Source of the DNA: Apostichopus japonicus
Lineage: Eukaryota; Echinodermata; Holothuroidea; Aspidochirotida; Stichopodidae
Assembly (NCBI RefSeq): GCF_037975245.1
Contig: NC_092561.1
Coordinates: 4,266,001-4,330,000, forward strand
Length of the DNA stretch: 64,000 nucleotides
Direction: 5' to 3'
In this document: positions 1 to 64,000 of the stretch, piece after piece
Layout: each line of letters starts with the position of its first letter
Position numbering within the stretch: position 1 is the first letter of the stretch
Notes under the pieces: model-generated
Seen by the model: the letters and a program-made list of their open reading frames with translations, nothing else
Databases searched by the model: none
What the model was told of the DNA's origin: nothing
Program-made: the position numbers and the translations under genes

Positions 1-967
1 GATTCATGTGTCTGATTGTTCTTATACACAGTACAGTAAGGTTGTCTGGAGCGTTTCTGATTGTTCTTATACGCAGTACAGTAAGGTTGGCTGGATTCAC
101 ATGTCTGACTGTTCTTGTACGCAGTACAGTAAGGTTGGCTGGATTCACATGTCTAACTGTTCTTGTACGCAGTACAGTTAGGTTGGCTGGATTCATGTGT
201 CTGATTGTTCTTACACGCAGTACAGTAAGGTTGGCTGGATTCATGTGTCTGATTGTTCTTATACGCAGTACAGTAAGGTTGGCTGGATTCATGTGTCTGA
301 TTGTTCTTATACGCAGTACAGTAAGGTTGGCTGGATTCATGTGTCTGATTGTTCTTATACGCAGTACAGTAAGGTTGGCTGGATTCATGTGTCTGATTGT
401 TCTTGTACGCAGTACAGTAAGGTTGGCTGGATTCATGTGTCTGATTGTTGTTGTACGCAGTACAGTAAGGTTGGCTGGATTCATGTGTCTGATTGTTCTT
501 ATACGCAGTACAGTAAGGTTGGCTGGATTCATGTGTCTGATTGTTCTTATACGCAGTACAGTAAGGTTTACTGGATTCAGGTGTCTGATTGTTCTTATAC
601 GCAATACAGTAAGGTTGGCTGGATTCATGTGTCTGATTGTTCTTATACGCTGTACAGTAAGGTTGGCTGGATTCACATGTCTGACTGTTCTTGTACGCAG
701 TACAGTAAGGTTGGCTGGATTCACATGTCTGATTGTTCTTGTACGCAGTACAGTAAGGTTGGCTGGATTCACATGTCTGACTGTTCTTGTACGCAGTACA
801 GTAAGGTTGGCTGGATTCATGTGTCTGATTGTTCTTATACGCTGTGCAGAATGTTTGGTTGGTTTCACGTGTCTGCGAATATTCTTATTCGCTGTACAGT
901 AAGGTCGGCTGGATTCACGTGTCTGGTTGTTCTTATACGCAGTGCAGTAAGGTTGGCTGGATTCACG
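1..967. repeat. 48-bp minisatellite, about 20 copies
   Basis: Near-identical 48-bp units run from the window edge to about 967, so the left boundary is not seen. The unit begins GATTCATGTGTCTGATTGTT and varies mainly at CATGTG/CACATG and at TATACG/TGTACG. Because 48 is divisible by three, two + strand frames stay open for almost 300 codons and translate to a 16-residue repeat. No splice context, start environment or codon-biased substitution supports translation, so I treat the frames as a by-product of the period. Confidence 0.9.
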
Positions 968-1861
968 AGATTAGGCAGGGAATTCTTGGCTATTTTTAGT
1001 CAATGGCAATATACAAAATATTCACCAGGAGGATTTCAGGATTTTAGGCACTCAAATCTTTAGAGACTTTGAAACTTGATTATATAAAAGTATTAACTGA
1101 CAATATTTCATATAATATTGGATAAGAGATAAACTAGCGCATATTTTAGTGAGCCTAATTTTTGTAAAAATGTAAAGGTACGTGAATTTGTTTTGTCGTC
1201 AAAGAAAACAAAACTGTGTGTGTAATTTGCTTGAGTTTATTTTATCGAATTCTAACTGGACAAGAAATGTTTGACGACACCGCGTGTTCTTAAAGTTAAT
1301 TCACACGTTATTTATGTCACAATTTCTGAGACAAAGTGAACAAGTGTTTGCTGAATTAAATGTAGAATATTGTTAAAAATGGAAAAATTATTTCAGTCTG
1401 GTGTTTAAGTTTTAACGTTTTATGAAATGGTAAAAGTGTAGAGCAATTTCAAACCATTTTCTATAATAGTTTATATATGGCCATAGTTAATGCTTACGGA
1501 AATCCGATGGGGGTTGAAATTCGAACTGCGAAGGGTTCCATAATGTCAAAAGTGATAATCCAAACTTCATAATACAAAAAAAGTGAGCTCTCCTTCCAAT
1601 CACATACAGCTTAAAGGCATTTTATACTCAGCAGCTTAGAGTAAGCTTAATGGATGTTGAGTGGTCTCAAATCAGACCAAATTAGGCTAATGGCCTCAAG
1701 ACTTCATAAGTTCAGAAAATAAAAATGTAACACTTGGTTGATAAATAGGTCACAAATGAATACTAATAAATATTCAAACGCTTTTTTTTCAATTTAAAAG
1801 TGTCTAGGACAAGATACGATGGCAATATATGAAAAACTGTCCACAGTAGCATGAACCTATA
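968..1861. other. AT-rich non-coding DNA, nothing recognised
   Basis: No long open frame, splice-flanked exon, terminal inverted repeat or tandem structure was found between the two minisatellites. The stretch is probably intronic to the synaptotagmin-type gene or lies 5' of it, but the upstream exons of that gene were not located. Confidence 0.4.
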
Positions 1862-2325
1862 AAACCAAATAGATCCTACAAAAAACCGACATATTCTACA
1901 AAATCGATAGATTCTACAAAACCGATAAATCCTACAAGAAACGATAGGTCCTACAAAAACCCAATAGATCCTACAAAAACCGTAAGATCCTACAAAACCG
2001 ATCAATCCTACAAAAAACGATAGGTCCTACAAAAAACGATAGGTCCTACAAAAAACGATGGATCCTACAAAAAACCAATAGATCCTACAAAACCGATAAA
2101 TCCTACAAAAACCAATAGATCCTACGGAAACCGATAGATTCTAAAAAACCGATAGTTCCTACAAAAACCGATAGATTCTTCAAAAACCGATAGTTCCTAC
2201 AAAACCGATAGATCCTTCAAAAACCGATACGGTAGGTCATACATAACTGACAGGTCCTACAAAAAATCGATAGATCCTACATAACCGACAGGTCCTACAA
2301 AAAATCGATTGATCCTACAAAAACT
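1862..2325. repeat. ~19-20 bp minisatellite
   Basis: About 23 degenerate units of the form GATCCTACAAAAACCGATA lie head to tail. Variation is in the length of the A run (3-6) and in GATCC/GATTC/GGTCC. The short - strand open frame across it simply reads the repeat and is not considered coding. Confidence 0.85.
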
Positions 2326-3861
2326 CATATATCACAGACAACAGACACCACGAGACTCAAAATTAATTGATCTGCCGATGATAATATTGATGAATTATAA
2401 AATGAATAAATCTACTATAACCGAATCGTGTAACATTAAACAGTTATAAGAAACTTTACATGTCAATCTGATGAAGGGGGAAGGGATATTGCCGTACCGG
2501 ACATGTCACCTCAATATTATGTTTCTGCGGTAATTCATGCACAATACAGGCGAGAGTGGTTACAGTATTTGGTTATATGGGAAAACAAACTAAGTGATAC
2601 TCGTATACAGCTGAAGACTTTGGACTGGTGTGAGAGGCTCTGGACGGAGGGTGTTTTAAATCTTCAAAGTGATGTGGACTCTTTAAGTTTTTGTAATATT
2701 TCTCACTAGGTAAACCCTACCCAGCAATGGTTTAGCTGACACGTTGGCCATTTATGGCATCTTCAATTTCCTTATCATGACCATGACGATATTTCGCTAT
2801 GAGAGCCTGAATTTCTCGTCGCTTGTAAACAAACCTCTTTACTGAGTAAATAATTTTCGGGCTCTGCTCATGGGAGGCCTAAAGTGGTCTTTAATTGCCT
2901 CAATTGACCCAATTTGTGCACCACAATTTCTTCTATATAGTTACTCTGACATCAAAGCCACGAAAACAGCTTTGATAACATATAACATAAAGAAATGTTC
3001 TACTGGTGTTTTTTGGCACTTTTTCTGAGAACACTTGGGCGGATTTACATATAATCTATATGGTGTACGCCACCTTCAGAGATTGTGGGGGAGGGGGGTG
3101 GGAGTATTAAGGGGCGGAGGACCGTGGGTGACTGCTGGTGTTTTGACCCGAGCGTGAAGAGGCGGAGACGGGGAATAATTGTATTCCTCCCTTTTCCCAA
3201 GGCTTTCTCAAACACGGATTGGCATTATGTCTAGTGCAGAGTAACAAAGGTAGTAAGAGGATAGTATAAAAGTACGCTATTTGCGTTGTCACATTGGGCT
3301 GCATACAAAACACATGTGAAACAATTCGTTGTATTGAAATGTGTATCAAATGTAAATATCTAAATTTTGAGAAAAAAATTGGAAACTGTTATCAGTTGTT
3401 TTTAACTTTGATGACATTTTAACTTGTGAGTCATTCCATTTATAAGACGGACAAGAATTCCTTCGACAGTAATTAGTAATTATGCCTTAATAACCCCCCC
3501 CCCCCCCTGCTCCCTCCCCACTTTATTATAAGTATATCTAAAATTTATATTAACAACAATAGAAAAATACAGTATAAAGGCGAATAGTACTAGTTCCCAA
3601 CATAAATCCAACAACTATGTGTCGTTGTGGTTGATAGACATGTCATTTCAATAATTCTTGATTTAACAAACATTTAATAGATTCAAAGTTCAATCTGTAG
3701 ATAAGTCGGACTTCCTGCTAAGTATGAGAAGTCATTCTCAAGATCACGTGACTTGAATATTGAACGTTAAAAAGTTATTATATTCATACAAGTTTGAACA
3801 TTCACACGCTTGGTATTCTGTATTAAAGTTGATGATTCATGTAATTTGCCTTTTTTTCCAG
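2326..3861. other. Non-coding DNA with a C homopolymer
   Basis: No supported gene. A 68-codon frame on + (2503-2709) and an 80-codon frame on - (3107-3349) have no family resemblance that I recognise and no clear splice borders. A run of about 14 C lies near 3495. The segment runs directly into the polypyrimidine tract and acceptor of the exon at 3862. Confidence 0.4.
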
Positions 3862-4033
3862 ATCCATATGTTAAGGTATCCCTTATGAGCCTCGGAAAGC
3901 GAATAAAGAAGAAGAAAACAGCAGTCAAGAAGAACACATTAAACCCCATATACAACGAAGCATTAGTGTTTGACGTCACGCCTGAAACAATGGACAGTGT
4001 TTGTTTCGTCATAGCAGTTGTGGATCATGATTG
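3862..4033 (+). CDS. Synaptotagmin-type C2B domain, penultimate coding exon
   Basis: Encodes the middle of a C2B domain, the second calcium/phospholipid-binding module of synaptotagmins, which are vesicle membrane proteins acting in regulated exocytosis. The exon is bounded by a polypyrimidine tract plus AG (3860-3861) and a consensus donor GTAAGT at 4034. Read in frame it gives DPYVKV, a polybasic strand with GKRIKKKKT, the block [17 protein letters not shown], and ends at VVDHDW. The Asp of DPYVK and the two Asp of DHD correspond to calcium-ligand positions of the family; these are retained. The exon enters in phase 1 and leaves in phase 2, which joins cleanly to the exon at 7299. Upstream exons (C2A, linker, transmembrane region) are not in the window. 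Which synaptotagmin paralogue this is cannot be fixed from this fragment. The C-terminal exon resembles the Syt3/6/9/10 group. Confidence 0.88.
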
Positions 4034-4229
4034 GTAAGTGTTCACTCATCTGATAAACAGATAACTTGTTCGCAACTACAGCGTTAATAAGCGAAACCAA
4101 AGTTAATTACCATTAATGTCTTTGAACTAGTTATTGTCTGGTAGAGCCTCGTACACATCACTGACACGGAACCTTCATTATTCTGTTAGTATATTATGAA
4201 AATAACAAACATTCTTTTCGTTGTATCAT

Positions 4230-4565
4230 GCGAAATCGGCCCTCTAATTCATCCCTGGGCTACACCCCATGACCTGTCCCCCTCAGCCCTCAATTCATCC
4301 CTGGGCTACATCCCCTGACCTGTCCCCCTCAAGCCCTCTAATTCATCATTGGGCTACACTGCCTGACCTCTCCCCATCAGCCTTCTAATTCATCCCTGAG
4401 CTACACCCCCTGACCGGTACCTCTCAGTCCTCTAATTCATCCCCGGGGCTGCACACCCTGACCTGTCGCCTATCCTCACCTGACCTGTCCCACTCTACTC
4501 AACTGATCTGTCCCCCTCTGCCCACCTGATCAGCCCCTCTCCTTATCTGACCCCCACCCCCCCCC
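4230..4565. repeat. ~48-bp C-rich minisatellite in the synaptotagmin intron
   Basis: About five to six degenerate units containing CTAATTCATCCCTGGGCTAC and CCCTGACCTGTCCCCCTCAG, decaying downstream into shorter CTGACCTGTCCC pieces and a run of C near 4560. It lies 200 bp into the last intron of the synaptotagmin-type gene. Confidence 0.8.
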
Positions 4566-5224
4566 CCCCATCCTCAGACCTGTGTCCATCATGATGAAGC
4601 TTACAGCCAATATGTTGAAATAGTTCACATTCGATAAACTGTTTTGTACAGTTCAATTGCATGTTGATTGGGTAACAACGTCATTGGCATATGTGTCATC
4701 ACCTTTAATTGGGTTGCGATTTGTGAAGGGGCAACCTACTATTAAAATTAAATCTGTAAGGAACGAGCCACGTTCAAATGTTATGTTTTTATCAAAAATT
4801 AAATTGCATGGACGTGGTTTAGTTTAATTGCCTGTCTTAGGTAGATGGTCCGTATGTCATGAACGGCTTTCAAGAAATCTCTTTAGGTTTAATTTTGAGT
4901 CAGGATTTCGACAATATTAATTCTTTCCCAGTTTTGCTCATCTACTACTTGGTACGAACTCACTGAATCGTTCAATGGTTTCCACATATTATTCAGTGTA
5001 ATGATGACGAAAGCAGACGTCATAATGAAGATATACTTTGAAAACCTTGTATCCATTACATAGCTGTAAACGTTGGCATTTTGCGGTGTGTACCTCTAAA
5101 AACATTCAGTGCATTCCGTCTATATAGCTCTATAGAGGTTCCAAGCAATCTTGGACTTGTATGACTAATTAATAATTAAATATATTTCCTTGTAGGATTA
5201 TTTTATTGAAAATTGTTCACAGTC
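4566..5224. other. Intron sequence, nothing recognised
   Basis: AT-rich intronic DNA between two minisatellites in the last synaptotagmin intron. No exon with both splice sites was identified. Confidence 0.4.
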
Positions 5225-6320
5225 TTTAGAAGACTTGTGCAGTCCTGTGTAGTCTTGTGCAGCCTTGTGTATTCTTCATCAGTCTTCAGCAGTCTTGTGT
5301 AGTCTTGTGCAGCCTTGTGTATTCTTTATCAGTCTTTGGCAGTCTTTGGAAGAATTTGGCAGTCTTGTGTAGTATTGTGCAGCCTTGTATATTCTTCAGC
5401 AGTCTTTGGCAGTTTTTAGAAGTCTTTGGCAGTCTTGTGCAGTATTGTGCAGCCTTGTGCATTCTTCATCAGTCTTTGGCAGTCTTTAGAAAAATTTGGC
5501 AGTTTTGTGTAATATTGTGCAGCCTTGTATATTCTTCAGCAGTCTTTGGCAGTTTTTAGAAGTCTTTGGCAGTCTTGTGCAGTATTGTGCAGCCTTGTGC
5601 ATTCTTCATCAGTCTTTGGCAGTCTTTAGAAGAATTTGGCAGTCTTGTGTAGTATTGTGCAGCCTTGTGTATTCTTCGTCAGTCTTTGGCAGTCTTTAGA
5701 AGAATTTGGCAGTCTTGTGTAGTATTGTGCAGCCTTGTGTATTCTTCGTCAGTCTTTGGCAGTCTTTAGAAGAATTTGGCAGTCTTGTGTAGTATTGTGC
5801 AGCCTTGTGTATTCTTCGTCAGTCTTTGGCAGTCTTTAGAAGAATTTGGCAGTCTTGTGTAGTCCTGTGCAGCCTTGTGTATTCTTCATCAGTCTATGGC
5901 AGTCTTTGGCAATCTTTGGTAGTCTTGTACAGCCTTTTGTATTCTTTAGCAGTCTATGGCAGTCTTTTGGCGATCTTTTGTAGTCTTGTGCAGTCTTGTG
6001 TAGTCTTCAGCAGTTTTTGGCAATCTTGTGTAGTCTTGTGCAGCCTTGTGTATTCTCCAGCAGTCTTTGGCAATCTTGTGTAGTCTTGTGCAGCCTTGTG
6101 TATTCTTCATCAGTCTATGGCAGTCTTTGGCAATCTTTGGTAGTCTTGTACAGCCTTTTGTATTCTTTAGCAGTCTATGGCAGTCTTTTGGCGATCTTTT
6201 GTAGTCTTGTGCAGTCTAGTGTAGTCTTCCTCAGTCTTTGGCAATCTTGTGTAGTCTTGTGCAGTCTTCTGTAGTCTTCTGCAGTTTTTGGCATTCTTCA
6301 GCAGTCGTTGACAGCTTCTG
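5225..6320. repeat. Minisatellite of 10-mers organised in 70-bp higher-order units
   Basis: The base unit is a 10-mer such as AGTCTTTGGC, AGTCTTGTGT or AGCCTTGTGT. Seven of them form a 70-bp higher-order unit that is almost perfect from about 5600 to 5880. Upstream copies group as 140-bp pairs, and downstream a longer block restarts about 221 bp later (5889 and 6110). Several ~90-codon frames cross it because 70 x 3 brings the frame back; they are not regarded as genes. Confidence 0.9.
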
Positions 6321-7298
6321 ACAGTCCTTGACTGTATTCACATGTCATCAATACGTAGAAAACTAAGGTTGGGATAATGTTGTACTCAAGGTAATAAGGC
6401 AATGCTATAGTGTAAGCTGCGCTCAGTTCTTGTCTATCTATGTATTATAGGATAACCATAAACTGAAATATCTCGCTTGGTTGCATGCTAGTGAAGCGAT
6501 TTATCTTCAAGGACACATTTCTGTTGGTTATTACTCATCCCTGCATATATTTACGTACTAATATTTAGAGAGGGTATAGAAGAGTCAAGAAACGGCTGAC
6601 AAAATTAGCATATTCAAACTGATTAAAGCGATTACTGATTTCTGGATCTAGCATTAAATGATTAATGAAGGATATCAATGATGGAAAGAATACATAAGTT
6701 GTAGACTTGAGATGAAATATACATGCATTTACTATTATGGATAAAAAATGAAGACATGTTTTGATGGAATGGAAGCAGATTCTTTAATCGAAAATAATTT
6801 GGAGCAGGCAGGGGAAAACCCTTATAAATAACGATTTTCTTACCAGTACATTTGTCTTGAAGTAAATTGTTCCTTGTTTACAGATGTTTATAACTTCTAA
6901 ATTATGTTTTCCTAGCTGGCAATGTACTCTTATGCCAAGGCCCCTCTAAACTGTCCTTGTCATTTGCAACAATATTATCATTTTGCTTTGATGTTTATAT
7001 TTCAAAGAAAACTAACCCTTTCTATTCTCAATCGATCATATCATTGTCAGTAGCTTCACGAAAAACATATTTAACATTTAAAACAAACGTCTCATCCGCC
7101 ACTACCCCCACACCCTCCCCTTCCACACCCTCCCATTCCACACCCTCCCCTTCCACACCCTCCACTGTCCGAAACATAAAACGTTTAGAGCGCCGTAGAA
7201 TAATCCATCTTTATATCCCGATCCGTCCCTTAACATGAACCAGTTTATTATTATTATATGTCAGTGATTTTCATTTTCTTTACACCTTCTCCTTAAAG
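6321..7298. other. Intron sequence with a short CACCCTCCCCTTC repeat
   Basis: The 3' part of the last synaptotagmin intron. A CCCTCCC(C/A)TTCCACA repeat of about four units lies at 7108-7165. The polypyrimidine tract before 7297 is good. No further exon was seen. Confidence 0.45.
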
Positions 7299-7509
7299 GG
7301 TTGGTCACAGTGAGCTGATAGGGGTATGTGAGACCGGATCATTCTGTGTTGGACAAGGCAAAGAACACTGGGAAGAAATGTTGGCTAATCCGCGCACACC
7401 AATCGCACACTGGTACCAGCTTCAGGAATCAGCGCCTTCATTCTCAGCGGCCGTGGTAGCAGGTGGCTTGAAGAATTGCATGGGGAATTCTCAACAATCA
7501 AATGAATAA
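7299..7509 (+). CDS. Synaptotagmin-type terminal coding exon (C2B end and C-terminus)
   Basis: Completes the C2B domain begun at 3862. The acceptor AG at 7297-7298 follows a CT-rich stretch. The first base completes the Trp codon split by the intron, and 69 codons follow to TAA at 7507-7509. The product continues VGHSELIGVCETG, then GKEHWEEMLANPRTPIAHWY, closely matching the synaptotagmin consensus of a GHNE-IGVCRTG strand followed by HWNEML--KPI-HWH-L. The fifth calcium-ligand position is Glu (in GHSE) rather than the Asp of Syt1. The terminal WHxL motif is here WYQL. A ~28-residue Ser/Ala/Gly-rich tail follows and is not family-typical. The joined exons carry one uninterrupted frame, so the gene looks intact at its 3' end. 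Confidence 0.88.
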
Positions 7510-7692
7510 ATCAGTTAGAAGCTGTTTAATTGACCTTTATGCTATGAAACACCGTTTGTGTCGTATCTGGCAGAAGTTCTTCCGGTAGCTACTGGTTTTT
7601 CGGTTTATATAACAGCACGATTAGTAGGTTGAACATTAAACTATTGAGAAACCATTTAAGCCACATGAACTTGATGTAATATATTAAAAGAC

Positions 7693-7698
7693 AATAAA
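7693..7698 (+). terminator. Candidate polyadenylation signal of the synaptotagmin-type gene
   Basis: AATAAA lies 184 bp after the stop codon and before the 10-bp minisatellite. Another AATAAA overlaps the stop codon itself (7504-7510 area) but is too close to be the likely signal. No transcript evidence is available. Confidence 0.4.
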
Positions 7699-7823
7699 GC
7701 TCTCGTTGTTGCAAGGAACCGTAATTGGTGATCAGTGGGGGACTTTGGATATTGATGATATGAAATTAATCATGACTACCTATGGAGTACAATTAAACTG
7801 GAGTCTATTTCCAACACATAAAC

Positions 7824-8019
7824 ATGATCCAACATGATCCAACATGATCCAACATGAGACAACATGAGACAACATGATCCAACATGGGACAACATGATAC
7901 AACATGAGACAACATGAGACAACATGATCCAACATGATCCAACATGAGACAACATGATCCAACATGAGACAACATGAGACAACATGAGAAAACATGAGAC
8001 AACATGAGACAACATGATC
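7824..8019. repeat. 10-bp minisatellite (AACATGATCC / AACATGAGAC)
   Basis: About 20 head-to-tail 10-mers of two main variants, AACATGATCC and AACATGAGAC, in an irregular order. Three - strand frames of 66-79 codons read the repeat and are not genes. Confidence 0.92.
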
Positions 8020-9574
8020 TTACACTATCCTACATCGCGTCATCACATCACGCCAAATACCATAACCAACCAGTCTACATAATTTAATTAATTTAATTTG
8101 ACTTGAATATAATTAATTTAGTTTGATTTGAATATAATTAATTCAGTTTGATTTTAATATGTACTCTGCAAAGATGATTACGAAATTTTTAAATCGGCGA
8201 TACAAACCTGTGTCATTTTATGATAAAAACCAAACGAATAATTCATGCTAGCGTAACGAGTCTGAAATATGAACGTTAAAATGTAGGATTAAAAAAAATA
8301 CCAGTTTTAATTTGCAGAATGAAAGGGAAGACTAGCTTACTACAGTATAAGCAATGTATAGACACAACTAGTCTATTATCTTTGGGATTAGTCATGTTTC
8401 CTGTTTGACTGTTGAAAATGCATCCATTTTACAAATTAAACTGAACAAAACTATTACAAAGGGGTACCACTGATTCAACCATATCATTGCGACGTGGTCT
8501 TATTATATTTGTTTTGTTCTAAGTTATGTTGATGGTGAGAAAAATACTCTTTGTTCTTTGTTGGGTTTGATGGACCGTAGAAGAAGAAGAAGAAGAAGGG
8601 GGGGGGTGTACATTATTTTACCAGCCAGTAGCTAGGTTTGAATGAACTTTAAAGTTATGTACTTATACTACAACATTAAAAAAGTTTCCTTTCGTAAAGT
8701 ATGGATACGTTAATTTTCACTCAAAAACAAGACAAATTCAGCAAAAATCTTTGCTTAGGATGTTGAAGTTGCGTTAAAGCTACCAGTATAAAACAGAATT
8801 CCGAATGGTGTTATTCATCGTCACTTTAGCATAGTCTCTGTATATTATGTGAATGGAAAGGAAGATAATGAAAGCACTGTATATATATCTATACATATAT
8901 ATACTGTAGGCGTGCACAGAGATGTGAGTTCCTATTGTTCAGTGTCTTAATGGGTACACTTAATGGCTGTTCTAGTGCATTACTCTAGTATTGTTCATTT
9001 ATACGTCTTTTTATACGCTTTTTTTGGATATCATGTGGTGACATCTCAACTAACTATGTCTGAAAATATACGTTAGTCGTCCATTTATTGTTTATTTTTT
9101 TTGGCAATCTGAGTAAATATGCAGTTCTATATATGTTTGTACGTTTTATACTTTCGTAGGTAATTTGTACTTTAGATCAACATTCTTCTAGTTTCTGAAT
9201 TTGGTTTTACACAGTTTAATTGCATCTTAAAATCTCACCATTTTCAAGCATTACCACTAAACTTGTTTCATACATTTTGTAATTTTCTAGCTTGAGTAGT
9301 AACTATAGTTGTAAGCTTCTTACCGGTTTCTCTAATTAGTGAATCAAACATGTTAATTTCCTAATTGTCTTTTGACCTAATTAATGACCTTCAGCCACAG
9401 ATGAAGTGCATTATATATGATGTTTTTAACATAAAGCAAAAGAATAAAACACTTTAATGACATAGTTATGACGCGACCTCCTCCAGTTTGATCTCGCCAG
9501 TAACACAACGTTTCCAAACTCGTGTCAACCACACGATGACAATACATTAACACGTTTAGTTTTGTGCTTATACT
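8020..9574. other. AT-rich intergenic DNA, no gene recognised
   Basis: Contains a short ATTTAATT-rich stretch (8080-8160, about three related ~37-bp units), an AGA/G-rich tract (8578-8610) and a TATA-rich stretch near 8880-8905. No supported exon. The 76-codon - strand frame at 9377-9607 has no recognisable similarity. Confidence 0.4.
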
Positions 9575-10345
9575 CTCTATTACCACAGGATGACTATATG
9601 ATAACACTCTAGGCGTTGTGTAACCACGAGATGAACATATGTAACACTTTAAGCTTTCGCTTACTCTTTAGTACCACAATATGGCTATGATAACATTGTA
9701 GGCGTTGTGTTACCACAAGATGAATATATGTAACACTTTAAGCTTGTGCTTACTCCTGATTACCACACGATGACTATATATGATAACACTCTAGGCTTTG
9801 CGTAACCACAAGATGAATATATGTAACACTTTAAGTTTGTGCTTACTCTTTAGTACCACAATATAGCTATGTTAACACTTACTTTTAGGCTCACTCTTAA
9901 GTACCACACGATCACTATATGGTAAATCCGTAAGCTTTGCGATAACACTTGGGTGCCACATAGACAAATATATGTAATGCTTTAAGCTTTGTGCTATAAC
10001 AAGAGGACGACCATGGTAACACTTAAAGTGGAGTATGGTAATACTTTAAGCTTTTAGCTAACTCGTGAATATAACAAGTGGAGTATGGCAACACTTTAAG
10101 CTTTTAGCTAACTCGTGAATATAACAAGTTGACCATGGTAACACTTAAAGCTTTGTGAATATAACACGAGGACCATGGTAACACTTAAAGCTTTGTGAGT
10201 ATAACAAGAGGACCATGGTAACACTTAAAGCTTTGTGAGTATAACAAGAGGACCATGGTAACACTTAAAGCTTTGTGAATATAACAAGAGGACCATGGTA
10301 ACACTTAAAGCTTTGTGCTAACTCGTGAATATAACACGAGGACCG
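9575..10345. repeat. Degenerate ~91-bp tandem family grading into a 40-bp minisatellite
   Basis: From 9575 related segments containing GATAACACTCTAGGCGTTGT and TATGTAACACTTTAAGCTT recur roughly every 91 bp. From about 10060 a shortened 40-bp unit (GACCATGGTAACACTTAAAG plus CTTTGTGAGTATAACAAGAG) takes over and is nearly perfect to 10345. Both share the core TAACACTT(T)AAGCTT, so the 40-bp array looks like a sub-unit amplified from the longer one. Confidence 0.75.
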
Positions 10346-12139
10346 TGGTAGCATTGCAACAGGGTTTTTTGTCTTGGTATTCTTTTCAAATATTTAAAAA
10401 TAGCCTCATAAAAAGGATTTTTTATTTTTACATGTGTCCTCGTGATATCATATGGGAAGATACGTTAAGGTATTCCCAATTATATCTTCTATAACTAAAA
10501 TGTACCACTGTTTATCGAAGTTTTTCTTCTGATTAATGTAAATGACGTTTTTGGCTAAAATGTCAATAAAGAATATTTTTGTAAAAAAATAAGAAATTTA
10601 TCTGATTTTGCTACATGTTAAGAGAGGTATTCTTTGATCAACAATGACGATGTTCCTTCTGGGCTAATCGAGATTAAGTTTTTAATTGTTGTTAGAATCT
10701 TAGCAGTCAGGCGGAGACGTTATTATGTACTGTCATATTCTTACCGAACATATTTTTTTAGGTCTCTATAAATTATCCATTGATCAGTTCCTGAAACCGC
10801 ATTACAATTTCACACATCAATGCTGAAGTAGGGAATATTACCTTCCTTTGACTGGATTTGATTTATAAAGCACGCCACCTATTGTTCGATAAGCTTATGA
10901 ACGATAGTTTGTCTACGTCGTAATCCCGTGCTAATCCCGCGATAATCCCGCATTAACCACATTAAAACAGGAGATTGTTCATCCATATTGCAAGAACCCA
11001 AAGATGGCACGAAGTCAGAACTAATGCATATTGCCTTCATATGGTGTTGATGAGTTGGTGTAAGATTAACATATGGTGTTGATGACTTGGTGTAAGATTA
11101 AACTATATATGGTGTTGATGACTTAGTGTAAGATGAACCTATAGTTGGAGATTGCAGAAGTCTTTTGGAAACAGAAAGATCGACTTTATTATTCTATGGT
11201 TGTAATTTGGGTTCAGGTTATTCGTAATGCGAATGGGAGTATACCAACTGTTGAACGTACAAGCATGACTGAAGTGTACCCAAACAACTGACGAAAGAGG
11301 CGATCGGGTGGCTAAAGACCCGTGACGACGGGGTCAATGGAGGGGGGGGGGTCGAATATCGGAAAAAGAGACCCCGGAGAACTTGCACCCGATGGTCGAC
11401 GCCTCGGCCGTTCAATGACCATGTACTCGCCCTGTGTGATACCTTCTCGTAAATGACATAATTTGGCCCTTGTCAAGACCTTAACAGTTCAATGTATATC
11501 ATAAAAAACCATTGGGACAACTTAGACCTAATCTTAAAAATAAGAAAAATCGTATAGATTTTTCGAATTTGCTTAAGTCATTATACAGAAGAAAGAAGAG
11601 TAGGTACATAAACCTTTAACAGTTTATCGGATCGCTAAACGCCAACCTCGTGAAACGAATTTGTCAAGAAATGTGTTTCATATTGATATGTAGTAAACAA
11701 AAGATGCTCACATTTTGTTCAAATAGTCACTGTGATGACTCTGATAAGATAAATATGATCTAGTAACATCCTATCGTCAGATTTATGTAAATATTAAAGA
11801 AAACGTTGTACATAAAGATATGATTATAACACCATCTGCACCGCTAGCTGATTAGTCAAAATAAAACTGATAAAAAACATAAGCGTTCGTTCATTCTTGT
11901 ACTTTTTCATTCTTATTATTCATTTCATTCAAATTGCCTGTTATAGATATTGGAATGGAGTAACTGCATCTGAATTCAGCAGCATTTAGAAGTTGACATA
12001 TTTTCAAACAAACTGACAGCTTTCTGCATCTTTCATATGAAATGACGTAATCATGACGTTGGCATCTCATCTGTTTGTTCCTATTCATAGTTTAGTCTTG
12101 CGGTTTCTTGTAAAATAATTGAACTCCTGTATTAAGGTT
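10346..12139. other. Intergenic DNA, no gene recognised
   Basis: The only structure seen is a triplicated ~34-bp unit (ATATGGTGTTGATGACTTGG) at about 11039-11135 and a G homopolymer near 11341-11351. Small open frames on - at 11218 and 11891 are unsupported. Confidence 0.4.
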
Positions 12140-13511
12140 TGAAAATCAATTCAACCTCAATTTAGGAAGATTACAAAAAGTCTTGATTTGAGCCGAATTT
12201 TCCAAAATTCATAAGGGTATAGCCTTACAAAATTGTCAAATTTAGACGAAAAATCGAGTTTTTCACATTCCAGCCTGGATGTACACAATGGATTCCAACT
12301 GATCAGAAACCTATTTAACACGTGCTCAAAGTAAAATGTCACCCTTTTCTTTGCCTCCAAATACACTTTATTTTAAATTAAGACATATTTAAGTGTAATT
12401 TAAAAGAATTTGGTTCTGATTTCCACTATTATCGTCTGATATAAGCTCAAAATAGCGCCAACATATATTCAATATCAATTAAGGAAGATTATGAAACGTC
12501 GTGATTTGAGCCGAATTTTTCAAAATTTCATAAGGGTATAACCTTACAACTTTGTCAATATTTGGACGAAAAAAAGTATTTTTTCACATTCCAACCTGTA
12601 TGTACACAATTGATTGCAATTGTTCAGAAACCTATTTTACACCGGCTCAAAGTAAAATTTCACCCTTTTCTTTGCCTCCAAATGCACTTTATTTGAAATT
12701 AAGACAAACAATTTCATATTCATATTTAAATGTATTTTCGAAGATTTTGGTTCTGATTTTCCACTATTATTCTCTAGTATTTACTCAAAATAGCGCCATC
12801 ATATATTCAATATCAAATTAGGAAGAATATCAAAGTGCGTGATTTGGGCCGAATTTCCCGAAGTTTTCATGTTTCCGAAATTCATTACAACTTTGTCAAA
12901 TTTGGACGAAAAATCGTATTTTTTCACATTCCAACCTGGATGTTCACAATGGATTGCAATTGTTCAGAAACCTATTTTACACCGGCTCAAAGTAAAATTT
13001 CACCCTTTTCTTTGCCTCCAATTACACTTTATTTTAAATTAAGACAAAAGATTTCATATTGATATTTAAGTGTATTTTGAAAGAATTTGGTCCTGGTTTT
13101 CCACTATTATCGTCTGATGTTAAATCAAAATAGCGCCAACATATATTCAATATCAATTTAGCAAGATTATAAAAAGTCGTGATTTGGGCCGAATTGTCCA
13201 AACTTCATAAGGGTATAGCCTTACAACTTTGTCAAATTTGGACGAAAAATCGTATTTTTTCACATTCCAACCTGAATGTACACAATGGATTGCAATTGTT
13301 CAGAAACCTATTTTACACCGGCTCAAAGTAAAATTTCACCCTTTTCTTTGCCTCCAATTACACTTTATTTGAAATTATGACAAAAGATTTCATATTCATT
13401 TTTAAGGTGTATTTTGAAAGCATTTGGTCCTGGTTTTCCACTATTATCGTCTGATGTTAAATCAAAATAGCGCCAATATATATTCAATATCAATTTAGCA
13501 AGATTATAAAA
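12140..13511. repeat. ~337-bp satellite, about four tandem copies
   Basis: Four successive monomers begin near 12152, 12481, 12818 and 13157, with the start of a fifth at 13496. Each contains AAGTCGTGATTTGGGCCGAA, CACATTCCAACCTGGATGT, CACCCTTTTCTTTGCCTCCA and TCAAAATAGCGCCAACATAT in the same order. Divergence is moderate and includes small indels, so the array is older than the one at 43-52 kb. Short frames on both strands recur in each copy and are not coding. Confidence 0.88.
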
Positions 13512-13521
13512 AGTCGTGATA

Positions 13522-13744
13522 TACCGAGTGCATCACAACCCCAGTCGGCGTTACATATAGCCAGGCAAAAAACAGCAAACACGAATACAGTAAAGAGTGA
13601 ATTTAGCGCTCAAAATACTAATGAAAAGCCAACCAATTTAATTCGAACTTGAGGAAGAAAACAACCAGCCATCTTGACCCACTATGAAGCCCGGTAAACT
13701 TTAATCGAGACTGTAACCTTATGATCAACCCCGGTGTAACCCAG
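13522..13744. mobile_element. Possible short insertion flanked by 10-bp direct repeats
   Basis: The fifth satellite monomer breaks off at 13521. The following 223 bp are bracketed by AGTCGTGATA at 13512-13521 and again at 13745-13754, which looks like a target-site duplication. I see no convincing terminal inverted repeat, poly-A tail or tRNA-like boxes, and the right flank does not resume the satellite, so the call is tentative. Confidence 0.25.
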
Positions 13745-13754
13745 AGTCGTGATA

Positions 13755-14558
13755 CAGAACCATGGTATAAATGAAAGAGAGATTACATTGACCATCAGGA
13801 TAAAGTAACTTCTGATCAATGAAAGGGGTAGACAATTATTCCGTCATACACTTAAGCTTGGTGAAGGGAGGGGTGTAACGGGGGGGGGGGGGGTATATGA
13901 GCACAGGTTCCAAGCGCCATCTAGTTTATTTGTGAAAGATTCAAAAGTGTCCCCTATTGGTAATCAATAGTACCCTTTCCCATTTTTGTAATTAGAAATT
14001 GCCTTTTAATTTAAACTCCATAATCGGTGCCCTGGTGTCAAACACTGCAATGTCAGAAAGTTGCGTTGCAAGGTTCAATGAAAGCTTACGTTTGCTGAAG
14101 GTCACACAATTTTTGGCAGCACCCATTCACTGAGATCTGGTTACATAATACGAGGGTGGTGGAATTGCTTCCGGCTTGCTGATGAATATAGTGTTACATT
14201 GTCAAAATGCACATGGTCTTATTCAAAACTGAAAAACAATTAATATATTTTGAACCACTAAATTGGAATCGCTCATTAGTGTTCTAATGTGCTGATTAAT
14301 GTTCATGATTTGTAAATCAACATTCACAAACCATCATGAGGCAACCATCACGAAACAGATAACTTAAACAAATGATTGTGACATAATAACTTGGCATAAA
14401 TTTCTTTATCTTATTATTTATTGCTTTTTTGAAATGTTCAATAATAATTACACTTTATAATATTATTATACATATATTTCAACCAATGGCTGATTTACAA
14501 TACATATCATTGATATGAGTATTTAATTAGCAGCCATCACTGCTTCATAAATGTGTTA
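13755..14558. other. Intergenic DNA with a G homopolymer
   Basis: A run of about 14 G lies near 13879-13892. No gene, exon or clear repeat was seen. Confidence 0.4.
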
Positions 14559-14680
14559 TTAATAGCATCAATTGCTATGAGGATGCTATTAATATCATTC
14601 ATTGCTATGATGGTGCTTATAACAGCATCCATTGCTTTGAGGTTGCTATTAATAGCATCCATTGCTATGGGGTGCAATCA
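14559..14680. repeat. 30-bp minisatellite, four copies
   Basis: Four units of ATTAATAGCATCCATTGCTA plus TGAGGTTGCT lie in direct order with about 10-15 percent differences. Confidence 0.8.
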
Positions 14681-15784
14681 ATACTATTTGGTAACAAAAA
14701 AATTTGCCTTTACTAAAACATCACCAAGTATCACATTTTCTCAATTATGAATGTTATTTTATAATTCTTAGCAGCTACTCTATAAATCATTCTGTGCATC
14801 TACCTTTCACAGTCCACTATGCAAAGTATTACAAACAAAATTAATTTTTCTTTTGTTTCCAAAAAAGAAAGGAAGAATAAAGGCTAATGGGCACTTTGGT
14901 GGATCATTAATTTGAATGTCATCACCCAATATCATACTATTTATCTCCACATGTAGCAGCAATTATCCAATAATTGTATTCCAGGCTTGGAAAACAATCT
15001 GATTTAAGGTTGTGGAGTTATTGCAATTTTGAATGTTGGTCTCTCCATAAAACATTGGGTCCCAAATATATTTGGCTCAAACAAACTAGCTCAAAAATAT
15101 ATTTGTCCCCAAAAATTGAAGCCCCAAAAATGTGGACCCAAAAATATTGGGCCCCACAAATTGATGCCCAAAGAATTTGTCTCAAAATGCACTTGAGGGG
15201 GAATAAATTTGGCCCTGTTTTTTTCCCCAGCCCAGATGGCCTGCATGTACCAGCTATTAACCAACAACTATATACTAAGTTTGGCTACAATCGGTTTTAC
15301 GGTTGCAGAGTTATTGCAATGTAAATATTTTGACGTTTCACCCCATAACCTCATTAATATTCATATGGTCAGCGCCTAAAACGACATAGCACTACTCACT
15401 ATAATACATCTACATAGCAAGAATGACCAATATCCATCACTGTGTTCTCACAGACCCAAGCAAGTGTCATACACACACACACACCAACCTTACTGCATAG
15501 GTTCCTTTGCTTGCTTCCAGCAAGGAACCAAAAAAAAAAAAAAGGCTGGAAGAGTTTTGTATTGCACACATTGGCATTCCAACAGCTCATACATGACTTC
15601 TTTAAATTTTGAACATGATGATAACTTTTAGAGTTGGAAAATAAACTATTGACAAAATGAAAATACTTTCAATAAAATTAGTACTGTCAGTTAATCCCAT
15701 GATTAAATAAGAGCTTAGATGGCAAGTTTGGTTGAAACTCTATGACAATGTTCATCTATGAGGTTGATTACTGATTCCAGTATC
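14681..15784. other. Intergenic DNA, decayed CCCAAAAAT-type repeat
   Basis: A 116-codon + frame (14974-15324) crosses a decayed repeat of the CCCAAAAATATTGGG type at 15058-15190 and has Lys/Trp/Pro-rich repetitive composition; I do not call it a gene. A (CA)n tract and an A run lie near 15472-15542. Confidence 0.35.
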
Positions 15785-16345
15785 TTTGATGCTAATTACC
15801 GGCAGTGATGTTGATTTTACATGTATTTAGTGCTAATTACCAGCAGTGCTGTTGATAACACTGTTTACATGTATTTAGTGCTAAGTACTGGCAGTGTTGT
15901 TGATAACACTGTTTTACATATAGTGCTAATTACAGACAGTGTTGTTGATAACACTGTTTTACATGTATTGAGTGCGAATTACGGACAGTGTTGTTGATAA
16001 CACTGTTTACATGTATTTAGTGCTAAGTACTGGCAGTGTTGTTGATAACACTGTTTTACATGTATTTAGTTCTAATTACAGACAGTGTTGTTGATAACAC
16101 TGTTTTACATGTATTGAGTGCGAATTACGGACAGCGTTGTTGATAACACTGTTTACATGTATTTAGTGCTAAGTACCGGCAGTGTTGTTGATAACACTGT
16201 TTTACACGTATTTAGTGCAAATTACAGGCAGCGATGTTGATAACACTGTTTTACATGTATTTAGTGCCAATTACAGAAAGTGTTGTTTCTAACACTGTTT
16301 AACATGTATTTAGTGCTAATTACAGACAGTGTTACATGTATTTAG
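15785..16345. repeat. ~48-bp minisatellite with a hairpin in each unit
   Basis: About 11 units share TTTACATGTATTTAGTGCTA and CAGTGTTGTTGATAACACTG. The second block is a perfect 7-bp inverted repeat (CAGTGTT / AACACTG) around a 6-nt loop, preserved in most units. Units vary as ACAGACAG, ACGGACAG and CTGGCAG before the hairpin. Confidence 0.88.
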
Positions 16346-17507
16346 TGATCACAGTCACATGCATTGGTAACTAACAATGCCTTGCCAGTCTTTGGTGTTA
16401 CCTAAAGACAGTAGTAATAACTCTGTTATGCAATAATCTTGTTAGACTTGACCATACAATAAGTTCAAAATTTTAAACCAACATCAAACAAATAAAATTT
16501 TAATATGATATAAACAACATATGAAAATATAATAAATTTATGGTGATTCTAACTTATAGCAATGTTAACTGAAGACAAGTACATTATGCTATATACTTAA
16601 AAATAAGAAAACTAAGAATGCTACAGTAGCTAATTCATAAATGATAGAAATAAGATTTATTCCTCTCACTGAATTGATTCTTAGCAACATGAATACTTTA
16701 CCAATTTTTATTTAATTAAAGATTGCCAGATAGCAAAGTCACATTAACAAGTGAGCAGTGAGCCTGTGAAATAATAAGTATTCATTGTTTTGAAACAATG
16801 TATTAACTAAAAAATTTTGAGAGCTAGAGAAGCAAATATGCAAATTTCAAGTGGCCAGACAATGTTGTGAAAAAAAAAAATTCTAATAGTTTGAGAAACT
16901 GAATGAGAGAAAGGAGCAGAAAATATAAACATGTTACAAGAACATATTATTATTTGATTGGTATAACCTTTCAATCCTAACTGGTTGTGCATGCCACAAC
17001 AGGGTGTTTTAATAAACTTGGAAGTGATTATCACATATATTATTATGAGACACAGAAAACCACAAAAGTTAGTAAAACTTACTTTTTGTTTTCATCGCTT
17101 AAAAAAAAATGGAAAGCACTGTGGTTTGGAATGTGCCATCAGTTATTAAAACAAAAGCAACAGACACCGACAAAGGGCTGAAATAAACACCCACAAAGGG
17201 CTGGATAATGTTGCTGTGATTTAAGAACAGACTCATCAGCTTACAGTAATGCTCCCATGTTGGAATGTTGCTTGTGTAGTACCAGTAACTGCTGTACCTA
17301 TGTGCTATTTATATAAGTATTACCAATGTTGTTTGTGTTTCTGGTTTGTTGGCAGGCTGTTATGAAATGTGACTTAACTACACCATACCCTGTAGCTTGA
17401 ATAATAATACTTCAATTTAGTAAGCAAAATATCCTATTAAAATGCACCTTAAGAATACTTGTATAATTGAGCCTTTTAAAGCAATATAGCCTAGTCTCAT
17501 GTAGCTC
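16346..17507. other. Region downstream of the uncoupling-protein gene
   Basis: AT-rich DNA lying 3' of the - strand UCP gene. Candidate - strand AATAAA signals (TTTATT on +) occur at 16656-16661 and 16707-16712, both far from the stop codon, so the true 3' end is unresolved. No other gene seen. Confidence 0.35.
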
Positions 17508-17713
17508 TTAAGTTCATGTTCTTAGATACAATATTAAGTTCATGTTCTTAGATACAATATTAAGTTCATGTTCTTAGATACAATATTAAGTTCATGTTCT
17601 TAGATACAATATTAAGTTCATGTTCTTAGATACAATATTAAGTTCATGTTCTTAGATACAATATTAAGTTCATGTTCTTAGATACAATATTAAGTTCATG
17701 TTCTTAGATACAA
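17508..17713. repeat. 26-bp minisatellite, about eight near-perfect copies
   Basis: The unit is ATTAAGTTCATGTTCTTAGA plus TACAAT, repeated with essentially no divergence, which implies a recent expansion. It lies about 0.9 kb 3' of the UCP stop codon, possibly in the 3' untranslated region. Confidence 0.92.
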
Positions 17714-18577
17714 TAATACAATAGGAAGAAGGCAGCTCACATGTATATATGTCATTAGTATTGATTCAGTATATGCACTGATACGAACAACTAACAAAAC
17801 AATATAGTATAGAAAAACAAAGAAGCCTACTCAATGAAGCCTACTCAATGTAATACTGGATAAAGCTAGCATTCTATTCTCAACAGTTTAAATGTTAAGA
17901 TAAAGATGCTGTTCAACAATGATATTGACCACTGATAAAGCAAGGATAAGTTTAAACATGACAACCATCTTCAGCCTGGTTTCCATCCCTAATGAAAAAA
18001 ATAAAAGTCTGACTTTTCTTGTCATTCACTTTGTTAAATTATACATATTCAGTCACTTGCAAAAAACAATAATAATTCCAATAAATTTAAATTCAAACAA
18101 CTTTGTAATAATAGTCTTCACTAAATACGTTGGCATCACGATTTAAAGTTTTCTGTCTTGTCTAAGATTGGTAAGCTGATCATCAACATAGATCTCACCT
18201 CTGGTAAGCTGATCATGAACACAGATCTGATCTCCTGATGTTCATTCTCCGAAGTGAACCAGAACCACCTAACATATTTCTATCTCTGAGATGTAGCAAT
18301 GTAAACATTATCTTTATGAGGCTCCATGAATCATTCCATTCTCACGAACTTGTTTTTCACCAGTTGTCAGACAATTTTAACGGGTGAACAATGCTATTAC
18401 AGCACCATTTGAATACTTTTGAAATAATATTTCAATTAATCACAACCAATTGTTCCCTGCAGTTCATTATTCTGTTAGACCATAGGTGTTCTCCACAAAG
18501 GTCTTCACTGTTATCCATTCCATCTCAGACACCGAATCTCTGTCTTTTTTCCCAATCACAAGATGTGTAAAATTGAT
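17714..18577 (-). other. Probable 3' untranslated / downstream region of the UCP gene
   Basis: No coding evidence. Two short frames are unsupported. A direct repeat of GGTAAGCTGATCAT(C/G)AACA occurs near 18168 and 18202. Confidence 0.35.
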
Positions 18578-18686
18578 TTAATTTGTGTCCCTAGTTTTGT
18601 AGTCCATCATTACTCTCTTCAGTTGTTCAAAAGACACAAACATGACCACACTCCATGCACTAAGCCTCATAAAATTTGGGAGGAAT
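18578..18686 (-). CDS. Uncoupling protein, coding exon 5 (C-terminus)
   Basis: The exon encodes FLPNFMRLSAWSVVMFVSFE then QLKRVMMDYKTRDTN and a TAA stop (residues 290-325, the first codon shared with exon 4). The polypyrimidine tract and CAG acceptor sit at 18687 and above on the + numbering. The block corresponds to the sixth transmembrane helix of SLC25A7/8/9 proteins. The Arg of FMRL corresponds to the third arginine of the purine-nucleotide-binding triplet of UCP1. The C-terminus is hydrophilic, as expected for the intermembrane-space side. This exon is separated from exon 4 by a 1.4-kb intron containing a hAT MITE. Confidence 0.92.
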
Positions 18687-19372
18687 CTGTAACAAGAACA
18701 AACAATTAAAATATTAAAACAAACAATAAAAAATACATGCAAACAATAAAAGCTACTCTTCACCATAGATGTGAGGACAAATGTTGCCATGTACCCTCAT
18801 TCCAGATATGGCCAGATTAGCTGACAGCCCTGGCAGACTGGCCGTGTGGGCCAGACGGTTGGGTGACAAATGAGCTCAGAAGCCTGGTAACAGAGTGCAT
18901 CCCATTCAATCAATAACAGGCTGACAGAGGAGAAGGATGCCGTGGCCGATTTTAAGACCACGTCCGCTAAGACTGTTAGCTTATAATGGCTTTTACAACC
19001 TTTGGATTAATACTATAGTACTGTACTGTATTTTCCTTAAATAACTGGGAAAGTGAAGATTGAAAATGACAACTGATATTTATAACACATAATTTTCTTT
19101 AAGTGGATCAAGGACTTATTGTGTATTCCGATGACAGATCTATCTTACAGATAAAAGTATAAAATTTGATAAAGTTCAGTTAATCCCAACCTTCAATTGT
19201 TGTTGGGCTGATATGTCTTTACAAAGTTGGAATTATTTCTTGATTGTTTCAAAGAAGACCACTGAGCAAAAACGAATGAGACCAATGCTGTTTGTTCACA
19301 TTTATACAGTAGATAACACAGCAACAGTTCCATTACCATTTTAAATTAGGATTTAAACCGGATCATATACAT

Positions 19373-19751
19373 CAGGGTTGTCCAACCTTTTGCAGAGGAG
19401 GGCCACATGGAATGATTATGATGAAGGAGGGGGCCGCATGAACCCTACGATTTTTCAATTTTTTGCGTGAAGCCCAAGGCAACAAAATGTGAGCACTGCG
19501 CGCGGTGAGCACTGATTTATTTTCTTTCCTGATAAAACAGATGAATAAAGTCCAGCCACCCCGCCCCCCTACGCTGAGACCTGTATGCAGTTTTTTGGAC
19601 CCAGAAGGCTGAATGATTGATTATATAGCTTCAAATTGTTATCAATAAATCTACTCACTAAATTTCGCACCGTAGAGCATCTCTGGCGGGCCGGACGCAA
19701 CCCTGCGGCGGGCCGGACTGTGGCCCGCGGGCCGTAGGTTGGACAACCCTG
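19373..19751. mobile_element. hAT-type MITE, 379 bp, in the last UCP intron
   Basis: Perfect 16-bp terminal inverted repeats (CAGGGTTGTCCAACCT at the left, its reverse complement at the right) are flanked by an identical 8-bp target duplication ATATACAT at 19365-19372 and 19752-19759. The length, 8-bp duplication and CAGGG terminus are characteristic of non-autonomous hAT elements. Its 3' end is notably GC-rich (GGGCCGGAC-type words) against an AT-rich intron. It has no transposase. Confidence 0.93.
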
Positions 19752-20076
19752 ATATACATGGTAGGTTGACCTTGTGCTTTTAAATAATATTTGCTACTAC
19801 TACCACTTCCGTTTCTCCTACTAAACTTGTTTAATTTAGTGAACCACATCATTAAATGTGAGTGTGTAATAATAAAACTCTTTATTTTAAGACCACCCCT
19901 AACTAATTCTTTTTTTTCATGTAAAGTCTTGCCCATCTCCTGTTTTCAGATTTCTTTCAATATTCCCAAAAGGTACCTTTTGAAATATTTGAAACATATA
20001 CAGTATGTATTTCTGATTTCTTTCAATAATTCAAAAACCAAACCCATTGAATTATATCATACTTGAGAATGCTTAC

Positions 20077-20359
20077 CCTTTATAAAATGCCAAAGGTCCC
20101 CCTTCTCTGAACATTTTAGCAGCACAATTTAATGCACCAGCGTATTGGCCAGCGGGTGAATTCATAAATCTGGTTTTTACTACGTCCACCGGGGAAGCCA
20201 CGCAGGTTGTGATAAAGCCAGCACCGAAAGCTGAGACAATGTGACAGGGAAACTCATCTGGTAGAATCTTATTTTTCAGGATGTACTCCTTCAGCATGTC
20301 ATATGAAACAAGCTCTGAAGCAGTAACAACAGCATTCCTTGTAATGTTTGGTAGTGAAC
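20077..20359 (-). CDS. Uncoupling protein, coding exon 4
   Basis: Encodes residues 197-289. It starts [20 protein letters not shown] and contains [13 protein letters not shown], the third carrier signature [13 protein letters not shown] (PVDVVK at about 252-257) and ends at AFYKG. The donor GTAAGC lies at 20076 downward and the acceptor at 20360-20361. It covers the end of carrier repeat two and most of repeat three. The Arg of NITR corresponds to the second arginine of the UCP1 nucleotide-binding triplet, and the Glu of SELVSYD to its pH-sensor glutamate. Four partial copies of the 5' part of this exon lie immediately upstream in the intron (20400-20955); the copy at 20359 is the only one followed by the rest of the exon. 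Confidence 0.94.
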
Positions 20360-20399
20360 CTGTAGAACATGAGAAGAACAAGTTACATTATATACTGGA

Positions 20400-20955
20400 A
20401 CAGCCCAGGATGTACAGTACCCCTTAAGCATGTCATATGAAACAAGCTCTGAAGCAGTAACAACAGCATTCCTTGTAATGTTTGGTAGTGAACCTGTAGA
20501 ACATGAGAAGAACAAGTTCCATTATATACAGGAACAGCCCAGGATGTACAGTACCCCTTAAGCATGTCATATGAAACAAGCTCTGAAGCAGTAACAACAG
20601 CATTCCTTGTTATGTTTGGTAGTGAACCTGTAGGACATGAGAAGAACAAGTTACATTATATACAGGAGCAGCCCAGTATGTACTCCTTAAGCATGTCATA
20701 TGAAACAAGCTCTGAAGCAGTAACAACAGCATTCCTTGTAATAATGTTTGGTAGTGAACCTGTAGGACATGAGAAGAACAAGGTACATTATATACAGGAG
20801 CCGCCCAGTATGTACTCCTTAAGCATGTCATATGAAACAAGCTCTGAGGCTGTAACAGCAGCATTTCTTGTAATGTTTGGTAGTGAGCCTTTAGGACATG
20901 AGAAGAACAAAGGTACATTATATACAGGAGCGGCCCAGGATGTACTGTACCGTAA
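20400..20955 (-). repeat. Four extra tandem copies of the 5' part of UCP exon 4
   Basis: Units of about 129-134 bp repeat the acceptor region and the first ~75 nt of exon 4 (encoding [20 protein letters not shown] plus MLK), each joined to about 55 nt of the flanking intron. The exon-derived word GCATGTCATATGAAACAAGC occurs at 20294 (true exon), 20428, 20562, 20691 and 20823. Copies differ by a few substitutions and one small insertion. Each copy has its own CTACAG or CTACAG-like acceptor, but the exon breaks off after MLK, where the frame runs into intron-derived sequence. Confidence 0.92.
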
Positions 20956-22084
20956 AGTGTGAGTGGTTTTGTTCATTAAAGTACCATGAGTACTGAGGTA
21001 GAGTGTAATGACATGGTAGTGTCTGCAGTACAGTATAGTGTGACCATTAACTGTAGCGCACTGCAACAGTATCTACTGTGCAATTACACTACTGAATGGA
21101 AATACACTAAAGCCAGTATCTTCAGTACAAAATAGTTTACTGTTACAGTTCAGTAAATTGACTAATTGTCAGTGTCTCTTTGTCTGTATTACTGTCTAGT
21201 GTCCACTCAGCTGTGTCAGAGCCATGCAGCACAGTACAGCAGTATTGGATGCTACAAGTATGTGCAATATGTACTAAGTGACAGCTGCATTGCTGTACTG
21301 TAGAGAGAGTCAAGCTGTTAATGCGTCCACGATTCGCAGGGATCCTCTCTGATTATTATCTGATCTCCCTGTATGTACTGTAAATGTAGGGAGATGAGAT
21401 CACCCCACATCAGAAATATGAGGAAGTGTACATGTCTAGGCCTCACAACTGGTGACAAATTTCCTGTCACCTGTTGTCAAACAATAGAGAACAATAGTCA
21501 TTGGTTGTCCAGACAAAGGGTTAGAATAAAGGGAAATGTCATAGGTTGTAGCTAATACAAGTTGGTGCGTGTGAGTGAGTGAGTGAGTGAGTGGGCAACT
21601 GCGTGACATGTGAGTGTACACGATGAAGTTGAGTGAGCAAACAAGTGTGTGAAAGTCCTAATAGTCCTATCAAGTTCAAACTGGTGGGTAGGTGCCTGAC
21701 TATGAAAAGCATGATTGGTGACATCATAGGTCAAAGGTCAGAGATCAAAGGTAAAATACCCCAAAACTCTATTTGTTTTGCCATTACCTGTGTGTCAGTA
21801 TGAACTGGTAAAAAGATAATAATGTAAGGGGATGAGATCTCAAACTCCATGGATTGTTCTCTTGTTGCAACATTACAGATAAACTTTATCTCCACAATCA
21901 GGTTTCTTGCTCATATTTGCTAGCTAAGACAATAGAACAATATCAATATTGTGTAATAAATCAACTACAGTACATTTAACAATCAGCTACATCTTTGTCT
22001 AGAACTTATTAAGTGTCATGACGATCCATCAATGGGATGATAAAAGGTGACTTTGGTGATAAATAAGTCACAGCTATGACATGT
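20956..22084. other. UCP intron 3, remaining sequence
   Basis: CAGTA-rich intronic DNA with a (GTGA)n microsatellite at about 21567-21592. No exon or transposon ends were recognised. Confidence 0.4.
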
Positions 22085-22295
22085 GATGAAACAATGATAT
22101 TGGGGCTATATGTACTGCAATGATACAAGGGTTATGTACTGTAATGATAATAGGTGCTATGTACTGTAATGATATCAGGGCCATGTACTGTAATGCCAGT
22201 AGGGGATTTTTACTGTATTGATAGTAGGGGTTATGTACTGTATTGATAGTAAGGGCTATGTACTGTAATGATAGTAGGTGCTATATACTGTAATG
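22085..22295. repeat. ~27-bp degenerate minisatellite in the UCP intron
   Basis: About eight degenerate units of GGGCTATGTACTGTAATGAT plus AGTA. They lie just 3' (in gene orientation) of UCP coding exon 3. Confidence 0.75.
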
Positions 22296-22420
22296 AGATG
22301 TTTCTCTAAAGGGTAATCTCAAACACTATGGTTGCTATAGAAACATTACCTGGATTGATAATGTTGCTTTTGATTGGTCTACAGCATATAAAGCCATCCT
22401 TTAACTTATAACAATTTTAC

Positions 22421-22630
22421 CTTTCCACAGTCCTTTCTTGAGTCCTTCTTCTTTAAAGATGGTCTTGTAGGCATGGTATGCACCCCTGTACTGGGTTCCA
22501 CTTTCCTTATTCATTCCTTGTGCCTGTAGCCTCACCTTGACTACGTCTGTTGGTTGGGCTATGACCACTGCCAGACCACCAGAGGTAATACCAGCAGCTA
22601 TCCTTGCATAGATATTAACACCATCTGTGC
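22421..22630 (-). CDS. Uncoupling protein, coding exon 3
   Basis: Encodes residues 127-195 with split glycines at both ends. It contains [20 protein letters not shown], the second carrier signature [14 protein letters not shown] (PTDVVK at about 152-157), and the matrix-helix block [20 protein letters not shown]. The acceptor CAG precedes 22630 and the donor GTAAAA follows 22421. QPTDVVKVR is diagnostic of the UCP1/2/3 clade rather than UCP4 or UCP5. Confidence 0.94.
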
Positions 22631-22849
22631 CTGTCAAAATATTAACAACAGATTGAAAATTATGTAATTTTAAGTATTGCATGCTATTGACTGCTACATA
22701 CAGTATAGCAGTGCTTGTACATAGCAGATGATTTGAAGTGAGTGTCTCAAGTTCTCAACAGATATGATACAGTAATTAATACATGATAATTAAAACACAC
22801 ATAGTATTACACAGTAAAAGAAATCAGCAAACCATACAGCCCTGTAGTT

Positions 22850-23720
22850 CAATATGGTGCAAAGGTAGTATGGTGGTGGTACAGTACTGTTGCATGGTAA
22901 AGCACAGTATGCATTGGTACAGCATATATACATAGTACAGTACTTACAGTACCGTATGGTATGGTAAAGTAAAGCTAAGTAACGTATGGTACAGTACAGT
23001 ATACATAGTATATAGTACAGTACAGTACACATAGTACAGTACAGTATACATAGCATTGCACTGTATACATAGTACAGTACAGTACTGTATACATAGTACA
23101 GTACAGTATACATCGTATAGTAACAGTATACATAGTACAGTACAGTATATAGTATTGCACAGTATACATAGTAAAGTAAAGTATACATAGTACAGTACAA
23201 TATATAACATATAGTACAGTACATAGTATCGCACAGTTCACATAGTACAGTACATAACTAGTTCACATACAGTAGTTTAATACAGTACATATGATAGTTC
23301 AGTATACATGGAGACTTACAGTATAGATCACATAGTATAGTACCATACATTGTACAGTACAGTATACATATTATATTTTAGTACAGTAAAGTACACATAA
23401 TACACTATAGTATACATAGTACAGTACACAAGTACAGTATACAAGTACAGTATACATGTAGCACATTACAGTATAAATAATAGAGTTCAGTACAGTATAA
23501 TGCAGTATTGGCCTACATACGTATTATTTAGTAAATTACTGTATGGTAAAGTATAATATACAGTATGGTATGGTACAGTTCTGTATCTAGGTATTCTATG
23601 ATGCAATATGGTGTACATCATGGCATACTTACAATAGAGTATTTTGGCATAGCAAAGAACAGCACTAAATGGTATGGTATTGTATGTACAGTAAGCTATA
23701 TATAGCTGTAACACTACAGT
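22850..23720. repeat. Degenerate ACAGTATACATAGT tandem region in the UCP intron
   Basis: Several hundred bases are built from interspersed GTACAGTA, CAGTATACATAGTA and similar words with a local period of about 14-20 bp. It generates several - strand frames rich in Tyr, Cys and Leu (up to 144 codons) that I reject as genes. It lies in UCP coding intron 2. Confidence 0.8.
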
Positions 23721-24549
23721 GGGTGAGCAGAGCTTGACACACTAATTGTGATCATAAGCATTGCACTTGACCATTTTATTACAATGGCAGCCATAGCTCA
23801 CATGAAAAGATAGTCTTACTATAACAAGAACATCCAAGGTTACTAGCTTTCAAATGATGTTTGCATTAACTCAAGATATCTCAAATTAATTTGCTCATCT
23901 GTTTTCACAGCTATCTTGTAATCTGATAAAGTGCACTAAAATACCGCAATTATTTCCCACAAACAAATTATAGGGTCACGCCATGAAAAAATACTTCATT
24001 ATGTATGAAAGTCAACAAATAACCCCTTGCCATACACCCCCTTAAATAAGCAAATTAAGAAATATTAAAATTCGTACAAATCTATGACACATTTGAACTT
24101 GTTGATTTTGTCATTGGACACCACATTCTAAAATAGCTATTAATTCACTTTGCAAACATAAACGTTGGAACCAACTCAAATTTCCATCTGCCCAAATAAC
24201 GCCATAAAGATGGGAAGTCCCATTAACACTACTGAGAGGAAATCATTGGCAATTATTGGAACTAGCGACGTAGGGAGTTATCATCTAGTGGACAACTTGA
24301 CTATGACCCGTTGCTTAATATATATCATCATGAAAAAAGAAGAGATTTCAACTGCCATGAGAAGAAATTTCATGAGAAGAATTGACAGTGATTAATATTG
24401 TTAATGTCAGGATTACAAGTTGATCCCCTCTACTTATAATTCTGAATAGGACAATATGCTCCATTCACACTAACTGTACACCCTCATAATAAAAATAAAA
24501 TAAAATTGTTAGAGAACTGCTTATCCACTAGAGAGCCTGTGTAGGAGAA
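23721..24549. other. UCP intron 2, nothing recognised
   Basis: AT-rich intronic sequence. A 76-codon + frame at 24165-24395 has no recognisable family and lies antisense to the UCP gene. Confidence 0.35.
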
Positions 24550-24771
24550 TGTGTAAAAGTAAGTTGGGCCTGACGTTTCGATCCTAGCAGGATCTTCTTC
24601 AAAGGCTCAATGACAAGTAACAGTAACAGAAGGGACAAAAACACACACAGAATACAGACAGGTTAATGAGCAAGGTGAACACAAAGAGATAGATGTAAGG
24701 GGATTAGTAGACAAGGGATGGAGAGAAGAAAGAAAGAAACCAACAGGGGAAGGCCAACTTACTTTTACACA
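24550..24771. mobile_element. Short inverted-repeat element (MITE-like), 222 bp
   Basis: The ends are a perfect 18-bp inverted repeat (TGTGTAAAAGTAAGTTGG at 24550-24567 and its complement at 24754-24771). The interior contains CTGACGTTTCGATCCTAGCA and GGATCTTCTTCAAAGGCTCA, a phrase I associate with dispersed repeats of marine invertebrates, though I cannot name the family. No clear target duplication was found outside the arms. It sits in UCP coding intron 2. Confidence 0.6.
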
Positions 24772-24966
24772 CTGTACACCATCATGTATAATGTAGGTTT
24801 CAGTGATGTTTTCATGCAAGTATTCTCGTAAAAAATAGCAGGCCAAAGCAGTTGGAGATGTTCATGGCATAACCAATCTGTGGGAGGCTTACAAATGTTA
24901 GGCTTCTGTCAACTACAGTACTATGCAAGCCTACATTACAATTCTAACTGTATGCTAGTCACTTAC

Positions 24967-25204
24967 CTAACAATTCTGTGTAGGCCTCTTTGATGTTATC
25001 ATACAACCCTATCCTGACACCACAAAAGCACAATTGACGCTGCATGCCAGGGTTCAGACCCCTGTACAGTCCCCTTGGTCCCTCTTCCTTCACAATGGTT
25101 GAGATGGTTCCAAACACTCCTTTATATCTGAAATTTTCCTTCTGAGCTCTGGCTTTGGCAAAGGAGAAGGAACTTTTGGCAGCTTTTGCACTCTCTCCTT
25201 GTAT
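24967..25204 (-). CDS. Uncoupling protein, coding exon 2
   Basis: Encodes residues 47-125. It begins IQGES right after the first signature, contains [40 protein letters not shown] and [15 protein letters not shown]. It is in phase 0 at its start and leaves a single base for the next codon (donor GTAAGT at 24966). Both arginines of MQRQ and VRIGLYD, the first nucleotide-contact region in UCP1, are present. The matrix loop between GES and FRYKG is longer than in vertebrate UCPs, with a Lys/Ala/Ser-rich insertion of roughly 15 residues. That accounts for most of the 325-residue length against about 307-312 in human UCP1-3. Confidence 0.94.
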
Positions 25205-26094
25205 CTGAGAGGATAAAATTAAAAATGACAAAACTTCAGCAAATAATTAAACAGAGTAGACTTGTGGATTTGTGACGATACATGTAGTGCATGACTCCAG
25301 GAGCACTCCCTGATTTCATGAACTGTCCCTGGGTTAACCTTGTCTCCAGATTTTATGTTCTGTCCAAGGAATTTACCTGAATTTGTAAAACGGACTGAGT
25401 AATTTCAATTCATCTATTTTGCCTTCCGTTTGTAGAAACAGCTTAAAAATTAACTTTTGAGTGTTACATTCATGATAGATAAAATACATGTCTCTGATCA
25501 TTGAATTATTTTATCAGACTCTGTATTTCAAATGGAACTTACACTAGTCATCAATAAGGAGACTTGCATTTTTTTGGGGCAAAATCTTGTTTCAGGATGA
25601 GGTGTTGTAAACTTGAGCATTTGAATGTTATCCTTGAACCACCAATACACTCAAAGGCCCTCAATAGTCCACCCTCCCTTTACCATAATTTCCATTCATA
25701 ACAGCTAATGAGAAAATTAAAGGAGGGGGGGGGGGGTCAACATGAACAGCATGTCCCCGGATTTATTTGAAATATTAATAAGGTCACCTTTTAATGCTAA
25801 CAGTACTTTTTGTAGTTAAATCATGGTAACATCATAGTAGAATATTTGTCTCTGCGTTCTAAAATCACCAGAAATGTATGCAACTAATTTATGTTCTTTA
25901 AAGAGGCTTTACCAAAAGACTAAACTTTATATAGTTTCCATTTTAACAGACTTCATTGGTCACATTTATAGAAATTATCACATCCCTGAAATTTCTCCTA
26001 ACAAACACTTGTAACTGTACTAGATGGATCTTAAAATGAGATTTTGAAGAAGTTTTTCTGATAAGTTGTTTGTAGAACTTTTACTGTGACTTAC
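25205..26094 (-). other. UCP coding intron 1
   Basis: A regular intron with GTAAGT donor and CTCTCAG acceptor. It contains a run of about 12 G near 25726-25737. Nothing else recognised. Confidence 0.6.
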
Positions 26095-26232
26095 CTGTAG
26101 TCTTACTTTGGCCATATCCAAAGGGAAAGTGAGTAGATCTGCAAAGCACCCTGCCAGTGCACCACTCACTAATCTTACACCAGTGGTAGGCACCACCGCC
26201 ATCTTCTGCTGCTCGTTCTGAACTTGAGCCAT
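26095..26232 (-). CDS. Mitochondrial uncoupling protein (UCP1/2/3 type), coding exon 1
   Basis: First of five coding exons of a mitochondrial inner-membrane carrier of the SLC25 family. Uncoupling proteins carry a regulated proton leak across the inner membrane, and UCP2-type members also exchange four-carbon metabolites. Translation starts at ATG 26232, residue 1 of [20 protein letters not shown], one base after an AG acceptor (26234-26235), so at least one untranslated exon lies upstream. Helix one ends in the signature [10 protein letters not shown] (residues 37-46), and exon 1 closes exactly at Q46 with donor GTAAGT. The five exons total 138+238+210+283+109 = 978 nt, giving 325 residues and a stop, with all phases matching. 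The three PX(D/E)XX(K/R) signatures (PLDMAK, PTDVVK, PVDVVK) and the C-terminal block mark it as a UCP1/2/3 orthologue rather than UCP4/5. No frameshift or stop interrupts it. Confidence 0.94.
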
Positions 26233-26233
26233 T

Positions 26234-29200
26234 CTGGAATGTATGTGTTTAAGAGTCACGTTGATCAATGCTCCTAATGTGAAGGTGTTACAATTTACTG
26301 TCACTGATTCCCAGTACTAGCAGCCTCACAGATCTGGTGTTGAAAATCAACAGCCTTCAGCATGATATTCAGTTGGCTTGGTCTTTAAGCTCTGCAGCAG
26401 AAAGAGAAAAACAGTTTCCAAGAGAGCTGCTTTTATGTAGTTTATTTTTGTTTACTTACTGAAACAACCTTATCAATCACCAGCCTCTGAGCTCTTGTTC
26501 ACGTTTGTCAACAATCAAGGATTGTGTCAAGACAAATCAAGAATTGTGAGATGACTAATGGGGGGGGGGGGGGGGAAGAGATACTAAAGAGATTGAGACA
26601 ATTGAAAATCTCTAGAATTCCTGGAGGATGGCATCTTATTATATGCAAACTGAGTTCAGTTGAACCTCTTCAGCACCTCCCTGTGGATTGTCAATATCAA
26701 GGTCACATTACTGTATAACACAATCAATTAAGTATGCATTCCAACTGACCTATAGATTGTAGCATTGTAGATTAACAATAGGTCAAAGGCAGCATACAAA
26801 CATACCTACCAAGATTAAGTTAACTACATTGTTTGTGATTGGCACGTGATTGGTGGACAACTTGGATCCATGCCAACACCTATTGACAATGGTACTGCAC
26901 ATTTTTAAATCATTACCATACATGCAACATCAGTTTTCAAATACAACAACTGAGCACAAGTTTGTTAAAAATATTGTTAGATTAGATTGATCATGTATGT
27001 ATATTATTTTTGAAAGTAAAATTTCCCTCTCATAAAGTGTAATTAGCACAAAATGTAATTGTAAGTTTGTCCTACATTACATTTACAGTCAACATAAGTT
27101 TCCATGATTTTAGCAAGCATCAACTCATGTTTTCCTCATTAAGAACAATATTCCACATAAGGTCTGTGATGTATAGGCTACCCACAGTAAACCTTTGTTT
27201 TTATAAAGAGGATATACTGTATTGTAATGCTTACAATACTCTGTATTTCAGGAACCTACATGACGACACATGCATACTGTACACACCTCATGTAGGACTA
27301 CTGTTGGGCTTTACTGAATATTACATAGTGTGTATCATGCAGCTGGGTATTTGAACTAAAACGGAAAGTAGTTCCTCCTTACTGCACCTAAGCTATTTGC
27401 ATGTGGAGTGTATTCAATAGCCTGAGCATCCCTATGTACATGCTCAGTACAATATATGTATATATAGCATATAGTATCAGTGACCTAGCTGTTGTTCAAA
27501 CGGCACAGCTGCTGAAGGTGACAGTGCACACTGCTTATTCGCTTTCAAATCACTCCTAATACATGTAAGTCCTTCAAACTAATTTGCTCAGTAATGTGTA
27601 CAGCTATATACTGTACAGTAATAGTTACAGGTCTAACCCAACATAAGAACACCATCTGTTACGGCCACCACCCAACACCGGATGCTGCTTTTAAAATTTG
27701 CTGGTACAGTATATATAATATCTTACAAAGAGCTTTTAATGAAACATACATGGTTTATTTTGTCACTTAATATAATTGATGGATGGAAAAGGGGTTTTCA
27801 GGCAGAACAGTTCTGGAACAAATGTCTGCCGATTACATGGATTAGGCTACTGTAGTAACTGTACCAGTAAGGATACAGTTTGGGGAGTTAGCAATTTAGA
27901 ATTATTGGATATCATGTCAAGTATTTGGTTCCCTCATCTGGTTTGCTCTTAGATCTTTGTGCCATCAAACATGTATGAAAATGTAAAAATACTTCACTGA
28001 ATATCTGGAACACAAGATCCACAAGTTTGTATGTGAAATCATGTTACATCATGGACTGACTCATGCACATAAAGTATATACATGTTAGTCAATGTTCTTT
28101 GGTAAAATTGTGATTTGTCTTATAGGGAACCTTTTCATGTTCATTTATTCAAACCAGTATAAATAAAAATGAGTTCAAGGATCTATCAAATATCAACAAG
28201 AAAACAGGATTTGATAAAAAAAAATTAGATATGTATAAATAATCAGTAAGATTCTTAAAAGGTTAACACACAAAATGAATAAACAATGACTGAAATAACA
28301 TTAAACATTCTTAATGATCAGACTGGATGAATATTGCCGCACGATAAAAGAAGTAATTCCTGTAAATTGATTTCTGAATTACAGCAAGATCTATGGATTT
28401 CTAAGGTTTCTGCTAATCACATGAATTTCAGCTAGACAGTTGCGTCCTAAAACATTAACTATATATATCTGTAAAGAATAATGCAATGCTGTTGAAAGTC
28501 TTCACAAAGACAATAACTTCCTAGAAGTAGGATCTTAGTAATGATACCCTCAAATGGAACACTGACACATCAAATTGAAGCTTTTCATTTGAGGACAAAT
28601 AATCTCACTTGTTAAACTCTTGAAATTAAATCACATGACATGCAGTTACTTCTTACTGAACATATATACTCAGAGTGCAATTAAAACTTAAATTACAAAT
28701 TATAAGATTTTATTCTTAATATTGTCAATTTTATGTACAATACAGTGGTAAATGGTTGCTTGAATCTGAAAATATAGGAATGATTGCAATTTCCCTGTGG
28801 TGAGCACTTTGGGGGAATAGTAAAGTGACCCTTAAGGTACACACTTTGATGAAATAGGCTGTATAATTTATTCTATTTCCAAAATGTAATAAACCAGTAA
28901 TGACAACAATATATTGAAATGATTTCATAATGTTTGGACAGTGATTTTTCAGTTCTCAGACACTTTTGAATTCTCCCAATTTGAGTAGAAAATATGTTCT
29001 ATAAATGCGATCATGATTTCAAAATTTGCAATTGCTGGTTAGGTTTAGCAGACAAGTACATACATAGCATGCTAACAATATATAGTCCATATAGGCCTAG
29101 CCTAGAGATGATTAAGTGGTAGCCTAACTTAGCTGTAAATGTATGACTATTAACAGGTAAATTGATTCCTTCTTTCGACTAATGGTCAAGTCACAATCAA

Positions 29201-29386
29201 GTCAAAGTTAAAGAAGTTCTCCTGGACCAGTACTGAAGGCAGTACCAGTATAGTACTACTATCACTACACTACAGTACTAACCAGCACAATAGTATACAT
29301 GTATACATTATACAGTACCGTAAGGCCTAAGTTACCTCACATTAGGCCAAAGTTAGGATATTTTGAGTGTAACCTAGCATACTTAC
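26234..29386 (-). other. UCP 5' intronic / untranslated region
   Basis: Two candidate - strand donors could link an untranslated leader to the coding exon at 26233: GTAAGT at 26459-26454 (after GTTTCA) and a strong GTAAGTATG at 29386-29378 (after TTTCAAC). The remainder is AT-rich with a G homopolymer near 26562-26574. Small + strand frames are unsupported. Confidence 0.4.
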
Positions 29387-29930
29387 GTTGAAACGCGTGA
29401 TTTTTTTTCGAAAGGTTTAACTCTCACGTTACTTTATACGTATAATATTCTTGATTGATCGCCTCATGTCATTTTACAAGTAATTCTTCCAGAAGATAAA
29501 ACGAAAAAACGTTCCACGCCACCGAATCTGCCAGTACAACGTACCCCATCTGTATCTATGCATGTAGACAGCCGTATGACGTAATATTAACATAAATTAT
29601 TGACACACCTCTTATTTGCACCAATCAAATTCATTCAATTGGGGGCTCGTTGATAGCTAACCAATCATATTGAGCAATGCAGACACACCTTTATAAAAAA
29701 GGTCATATCCTGCCTGCAACAGCTAACAGAAGGTCACTTCAAAAATAGTTCAGTCAGCTGATCTGATTCTTGCGTCACAATATCTATCAACCAATCGTAT
29801 CACAGATCTCGTGACGCGCCCCCGTGAGATCACAATGTATGAATTGCCATTGTGTGCAAATAGCTCAGTGACGTCGCAGCTCTTTGTGAAGAGTGGCGCT
29901 TTGCAAGTCACTCATATGTGACGTACTTAC
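29387..29930 (-). promoter_or_regulatory. Candidate UCP promoter and untranslated first exon
   Basis: A TATA-like stretch (TTTATAAAGG on the - strand) lies at about 29688-29697. It is followed in the - direction by about 300 bp ending at a consensus donor at 29386, a layout fitting a non-coding first exon. The same region is locally less AT-rich and holds CRE/ATF-like words: TGACGTAA at 29577-29584, TGACGTCG at 29869-29876 and TGACGTAC at 29919-29926, plus two CCAAT boxes. A GTG-initiated 67-codon frame on + (29893-30096) runs into the fold-back element and is not called a gene. A divergent + strand promoter cannot be excluded. Confidence 0.35.
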
Positions 29931-30072
29931 GGACACCATGTATGCCAAAAAAGGACAACGCTGTATCATGATAACTGGTAATACCAAGAATGAACACGAG
30001 CAATGCTTAATCATATCAGGAGGTATTCTGTCACGGGAGTCTTCCCCGGAAGAGCTATTATCAGTGTATGCG

Positions 30073-30529
30073 CGTACGTATGGAAGGCCGTTTTAACATT
30101 TATTAAGGAATTTCAGATATCTCGAAATAATTTCAGATATCTCAAATTAAATTACAAATATCTCCAATTTATTTAAAATATCTACAAATAATTGCAGATA
30201 TCTTAAAATCAATTTCAGATATCCCGAAATACCAGGGAATTTCAGATATCTGAAATTGAATTCGAGATATCTCGAATTCAATTTCAGATATCTCGAATTG
30301 AATTTCAGATATCTGAATTAGAATTTCAGATATCTCGAAATTTATTTTAGATATCTCGAATTCAATTTCAGATATCTCAAATTCAATTTCAGATATCTGA
30401 ATTAGAATTTCAGATATCTCGAAATCTATTTAAGATATCTCGATTTCAATTTCAGATATCTGAAATAAGAAACAATTTCAGATATCTAAAATTCCCGATT
30501 TAATGTTAAAATGGCTTTCCATACGTACG
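30073..30529. mobile_element. Fold-back element with internal GATATC repeats
   Basis: The outer arms are an imperfect ~29-bp inverted repeat: CGTACGTATGGAAGGCCGTT at 30073, with the matching complement ending ...CCATACGTACG at 30529; two transitions separate them. The interior is about 16 tandem ~22-bp units around AATTTCAGATATCTGAAATT, each itself palindromic through AGATATCT. No transposase. The target duplication could not be resolved. I recall related GATATC-rich elements from invertebrate genomes but cannot name the family. Confidence 0.8.
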
Positions 30530-30852
30530 GGCACCGCGCCATTTTTTTTTTTTTTTGCGGGGGGAGAGGGGGGGGGAGGGTAGTTAGACATTTGCCCGAA
30601 TTTTCGAAATTTACTCAACGAGCCGCATGAAACATGCTGATGCCGGTCTCAGGTGCAAATCAAAGATTTTCACAAGTGGGGACACACTTTGTGAGGGCGA
30701 AGCCGTAGCCTGCTAACGCAGAATGCGCGAGGCCTCGACGAGGATCTGGAGACCTCCCCCATGAAAGTTGTGAAACTAATCACTGTTATATGCGTTTTCC
30801 TCGGCATCGGGCAATCAAGATAAATACCCTTAGATTACACATTTTTTTGTAT
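30530..30852. other. Spacer before the Ig gene array
   Basis: Contains a T run followed by a G-rich tract (30541-30581). No gene recognised. Confidence 0.4.
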
Positions 30853-31492
30853 GGAATCGTGCATTATTATGCACTGTGACAGCTCTGTAATTTCGGGATA
30901 GACTAACTAAAACCAGTAATTATTATAATATATTTGTCAAGACCAGGAAAAAAAAGTTGATAACTGAAAACCGAACAACCTCGATCTACATGAACTCTAG
31001 TCCATACGTAGATACAGCCTCAATCTACTGACTCCATACCTACATACAGCCATCGGATCTACCTTAATTATATAACTGTTAACAAGTTACCTATCCCTCA
31101 GCTCCATATTTAATATTTTATATGGAAATTACTCGAAGATCGGCAGTTGCCATATTGCAATTACATTGTCCACTTGAAGAATTTAAGACGCCAAGTGGCC
31201 CAACTTGGGTTAAGTGTATGTGACAAGTAGCCTAAATGTAGCCTAAGGAACAAGAGTAGTCTAAGGGCCGAGTGTGTTTTGTTTCGTCGGCGTAAATATT
31301 TCGGTGATATTGCACTTGCATTAATATGTTAACCCCTGAACCCACCCATCAAGGAAAAAAAAAAGAACTACAACAACCTTAACAACAACATATTGCTTTC
31401 AATTGAACCTGTATCAGTTATACATTGGTTGTTTATTTCATTTTGTTAAAGCATTGATGTTGGTCTTTTAAGTTCGCTTAAAGTTATGGTAC

Positions 31493-32439
31493 TGTAACGC
31501 GCCGTCCTCGGTGGTGAGCGCAAGGAAGAGTGGAAATGCGGGAACACAGGAATGAGGCTGTCGACAGGAGATATTAAAGTTTACCCGTTTATTTACGATC
31601 TATATACATGTCAAGATGGTGCACAGTGGTCGTGCATTACAGAGGCAATTATTAAATACGAAACCAAGTTTTAACACATGCTCAGAAGTCGATGAAGTTA
31701 AATACAACACAGTACATTACTAATGGCGGGTCTCGACACGGAGGGCAGAACGATAGACTTCGGCGCTGAAGATTGGGCTATGGTGAACGGCGGCGCAGTT
31801 GGCGGATTGGTGAACTGCGGCGCAGTCGGCGGAATGGTGAACGGCGGCGCAGTTATTTTACTAGTCGTCCGATCCGACTTCCTGGGCTGTTCCACCACTG
31901 TTTTTGCCAATAGATGACTCGTTCGTCTCCTAATTCATGGTCACAATCGTTCTACCCCTCCTATTCCGAGCCGGGAACCGCCCCTCGTCCGAGCATGGAA
32001 TCCTCCTCACCAACCCCTGGTCCGAGCCCGCAGTTGCTTTTAAACAGAAACTACTTCCTATACCTACAACGTGTGAACCTACACTTAAACCTATTAGAAA
32101 CATAAACCACGCCCAGTCTACAACCGTCAACCAATAAAACACAATTAAATACGACATGCGTGCTGGTTAAGATTTACCCAGACCTAACATTTTTGGCCCC
32201 CCGGAACGTAAGCTAGACGTCCTACTCAGTGACCTCCAAAATTGGTCAACAAGAGAGAGTTCCCCCTTAACAGTTGTTCATAAATCAAGCAAGTGACACC
32301 CCCTCATATGATTTTATCTAACAAACAATTCCCGTAAAGCGTCTAATAAAGTAAAGAATCAACCCAAGTTAAAACATTTGATTTGAGAAAATACTTGTTA
32401 ACGCTAACGACAAACAATGAGCTTTGACGTGTCGTTACA
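31493..32439. mobile_element. Solo-LTR-like insertion, 947 bp, unique to unit A
   Basis: Compared with units B, C and D the homologous sequence is interrupted after GTAC (31489-31492) and resumes with a second GTAC (32440-32443). The inserted sequence starts TGTAACG and ends CGTTACA, i.e. TG...CA termini with a 4-bp target duplication, as in Ty3/gypsy-type long terminal repeats. It contains a short 27-bp repeat of the GGTGAACGGCGGCGCAGTT type at about 31779-31859. No internal retroelement genes are present, so it would be a solo LTR. Small open frames on both strands inside it are not called. Confidence 0.7.
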
Positions 32440-33973
32440 GTACTATTTACTTTAAGAACAAGAAGAGAGAAATAATATTAAACTAGTGAACACTATAACA
32501 AAAGTCGTAAAAACAGTGGTGGACTTTAACTGTACCTTATATTAAACAATGACTGACAAAATGCACTCACTTTGTTATTGCAGTGTACACCCCCCCCCCC
32601 CAATTTAATTTGACGCAAGGTCATTCTAACGGTTCTTGTGTGTGAATTACTTGTAGATTACATTCTAGCCGCCTTATTTGATTGCTTACGTTGTCCTGGT
32701 GCTTTTCGATCGAATACCTTGGGTTTGTGAAATGGACTTTTAAGTTTTTACATAACGCCCTCTATTTTTATTTTTATCGTTGGAGCAGTTCACACTTGGT
32801 TTTTCTTTCCATGATTTATATCTGACTGGTGCATTTCTGTTTCTTATAAAGCATCGACTTTCTTTGTAAGTGATTAGTTTGCTTTAACCGAGAGCCGACT
32901 TAACCCATATATCTTTATTTGTTACTTACCACAATTCTAAATATAATATCATTATGAGAACCTTGATTTTGATTTTGAAATCATTATCCCGCTTGATTTA
33001 GTTGGTCAAGTTAGCAATACATTTTATATTCGATGATATCAATGACTTCGTTTTGTATCAGTTATTTGTGACTTTTGTTGAAAACCCGGATCTATAATGA
33101 CTTTATTTACATCAAAGCTTCATCAATGAAAGTAGCTATGGACTACCTAGTCAAGCCTCTCCATAGCTGTTGGCACTGTGCAATGTATATTCCAAATTTG
33201 ACAAGCAAAACGTAATATTGCTGGGAACAATATGATGGATTAAGGAGAGGATTGGGAGAAGGGATACTCGGCGCCCGGGTTAAATTAGGGGGACTGAGGA
33301 ATAGGGATAAAGAATACTATTTTTCTCAGTTTCAGAAAATACTTATGGAAAAAATTAAGACTTCCAAAAGTGTGTGTGTGTTTGGGGGTGGGGGGGGAGG
33401 AGGTGATAACAAAGTTGTTCCTGTGGACCTGTCTGACATCAGGAAAATCGTCTCTGAATGTTTCAGAAAAACATATATTTTTCATTTTCTTAAAAGAGCA
33501 TTGTAATTTGTTAAATGTCACAGAAAATTTGATACCGGTCTATATATATATCATTACCCTGAATTTCAAAACGGTATAGCAAACCTTTATCGTTATACTA
33601 TATTCATCTTTACTCTAGGATATATGAATGGAAAGTTGCACATAACCCATGTAATAAACGGACATGTATAGTAGAAACTGATGTGAATCGATTATTAACA
33701 TTGATACAAAAGATATTAATTAGGACTACAAGAGTCATTCAGTGAAACCAAAAACAATAACTGTATCAAGGGTAAGACCTAAATTTCTATTCGAAATTAA
33801 ATTCAACGATTAAGCACGATAAGTGAACGTGTGGCTTCGTTAGTTTGTTTCCTACAAGGAAGTTATTCATGTTCAGTAGAATGCTGAGTGCCTTCAATTT
33901 AGATAATAATCAGTTAAAGAGGCAAGTCCATGTTCGGATGTTAGTTCTGACTGCTCCCAAACAGCGACAGAAA
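32440..33973 (+). other. 5' flank of Ig gene A
   Basis: Sequence is shared with the flanks of genes B, C and D (for example GGGATACTCGGCGC and TTCCTACAAGGAAGTTATTC). It presumably holds the promoter and leader, but no core element is obvious. The frame of exon 1 stays open upstream to about 33845 in this copy; the same stretch has a stop in copies B and C. Confidence 0.4.
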
Positions 33974-34363
33974 ATGCGAGGGTGCCATATTTCATTTCTT
34001 CTGGTACTACGATTGATCACTGGTGTTGGATGCAACAACGAGTTCTGTATGGACTTACCTTATGGTTTCCAAAGTAAACTTATCACCATTGGAAGTAACA
34101 CAGAAATACACTGTGATATCCGTGATTCCTGTACAAGCGGAGTATGGCGGATAACTCTGGAATCAAATGGAACATCTTACGAACTGTCTTCGGGAAACTG
34201 CAGTGCTTGTGGTGACTATTTCACAGTTTTCAATAACAAAACGTCGAATTCCCTAATCATCGAAAACTTCAATTCAGAATTAAGTGGAATGTACACGTGT
34301 GTAAGCGATTCGTGCTCTAATGGAGATAAGGCGTCCCCGACGAGGTGTTTCAATGTTACGGGG
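33974..34363 (+). CDS. Ig-domain cell-surface protein A, exon 1 (signal peptide and Ig domain 1)
   Basis: Encodes a secretory leader (MRGCHISFLLVLRLITGVGC) and a V-like immunoglobulin domain to residue 130. The domain shows the B-strand Cys47 in EIHC, Trp58 in GVWRI, and the F-strand motif SGMYTC with Cys109, flanked by LIIENFNSELSG. Additional cysteines (25, 53, 76, 79, 114, 125) imply extra disulfides. N-glycosylation sequons occur at Asn65, Asn75, Asn88 and Asn127. I start at the MRGC methionine because it begins a proper signal peptide and is the only start conserved in all four copies. The exon closes NVTG before a weak donor GTAGCA (34364); reading on would hit a stop 27 codons later. 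Exons 1, 2 and 3 join in matching phases to 286 residues: a putative type I membrane receptor. Its ligand and family name are unknown to me. Confidence 0.75.
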
Positions 34364-34484
34364 GTAGCAAGAGAGCTAAGACAATGTCGTTTAAGACTGT
34401 CCTACCTACAAGAAAATGGAACCTCTTCGGTAATAAACTGTTAGAACTGTTGATAACCACAAATCATGATATATATTCCAGCTA

Positions 34485-34890
34485 GCATATAGTTGGGCAA
34501 CTCCTTCGTTTTCCACACTATGATATGTATCACTGTAGTATAGTTGGGCAACTCCTCCGTTTTCCTCGTATATGATATGTATCACTGTAGTATAGTTGGG
34601 TAACTCCTCCGTTTTCCTCAGTATATGATGTGTATTACTGTAGTATAGTTGGGTAACTCCTCCGTTCTCCTCAGTATATGATATATATATCACTGTAGTA
34701 TAGTTGGGCAACTCATTCGTTTTCCTCGTATATGATATGTATCACTGTAGTATAGTTGGGTAACTCCTCCGTTCTCCTCAGTATATGATATATATATCAC
34801 TGTAGTATTGTTGGGCAACTCATTAGTTTTCCTCAGTATATGATATGCCACTGTAGTATAGTTGAGCAACTCTATCGTTTTCCTCAGGGT
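34485..34890. repeat. ~53-bp intronic minisatellite, copy A
   Basis: About seven units of TAGTTGGGTAACTCCTCCGT plus TTTCCTCAGTATATGATATG fill the first intron of gene A. Every unit contains a pyrimidine tract followed by CAG (TTTTCCTCAG), i.e. a 3' splice-site look-alike. The same array, with a different copy number, is in the genes B, C and D. Confidence 0.9.
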
Positions 34891-35340
34891 AAACTACGAA
34901 TGCAAAGAGACCTTGGGTAGAACGATTAAACGATCACAAATTTTGGGCAAGTTTTCTACGTTTCGACAATTGAATCGGTTAAAATGTTGTATATTCCTCT
35001 TCATTTGGGAAACATATATTGATTGGATGCATAGTCCGACCAGTTCGTTATTGGTTAAGATGTTTACCATTTGGTGCCCTATATGCTACAACCTACATGC
35101 AGTCGGGATACTAGAACATAAGAAATAACACAACGTTAATGACAACGTCAGCTCTTACGCACTAGTCTCGTAATGTCCCATGAAGTTGCTAAAAAAATTC
35201 AGAATTAATGCAGATCCCTATTGACAAATGGTTGATAATTACGTCTATTAATTATTTCATAAAGTTATTGAATTTTTTTTTCACTGCATGTGTGGTAATT
35301 CTCTCAGATACTCTGTTTTGTTCTATTTATTCGAGCGTAG

Positions 35341-35443
35341 ATCTTTACTAACGGTTCCAGTAAAGTATCTGTTCAGACGGGTGCAAGATTGAATTTCACA
35401 TGCATCGATGGGTCAAAAGTCAGAATCAAATGCGGTGACAATG
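35341..35443 (+). CDS. Ig-domain cell-surface protein A, exon 2
   Basis: A 103-nt exon, acceptor TAG at 35338-35340 and donor GTATGC from 35444, encoding IFTNGSSKVSVQTGARLNFT then CIDGSKVRIKCGDN (residues 131-164). It is the N-terminal half of a second, smaller Ig-like domain with its B-strand cysteine in NFTC. Entry in phase 0 and exit in phase 1 match exons 1 and 3. Orthologous exons with the same borders occur in copies B and C. Confidence 0.72.
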
Positions 35444-35843
35444 GTATGCTAATGACTATAGTGAATTATCTCTTTTAACATTACATACTGTAATTAGTCT
35501 ATACTGTGGTTCTGTTATGCTAGTATATGTTGAGTAAGGTTTTTCAGTTTTTCAGTTTTTTTTTTGTGTTTTTAATTTTAATTTAATGATCTGAAGAGAC
35601 TTAGCAAGAGATATTAAAGCCAAATTATGCATTAACTATTTACACAACCAAACTGATGTCTATCTCGACAATCTTTTTGCCACTCGTTTATGTAGGCCTA
35701 CTCTCAAGAATTATACAATCTTCATAACAAATATCGTTATGATTTAAAGTTATTTACAGATAGGAGATATTCAAAATGAGAAGATAAAAATAGAAATGTT
35801 CTCATCGTATTTATTAATTTTTTCGACGATTCATTCATTTCAG

Positions 35844-36262
35844 AAGAATCAGATGTTCCGAATTATTTTCCCCTTTCTGTGTGTTCATTTTCAGCAATCG
35901 ACAAGACGGACAACATAATTGTGAATATTTCTCATAATAATTGTAGAATTAGATGTAAGAAGTCTTTCGATGGTGATGCTCAATGTAAGACTGACTTATA
36001 CCTTGAGGTAAAGAACCGAATCGCGACGACCCGCTTAGTAGCTGGATTTGAAACAACGACTGGTTCGTCTCTGATGGACAAACAGACAGTCAAATCAGCA
36101 AACGGACCTCTCATTATAATCTCTGTATTTCTTGCGATATTTGTTTTCACCACTATTGTACTAGGTAGGTACATTATTAAATCAAGGGGCGGTAGGCACG
36201 ACGATGTCGGAAATCTCCCACGGGCTTGTGAACCGCAGTATGCTGTGGTCATGATGCATTGA
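35844..36262 (+). CDS. Ig-domain cell-surface protein A, exon 3 (Ig 2 end, stalk, transmembrane helix, tail)
   Basis: Two acceptors 51 nt apart, both preceded by pyrimidines and both in phase 1, can open this exon: after 35843 and after 35894. The longer form adds 17 residues (EESDVPNYFPLSVCSFS). From 35895 the exon gives IDKTDNIIVNISHNNCRIRC, closing Ig domain two, then a ~35-residue Ser/Thr-rich stalk, a transmembrane helix GPLIIISVFLAIFVFTTIVL (residues 235-254) followed by basic RYIIKSRGGR, and a ~30-residue cytoplasmic tail ending CEPQYAVVMMH. The tail has one tyrosine in a YxxV context, resembling an SH2-binding or ITIM-like site, though Pro replaces the usual hydrophobic residue at -2. 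The stop TGA is at 36260-36262. This is the only copy in the window that retains the membrane anchor. Confidence 0.75.
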
Positions 36263-36861
36263 TGTGGTGTTTAATGTGTTTTTAATTTTAATTTTATCTC
36301 AAGTCAATACAAATTAACCTAGCACTGTAAAGACAATCTTTATACTCATGTATCCTGCATATATATAGGCCTTTTTTTTCGTATTTTCACTAAAACTTCA
36401 TGTCATACTTTTCATGGTTTGAAGTTAACATTTCAGAGTGGAAAACAGTCGTTTATTTGCAGCATTAATATTGGAAGAGTCTTAGTCAATTTTATTTTCA
36501 ACTAAGTTTTAATAGTTCACCGTATAGCCACTGTAATATATAATAATCGAGCGTATATCAGTTGTAATATAAAATAATCGAGCGTACAACAGCTGTAATA
36601 TATACAGATTTAACGTTATATCAGCTTACCGAAGTTGCAGTTAACACAAGAAATTGACTTATTAAAAATATCAACCACTTATTGCTATATAATTGGAAAC
36701 ATTATACACCCGTTACTACAAGAAGGACTGAACACGAAGGAAATGTACTTTCAACTTGAAAAATATTCATTTTCTTTTCATTGTCCTATAGTTAAGTCTA
36801 TACGGTTACTCATTACGTATCGATTTAACGACACGGTATATCAGGAAGAAAATATACGGAA

Positions 36862-36862
<1 letters not shown>
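36263..36862 (+). other. 3' flank of Ig gene A
   Basis: AT-rich sequence shared with the flanks of genes B (42406-43015) and C (57625-58235). An 86-codon frame here (MQLTQEIDLLKIS...) recurs in the other copies only because the whole unit is duplicated, and it runs into a TA repeat, so I do not call it. A possible AATAAA polyadenylation signal lies in the satellite monomer at about 36923. Confidence 0.4.
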
Positions 36863-36897
<35 letters not shown>

Positions 36898-37082
36898 GTA
36901 TATATATTATTTTAACACAAAAAATAAAAGCAAACTCCAATATTGGGTATACATAGCTGCATGTCTCTTATAACATTATTGACGCATTTCTGGATATGGT
37001 AAGAAAGTAAATAGTTTATCAAACGCTTTCTCTTTACCTTAAATTACTAAAACATTTCGATATATTCTGAAAACTACCTTTT
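36863..37082. repeat. Single satellite monomer behind gene A
   Basis: One monomer of the 232-bp family found amplified at 43-52 kb: a TA run, then ATTATTTTAACACAAAAAAT, CAAACTCCAATATTGGGTAT and ATTGACGCATTTCTGGATAT. It lacks about 32 bp (the ACTTTTATTTTGAAAACTGC part) present in the other monomers. It ends at the unit junction. Confidence 0.88.
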
Positions 37083-37469
37083 AGTTTATAAAATCTACCG
37101 TGATCTCGTGATCTCGATATTTGATATTTAAAAGTTTATTGAGGATCAGTTGCATGGTAAAGAGTATGAACATTTTTTGCTTCTATGAATAGACACTAAC
37201 TTCTGATCTGATTTCCATATATAATAATGATAGTATATTTAAATTTTGTTAATTTATTTTATATATTTATACAGGGTAACATATTCAACGTAGTTGTTAT
37301 AAACAGCGGTCCTGTGAAACAATAAAAATATGAAAAAAGCAACATATATAAAATAAAACAGGCAACAAAAATGCTAAAAAAACAAACAAAGAACGATAAA
37401 AGGTAAAATATAAACATTAAGATAGCATGTAAACTTTAAGATGACATTTAAAAGTATCAAAAGTATATG

Positions 37470-37890
37470 CATTCCTCAGGTAGACTGTTCCAAACGGTTG
37501 GACCCATAAACGAGGAGGAGTTTTTAAAACATTCTAACCTATCATCAGGCACGTGAAGATCATTTACATTAAAAGAATGCGTGAGTCCATAATCCTGAAC
37601 ATCAACCTGCATAGTATCATGATTAGAAGTTTAATCTGGCGCCACACCATGGATGGCTTTAAACATTGAAATAGGCATAAAATAATACCTTCTTTGTTTC
37701 ACCTTCATCCATGGAAGTTCCATTACTAGATTAATGCCTCTAAAATAAGTAAAATTTAGTAACAATCCTTGCAGCCCTATTCTTTTTAATGAAATCGTGC
37801 ATTATTGTGCAGTGTGACAGCTCTGTAAGTTCGGGATAAGCTAACTATAGCCAGTAATTATTTTCATATATTTGTCAAGACTAGGAATAA
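37470..37890 (-). pseudogene. LINE reverse-transcriptase tail fragment, unit B
   Basis: Read on the - strand, the segment gives the C-terminal region typical of non-LTR retrotransposon ORF2 (pattern K-N-RAARIVT, LPWM-VKQRR-YF, MFKAIHGVAPD, then FMGPTVWNSL). It is truncated and interrupted. The LINE family is not determined. Related copies sit at the same relative place in units C and D, with a remnant in A. Confidence 0.65.
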
Positions 37891-40122
37891 AAAGTTGATA
37901 ACTGACAACCGAACGATTGCGCGCAAATTGCGCACATTTATTTTACAAAGAGTTGCCGTGTCCGAAGTGGCACATCATGGCAAGAAAAGAAAGAAACATT
38001 ACTGAGCGCGAAACGTGCAAATAATTGCGTTGGCATATGTTTGGGTTTTAAACGGCATCTTTGGGCACATACAACGACGAATAATAATAAATGGTGAAAT
38101 ATACACGCGGATATTGCTCGCGAAGCGTTCGTCCCATATTTTGTTTCATACAGAACATTCCGAACACTAAATAACATAGTGAAAAGATAGGAAGGAACAA
38201 TCACTGAGTGGGGGGTCTGGGGTTCCATAGATATAAAACAAAAACAAACTTTTTAAGATGCAACTTCTGCCGGCATCTGGCAGTCAAGAATAGTACACAG
38301 GCAACATGTTTTCACGTTGTACCGTGTGTTGTAAAGCATCTTTCTGTAACCCTTATTCTTAAAAACAAAATAGGGTAAAATTGGGGAGAATCGGGAACGA
38401 TTTGACCCCACCCATCAAGAAAAAAGAACAAGAACAACAAGTTAACAACAAATATTGCTTTCAATTGAACCTGTATCAGTCATACATTGGTTGCATATTT
38501 CATTTCGTTAAAGCATTGAGTTGGCCTTTTAAGTTCGCTTAAAGTTATGGTACTTTATAATTTAAACAAAAGAAGAAAGAAATAATATTAAAATAGTGAA
38601 CACCATTATTACAAAAGTCGTTACAACAGTGGTGGACTATAACAGTACCGTATTAAACAATGACTGACAACATGCACTCACTTTGTTATTGCAGTGTACA
38701 ACCTCCCCCCCCCCCCCCAATATAAACTGAGGCGAGGTAATTCTAACGGTTCTTGTGTGTGTGAAACATGTAGATTACATTCTAGCCGCCTTATTTGATT
38801 GCTTACGTTGTTCTGGTGCTTTTCGATCGAATATTATGTTGGGTTTGTGAAATGGACTTTTAAGTTTTTACATAACGCCCTCTATTTTTATTTTTATCGT
38901 TAGAGCAGTTCACACTTGGTGTTTCTTTCGATGATTAATATCTTACTGGTGCTTTTCTATTTCTTGTAAAGCATCGACTTTCTTTGTGAGTGATTACTTT
39001 GCTTTAACCATGAGCCGAGTTACTTCATATCTTCATTTGTTACTTACCACAATGCTAAATATAATATCATTATGAGAACCTTGACTTTGAGTTTGAAATC
39101 ATTATCCCGCTTGATTTAGTTTGTCAAGTTAGCAATACATTTGATATTCGATCACATCAACGACTTTTCGTTTTGTATCAGTTATTTGTGACTTTTGTTG
39201 AAACCCCGGGTCTATAATGACTTTATTTATATCAAAGCTTCATCAATTAAAGTAGCTATGGACTACCTAGTCAAGCCTCTCCACTGCTGTTGGTACTGTG
39301 CAATATTCCAAATTTGACAAGCAAAACGTAATATTGCTGAACTTGGGTACCATATGATGGATTAAGGAGAGGATTGGGAGAAGGGATACTCGGCGCACGG
39401 ATTAAATTAGGGGGACTGAGGAATAGGGATAAAGAATACGGTTTTCTCAGTTTCAGAAAATATTTATGGAAAAAATCAAGACTTCCAAAAAGTGTGTGTG
39501 TGTTTGGGGGTGGGGGGGGGGCGGGGTGATAACAAAATTGTTCCTGTGGACCTGTCTGACTTCGGGAAATTCGTATCTCTGAAATGTTTTAGAAAAACAT
39601 CTCTTTTTATCATATTCCTCAAAGAACATTGTAAGATTGTAATTTGTTAATAACACAGAAAATTGGATATCGGTCTATAAGTATATCATTACCCCGAATT
39701 TCATAACGGCATAGCAAACCTTTACCGTTAAACTATATTCATCTAGTTTACTCTAGGATATATAAATGGGGAAGTTACATATAACCCATGTAATAAACGG
39801 ACATGTATTGTAGAAACTGATGTGATACAGGGCTATTAAACATCGATTATTAACATTGATACAATAGATTAGGACTACAAGAGTCATTCAGTGAAACCAA
39901 AAACAATAACTGTATCAAGGGTAAGACCTAAATTTCTATTCGAAATTAAATTCAACGATTAAGTACGATAATTGTGAACGTGTGGTTTCGTTTTTGTTTC
40001 CTACAAGGAAGTTATTCATGTTCAGTAGAATGCTGAGTGCATTCAATTTTGATAATAATCAGTAACAGAGGCAAGTCCATGTTTGGATGTTATTTCTGAC
40101 TGCTCCCAAACAGCGACAGAAA
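37891..40122 (+). other. 5' flank of Ig gene B
   Basis: Non-coding sequence duplicated in unit C and partly in D. It contains a C homopolymer (38704-38717) and a TGTG/G-rich tract (39491-39520). A 96-codon - strand frame at 37938-38228 is unsupported. The leader region before exon 1 has a frame-breaking difference from copies A and D (CAGTAACAG for CAGTTAAAG). Confidence 0.4.
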
Positions 40123-40512
40123 ATGCGAGGATGCCATCTTTCATTTCTTCTGGTACTACGATTGATCACTGGTGTTGGGTGCAACAATGAGTTCTGTATG
40201 GGCTTGCCCTATGGTTTCCAAAGTAAACTTATCACCATTGGAAGTAACACAGAAATACACTGTGATATCCGTGATTCCTGTACACGCGGAGTATGGCTGA
40301 TAACTCTGGAATCAAATGGAACATCTTACGAACTGTCTTCGGGAAACTGCAGTGCTTGTGGTGACTATTTCACAGTTTTCAATAACAAAACGTCGAATTC
40401 CCTAATCATCGAAAACTTCAATTCAGAATTAAGTGGCATGTACAAGTGTGTAAGCGATTCGTGCTCTAATGGAGTGAAGGCGTCCCCGACGAGGTGTTTC
40501 AATGTTACGGGG
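40123..40512 (+). CDS. Ig-domain protein B, exon 1 (signal peptide and Ig domain 1)
   Basis: Paralogue of gene A exon 1 with the same 130-residue layout, cysteines and donor (GTAGCA at 40513). Differences from A in the Ig domain include MGLPYG for MDLPYG, TRGVWLI for TSGVWRI, SGMYKC for SGMYTC and NGVKAS for NGDKAS. The changes cluster on the predicted strand and loop surface while the framework residues are kept. With exons 2 and 3 it forms a 235-residue product lacking a membrane anchor. Confidence 0.74.
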
Positions 40513-40615
40513 GTAGCAAGAGAGCTAAGACAATGTCGTTTAAGACTGTCCTACCTACAAGAAAATGGAACCTCTTCGGTAATAAACTGTTAGAACTGTT
40601 GATAACCACAAATTA

Positions 40616-40616
<1 letters not shown>

Positions 40617-40668
<52 letters not shown>
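40617..40668. repeat. (TA)n microsatellite at the start of intron 1, gene B
   Basis: About 25 TA dinucleotides directly before the intronic minisatellite. At the same place copies A and C have only a few. Confidence 0.9.
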
Positions 40669-40670
<2 letters not shown>

Positions 40671-40672
40671 CT

Positions 40673-41026
40673 AGCATATAGTTGGGCAACTACTTCGTTT
40701 TCCTCACTATGATATGTATCACTGTAGTATAGTTGGGCAACTCCTCCGTTTTCCTCAGTATATGATATGTATTACTGTAGTATAGTTGGGTAACTCCTCC
40801 GTTTTCCTCAGTATATGATGTGTATCACTGTAGTATAGTTGGGCAACTCATTCGTTTTCCTCAGTATATGATATGTATCACTGTAGTATAGTTGGGTAAC
40901 TCCTCCGTTTTCCTCAGTATATGATGTGTATCACTGTAGTATAGTTGGGTAACTCCTCCGTTCTCCTCAGTATATGATATATATATCATTGTAGTATAGT
41001 TGGGCAACTCATTCGTTTTCCTCAGG
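40673..41026. repeat. ~53-bp intronic minisatellite, copy B
   Basis: About six to seven units of the same TTTTCCTCAG-bearing repeat as in gene A intron 1. Unit order differs from copy A. Confidence 0.9.
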
Positions 41027-41633
41027 GTAAACTACGAATGCAAAGAGACCTTGGGTAGAGCGATTAAACGATCACAAATTTTGGGCAAGTTTTCTACGTT
41101 TTGACAATTGAATTGGTTAAAATGTTGTATATTCCTCTTCATTGGGAAACATATATTGATTGGATGCATAGTCCGACCAGTTCGTTATTGGTTAAGATGT
41201 TTACCATTTGGTGCCCTATTTGCTACAACCTACATGCAGTCGGTGATACTAGAACGTAGAAAATAACTTAACGTTAATGACAACGTCAGCTCTTACGCAT
41301 CAGTCTCGCAGTAAGCGATGAAATGAGATAACAGCTTTATTAAAACGTTTGCCGATAAAAAAATAAAAAAATAATAAAAAACACTCTTACATTTGATTGT
41401 AATTGTGAACATTACAAAGGTGATTTGGCCATCTAGTCTGCGCGGGATTCACAAGCTCAAAATGAAAAGTTATGACTACATAGTCTACAAACATAATAAT
41501 TTAATGGTTTACCGTTTCAGCTACTTGAAGATGTCCCATGAAGTTGCTGAAAAATTCAGCATTAATGCAGATCCCTATTGACAAATGGTAATTCTCTCAG
41601 ATACTCTGTTTTGTTCTATTTATTCGAGTGTAG

Positions 41634-41736
41634 ATCTTTACCAACGGTTCCAGTAAAGTATCTGTTCAGACTGGTGCAAGATTGAATTTCACATGCATGG
41701 ATGGGTCAAAAGTCAGAATCAAATGCGGTGACAATG
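41634..41736 (+). CDS. Ig-domain protein B, exon 2
   Basis: A 103-nt exon with TAG acceptor and GTATGC donor, identical in phase to gene A exon 2. Encodes IFTNGSSKVSVQTGARLNFT and CMDGSKVRIKCGDN; Met replaces the Ile of copy A. Confidence 0.72.
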
Positions 41737-42139
41737 GTATGCTAATGTCATAGTGAATTATCTCTTTTTAAATTACATACTGTAATTAGTCTATACTGTG
41801 GTTCTGTTATGCAAGTATATGTTGAGTAAGGTTTTTCAGTTTTTCAGTTTTTTTTGTGTGTTTTTAATTTTAATTTTAATGATCTGAAGAGACTTAGCAA
41901 GAGATATTACAGCCAAGTTATGCATTCAATTATTTACACAACCAAACTGATGTCTATATGTCGACAATCTTTTTGCCACTAGTTTATGTAGGCCTACTCT
42001 AAAGAATGATACAATCTTCATAACAAATATCGTTATGATTTAAAGTTATTTACAGATAGGAGACATTCAATATGAGAAGATAAAAATAGAAATGTTCTCA
42101 TCGTAAATATTAATTTGTTCGACGATTCATTCATTTCAG

Positions 42140-42405
42140 AAGAATTAGATGTTCCGAATTATTTTCCCCTTTCTGTGTGTTCATTTTCAGCAATCGACAA
42201 GACGGACATCATAATTGTGGACATTTCTCATAATAATTGTAGAATTAGATGTAAGAAGTCTTTCGATGGTGATGCTCAATGTAAGACTGACTTATACCTT
42301 GTACTAGGTAGGTACATTATTAAATCAAGGGGCGGTAGGCACGACGATGTCGGAAATCTTCCACGGACTTGTGAACCGCAGTATGCTGTGGTCATGATGC
42401 ATTGA
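42140..42405 (+). CDS. Ig-domain protein B, exon 3, transmembrane segment deleted
   Basis: The same alternative acceptors as in A (after 42139 and after 42190, 51 nt apart). Compared with copy A, 153 bp (51 codons) are missing: after CKTDLYL the frame jumps directly to VLGRYIIKSRGGRHDDVGNL and the conserved CEPQYAVVMMH end. The deletion removes the whole stalk and essentially all of the transmembrane helix but keeps the frame. The break lies at a TTG present on both sides in copy A. The predicted product is a secreted 235-residue protein (252 with the longer acceptor) that still carries the former cytoplasmic tail. Confidence 0.74.
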
Positions 42406-43015
42406 TATGGTGTTAAATGTGTTTTTAATTTTATATCAAGTCAATACAAATTAACCAAGCACTGTAAAGACAATCTTTATACTCATGTATCCTGCATATA
42501 TATAGGCCTATATATTTTTCGTTTTTTTTTACTAAAACTTCATGTCATACTTTTCATGGTTTGAAGTTAACATTTCAGAGTGGAAAACAGTTGTTTATTT
42601 GCAGCATTAATATTGGAGGAGTCTCAGCCAATTTTATTTTCAACGAAGTTTTAATAGTTCACCGTATAGCCACTGTAATATATAATAGTCAAGCGTATAT
42701 ACGTTGTAACATAAAATAATCGAGCGTACAGCAGCGGTAATGTAGGCCTAAACAGATTAAACGTTATATCAGCTTACCGAAGTTGCAGTTAACACAAAAA
42801 TTTGACTTAATAAAAATATCAACCACATATTGCTATATAATTGGAAACATTATACACCCGTTACAAGAAGGAATGAACACGAAGGAAAAGTACTCTCAAC
42901 TTGAACAATATTTATGTTCTTTTCATTGTCCTATAGTTCAGTCTATACGGATATTCATTTCGTATCGATTTAACGACACGGTATATCAGGAAGAAAATAT
43001 ACGTTAGTCGTTACG
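42406..43015 (+). other. 3' flank of Ig gene B
   Basis: Same non-coding flank as behind genes A and C, leading into the TA run of the first satellite monomer. Confidence 0.45.
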
Positions 43016-43057
<42 letters not shown>

Positions 43058-43964
43058 TTAACACAAAAAATAAAAGCAAACTCCAATATTGGGTATACAT
43101 AGCTACTTTTATTTTGAAAACTGCGGAACTGACGCTGCATGCCTCTTATAACATTATTGACGCATTTCTGGATAAGGTATGAAAGTAAATAGTTTAACAA
43201 ACGCTTCCTCTTTACCTTAAATTACTAAAACATTTCGATATATTCTGACAAACTATCTCTTAGTTTATAAAATATATATATATATTATTTTAACACAAAA
43301 AATAAAAGCGAACTCCAATGTTGGGTATACATAGCTACTTTTATTTTGAAAACTGCGGAACTGACGCTGCATGCCTCTTATAACATTATTGACGCATTTC
43401 TGGATAAGGTATGAAAGTAAATAGTTTAACAAACGCTTCCTCTTTACCTTAAATTACTAAAACATTTCGATATATTCTGACAAACTATCTCTTAGTTTAT
43501 AAAATATATATATATATTATTTTAACACAAAAAATAAAAGCGAACTCCAATGTTGGGTATACGTAGCTACTTTTATTTTGAAAACTGCGGAACTGACGCT
43601 GCATGCCTCTTATAACATTATTGACGCATTTCTGGATAAGGTATGAAAGTAAATAGTTTAACAAACGCTTCCTCTTTACCTTAAATTACTAAAACATTTC
43701 GATATATTCTTACAAACTATCTCTTAGTTTATAAAATATATATATATATTATTTTAACACAAAAAATAAAAGCGAACTCCAATGTTGGGTATACGTAGCT
43801 ACTTTTATTTTGAAAACTGCGGAACTGACGCTGCATGCCTCTTATAACATTATTGACGCATTTCTGGATAAGGTATGAAAGTAAATAGTTTAACAAACGC
43901 TTCCTCTTTACCTTAAATTACTAAAACATTTCGATATATTCTGACAAACTATCTCTTAGTTTAT

Positions 43965-44003
<39 letters not shown>

Positions 44004-44446
44004 TTAACACAAAAAATAAAAGCGAACTCCAATGTTGGGTATACGTAGCTACTTTTATTTTGAAAACTGCGAAACTGACGCTGCATGCCTCTTATAACAT
44101 TATTGACGCATTTCTGGATAAGGTATGAAAGTAAATAGTTTAACAAACGCTTCCTCTTTACCTTAAATTACTAAAACATTTCGATATATTCTGACAAACT
44201 ATCTCTTAGTTTATAAAATATATATATATATTATTTTAACACAAAAAATAAAAGCGAACTCCAATGTTGGGTATACGTAGCTACTTTTATTTTGAAAACT
44301 GCGAAACTGACGCTGCATGCCTCTTATAACATTATTGACGCATTTCTGGATAAGGTATGAAAGTAAATAGTTTAACAAACGCTTCCTCTTTACCTTAAAT
44401 TACTAAAACATTTCGATATATTCTGACAAACTATCTCTTAGTTTAT

Positions 44447-44501
<55 letters not shown>

Positions 44502-44950
44502 TTAACACAAAAAATAAAAGCGAACTCCAATGTTGGGTATACGTAGCTACTTTTATTTTGAAAACTGCGAAACTGACGCTGCATGCCTCTTATAACATTA
44601 TTGACGCATTTCTGGATAAGGTATGAAAGTAAATAGTTTAACAAACGCTTCCTCTTTACCTTAAATTACTAAAACATTTCGATATATTCTGACAAACTAT
44701 CTCTTAGTTTATAAAATATATATATATATATATAGTATTTTAACACAAAAAATAAAAGCGAACTCCAATGTTGGGTATACGTAGCTACTTTTATTTTGAA
44801 AACTGCGAAACTGACGCTGCATGCCTCTTATAACATTATTGACGCATTTCTGGATAAGGTATGAAAGTAAATAGTTTAACAAACGCTTCCTCTTTACCTT
44901 AAATTACTAAAACATTTCGATATATTCTGACAAACTATCTCTTAGTTTAT

Positions 44951-45001
<51 letters not shown>

Positions 45002-45684
45002 TTAACACAAAAAATAAAAGCAAACTCCAATGTTGGGTATACATAGCTACTTTTATTTTGAAAACTGCGGAACTGACGCTGCATGCCTCTTATAACATTA
45101 TTGACGCATTTCTGGATAAGGTATGAAAGTAAATAGTTTAACAAACGCTTCCTCTTTACCTTAAATTACTAAAACATTTCGATATATTCTGACAAACTAT
45201 CTCTTAGTTTATAAAATATATATATGTATATATATATTATTTTAACAGAAAAAATAAAAGCGAACTCCAATGTTGGGTATACGTAGCTACTTTTATTTTG
45301 AAAACTGCGAAACTGACGCTGCATGCCTCTTATAACATTATTGACGCATTTCTGGATAAGGTATGAAAGTAAATAGTTTAACAAACGCTTCCTCTTTACC
45401 TTAAATTACTAAAACATTTCGATATATTCTGACAAACTATCTCTTAGTTTATAAAATATATATATATATTATTTTAACACAAAAAATAAAAGCGAACTCC
45501 AATGTTGGGTATACGTAGCTACTTTTATTTTGAAAACTGCGGAACTGACGCTGCATGCCTCTTATAACATTATTGACGCATTTCTGGATAAGGTATGAAA
45601 GTAAATAGTTTAACAAACGCTTCCTCTTTACCTTAAATTACTAAAACATTTCGATATATTCTGACAAACTATCTCTTAGTTTAT

Positions 45685-45747
<63 letters not shown>

Positions 45748-46196
45748 TTAACACAAAAAATAAAAGCGAACTCCAATGTTGGATATACGTAGCTACTTTT
45801 ATTTTGAAAACTGCGAAACTGACGCTGCATGCCTCTTATAACATTATTGACGCATTTCTGGATAAGGTATGAAAGTAAATAGTTTAACAAACGCTTCCTC
45901 TTTACCTTAAATTACTAAAACATTTCGATATATTCTGACAAACTATCTCTTAGTTTATAAAATATATATATATATATATAGTATTTTAACACAAAAAATA
46001 AAAGCGAACTCCAATGTTGGGTATACGTAGCTACTTTTATTTTGAAAACTGCGAAACTGACGCTGCATGCCTCTTATAACATTATTGACGCATTTCTGGA
46101 TAAGGTATGAAAGTAAATAGTTTAACAAACGCTTCCTCTTTACCTTAAATTACTAAAACATTTCGATATATTCTGACAAACTATCTCTTAGTTTAT

Positions 46197-46249
<53 letters not shown>

Positions 46250-47308
46250 AACACAAAAAATAAAAGCAAACTCCAATGTTGGGTATACATAGCTACTTTT
46301 ATTTTGAAAACTGCGGAACTGACGCTGCATGCCTCTTATAACATTATTGACGCATTTCTGGATAAGGTATGAAAGTAAATAGTTTAACAAACGCTTCCTC
46401 TTTACCTTAAATTACTAAAACATTTCGATATATTCTGACAAACTATCTCTTAGTTTATAAAATATATATATGTATATATATATTATTTTAACACAAAAAA
46501 TAAAAGCGAACTCCAATGTTGGGTATACGTAGCTACTTTTATTTTGAAAACTGCGAAACTGACGCTGCATGCCTCTTATAACATTATTGACGCATTTCTG
46601 GATAAGGTATGAAAGTAAATAGTTTAACAAACGCTTCCTCTTTACTTATAATATTATTGACGCATTTCTGGATAAGGTATGAAAGTAAATAGTTTAACAA
46701 ACGCTTCCTCTTTACCTTAAATTACTAAAACATTTCGATATATTCTGACAAACTATCTCTTAGTTTATAATATATATATATATATATATATTATTTTAAC
46801 ACAAAAAATAAAAGCGAACTCCAATGTTGGGTATACGTAGCTACTTTTATTTTGAAAACTGCGAAACTGACGCTGCATGCCTCTTATAACATTATTGACG
46901 CATTTCTGGATAAGGTATGAAAGTAAATAGTTTAACAAACGCTTCCTCTTTACTTATAATATTATTGACGCATTTCTGGATAAGGTATGAAAGTAAATAG
47001 TTTAACAAACGCTTCCTCTTTACCTTAAATTACTAAAACATTTCGATATATTCTTACAAACTATCTCTTAGTTTATAAAATATATATATATATTATTTTA
47101 ACACAAAAAATAAAAGCGAACTCCAATGTTGGGTATACGTAGCTACTTTTATTTTGAAAACTGCGGAACTGACGCTGCATGCCTCTTATAACATTATTGA
47201 CGCATTTCTGGATAAGGTATGAAAGTAAATAGTTTAACAAACGCTTCCTCTTTACCTTAAATTACTAAAACATTTCGATATATTCTGACAAACTATCTCT
47301 TAGTTTAT

Positions 47309-47349
<41 letters not shown>

Positions 47350-47792
47350 TTAACACAAAAAATAAAAGCGAACTCCAATGTTGGGTATACGTAGCTACTT
47401 TTATTTTGAAAACTGCGAAACTGACGCTGCATGCCTCTTATAACATTATTGACGCATTTCTGGATAAGGTATGAAAGTAAATAGTTTAACAAACGCTTCC
47501 TCTTTACCTTAAATTACTAAAACATTTCGATATATTCTGACAAACTATCTCTTAGTTTATAAAATATATATATATATTATTTTAACACAAAAAATAAAAG
47601 CGAACTCCAATGTTGGGTATACGTAGCTACTTTTATTTTGAAAACTGCGAAACTGACGCTGCATGCCTCTTATAACATTATTGACGCATTTCTGGATAAG
47701 GTATGAAAGTAAATAGTTTAACAAACGCTTCCTCTTTACCTTAAATTACTAAAACATTTCGATATATTCTGACAAACTATCTCTTAGTTTAT

Positions 47793-47835
<43 letters not shown>

Positions 47836-48284
47836 TTAACACAAAAAATAAAAGCGAACTCCAATGTTGGGTATACGTAGCTACTTTTATTTTGAAAACT
47901 GCGAAACTGACGCTGCATGCCTCTTATAACATTATTGACGCATTTCTGGATAAGGTATGAAAGTAAATAGTTTAACAAACGCTTCCTCTTTACCTTAAAT
48001 TACTAAAACATTTCGATATATTCTGACAAACTATCTCTTAGTTTATAAAATATATATATATATATATAGTATTTTAACACAAAAAATAAAAGCGAACTCC
48101 AATGTTGGGTATACGTAGCTACTTTTATTTTGAAAACTGCGAAACTGACGCTGCATGCCTCTTATAACATTATTGACGCATTTCTGGATAAGGTATGAAA
48201 GTAAATAGTTTAACAAACGCTTCCTCTTTACCTTAAATTACTAAAACATTTCGATATATTCTGACAAACTATCTCTTAGTTTAT

Positions 48285-48339
<55 letters not shown>

Positions 48340-49022
48340 TTAACACAAAAAATAAAAGCAAACTCCAATGTTGGGTATACATAGCTACTTTTATTTTGAA
48401 AACTGCGGAACTGACGCTGCATGCCTCTTATAACATTATTGACGCATTTCTGGATAAGGTATGAAAGTAAATAGTTTAACAAACGCTTCCTCTTTACCTT
48501 AAATTACTAAAACATTTCGATATATTCTGACAAACTATCTCTTAGTTTATAAAATATATATATGTATATATATATTATTTTAACAGAAAAAATAAAAGCG
48601 AACTCCAATGTTGGGTATACGTAGCTACTTTTATTTTGAAAACTGCGAAACTGACGCTGCATGCCTCTTATAACATTATTGACGCATTTCTGGATAAGGT
48701 ATGAAAGTAAATAGTTTAACAAACGCTTCCTCTTTACCTTAAATTACTAAAACATTTCGATATATTCTTACAAACTATCTCTTAGTTTATAAAATATATA
48801 TATATATTATTTTAACACAAAAAATAAAAGCGAACTCCAATGTTGGGTATACGTAGCTACTTTTATTTTGAAAACTGCGGAACTGACGCTGCATGCCTCT
48901 TATAACATTATTGACGCATTTCTGGATAAGGTATGAAAGTAAATAGTTTAACAAACGCTTCCTCTTTACCTTAAATTACTAAAACATTTCGATATATTCT
49001 GACAAACTATCTCTTAGTTTAT

Positions 49023-49057
<35 letters not shown>

Positions 49058-49500
49058 TTAACACAAAAAATAAAAGCGAACTCCAATGTTGGGTATACGT
49101 AGCTACTTTTATTTTGAAAACTGCGAAACTGACGCTGCATGCCTCTTATAACATTATTGACGCATTTCTGGATAAGGTATGAAAGTAAATAGTTTAACAA
49201 ACGCTTCCTCTTTACCTTAAATTACTAAAACATTTCGATATATTCTGACAAACTATCTCTTAGTTTATAAAATATATATATATATTATTTTAACACAAAA
49301 AATAAAAGCGAACTCCAATGTTGGGTATACGTAGCTACTTTTATTTTGAAAACTGCGAAACTGACGCTGCATGCCTCTTATAACATTATTGACGCATTTC
49401 TGGATAAGGTATGAAAGTAAATAGTTTAACAAACGCTTCCTCTTTACCTTAAATTACTAAAACATTTCGATATATTCTGACAAACTATCTCTTAGTTTAT

Positions 49501-49579
<79 letters not shown>

Positions 49580-50028
49580 TTAACACAAAAAATAAAAGCG
49601 AACTCCAATGTTGGGTATACGTAGCTACTTTTATTTTGAAAACTGCGAAACTGACGCTGCATGCCTCTTATAACATTATTGACGCATTTCTGGATAAGGT
49701 ATGAAAGTAAATAGTTTAACAAACGCTTCCTCTTTACCTTAAATTACTAAAACATTTCGATATATTCTGACAAACTATCTCTTAGTTTATAAAATATATA
49801 TATATATATATAGTATTTTAACACAAAAAATAAAAGCGAACTCCAATGTTGGGTATACGTAGCTACTTTTATTTTGAAAACTGCGAAACTGACGCTGCAT
49901 GCCTCTTATAACATTATTGACGCATTTCTGGATAAGGTATGAAAGTAAATAGTTTAACAAACGCTTCCTCTTTACCTTAAATTACTAAAACATTTCGATA
50001 TATTCTGACAAACTATCTCTTAGTTTAT

Positions 50029-50073
<45 letters not shown>

Positions 50074-50590
50074 TTAACACAAAAAATAAAAGCAAACTCC
50101 AATGTTGGGTATACATAGCTACTTTTATTTTGAAAACTGCGGAACTGACGCTGCATGCCTCTTATAACATTATTGACGCATTTCTGGATAAGGTATGAAA
50201 GTAAATAGTTTAACAAACGCTTCCTCTTTACCTTAAATTACTAAAACATTTCGATATATTCTGACAAACTATCTCTTAGTTTATAAAATATATATATGTA
50301 TATATATATTATTTTAACACAAAAAATAAAAGCGAACTCCAATGTTGGGTATACGTAGCTACTTTTATTTTGAAAACTGCGAAACTGACGCTGCATGCCT
50401 CTTATAACATTATTGACGCATTTCTGGATAAGGTATGAAAGTAAATAGTTTAACAAACGCTTCCTCTTTACTTATAATATTATTGACGCATTTCTGGATA
50501 AGGTATGAAAGTAAATAGTTTAACAAACGCTTCCTCTTTACCTTAAATTACTAAAACATTTCGATATATTCTGACAAACTATCTCTTAGT

Positions 50591-50621
<31 letters not shown>

Positions 50622-51144
50622 TATTTTAACACAAAAAATAAAAGCGAACTCCAATGTTGGGTATACGTAGCTACTTTTATTTTGAAAACTGCGAAACTGA
50701 CGCTGCATGCCTCTTATAACATTATTGACGCATTTCTGGATAAGGTATGAAAGTAAATAGTTTAACAAACGCTTCCTCTTTACTTATAATATTATTGACG
50801 CATTTCTGGATAAGGTATGAAAGTAAATAGTTTAACAAACGCTTCCTCTTTACCTTAAATTACTAAAACATTTCGATATATTCTTACAAACTATCTCTTA
50901 GTTTATAACATATATATATATATATATATATATTATTTTAACACAAAAAATAAAAGCAAACTCCAATGTTGGGTATACATAGCTACTTTTATTTTGAAAA
51001 CTGCGGAATTGACGCTGCATGCCTCTTATAACATTATTGACGCATTTCTGGATAAGGTATGAAAGTAAATAGTTTAACAAACGCTTCCTCTTTACCTTAA
51101 ATTACTAAAACATTTCGATATATTCTGACAAACTATCTCTTAGT

Positions 51145-51201
<57 letters not shown>

Positions 51202-51884
51202 TTAACACAAAAAATAAAAGCAAACTCCAATGTTGGGTATACATAGCTACTTTTATTTTGAAAACTGCGGAACTGACGCTGCATGCCTCTTATAACATTA
51301 TTGACGCATTTCTGGATAAGGTATGAAAGTAAATAGTTTAACAAACGCTTCCTCTTTACCTTAAATTACTAAAACATTTCGATATATTCTGACAAACTAT
51401 CTCTTAGTTTATAAAATATATATATATATATTATTTTAACACAAAAAATAAAAGCGAACTCCAATGTTGGGTATACGTAGCTACTTTTATTTTGAAAACT
51501 GCGAAACTGACGCTGCATGCCTCTTATAACATTATTGACGCATTTCTGGATAAGGTATGAAAGTAAATAGTTTAACAAACGCTTCCTCTTTACCTTAAAT
51601 TACTAAAACATTTCGATATATTCTGACAAACTATCTCTTAGTTTATAAAATATATATATATATATATAGTATTTTAACACAAAAAATAAAAGCGAACTCC
51701 AATGTTGGGTATACGTAGCTACTTTTATTTTGAAAACTGCGAAACTGACGCTGCATGCCTCTTATAACATTATTGACGCATTTCTGGATAAGGTATGAAA
51801 GTAAATAGTTTAACAAACGCTTCCTCTTTACCTTAAATTACTAAAACATTTCGATATATTCTGACAAACTATCTCTTAGTTTAT

Positions 51885-51951
<67 letters not shown>

Positions 51952-52165
51952 TTAACACAAAAAATAAAAGCAAACTCCAATATTGGGTATACATAGCTAC
52001 TTTTATTTTGAAAACTGCGGAACTGACGCTGCATGCCTCTTATAACATTATTGACGCATTTCTGGATAAGGTATGAAAGTAAATAGTTTAACAAACGCTT
52101 CCTCTTTACCTTAAATTACTAAAACATTTCGATATATTCTGACGAACTATCTTTTAGTTTATAAA
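43016..52165. repeat. 9.1-kb satellite array, about 36 monomers of ~232 bp plus TA runs
   Basis: Each monomer has a variable TA run, ATTATTTTAACACAAAAAAT, a CAAACTCC/CGAACTCC block, GGGTATACATAGCTAC, TTGACGCATTTCTGGATAAG, TTAACAAACGCTTCCTCTTT and ATTTCGATATATTCTGACAA. TA runs range from about 9 to over 70 bp. Partial ~77-bp duplications occur at about 46645, 46949, 50470 and 50780. Diagnostic variants (TATAGTATTTT, TATATGTATATA, AACAGAAAA) recur in the same order, showing higher-order blocks. The first and last monomers carry ATATTGGGTATACAT like the single monomer behind gene A, while central ones carry ATGTTGGGTATACGT. The recurrent 60-79 codon - strand frames are repeat translations. Confidence 0.95.
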
Positions 52166-52529
52166 ATCTACCGTGATCTTGTGATATCGATATTTGATAT
52201 TTGAATGTTTATTGAGGAAAAGTTTGCTTATTAAAGAGTATGAACATTTTTTGTTTCTATGAATAGATATAAACTTCTGATCTGAATTCCATGTTTAATA
52301 ATGATAGTTTATTTGTTTATTTATTTAATATATTTATACAGGGTAACATATCCAACATTGTTTTTATAAACAGTGGTCCTGTGAAACAATTAAAATATGC
52401 ACACAAAAAAACAGATATTAAATAAAACAGGCACCAAAAATGCTAAAAAAAAATAACTAAAGAACGATAAAGGTAACATTAAGATATCATGTAAACTTTA
52501 AGATGGCATTTAAAAGTATTAAAATAAAT

Positions 52530-52965
52530 GCATTCCTTAATCAGATAGACTGTTCCAAACGGTTGGACCCATAAATGAGGAGGAGTTTTTAAAACATTCT
52601 AACCTATCATCAGGCACGTGAAGATCATTTACATTAAAAGAACGCGTGAGTCCATAATCCTGAACATCAACCTGCATAGTAACATCATTAGAAGTTTAAT
52701 CTGGCGCCACACCATGTATGGCTTTAAACATTAAAATAGATATAAAATAATTCCTTCTTTGTTTCACATTCATCCATGGAAGTTCCATTACTAGAATAAT
52801 GCCTCTAAAATAAGTAAAATCATTATTTTTAGTAACAATCCTTGCAGCCCTATTCTTTTTAATGAAATCGTGCATTATTATGCAGTGTGACAACTCTGTA
52901 ATTTCGGGATAGGCTAACTATAGCCAGTAATTATTTTCATATATTTGTCAAAACTAGGTATAAAA
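52530..52965 (-). pseudogene. LINE reverse-transcriptase tail fragment, unit C
   Basis: On the - strand it gives IKKNRAARIVTKNN, MELPWMNVKQRRNYF and MFKAIHGVAPD followed by a TAA, after which the same frame continues to GPTVWNSL. This is the end of a non-LTR retrotransposon ORF2, truncated at both ends. The TAA is shared with the copies in B and D, so the fragment was already dead when the unit was duplicated. Confidence 0.7.
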
Positions 52966-55214
52966 AGTTGATAACTGACAACCGAACGATTGCGCGCAAA
53001 TTGCGCACATTTATTTTACAAAGAGTTGCCGTGTCCGAAGTGGCACATCATGGCAAGAAAAGAAAGAAACATTACTGAGCTCGAAACGTGCGAATAATTG
53101 CGTTGGCATATGTTTGGGTTTTAAACGGCATCTTTGGGCACATACAACGACGAATAATAATAGAGGGTGAAATATACACGCGGATATTTCTCGCGAAGCG
53201 TTCGTCCGATATTTTGTTTCATACAGAACATTCCGAACACTAAATTACATAGTGAAAAGATAGGAAGGAACAATCACTGAGTGGGGGGGGGGGGGCGGGT
53301 CTGGGGATCCATAGATATAAAAAAAATCAAACATTTTAAGATGCAACTTCTGCCGGCATCTGGCAGTCAAGAATAGTACACAGGCAACATGTTTTCACGT
53401 TGCACCGTGTGTTGTAAAGCTTCTTTCTGTAACCCTTATTCTTAAAAACAGAATAGGGTAAGATTGGGGAGAATCGGGAACGATTTGACCCCACCCATCA
53501 GGAAAAAAAGAACAAGAACAACAAGTTAACAAGAAATATTGCTTTCAATTGAACCTGTATCAGTCATACATTGATTGCATATTTCATTTCGATAAAGCAT
53601 TGAGTTGGCCTTTTAAGTTCGCTTAAAGTTATGGTACTTTATAATTTAAACAAAAGAAGAAAGAAATAATATTAAAATAGTGAACACCATTACAAAAGTC
53701 GTTACAACAGTGGTGGACTATAACTGTACCGTATTAAACAATGACTGACAACATGCACTTACTTTGTTATTGCAGTGTACAACCTCCCCCCACCCCCCCC
53801 CCCCCCAATTTAAACTGAGGCAAGGTAATTCTAACGGTTCTTGTGTGTGAAACATGTAGATTACCTTCTAGCCGCCTTATTTGATTGCTTACGTTGTTCT
53901 GGTGCTTTTCGATCGAATATGTTGGTTTTGTGAAATGGACTTTTAAGTTTTTACATAACGCCCTCTATTTTTATTTTTTATCGTTAGAGCAGTTCACACT
54001 TGGCTTTTCTTTCGATGATTAATATCTTACTGGTGCTTTTCTATTTCTTGTAAAGCATCGACTTTCTTTGTGAGTGATTACTTTGCTTTAACCGTGAGCC
54101 GAGTTACTTCATATCTTCATTTGTTACTTACCACAATGCTAAATATAATATCATTATGAGAACCTTGATTTTGATTTTGGAATCATTATCCCGCTTGATT
54201 TAGTTTGTAAATTAAAAGTTAGCAATACATTTGATGTTCGATCATATCAATGACTTCGTTTTGTATCAGTTATTTGTGACTTTTGTTGAAAACCCGGATC
54301 TATAATGACTTTATTTACATCAAAGCTTCATCAGTAGCTATGGACTACCTAGTCAAGCCTCTCCACTGCTGTTGGCACTGTGCAATGTATATTCCAAATT
54401 TGACAAGCAAAACGTACTATTGCTGAACTTGGGTACCATATGATGGATTAAGGAGAGGATTGGGAGAAGGGATACTCGGCGCACGAATTAAATTAGGGGG
54501 ACTGAGGAATAGGGATAAAGAATACGGTTTTTCTCAGTTTCAGAAAAAAATTTTAAAAAAAAATGAAGGCTTCCAAAACATGTGTGTGTTTGTGTGTGTG
54601 GGGGTGGGGGGTGGATGATAACAAAACTGTTCCTGTGGATCATCTGCCTCAGGAAAATCGTCTCTCTGAAATGTATAAGAAAAACATTTTTTTTTCATAT
54701 TCCTCAAAGAACATTGTAAGATTGTAATTTGTTAATAACACAGAGAAATTTGATATCGGTCTATAAGTATATCATTACCCTGAATTTCATAACGGCATAG
54801 CAAACCTTTACCGTTATACTATATTCATCTAGTTTACTCTAGGATATATAAATGAGGAAGTTGCATAAAACCCATGTAATAAACGGACATGTATTGTAGA
54901 AACTGGTGTGATACAGGGCTATTAAACATCGATTATTAACATTGATACAAAAGATATTAATTAGGACTAAAAGAGTCATTCAGTGAAACCAAAAACAATA
55001 ACTGTATCAAGGGTAAGACCTAAATTTCTATTCGAAATTAAATTTAACGATTAAGTACGATAATTGTGAACGTGTGGTTTTGTTTTTGTTTCCTACAAGG
55101 AAGTTATTCATGTTCAGTAGAATGCTGAGTGCATTCAATTTTGATAATAATCAGTAACAGAGGCAGGTCCATGTTCGGATTTTAGTTCTGACTGCTCCCA
55201 AACAGCGACAGAAA
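52966..55214 (+). other. 5' flank of Ig gene C
   Basis: Non-coding, duplicated from unit B. Contains homopolymer runs (G near 53283-53294; C near 53787-53806) and a GTGTGT/G tract near 54580-54612. No gene recognised. Confidence 0.4.
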
Positions 55215-55604
55215 ATGCGAGGGTGCCATATTTCATTTCTTTTGGTACTACGATTGACCACTGGTGTTGTGTGCAACAATGAGTTCTGTATGGGCTTGCC
55301 TTATGGTTTCCAAAGTAAGCTTATCACCATTGGAAGTAACACAGAAATACACTGTGATATCCGTGATTCCTGTACACGCGGAGTATGGCTGATAACTCTG
55401 GAATCAAATGGAACATCTTACGAACTGTCTTCGGGAAACTGCATTGCTTGTGGTGACTATTTCACAGTTTTCAATAACAAAACGTCGAATTCCCTAATCA
55501 TCGAAAACTTCAATTCAGAATTAAGTGGCATGTACAAGTGTGTAAGCGATTCGTGCTCTAATGGAGTGAAGGCGTCCCCGACGAGGTGTTTCAATGTTAC
55601 GGGG
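55215..55604 (+). CDS. Ig-domain protein C, exon 1 (signal peptide and Ig domain 1)
   Basis: Third paralogue with the same 130-residue exon, starting at the MRGC methionine; here the frame is closed shortly upstream, which supports that start. Donor GTAGCA at 55605. It differs from B at a few residues (TTGVVC in the leader end, NCIACG for NCSACG, which removes the Asn75 sequon). The framework cysteines, GVWLI and SGMYKC are conserved. Confidence 0.74.
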
Positions 55605-55728
55605 GTAGCAAGAGAGCTAAGACAATGTCGTTTAAGACTGTCCTACCTACAAGAAAATGGAACCTCTTCGGTAATAAACTGTTAGAACTGTTGATAACCA
55701 CAAATTATGATATATATGTATTCAATCT

Positions 55729-56188
55729 AGCATACAGTTGGGCAACTCCTTCGCTTTCCTCAGGATATGACATATATTACTGTAGTATAGTTGGGTAACT
55801 CCTCCGTTTTCCTCAGGATATGATGTGTATCACTATAGTATAGTTGCGCAACTCATTCGTTTTCCTCAGTATATGATATGTATCACTGTAGTATAGTTGG
55901 GCAACTCCTCCGTTTTCCTCAGTATATGATATGTATCACTGTAGTATAGTTGGGTAACTCCTCCGTTTTCCTCAGGATATGATATGTATCACTGTAGTAT
56001 AGTTGGGTAACTCCTCCGTTTTCCTCTGTATATGATATGTATCACTGTAGTATAGTTGGGTAACTCCTCCGTTTTCCTCAGGATATGATAAGTATCACTG
56101 TAGTATAGTTGGGCAACTCATTCGTTTCCCTCAGTATATGATATGTATCACTGTAGTATAGTTGGGCAGCTCATTCGTTTTCCTCAGA
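55729..56188. repeat. ~53-bp intronic minisatellite, copy C
   Basis: About nine units, the largest of the four arrays, each with the TTTTCCTCAG look-alike acceptor. Confidence 0.9.
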
Positions 56189-56853
56189 GTAAACTACAAA
56201 TACAAAGAGACCTTGGGTAGAACGATTAAACGATCACAATATTTGGCTAAGTTTTCTACGTTTTGAAAATGGAATTGGTTAAAATGTTGTATATTCCTCT
56301 TCATTGGGAAACATATATATTGATGGATGCATAGTCCGACCAGTACGCTATTGGTTAAGATGTTTACCATTTGGTGCCCAATTTGCTACAACCTACATGG
56401 AGTCGGTGATACTAGAACGTAGGATATAACACAACGTTAATGACAACGTCAGCTCTTACGCACTAGTCTCGCAGTAAGCGATGAAATGAGATAACAGCTT
56501 TATTAAAACGTTTGCCAATAAAAAAAAAAAACACTCTTAAGAACGAAGATTTGATTTTAATTGTGAACATTACAAAGGTGATTTTGCTATCTAGTCTGCG
56601 CGGGATTCACAAGCTCAAAATGAAAAGTTATGACTGTACAGTCTACAAACATAATAATTTAATGGTTTACAGTTTCTGCTACTTGACGACGTCCCGTAAA
56701 GTTGTTGAAAATTTAGTATTAATGCAGATCCCTTTTGACAAATGGTTGATAATTTCGTTCATTAATTATTTTATGAAGTTATTGAATATTTCTTCACTGC
56801 ATGTGTGGTAATTCTCTCAGATACTCTGTTTTGTTCTATTTATTCGAGTGTAG

Positions 56854-56956
56854 ATCTTTACCAACGGTTCCAGTAAAGTATCTGTTCAGACGGGTGCAAG
56901 ATTGAATTTCACATGCATGGATGGGTCAAAAGTCAGAATCAAATGCGGTGACAATG
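56854..56956 (+). CDS. Ig-domain protein C, exon 2
   Basis: A 103-nt exon with TAG acceptor and GTATGC donor. Encodes the same IFTNGSSKVSVQTGARLNFT and CMDGSKVRIKCGDN segment as gene B, in phase with exons 1 and 3. Confidence 0.72.
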
Positions 56957-57358
56957 GTATGCTAATGACTATAGTGAATTATCTCTTTTTAAATTACATA
57001 CTGTAATTAGTCTATACTGTGGTTCTGTTATGCAAGTATATGTTGAGTAAGGTTTTTCAGTTTTTCAGTTTTTTTTGTGTTTTTAATTTTAATTTTAATG
57101 ATCTGAAGAGACTTAGCAAGAGATATTACAGCCAAGTTATGCATTCAATTATTTACACAACCAAACTGATGTCTATATGTCGACAATCTTTTTGCCACTA
57201 GTTTATGTAGGCCTACTCTAAAGAATTATACAATCTTCATAACAAATATCGTTATGATTTAAAGTTATTTACAGATAGGAGACATTCAATATGAGAAGAT
57301 AAAAATAGAAATGTTCTTATCGTAAATATTAATTTGTTCGACGATTCATTCATTTCAG

Positions 57359-57624
57359 AAGAATCAGATGTTCCGAATTATTTTCCCCTTTCTGTGTGTT
57401 CATTTTCAGCAATCGACAAGACGGACAACATAATTGTGGACATTTCTCATAATAATTGTAGAATTAGATGTAAGAAGTCTTTCGATGGTGATGCTCAATG
57501 TAAGACTGACTTATACCTTGTACTAGGTAGGTACATTATTAAATCAAGGGGCGGTAGGCCCGACGATGTCGGAAATCTTCCACGGACTTGTGAACCGCAG
57601 TATGCTGTGGTCATGATGCATTGA
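57359..57624 (+). CDS. Ig-domain protein C, exon 3, transmembrane segment deleted
   Basis: Carries exactly the same 153-bp in-frame deletion as copy B (CKTDLYL joined to VLGRYIIKSRGG) and the same pair of acceptors (after 57358 and after 57409). The tail reads RPDDVGNLPRTCEPQYAVVM then MH. The predicted product is a 235-residue secreted protein. Sharing of the deletion shows that it arose before B and C separated. Confidence 0.74.
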
Positions 57625-58234
57625 TATGGTGTTTAATGTGTTTTTAATTTTATATCAAGTCAATACAAATTAACCAAGCACTGTAAAGACAATCTTTATA
57701 CTCATGTATCCTGCATATATATAGGCCTATATATTTTTCGTTTTTTTTTACTAAAACTTCATGTCATACTTTTCATGGTTTGAAGTTAACATTTCAGAGT
57801 GGAAAACAGTTGTTTATTTGCAGCATTAATATTGGAGGAGTCTCAGCCAATTTTATTTTCAACGAAGTTTTAATAGTTCACCGTATAGCCACTGTAATAT
57901 ATAATAGTCAAGCGTATATACGTTGTAACATAAAATAATCGAGCGTACAGCAGCGGTAATGTAGGCCTAAACAGATTAAACGTTATATCAGCTTACCGAA
58001 GTTGCAGTTAACACAAAAATTTGACTTAATAAAAATATCAACCACATATTGCTATATAATTGGAAACATTATACACCCGTTACAAGAAGGAATGAACACG
58101 AAGGAAATGTACTCTCAACTTGAACAATATTTATGTTCTTTTCATTGTCCTATAGTTCAGTCTATACGGATATTCATTTCGTATCGATTTAACGACACGG
58201 TATATCAGGAAGAAAATATACGTTAGTCGTTACG

Positions 58235-58235
<1 letters not shown>
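57625..58235 (+). other. 3' flank of Ig gene C
   Basis: Nearly identical to the flank behind gene B. Non-coding. Confidence 0.45.
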
Positions 58236-58318
<83 letters not shown>

Positions 58319-58831
58319 TTAACACAAAAAATAAAAGCAAACTCCAATATTGGGTATACATAGCTACTTTTATTTTGAAAACTGCGGAACTGACGCTGCA
58401 TGCCTCTTATAACATTATTGACGCATTTCTGGATAAGGTATGAAAGTAAATAGTTTAACAAACGCTTCCTCTTTACCTTAAATTACTAAAACATTTCGAT
58501 ATATTCTGACAAACTATCTCTTAGTTTATAAAATATATATATATATTATTTTAACACAAAAAATAAAAGCGAACTCCAATGTTGGGTATACATAGCTACT
58601 TTTATTTTGAAAACTGCGGAACTGACGCTGCATGCCTCTTATAACATTATTGACGCATTTCTGGATAAGGTATGAAAGTAAATAGTTTAACAAACGCTTC
58701 CTCTTTACTTATAATATTATTGACGCATTTCTGGATAAGGTATGAAAGTAAATAGTTTAACAAACGCTTCCTCTTTACCTTAAATTACTAAAACATTTCG
58801 ATATATTCTGACAAACTATCTCTTAGTTTAT

Positions 58832-58872
<41 letters not shown>

Positions 58873-59315
58873 TTAACACAAAAAATAAAAGCAAACTCCA
58901 ATATTGGGTATACATAGCTACTTTTATTTTGAAAACTGCGGAACTGACGCTGCATGCCTCTTATAACATTATTGACGCATTTCTGGATAAGGTATGAAAG
59001 TAAATAGTTTAACAAACGCTTCCTCTTTACCTTAAATTACTAAAACATTTCGATATATTCTGACAAACTATCTCTTAGTTTATAAAATATATATATATAT
59101 TATTTTAACACAAAAAATAAAAGCGAACTCCAATGTTGGGTATACATAGCTACTTTTATTTTGAAAACTGCGGAACTGACGCTGCATGCCTCTTATAACA
59201 TTATTGACGCATTTCTGGATAAGGTATGAAAGTAAATAGTTTAACAAACGCTTCCTTTTTACCTTAAATTACTAAAACATTTCGATATATTCTGACGAAC
59301 TATCTTTTAGTTTAT
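58236..59315. repeat. Satellite array behind gene C, about four monomers
   Basis: Same monomer family as at 43-52 kb, opening with a long TA run (58236-58313). It includes one of the ~77-bp partial duplications (about 58708). Monomers alternate between the ATATTGGG and ATGTTGGG types, so homogenisation is incomplete. Confidence 0.92.
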
Positions 59316-59689
59316 AAAATCTACCGTGATCTTGTGATATCGATATTTGATATTTGAATGTTTATTGAGGACAAGTTTGCTTATTAAAGAGTATGAACAT
59401 TTTTTGTTTCTATGAATAGATATAAACTTCTGATCTGAATTCCATGTATAATAATGATAGTTTATTTGTTTATTTATTTAATATATTTATACAGGGTAAC
59501 ATATCCAACATTGTTTTTATAAACAGTAGTCCTGTGAAACAATTAAAATATGCACACAAAAAAAACATATATAAAATAAAACAGGCACCAAAAATGCTAA
59601 AAAAAAATAACTAAAGAACGATAAAGGTAACATTAAGATATCATGTAAACTTTAAGATGACATTTAAAAGTATTAAAATAAATGCATTC

Positions 59690-60110
59690 CTTAATCAGAT
59701 AGACTGTTCCAAACGGTTGGACCCATAAATTAGGAGGAGTTTTTAAAACATTCTAACCTATCATCAGGCACGTGAACATCATTTACATTAAAAGAATGCG
59801 TGAGTCTATCCTGAACATCAACCTGCATAGTAACATGATTAGAAGTTTAATCTGGCGCCACACCATGGATGGCTTTAAACATTGAAATAGGCATAAAATA
59901 ATCCCTTCTTTGTTTCACATTCATCCATGGAAGTTCAATTACTAGATTAATGCCTCTAAAATAAGTAAAATCATTATTTTTTGTAACAATCCTTGCAGCC
60001 CTATTCTTTTTTATGAAATCGTGCATTATTATGCAGTGTGACAACTCTATAATTTCGGGATAGGCTAACTAAAGCCAGTAAATATTTTCATATATTTGTC
60101 AAGACTAGGA
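59690..60110 (-). pseudogene. LINE reverse-transcriptase tail fragment, unit D
   Basis: Third duplicate of the dead LINE ORF2 end, with IELPWMNVKQRRDYF and MFKAIHGVAPD and the shared stop. Truncated and non-functional. Confidence 0.68.
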
Positions 60111-62482
60111 ATCAAAAGTTGATAACTGACAACCGAACGATTCCGCGCAAATTGCGCACGTTTATTTTACAAAGAGTTGCCGTGTCCGAAGTGGCACATC
60201 ATGGCAAGAAAAGAAAGAAACATTACTGAGCGCGAAACGTGCAAATAATTGCGTTGGCATATGTTTGGGTTTTAAACGGCATCTTTGGGCACATACAATG
60301 ACGAATAATAATAGAGGGTGAAATATATACGCGGATATTGCTCGCGAAGCGTTCGTCCGATATTTTGTTTCATACAGAACATTCCGAACACTAAATTACA
60401 CAGTGAAAAGATAGGAAGGAACAAACACTATACTGAGTGGGCGGATCTGGGGATCCATAGGCCTAGATATAAAACAAAAATCAAACATTTAAGATGCAAC
60501 TTGTGCCGGCATCTGACAGTCAAGAATAGTACATTGACTCTAACTCCATACATAGATACAGCCATACCCACTGCAAGAATTTAAGACGCCAAGTGGCCTA
60601 AGGGTCAAGTGTATGGACAAGTAGCCTAAGTGTAGCCTAACGAACAAGTGTAGTCTAAGGGCCGAGTGTGTTTTGTTTTCGTCGGCGTACATAAATATTT
60701 CGGTGATATTGCACTTGCATTAATATGTTAACCCCTGAACCCACCCATCAAGAAAAAAAAAGAACTACAACAACCTTAACAACAACATATTGCTTTCAAT
60801 TGAACCTGTATCAGTCATAAATTGATTGCATATTTCATTTTGTTAAAGCATTGATGTTGGTCTTTTAAGTGCGCTTAAAGTTATGGTTCTATTTATTTTA
60901 AGCACAAGAAGAAAGAAATAATATTACACTAGTGAACACCATAACAAAAGTCGTTACAACAGTGGTGGACTTTAACTGTACCGTATATTAAACAATGACT
61001 GACAAAATGCACTCACTTTGTTATTGCAGTGTACAACCCCCCCCCCCCATTTAATTTGACGCAAGGTCATTCTAACGGTTCCTGTGTGTGAATTACTTGT
61101 AGATTACATTCTAGCCGCCTTATTTGATTGCTTACGTTGTTCTGGTGCTTTTCGATCGAATATGTTGGGTTTGTGAAATGGACTTTTAAGTTTTTACATA
61201 ACGCCCTCTATTTTAATTGTTATCGTTGGAGCAGTTCACACTTGGTTTTTCTTTCCATGATTTATATCTGACTGGTGCATTTCTGTTCCTTATAAAGCAT
61301 CGACTCTCTTAATAAGTAATTATTTTGCTTTAACCGAGAGCCGACTTACTCCATATATCTTCATTTTTTACTTACCACAATTCTAAATATAATATCATTA
61401 TGAAAATTAAAAAATTAATTAAAAAATTAAAAATTAATTATCCCGCTTGATTTAGTTTGTCAAGTTAGCAATACATTTAATATTCGATCACATCAACGAC
61501 TTTTCGTTTTGCATCAGTTATTTGTGACTTTTGTTGAAACCCCGGATCTATAATGACTTTATTTACATCAAAGCTTCATCAATGAAAGTAGCTATGGACT
61601 ACCTAGTCAAGCCTCTCCACTGCTGTTGGCACTGTGCAATGTATATTCCAAATTTGACAAGCAAAACGTAATATTGCTGAACTTGGGTACCATATGATGG
61701 ATTAAGGAGAGGATTGGGAGAAGGGATACTCGGCGCACGGATTAAATTAGGGGGACTGAGGAATAGGGATAAAGAATACGGTTTTCTCAGTTTCAGAAAA
61801 TATTTATGGAAAAAATCAAGACTTCCAAAAAGTGTGTGTGTGTTTGGGGGTGGGGGGGGAGGGGGAGGGCGGGTGATAACAAAATTGTTCCTGTGGACCT
61901 GTCTGACTTCAGGAATTTCGTCTCTCTGAAATGTATTAGAAAAACATCTCTTTTTTTCATATTCCTCAAAGAACATTGTAAGATTGTAATTTGTTAATAA
62001 CACAGAAAATTTGATATCGGTCTATAAGTATATCATTACCCCGAATTTCATAACGGCATAGCAAACCTTTACCGTTAAACTATATTCATCTAGTTTACTG
62101 TAGGATATATAAATGAGGAAGTTGCATAAAACCCATGTAATAAACGGACATGTATTGTAGAAACTGATGTGATACAGGGCTATTAAACATCGATTTATAT
62201 CCTCGATACAATAGATATTTATTAGGACTACAAGAGTCATTCAGTGAAATCAATAACTGTATCAAGTGTAAAACCTTCTTGAAATAAAACAACCTTTCTA
62301 TTCGAAATTAACTTCAACGATTAAGCACGATAAGTGAACGTGTGGTTTCGTTTTTGTTTCCTACAAGGAAGTTATTCATGTTCAGTAGAATGCTGAGTGC
62401 ATTCAATTTAGATAATAATCAGTTAAAGAGGCAAGTCCATGTTTGGATGTTATTTCTGACTGCTCCCAATCAGCGACAGAAA
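60111..62482 (+). other. 5' flank of Ig gene D
   Basis: Non-coding mosaic flank. The part up to about 60535 follows B/C; the rest follows A. It includes a C run (61037-61048), a short AAATTAAAAAATTAATT repeat (61403-61440) unique to this copy and a G-rich tract (61848-61872). The 134-codon - strand frame at 61599-62003 is unsupported. Confidence 0.4.
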
Positions 62483-62872
62483 ATGCGAGGGTGCCATCTT
62501 TCATTTCTTCTGGTACTACGATTGACCACTGGTGTTGGGTGCAACAATGAGTTCTGTATGGGCTTGCCTTATGTTTTCCAAAGTAAACTTATCACCATTG
62601 GAAGTAACACAGAAATACACTGTAATATTCGCGATTCCTGTACACGCGGAGTATGGCTGATAACTCTGGAATCAAATGGAACATCTTACGAACTGTCTTC
62701 GGGAAACTGCAGTGCTTGTGGTGACTATTTCACAGTTTTCAATAACAAAACGTCGAATTCCCTAATCATCGAAAACTTCAATTCAGAATTAAGTGGCATG
62801 TACAAGTGTGTAAGCGATTCGTGCTCTAATGGAGTGAAGGCGTCCCCGACGAGGTGTTTCAATGTTACGGGG
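62483..62872 (+). CDS. Ig-domain protein D, exon 1 (gene truncated in window)
   Basis: Fourth paralogue: leader plus Ig domain one, with the same 130 residues and donor (GTAGCA at 62873). Upstream the frame stays open to about 62342 as in copy A, while the Ig domain itself is of the B/C type (GVWLI, SGMYKC). CNIRDSC and PYVFQSK are private differences. No exon 2 or 3 follows before the window ends. The intron is interrupted at 63295 by unrelated repeat-like DNA, so the gene may be broken or its exons displaced beyond the window. Confidence 0.65.
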
Positions 62873-62997
62873 GTAGCAAGAGAGCTAAGACAATGTCGTT
62901 TAAGACTGTCCTACCTACAAGAAAATGGAACCTCTTCGGTAATAAACTGTTAGAACTGTTGGTAACCACAAATTATGATATATATATATATTCAATC

Positions 62998-63294
62998 TAG
63001 CATATAGTTGGGCAGCTTATTCGTTTTCCTCACTATGATATGTATCACTGTAGCATAGTTGGGTAACTCCTCCCTTTTCCTCAGTATATGATATGTATCA
63101 ACGTAGTATAATGAGGTAACTCCTCCGTTTCCTCTGTATATGATATGTACCAATGTAGTATAGTTGCGCAAGTCATTCGTTTTCCTCAGTATATGATATG
63201 TATCACTGTAGTATAGTTGGGTAACTCCTCCGTTTTCCTCAGTGTATGATATGTATCACTGTAATATAGTTGGGCAACTCATTCGTTTCCCTCA
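62998..63294. repeat. ~53-bp intronic minisatellite, copy D (truncated)
   Basis: About five to six more divergent units of the TTTTCCTCAG repeat, ending abruptly at TTCCCTCA where unrelated DNA starts with CAGGGTTTTCG. Confidence 0.88.
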
Positions 63295-64000
63295 CAGGGT
63301 TTTCGTTAGTAGCCGGGACCCGGGTCAAATGACCCGCTCATTGCACGTACATGACCGGGCTACTTTGCGACGCTCAGTAAAAAAAAAAAAAAAATTAAAA
63401 AAAAAAAATGACGAAAAAAATCGAGAGGAATAAATACCCACAACCAGGTCAGGTGTGATTGAAACTGTCACAGCAGTTAACTGTTGGTAAAAACTACAAG
63501 AAGTTGAACATTAGTAGTATGGTCGAGGAGATGAGGCCGAGGGGTGGGTGAGAGTAGAGGTAGGCGAAGGGCTTCTCTTGACATACAAATTGTTGCTCAA
63601 CAGAGATAAAAGCTGAATAAAAAACAGAAGGTTCTATAACAGACCTAGTTGGGTATTTTTTGGCAGTAAAATCCTACTCACTTTGTAGGTACCGTAGACC
63701 TATTATCATTTTGTTATGATCGCACTTCATTTAATGCAGCAAGTGCGTCACACCCTTGCAAAGTTCGGTTCAGTGGCATAGCTACCTCCCTAGGCTCCAT
63801 GACCCGAGTGTTAATAAAAAAAACTTCAGGAGAAAAAAAGAAAAATAGGACAGAAGAAAGGGGTGATTGGGAGGGGGCAATATCATTGACCAAACAACTG
63901 TATATTGCACCATTTTGCATCTAGAGACTTTTTAAATTGCAATTTTCCGGCAAAGGGGAGGAGGCACCCCCTCCCCTTAGACCCCTCCCCCATGTCCGCG
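63295..64000. mobile_element. Probable transposon sequence interrupting Ig gene D
   Basis: The array homology ends exactly where CAGGGTTTTCGTTAGTAGCC begins. The new sequence contains a perfect hairpin CGGGTCAAATGACCCG (63333-63348), A-rich runs (63379-63408) and a C-rich end (CACCCCCTCCCC) near the window edge, all unlike the host DNA. A CAGGG terminus would fit a hAT-type element, but the other end and target duplication are not in the window. The 63-codon + and 68-codon - frames here are unsupported. Confidence 0.4.

Follow-up and report, generated by a model that had tools for sequence, protein, structure and literature searches.

The window analysed here, by which we mean the whole 64-kb stretch of DNA, contains a small tandem cluster of animal immunoglobulin (Ig)-type receptor genes, consisting of genes A, B and C and a cut-off gene D, with the units running head to tail and all predicted exons on the + strand. 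Exon 1 of gene A (33974-34429) is an open frame encoding a signal-peptide-like start and an Ig domain, with donor options at 34363/34364 or 34429/34430, while exon 2 (35341-35443) encodes the beginning of what may be a second Ig-like domain, and exon 3 (35844-36262, or from 35895 with an alternative acceptor) the remainder of that domain followed by a stalk, a helix and a cytoplasmic tail. The corresponding exons are located at 40123-40578, 41634-41736 and 42140 (or 42191)-42405 in gene B, and at 55215-55670, 56854-56956 and 57359 (or 57410)-57624 in gene C, with exon 3 of both genes being devoid of stalk and helix (junction in B at ~42301/42302). Exon 1 of gene D was found at 62483-62938; its likeness to the other units ends at 63294, and exon 3 is out of view in the window. 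A tblastn search of the window for further copies, with the three exons as queries, returned four loci for exon 1 and three loci each for exons 2 and 3; the weak matches left over (E 0.11 or worse) were disregarded. In A, B and C alike, joining the three exons gives open frames, and with three splice options per gene the frame is open from ATG to TGA in 9/9 models; exon 2 shows at most 3 differences over 103 positions in any pairing of these genes. Whereas the splice sites of B and C had earlier been called intact, this holds for the consensus GT/AG positions, which are kept, and splicing itself is predicted. As a separate observation, TAGGCCTA is common (9 occurrences vs 0.65 expected from base composition), and its abundance is familiar from invertebrate deuterostomes.

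The Ig assignment of these predicted genes is a weak one. Exon 1 of A (34028-34429) matched the Pfam ig profile (PF00047) with 21.9 bits, a margin of 0.1 bit over the cut-off of 21.8, while B, C and D scored 18.3, 18.5 and 19.7 bits, under this cut-off, yet with PF00047 being the best match of each. The joined proteins of A and B (joined C was not scanned) stayed below the Pfam cut-off. In a search among solved structures, the best Ig-domain match was a weak one to IL-18 receptor 1 (E 9.3e-4, residues 85-163), and the likeness of the cluster to such proteins is at domain level only.

The loss of stalk and helix from B and C, which the earlier note on this DNA had pointed out, is confirmed: exon 3 of gene A encodes a stalk and a helix, the latter being the one strong helix of the protein, and B and C lack the former entirely and the latter almost entirely. 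Past residue 40, the top hydropathy over 19 residues was 2.85 in A, whereas it did not exceed 1.29 in the models of B or 0.87 in those of C. The models share a common ectodomain, with a strong helix in one paralogue and none in the other, and those of B and C are soluble. If expressed, the product of gene A would be a type I membrane protein, and the products of B and C are probably soluble and secreted. The signal peptides of A, B and C are presumed to function; the core has an arginine in its middle, and its best 15-mer hydropathy is 2.03 to 2.07 in these genes and 1.68 in D. The A tail (...EPQYAVVMMH), when read by eye for an ITIM or ITAM, did not fit [SIVL]xYxx[ILV] and matched a YxxPhi sorting motif only. 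The glycosylation sequon N175 is gone in B, and C carries the identical N-to-D change.

The stalk and transmembrane segment that is present in A and absent from B and C spans 36005-36157 (+ strand, 153 nt). Joined exon models and alignment bore out that exactly 51 codons are missing, that frame, stop and tail are left unchanged, and that a TTG is present at both edges, where A reads ...CTTGAGG ... ATTGTACTAGG... and B and C read ...CTTGTACTAGG.... Because of this 3-nt microhomology, the deletion can be placed only within 36003-36155 to 36006-36158 (range derived by hand), and the microhomology itself is mild, as 12 of the 215 possible 153-nt deletions in the same stretch reach it. The 153-nt gap is the sole indel of A vs B and of A vs C over 840 aligned bases (exon 1 read on to the stop, plus exons 2 and 3). 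Dinucleotide shuffling of the 153 nt (n=20,000) yielded 1445 open sequences, and just 2 that were open with a 19-mer hydropathy of at least 1.9; the segment therefore looks like a genuine anchor-coding stretch. We infer that the event was a deletion and not an insertion, since the C-terminus of A, with its helix followed by RYIIKSRGGR, presents what we take to be a classical stop-transfer pattern, which makes sense only beside a helix.

The deletion is located within a tract over which B has been homogenised with C (B 41577-52600; C counterpart 56734 to ~59790), and which contains exon 2, exon 3, the 3′ flank and a minisatellite (the right end being approximate, from 150-column bins, with the minisatellite outside the alignment). 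Upstream of B 41577 / C 56734 the two genes differ at 125/2527 positions vs 10/1431 downstream, a roughly sevenfold contrast that none of 2000 permutations reached in a maximal chi-square test; this test excluded the intron 1 region with the 53-nt repeat as well as all sequence beyond B 43010 / C 58230. The tail ends of B and C have diverged (117/926). Because B and C are near-identical over the deletion tract, they are not independent witnesses, and as the deletion lies inside it, the shared loss would most simply be one event, recently copied between neighbours. The argument that a frame kept in two copies marks a selected, fixed soluble partner is therefore not supported; a single deletion retains the frame with a chance of 1 in 3.

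Coding sequence is constrained on the A-B path. Between these genes pN/pS was ~0.3, with ~10 synonymous changes over 163 sites vs ~10 non-synonymous changes over 542 (pooled Fisher test, p = 0.012; counts rounded from 10.5/10.5 to 10/10), and substitutions amounted to 8/318 in coding vs 59/988 in noncoding sequence (p = 0.013). Likewise, 1 indel was seen in 840 coding positions, where 9.6 were expected, vs 28 in 2445 noncoding positions. Between B and C, indels numbered 0 in 840 coding vs 18 in 2504 noncoding positions, and the coding changes were 5 synonymous and 6 non-synonymous (p = 0.14), with just 3 changes in exons 2-3, 2 of them non-synonymous. These B-C coding changes do not demonstrate that selection has acted on the soluble form, the tract being too young.

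The earlier note had attributed the membrane and soluble forms to separate genes rather than to alternative splicing, an exclusion that is unsupported. Specifically, a donor-like AGGTAA (36006-36011), which is the only AGGTRA in 33901-36900, coincides with the left edge of the deletion, and a pyrimidine-rich, acceptor-like TTTTCACC...TACTAG follows just beyond its right edge in A. These sites delimit a candidate exonic intron of 157 nt (36008-36164, + strand; motif match only), removal of which would shift the frame of A into a soluble tail. Moreover, an 81-nt stretch past the first candidate donor of exon 1 (34364-34444, + strand) holds an AATAAA (34432-34437) and an in-frame TAG (34442-34444), and is identical in all four copies (0/81 variable sites, compared with 22/390 for exon 1 and 177/1440 for the 5′ flank). 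Because of this donor/acceptor-like pair and the unchanged stop/AATAAA stretch, these hints suggest that gene A could yield soluble forms too.

A + strand scan of the B and C gene regions and tails revealed 12 transmembrane-like stretches, all outside the predicted exons; by a loose rule, 9 of these had no upstream acceptor-like site in open frame and three had one (42502, 57721 and 60850). For a transmembrane exon elsewhere in B or C, the 3′ flank of both genes offers one weak candidate. This candidate hydrophobic 3′ exon (B 42441-42564, + strand; C counterpart 57660-57783; motif level only) begins at an acceptor-like site, and its frame is open and ends in IGLYIFRFFLLKLHVILFMV. The matching region of A gave no hydrophobic-exon match at threshold.

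The account we favour, and hold as a whole to be reasonably probable, is that of an ancestral membrane gene, a single in-frame deletion, its spread between B and C, and soluble B and C products. The array would go back to a single ancestral gene whose product was a type I membrane protein with a signal peptide, an Ig domain, a second, small Ig-like domain to which exons 2 and 3 both contribute, a stalk, a helix and a short tail. In the ancestor of B and C, one in-frame deletion of 153 nt would have taken out stalk and helix, the probable mechanism being end joining or slippage at the TTG microhomology. Gene conversion or unequal crossing over would then have copied the deleted 3′ half from one of these two genes to the other. 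The A product would reside at the cell surface, whereas the products of B and C, if these genes are transcribed as we presume, would be secreted proteins in which what used to be the cytoplasmic tail forms a free C-terminus; they could serve as soluble ligand binders or decoys.

Alternatively, though this seems doubtful, B and C might be young duplicates that are becoming pseudogenes, with surface expression broken and frames open only for lack of time. Because the tract differs at just 10/1431 positions, there would have been little time for decay since B and C were equalised, and the 1-in-3 chance of keeping the frame, the 2/3 non-synonymous changes in exons 2-3 and the sequon lost from B, with the same change in C, would all suit such a fate. 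However, exon 1, which lies outside the tract, shows 8/390 B-C differences vs 71/1493 in the 5′ flank (raw counts) and 0 indels vs 15, and both genes retain the splice consensus. An assembly artefact, in which alleles or a mis-joined haplotype were placed in tandem and appear as B and C, or as their 3′ parts, could account for the small B-C differences across several kb, and the minisatellite that separates them is difficult for assembly; marine invertebrates can also be highly heterozygous. The head-to-tail order of the units and the diverged tail ends (117/926) nevertheless render it highly improbable. A soluble ancestral form, with the 153-nt segment inserted in A, would fit a window in which no outgroup is in view and exon 3 of D is missing, but is also highly improbable, as the tail past the junction resembles a membrane-proximal tail with no evident purpose in a soluble ancestor, and the TTG repeat fits a microhomology deletion.

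RNA processing might also generate soluble and membrane forms from every gene, with the B/C deletion merely fixing what splicing does, a reading that we consider unlikely. Either exon 1 would be read through to the conserved TAG/AATAAA, giving a one-Ig soluble form, or 36008-36164 of A would be spliced from exon 3, giving a soluble, shifted tail. The invariance of the 81-nt stretch with its AATAAA and in-frame stop, and the sole AGGTRA and the TACTAG lying at the two edges of the deletion, are consistent with these routes. Yet the B/C junction, in which TACTAG is retained and the AG of GAG lost, differs from the splice junction (and likewise rules out exact intron loss via cDNA), 157 nt is not divisible by three, the second donor at 34429/34430 explains the 81-nt conservation equally well, and the signals are at motif level and were spotted after the fact. 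That splicing of a short exonic intron in A gave way in its sister genes to loss of almost the same segment from the DNA, with conversion spreading the soluble state and copy number setting the membrane-to-decoy ratio, is very unlikely. Finally, B and C might splice from inside exon 3 to the candidate 3′ exon and keep a hydrophobic tail. In its favour, the 19-residue hydropathy reaches 1.92 both at 42502 and at 57721, the frame is open from an acceptor-like site at 42441/57660, a GT after 42311 would suit the phase (determined by hand), and the A counterpart region has no match. This reading is nonetheless barely conceivable, since the helix is weak and holds Arg, Lys and His, the sites are weak, only 3/12 stretches have any acceptor-like site by the loose rule, and the donor phase of exon 2 is unsuitable.

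Returning to a single deletion that yielded soluble paralogues, membrane/soluble receptor pairs of a similar kind are already known in other animals, and the layout of the cluster resembles those of fuhc-sec/tm, LAIR-1/LAIR-2 and LILRA3. In Botryllus schlosseri, fuhc-sec (555 residues, secreted) and fuhc-tm (531 residues, membrane) are described as neighbouring genes that had initially been taken for splice variants of a single gene (PMC3691228). As with A vs B/C, secreted and membrane forms are encoded by neighbouring genes at an Ig-type recognition locus, which is a likeness of layout. Unlike A vs B/C, we take fuhc-sec and fuhc-tm not to be near-identical duplicates one deletion apart. In humans and non-human primates, LAIR-2 is described as a natural soluble homologue and antagonist or decoy of the membrane receptor LAIR-1, with ectodomains that are 83% identical and collagen as ligand (PMC8225389). 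This pair is similar in joining a membrane receptor to a soluble homologue, but has a known ligand, whereas A and B/C are copies that, apart from a single deletion, are nearly identical. LILRA3 and KIR2DS4d are likewise described as Ig-receptor family members without membrane attachment, the latter being a variant in which a 22-bp deletion leads to a truncated protein with a suggested decoy role (PMC10679719, PMC6385198). B and C similarly lack an anchor, but are two paralogues with a common in-frame 153-nt loss that keeps the tail.

The cluster offers a clean natural case in which one cut could have given a family of surface receptors a soluble member that was then handed to a neighbour. It also calls for caution, in that frame-keeping deletions common to tandem copies do not constitute independent evidence of selection. 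If the B and C products are secreted and conserved in related species, functional studies would have a further decoy pair to draw on, this one from an invertebrate.

Four related units were found in the window, starting at ~32.5, ~38.6, ~53.7 and ~60.9 kb, and three-exon models of the tandem receptor genes A, B and C were open in frame in 9/9 cases. The open-frame model of gene A (+ strand) comprises exon 1 (33974-34363 or 33974-34429), exon 2 (35341-35443) and exon 3 (35844-36262 or 35895-36262), and its exons and splice-site positions are common to B and C, with exon 3 shortened by 153 nt. When exon 1, read on to its stop, was aligned together with exons 2 and 3 (840 bases in all), these 153 nt (A 36005-36157) were the sole indel separating A from B and A from C. 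In A they encode EVKNRIATTRLVAGFETTTGSSLMDKQTVKSANGPLIIISVFLAIFVFTTI, corresponding to the stalk and most of the helix, and past residue 40 the best 19-residue hydropathy reached 2.85 in A and did not exceed 1.29 in B or 0.87 in C. Only 2/20,000 shuffles of the 153 nt yielded a comparable anchor-type segment, so that the segment of A is rarely matched by chance; a microhomology of 3 nt was attained by 12/215 deletions of equal length. At the sequence level, the loss of stalk and helix from B and C claimed in the earlier note is thus real and was correctly read.

B and C differed at 125/2527 sites up to B 41577 / C 56734, versus 10/1431 from there to the TA run past the gene, a break whose maximal chi-square (computed with the 53-nt intron 1 repeat set aside) was reached in 0/2000 permutations. 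With the minisatellite of B (43.0-52.2 kb) left out of the alignment, low B-C divergence resumed beyond it (1/150 to 3/140 in 150-column bins, first bin 2/93) and lasted to ~B 52.6 kb / C 59.8 kb, after which no pair was clearly closest until ~B 53.2 kb; from there A and B were the least diverged pair until the final bin of the series (2/59 for every pair). Because this homogenised tract contains the deletion, together with exon 2 and the 3′ flank, B and C would most simply share one deletion through recent copying. The two frame-keeping copies that had been put forward as evidence hence reduce to a single deletion, which would preserve the frame one time in three by chance, and homogenisation of B with C weakens the evolutionary case for a decoy pair under selection.

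The fourth unit, with exon 1 of gene D, matched the others only up to 63294, within its intron 1 repeat, and blastn found no other match in the window for 63294-64000; gene D may be truncated or carry an insertion. The 53-nt tandem repeat lies within intron 1 of all copies (34488-34887, 40677-41025, 55736-56187 and 63003-63294), and many of its units hold, by eye, an acceptor-like CCTCAG. Upstream of A, three pieces (30841-32589) that are 86-89% like the unit tail (37779-38700) are possibly a relic of another unit. A minisatellite of ~232-nt units with TA runs follows B for ~9 kb (43040-52167) and is short after C (58406-59320), and a single stretch resembling one such unit lies after A (36889-37097). 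Mitochondrial carrier exons on the - strand (20073-26316; Pfam Mito_carr in 4/4 ORFs tested) are uncoupling-protein-like by eye, with apparent partial repeats of one exon, also by eye, at ~20383-21072.

Between A and B, pN was below pS in exon 1 (0.022 and 0.071) and in exons 2-3 (0.016 and 0.056), with p = 0.012 for the pooled exons on rounded counts. Exons 2-3 also differed less than intron 2 plus 3′ flank, both for A-B (8/318 vs 59/988, p = 0.013) and for A-C (7/318 vs 54/987, p = 0.014), and coding indels were few against expectation (A-B 1 vs 9.6; A-C 1 vs 10.0; B-C 0 vs 6.0). Coding constraint thus acts on these genes, or did so until recently, but the A-B path also spans A's own branch and pre-deletion time. 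The synonymous/non-synonymous comparison proposed in the earlier note thus points to constraint for A-B, and for B-C does not decide (5 synonymous and 6 non-synonymous changes, p = 0.14). In exon 1, outside the homogenised tract, B and C differed at 8/390 sites vs 71/1493 in the 5′ flank (raw counts), which speaks mildly against plain decay, although part of this divergence time may predate the deletion.

Two motif-level hints, spotted post hoc, bear on the proposal that soluble and membrane forms come from separate genes rather than splicing. The 81 nt past the first candidate exon 1 donor (34364-34444, 40513-40593, 55605-55685 and 62873-62953) were identical across the four copies (0/81 variable, vs 22/390 in exon 1, p = 0.020, and 177/1440 in the 5′ flank, p = 5e-5), and hold an in-frame TAG and an AATAAA starting at 34432 in A and at 40581, 55673 and 62941. 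This stretch might be either exon 1 extending to a second donor (between 34429 and 34430) or the end of a short one-Ig soluble transcript. Moreover, AGGTRA occurs within 33901-36900 only at 36006, where the segment lost from B and C begins, and directly beyond that segment's right edge stands a pyrimidine-rich TACTAG; excision of 36008-36164 from A would leave the tail open but frame-shifted, ending WS*.

B and C might also yield a membrane form via an alternative 3′ exon starting at 42441 / 57660, a weak candidate that we kept because an exon of this type would contradict the soluble reading. Among 12 TM-like stretches on the + strand of B and C territory, three had an upstream in-frame acceptor-like site, and the sole B/C-shared pair among them (42502 / 57721, in the 3′ flank) has frames open from 42406 / 57637, the acceptor-like starts and, in B, a donor-like GT after 42311 in matching phase (worked out by hand). 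Its hydropathy is just 1.92, however, with charged residues inside, and the exon 2 donor is in the wrong phase; the counterpart region of A gave no TM-like hit.

Secretion would hinge on a putative signal-peptide-like start whose core is broken by Arg13. Exon 1 of A exceeded the Pfam ig cut-off by 0.1 bit, exon 1 of B, C and D scored 18.3, 18.5 and 19.7, short of the 21.8 cut-off, and the joined A and B proteins fell below Pfam cut-offs; the top PDB match of A was IL-18 receptor 1 (E 9.3e-4). These marginal scores and this match make the Ig receptor identity likely, short of proof, the second domain being least secure. No match to the ITIM consensus was found in the tail.

Established cases of soluble partners among Ig receptors are fuhc-sec/tm of Botryllus (PMC3691228), LAIR-2, a soluble homologue that naturally antagonises LAIR-1 (PMC8225389), LILRA3, which has a soluble secreted form only (PMC10679719), and KIR2DS4d, a deletion form incapable of membrane attachment (PMC6385198). 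On paper, the A/B/C array would resemble fuhc-sec/tm, LAIR-1/LAIR-2, LILRA3 and KIR2DS4d in its working, descent not being implied. The array is ordinary in kind.
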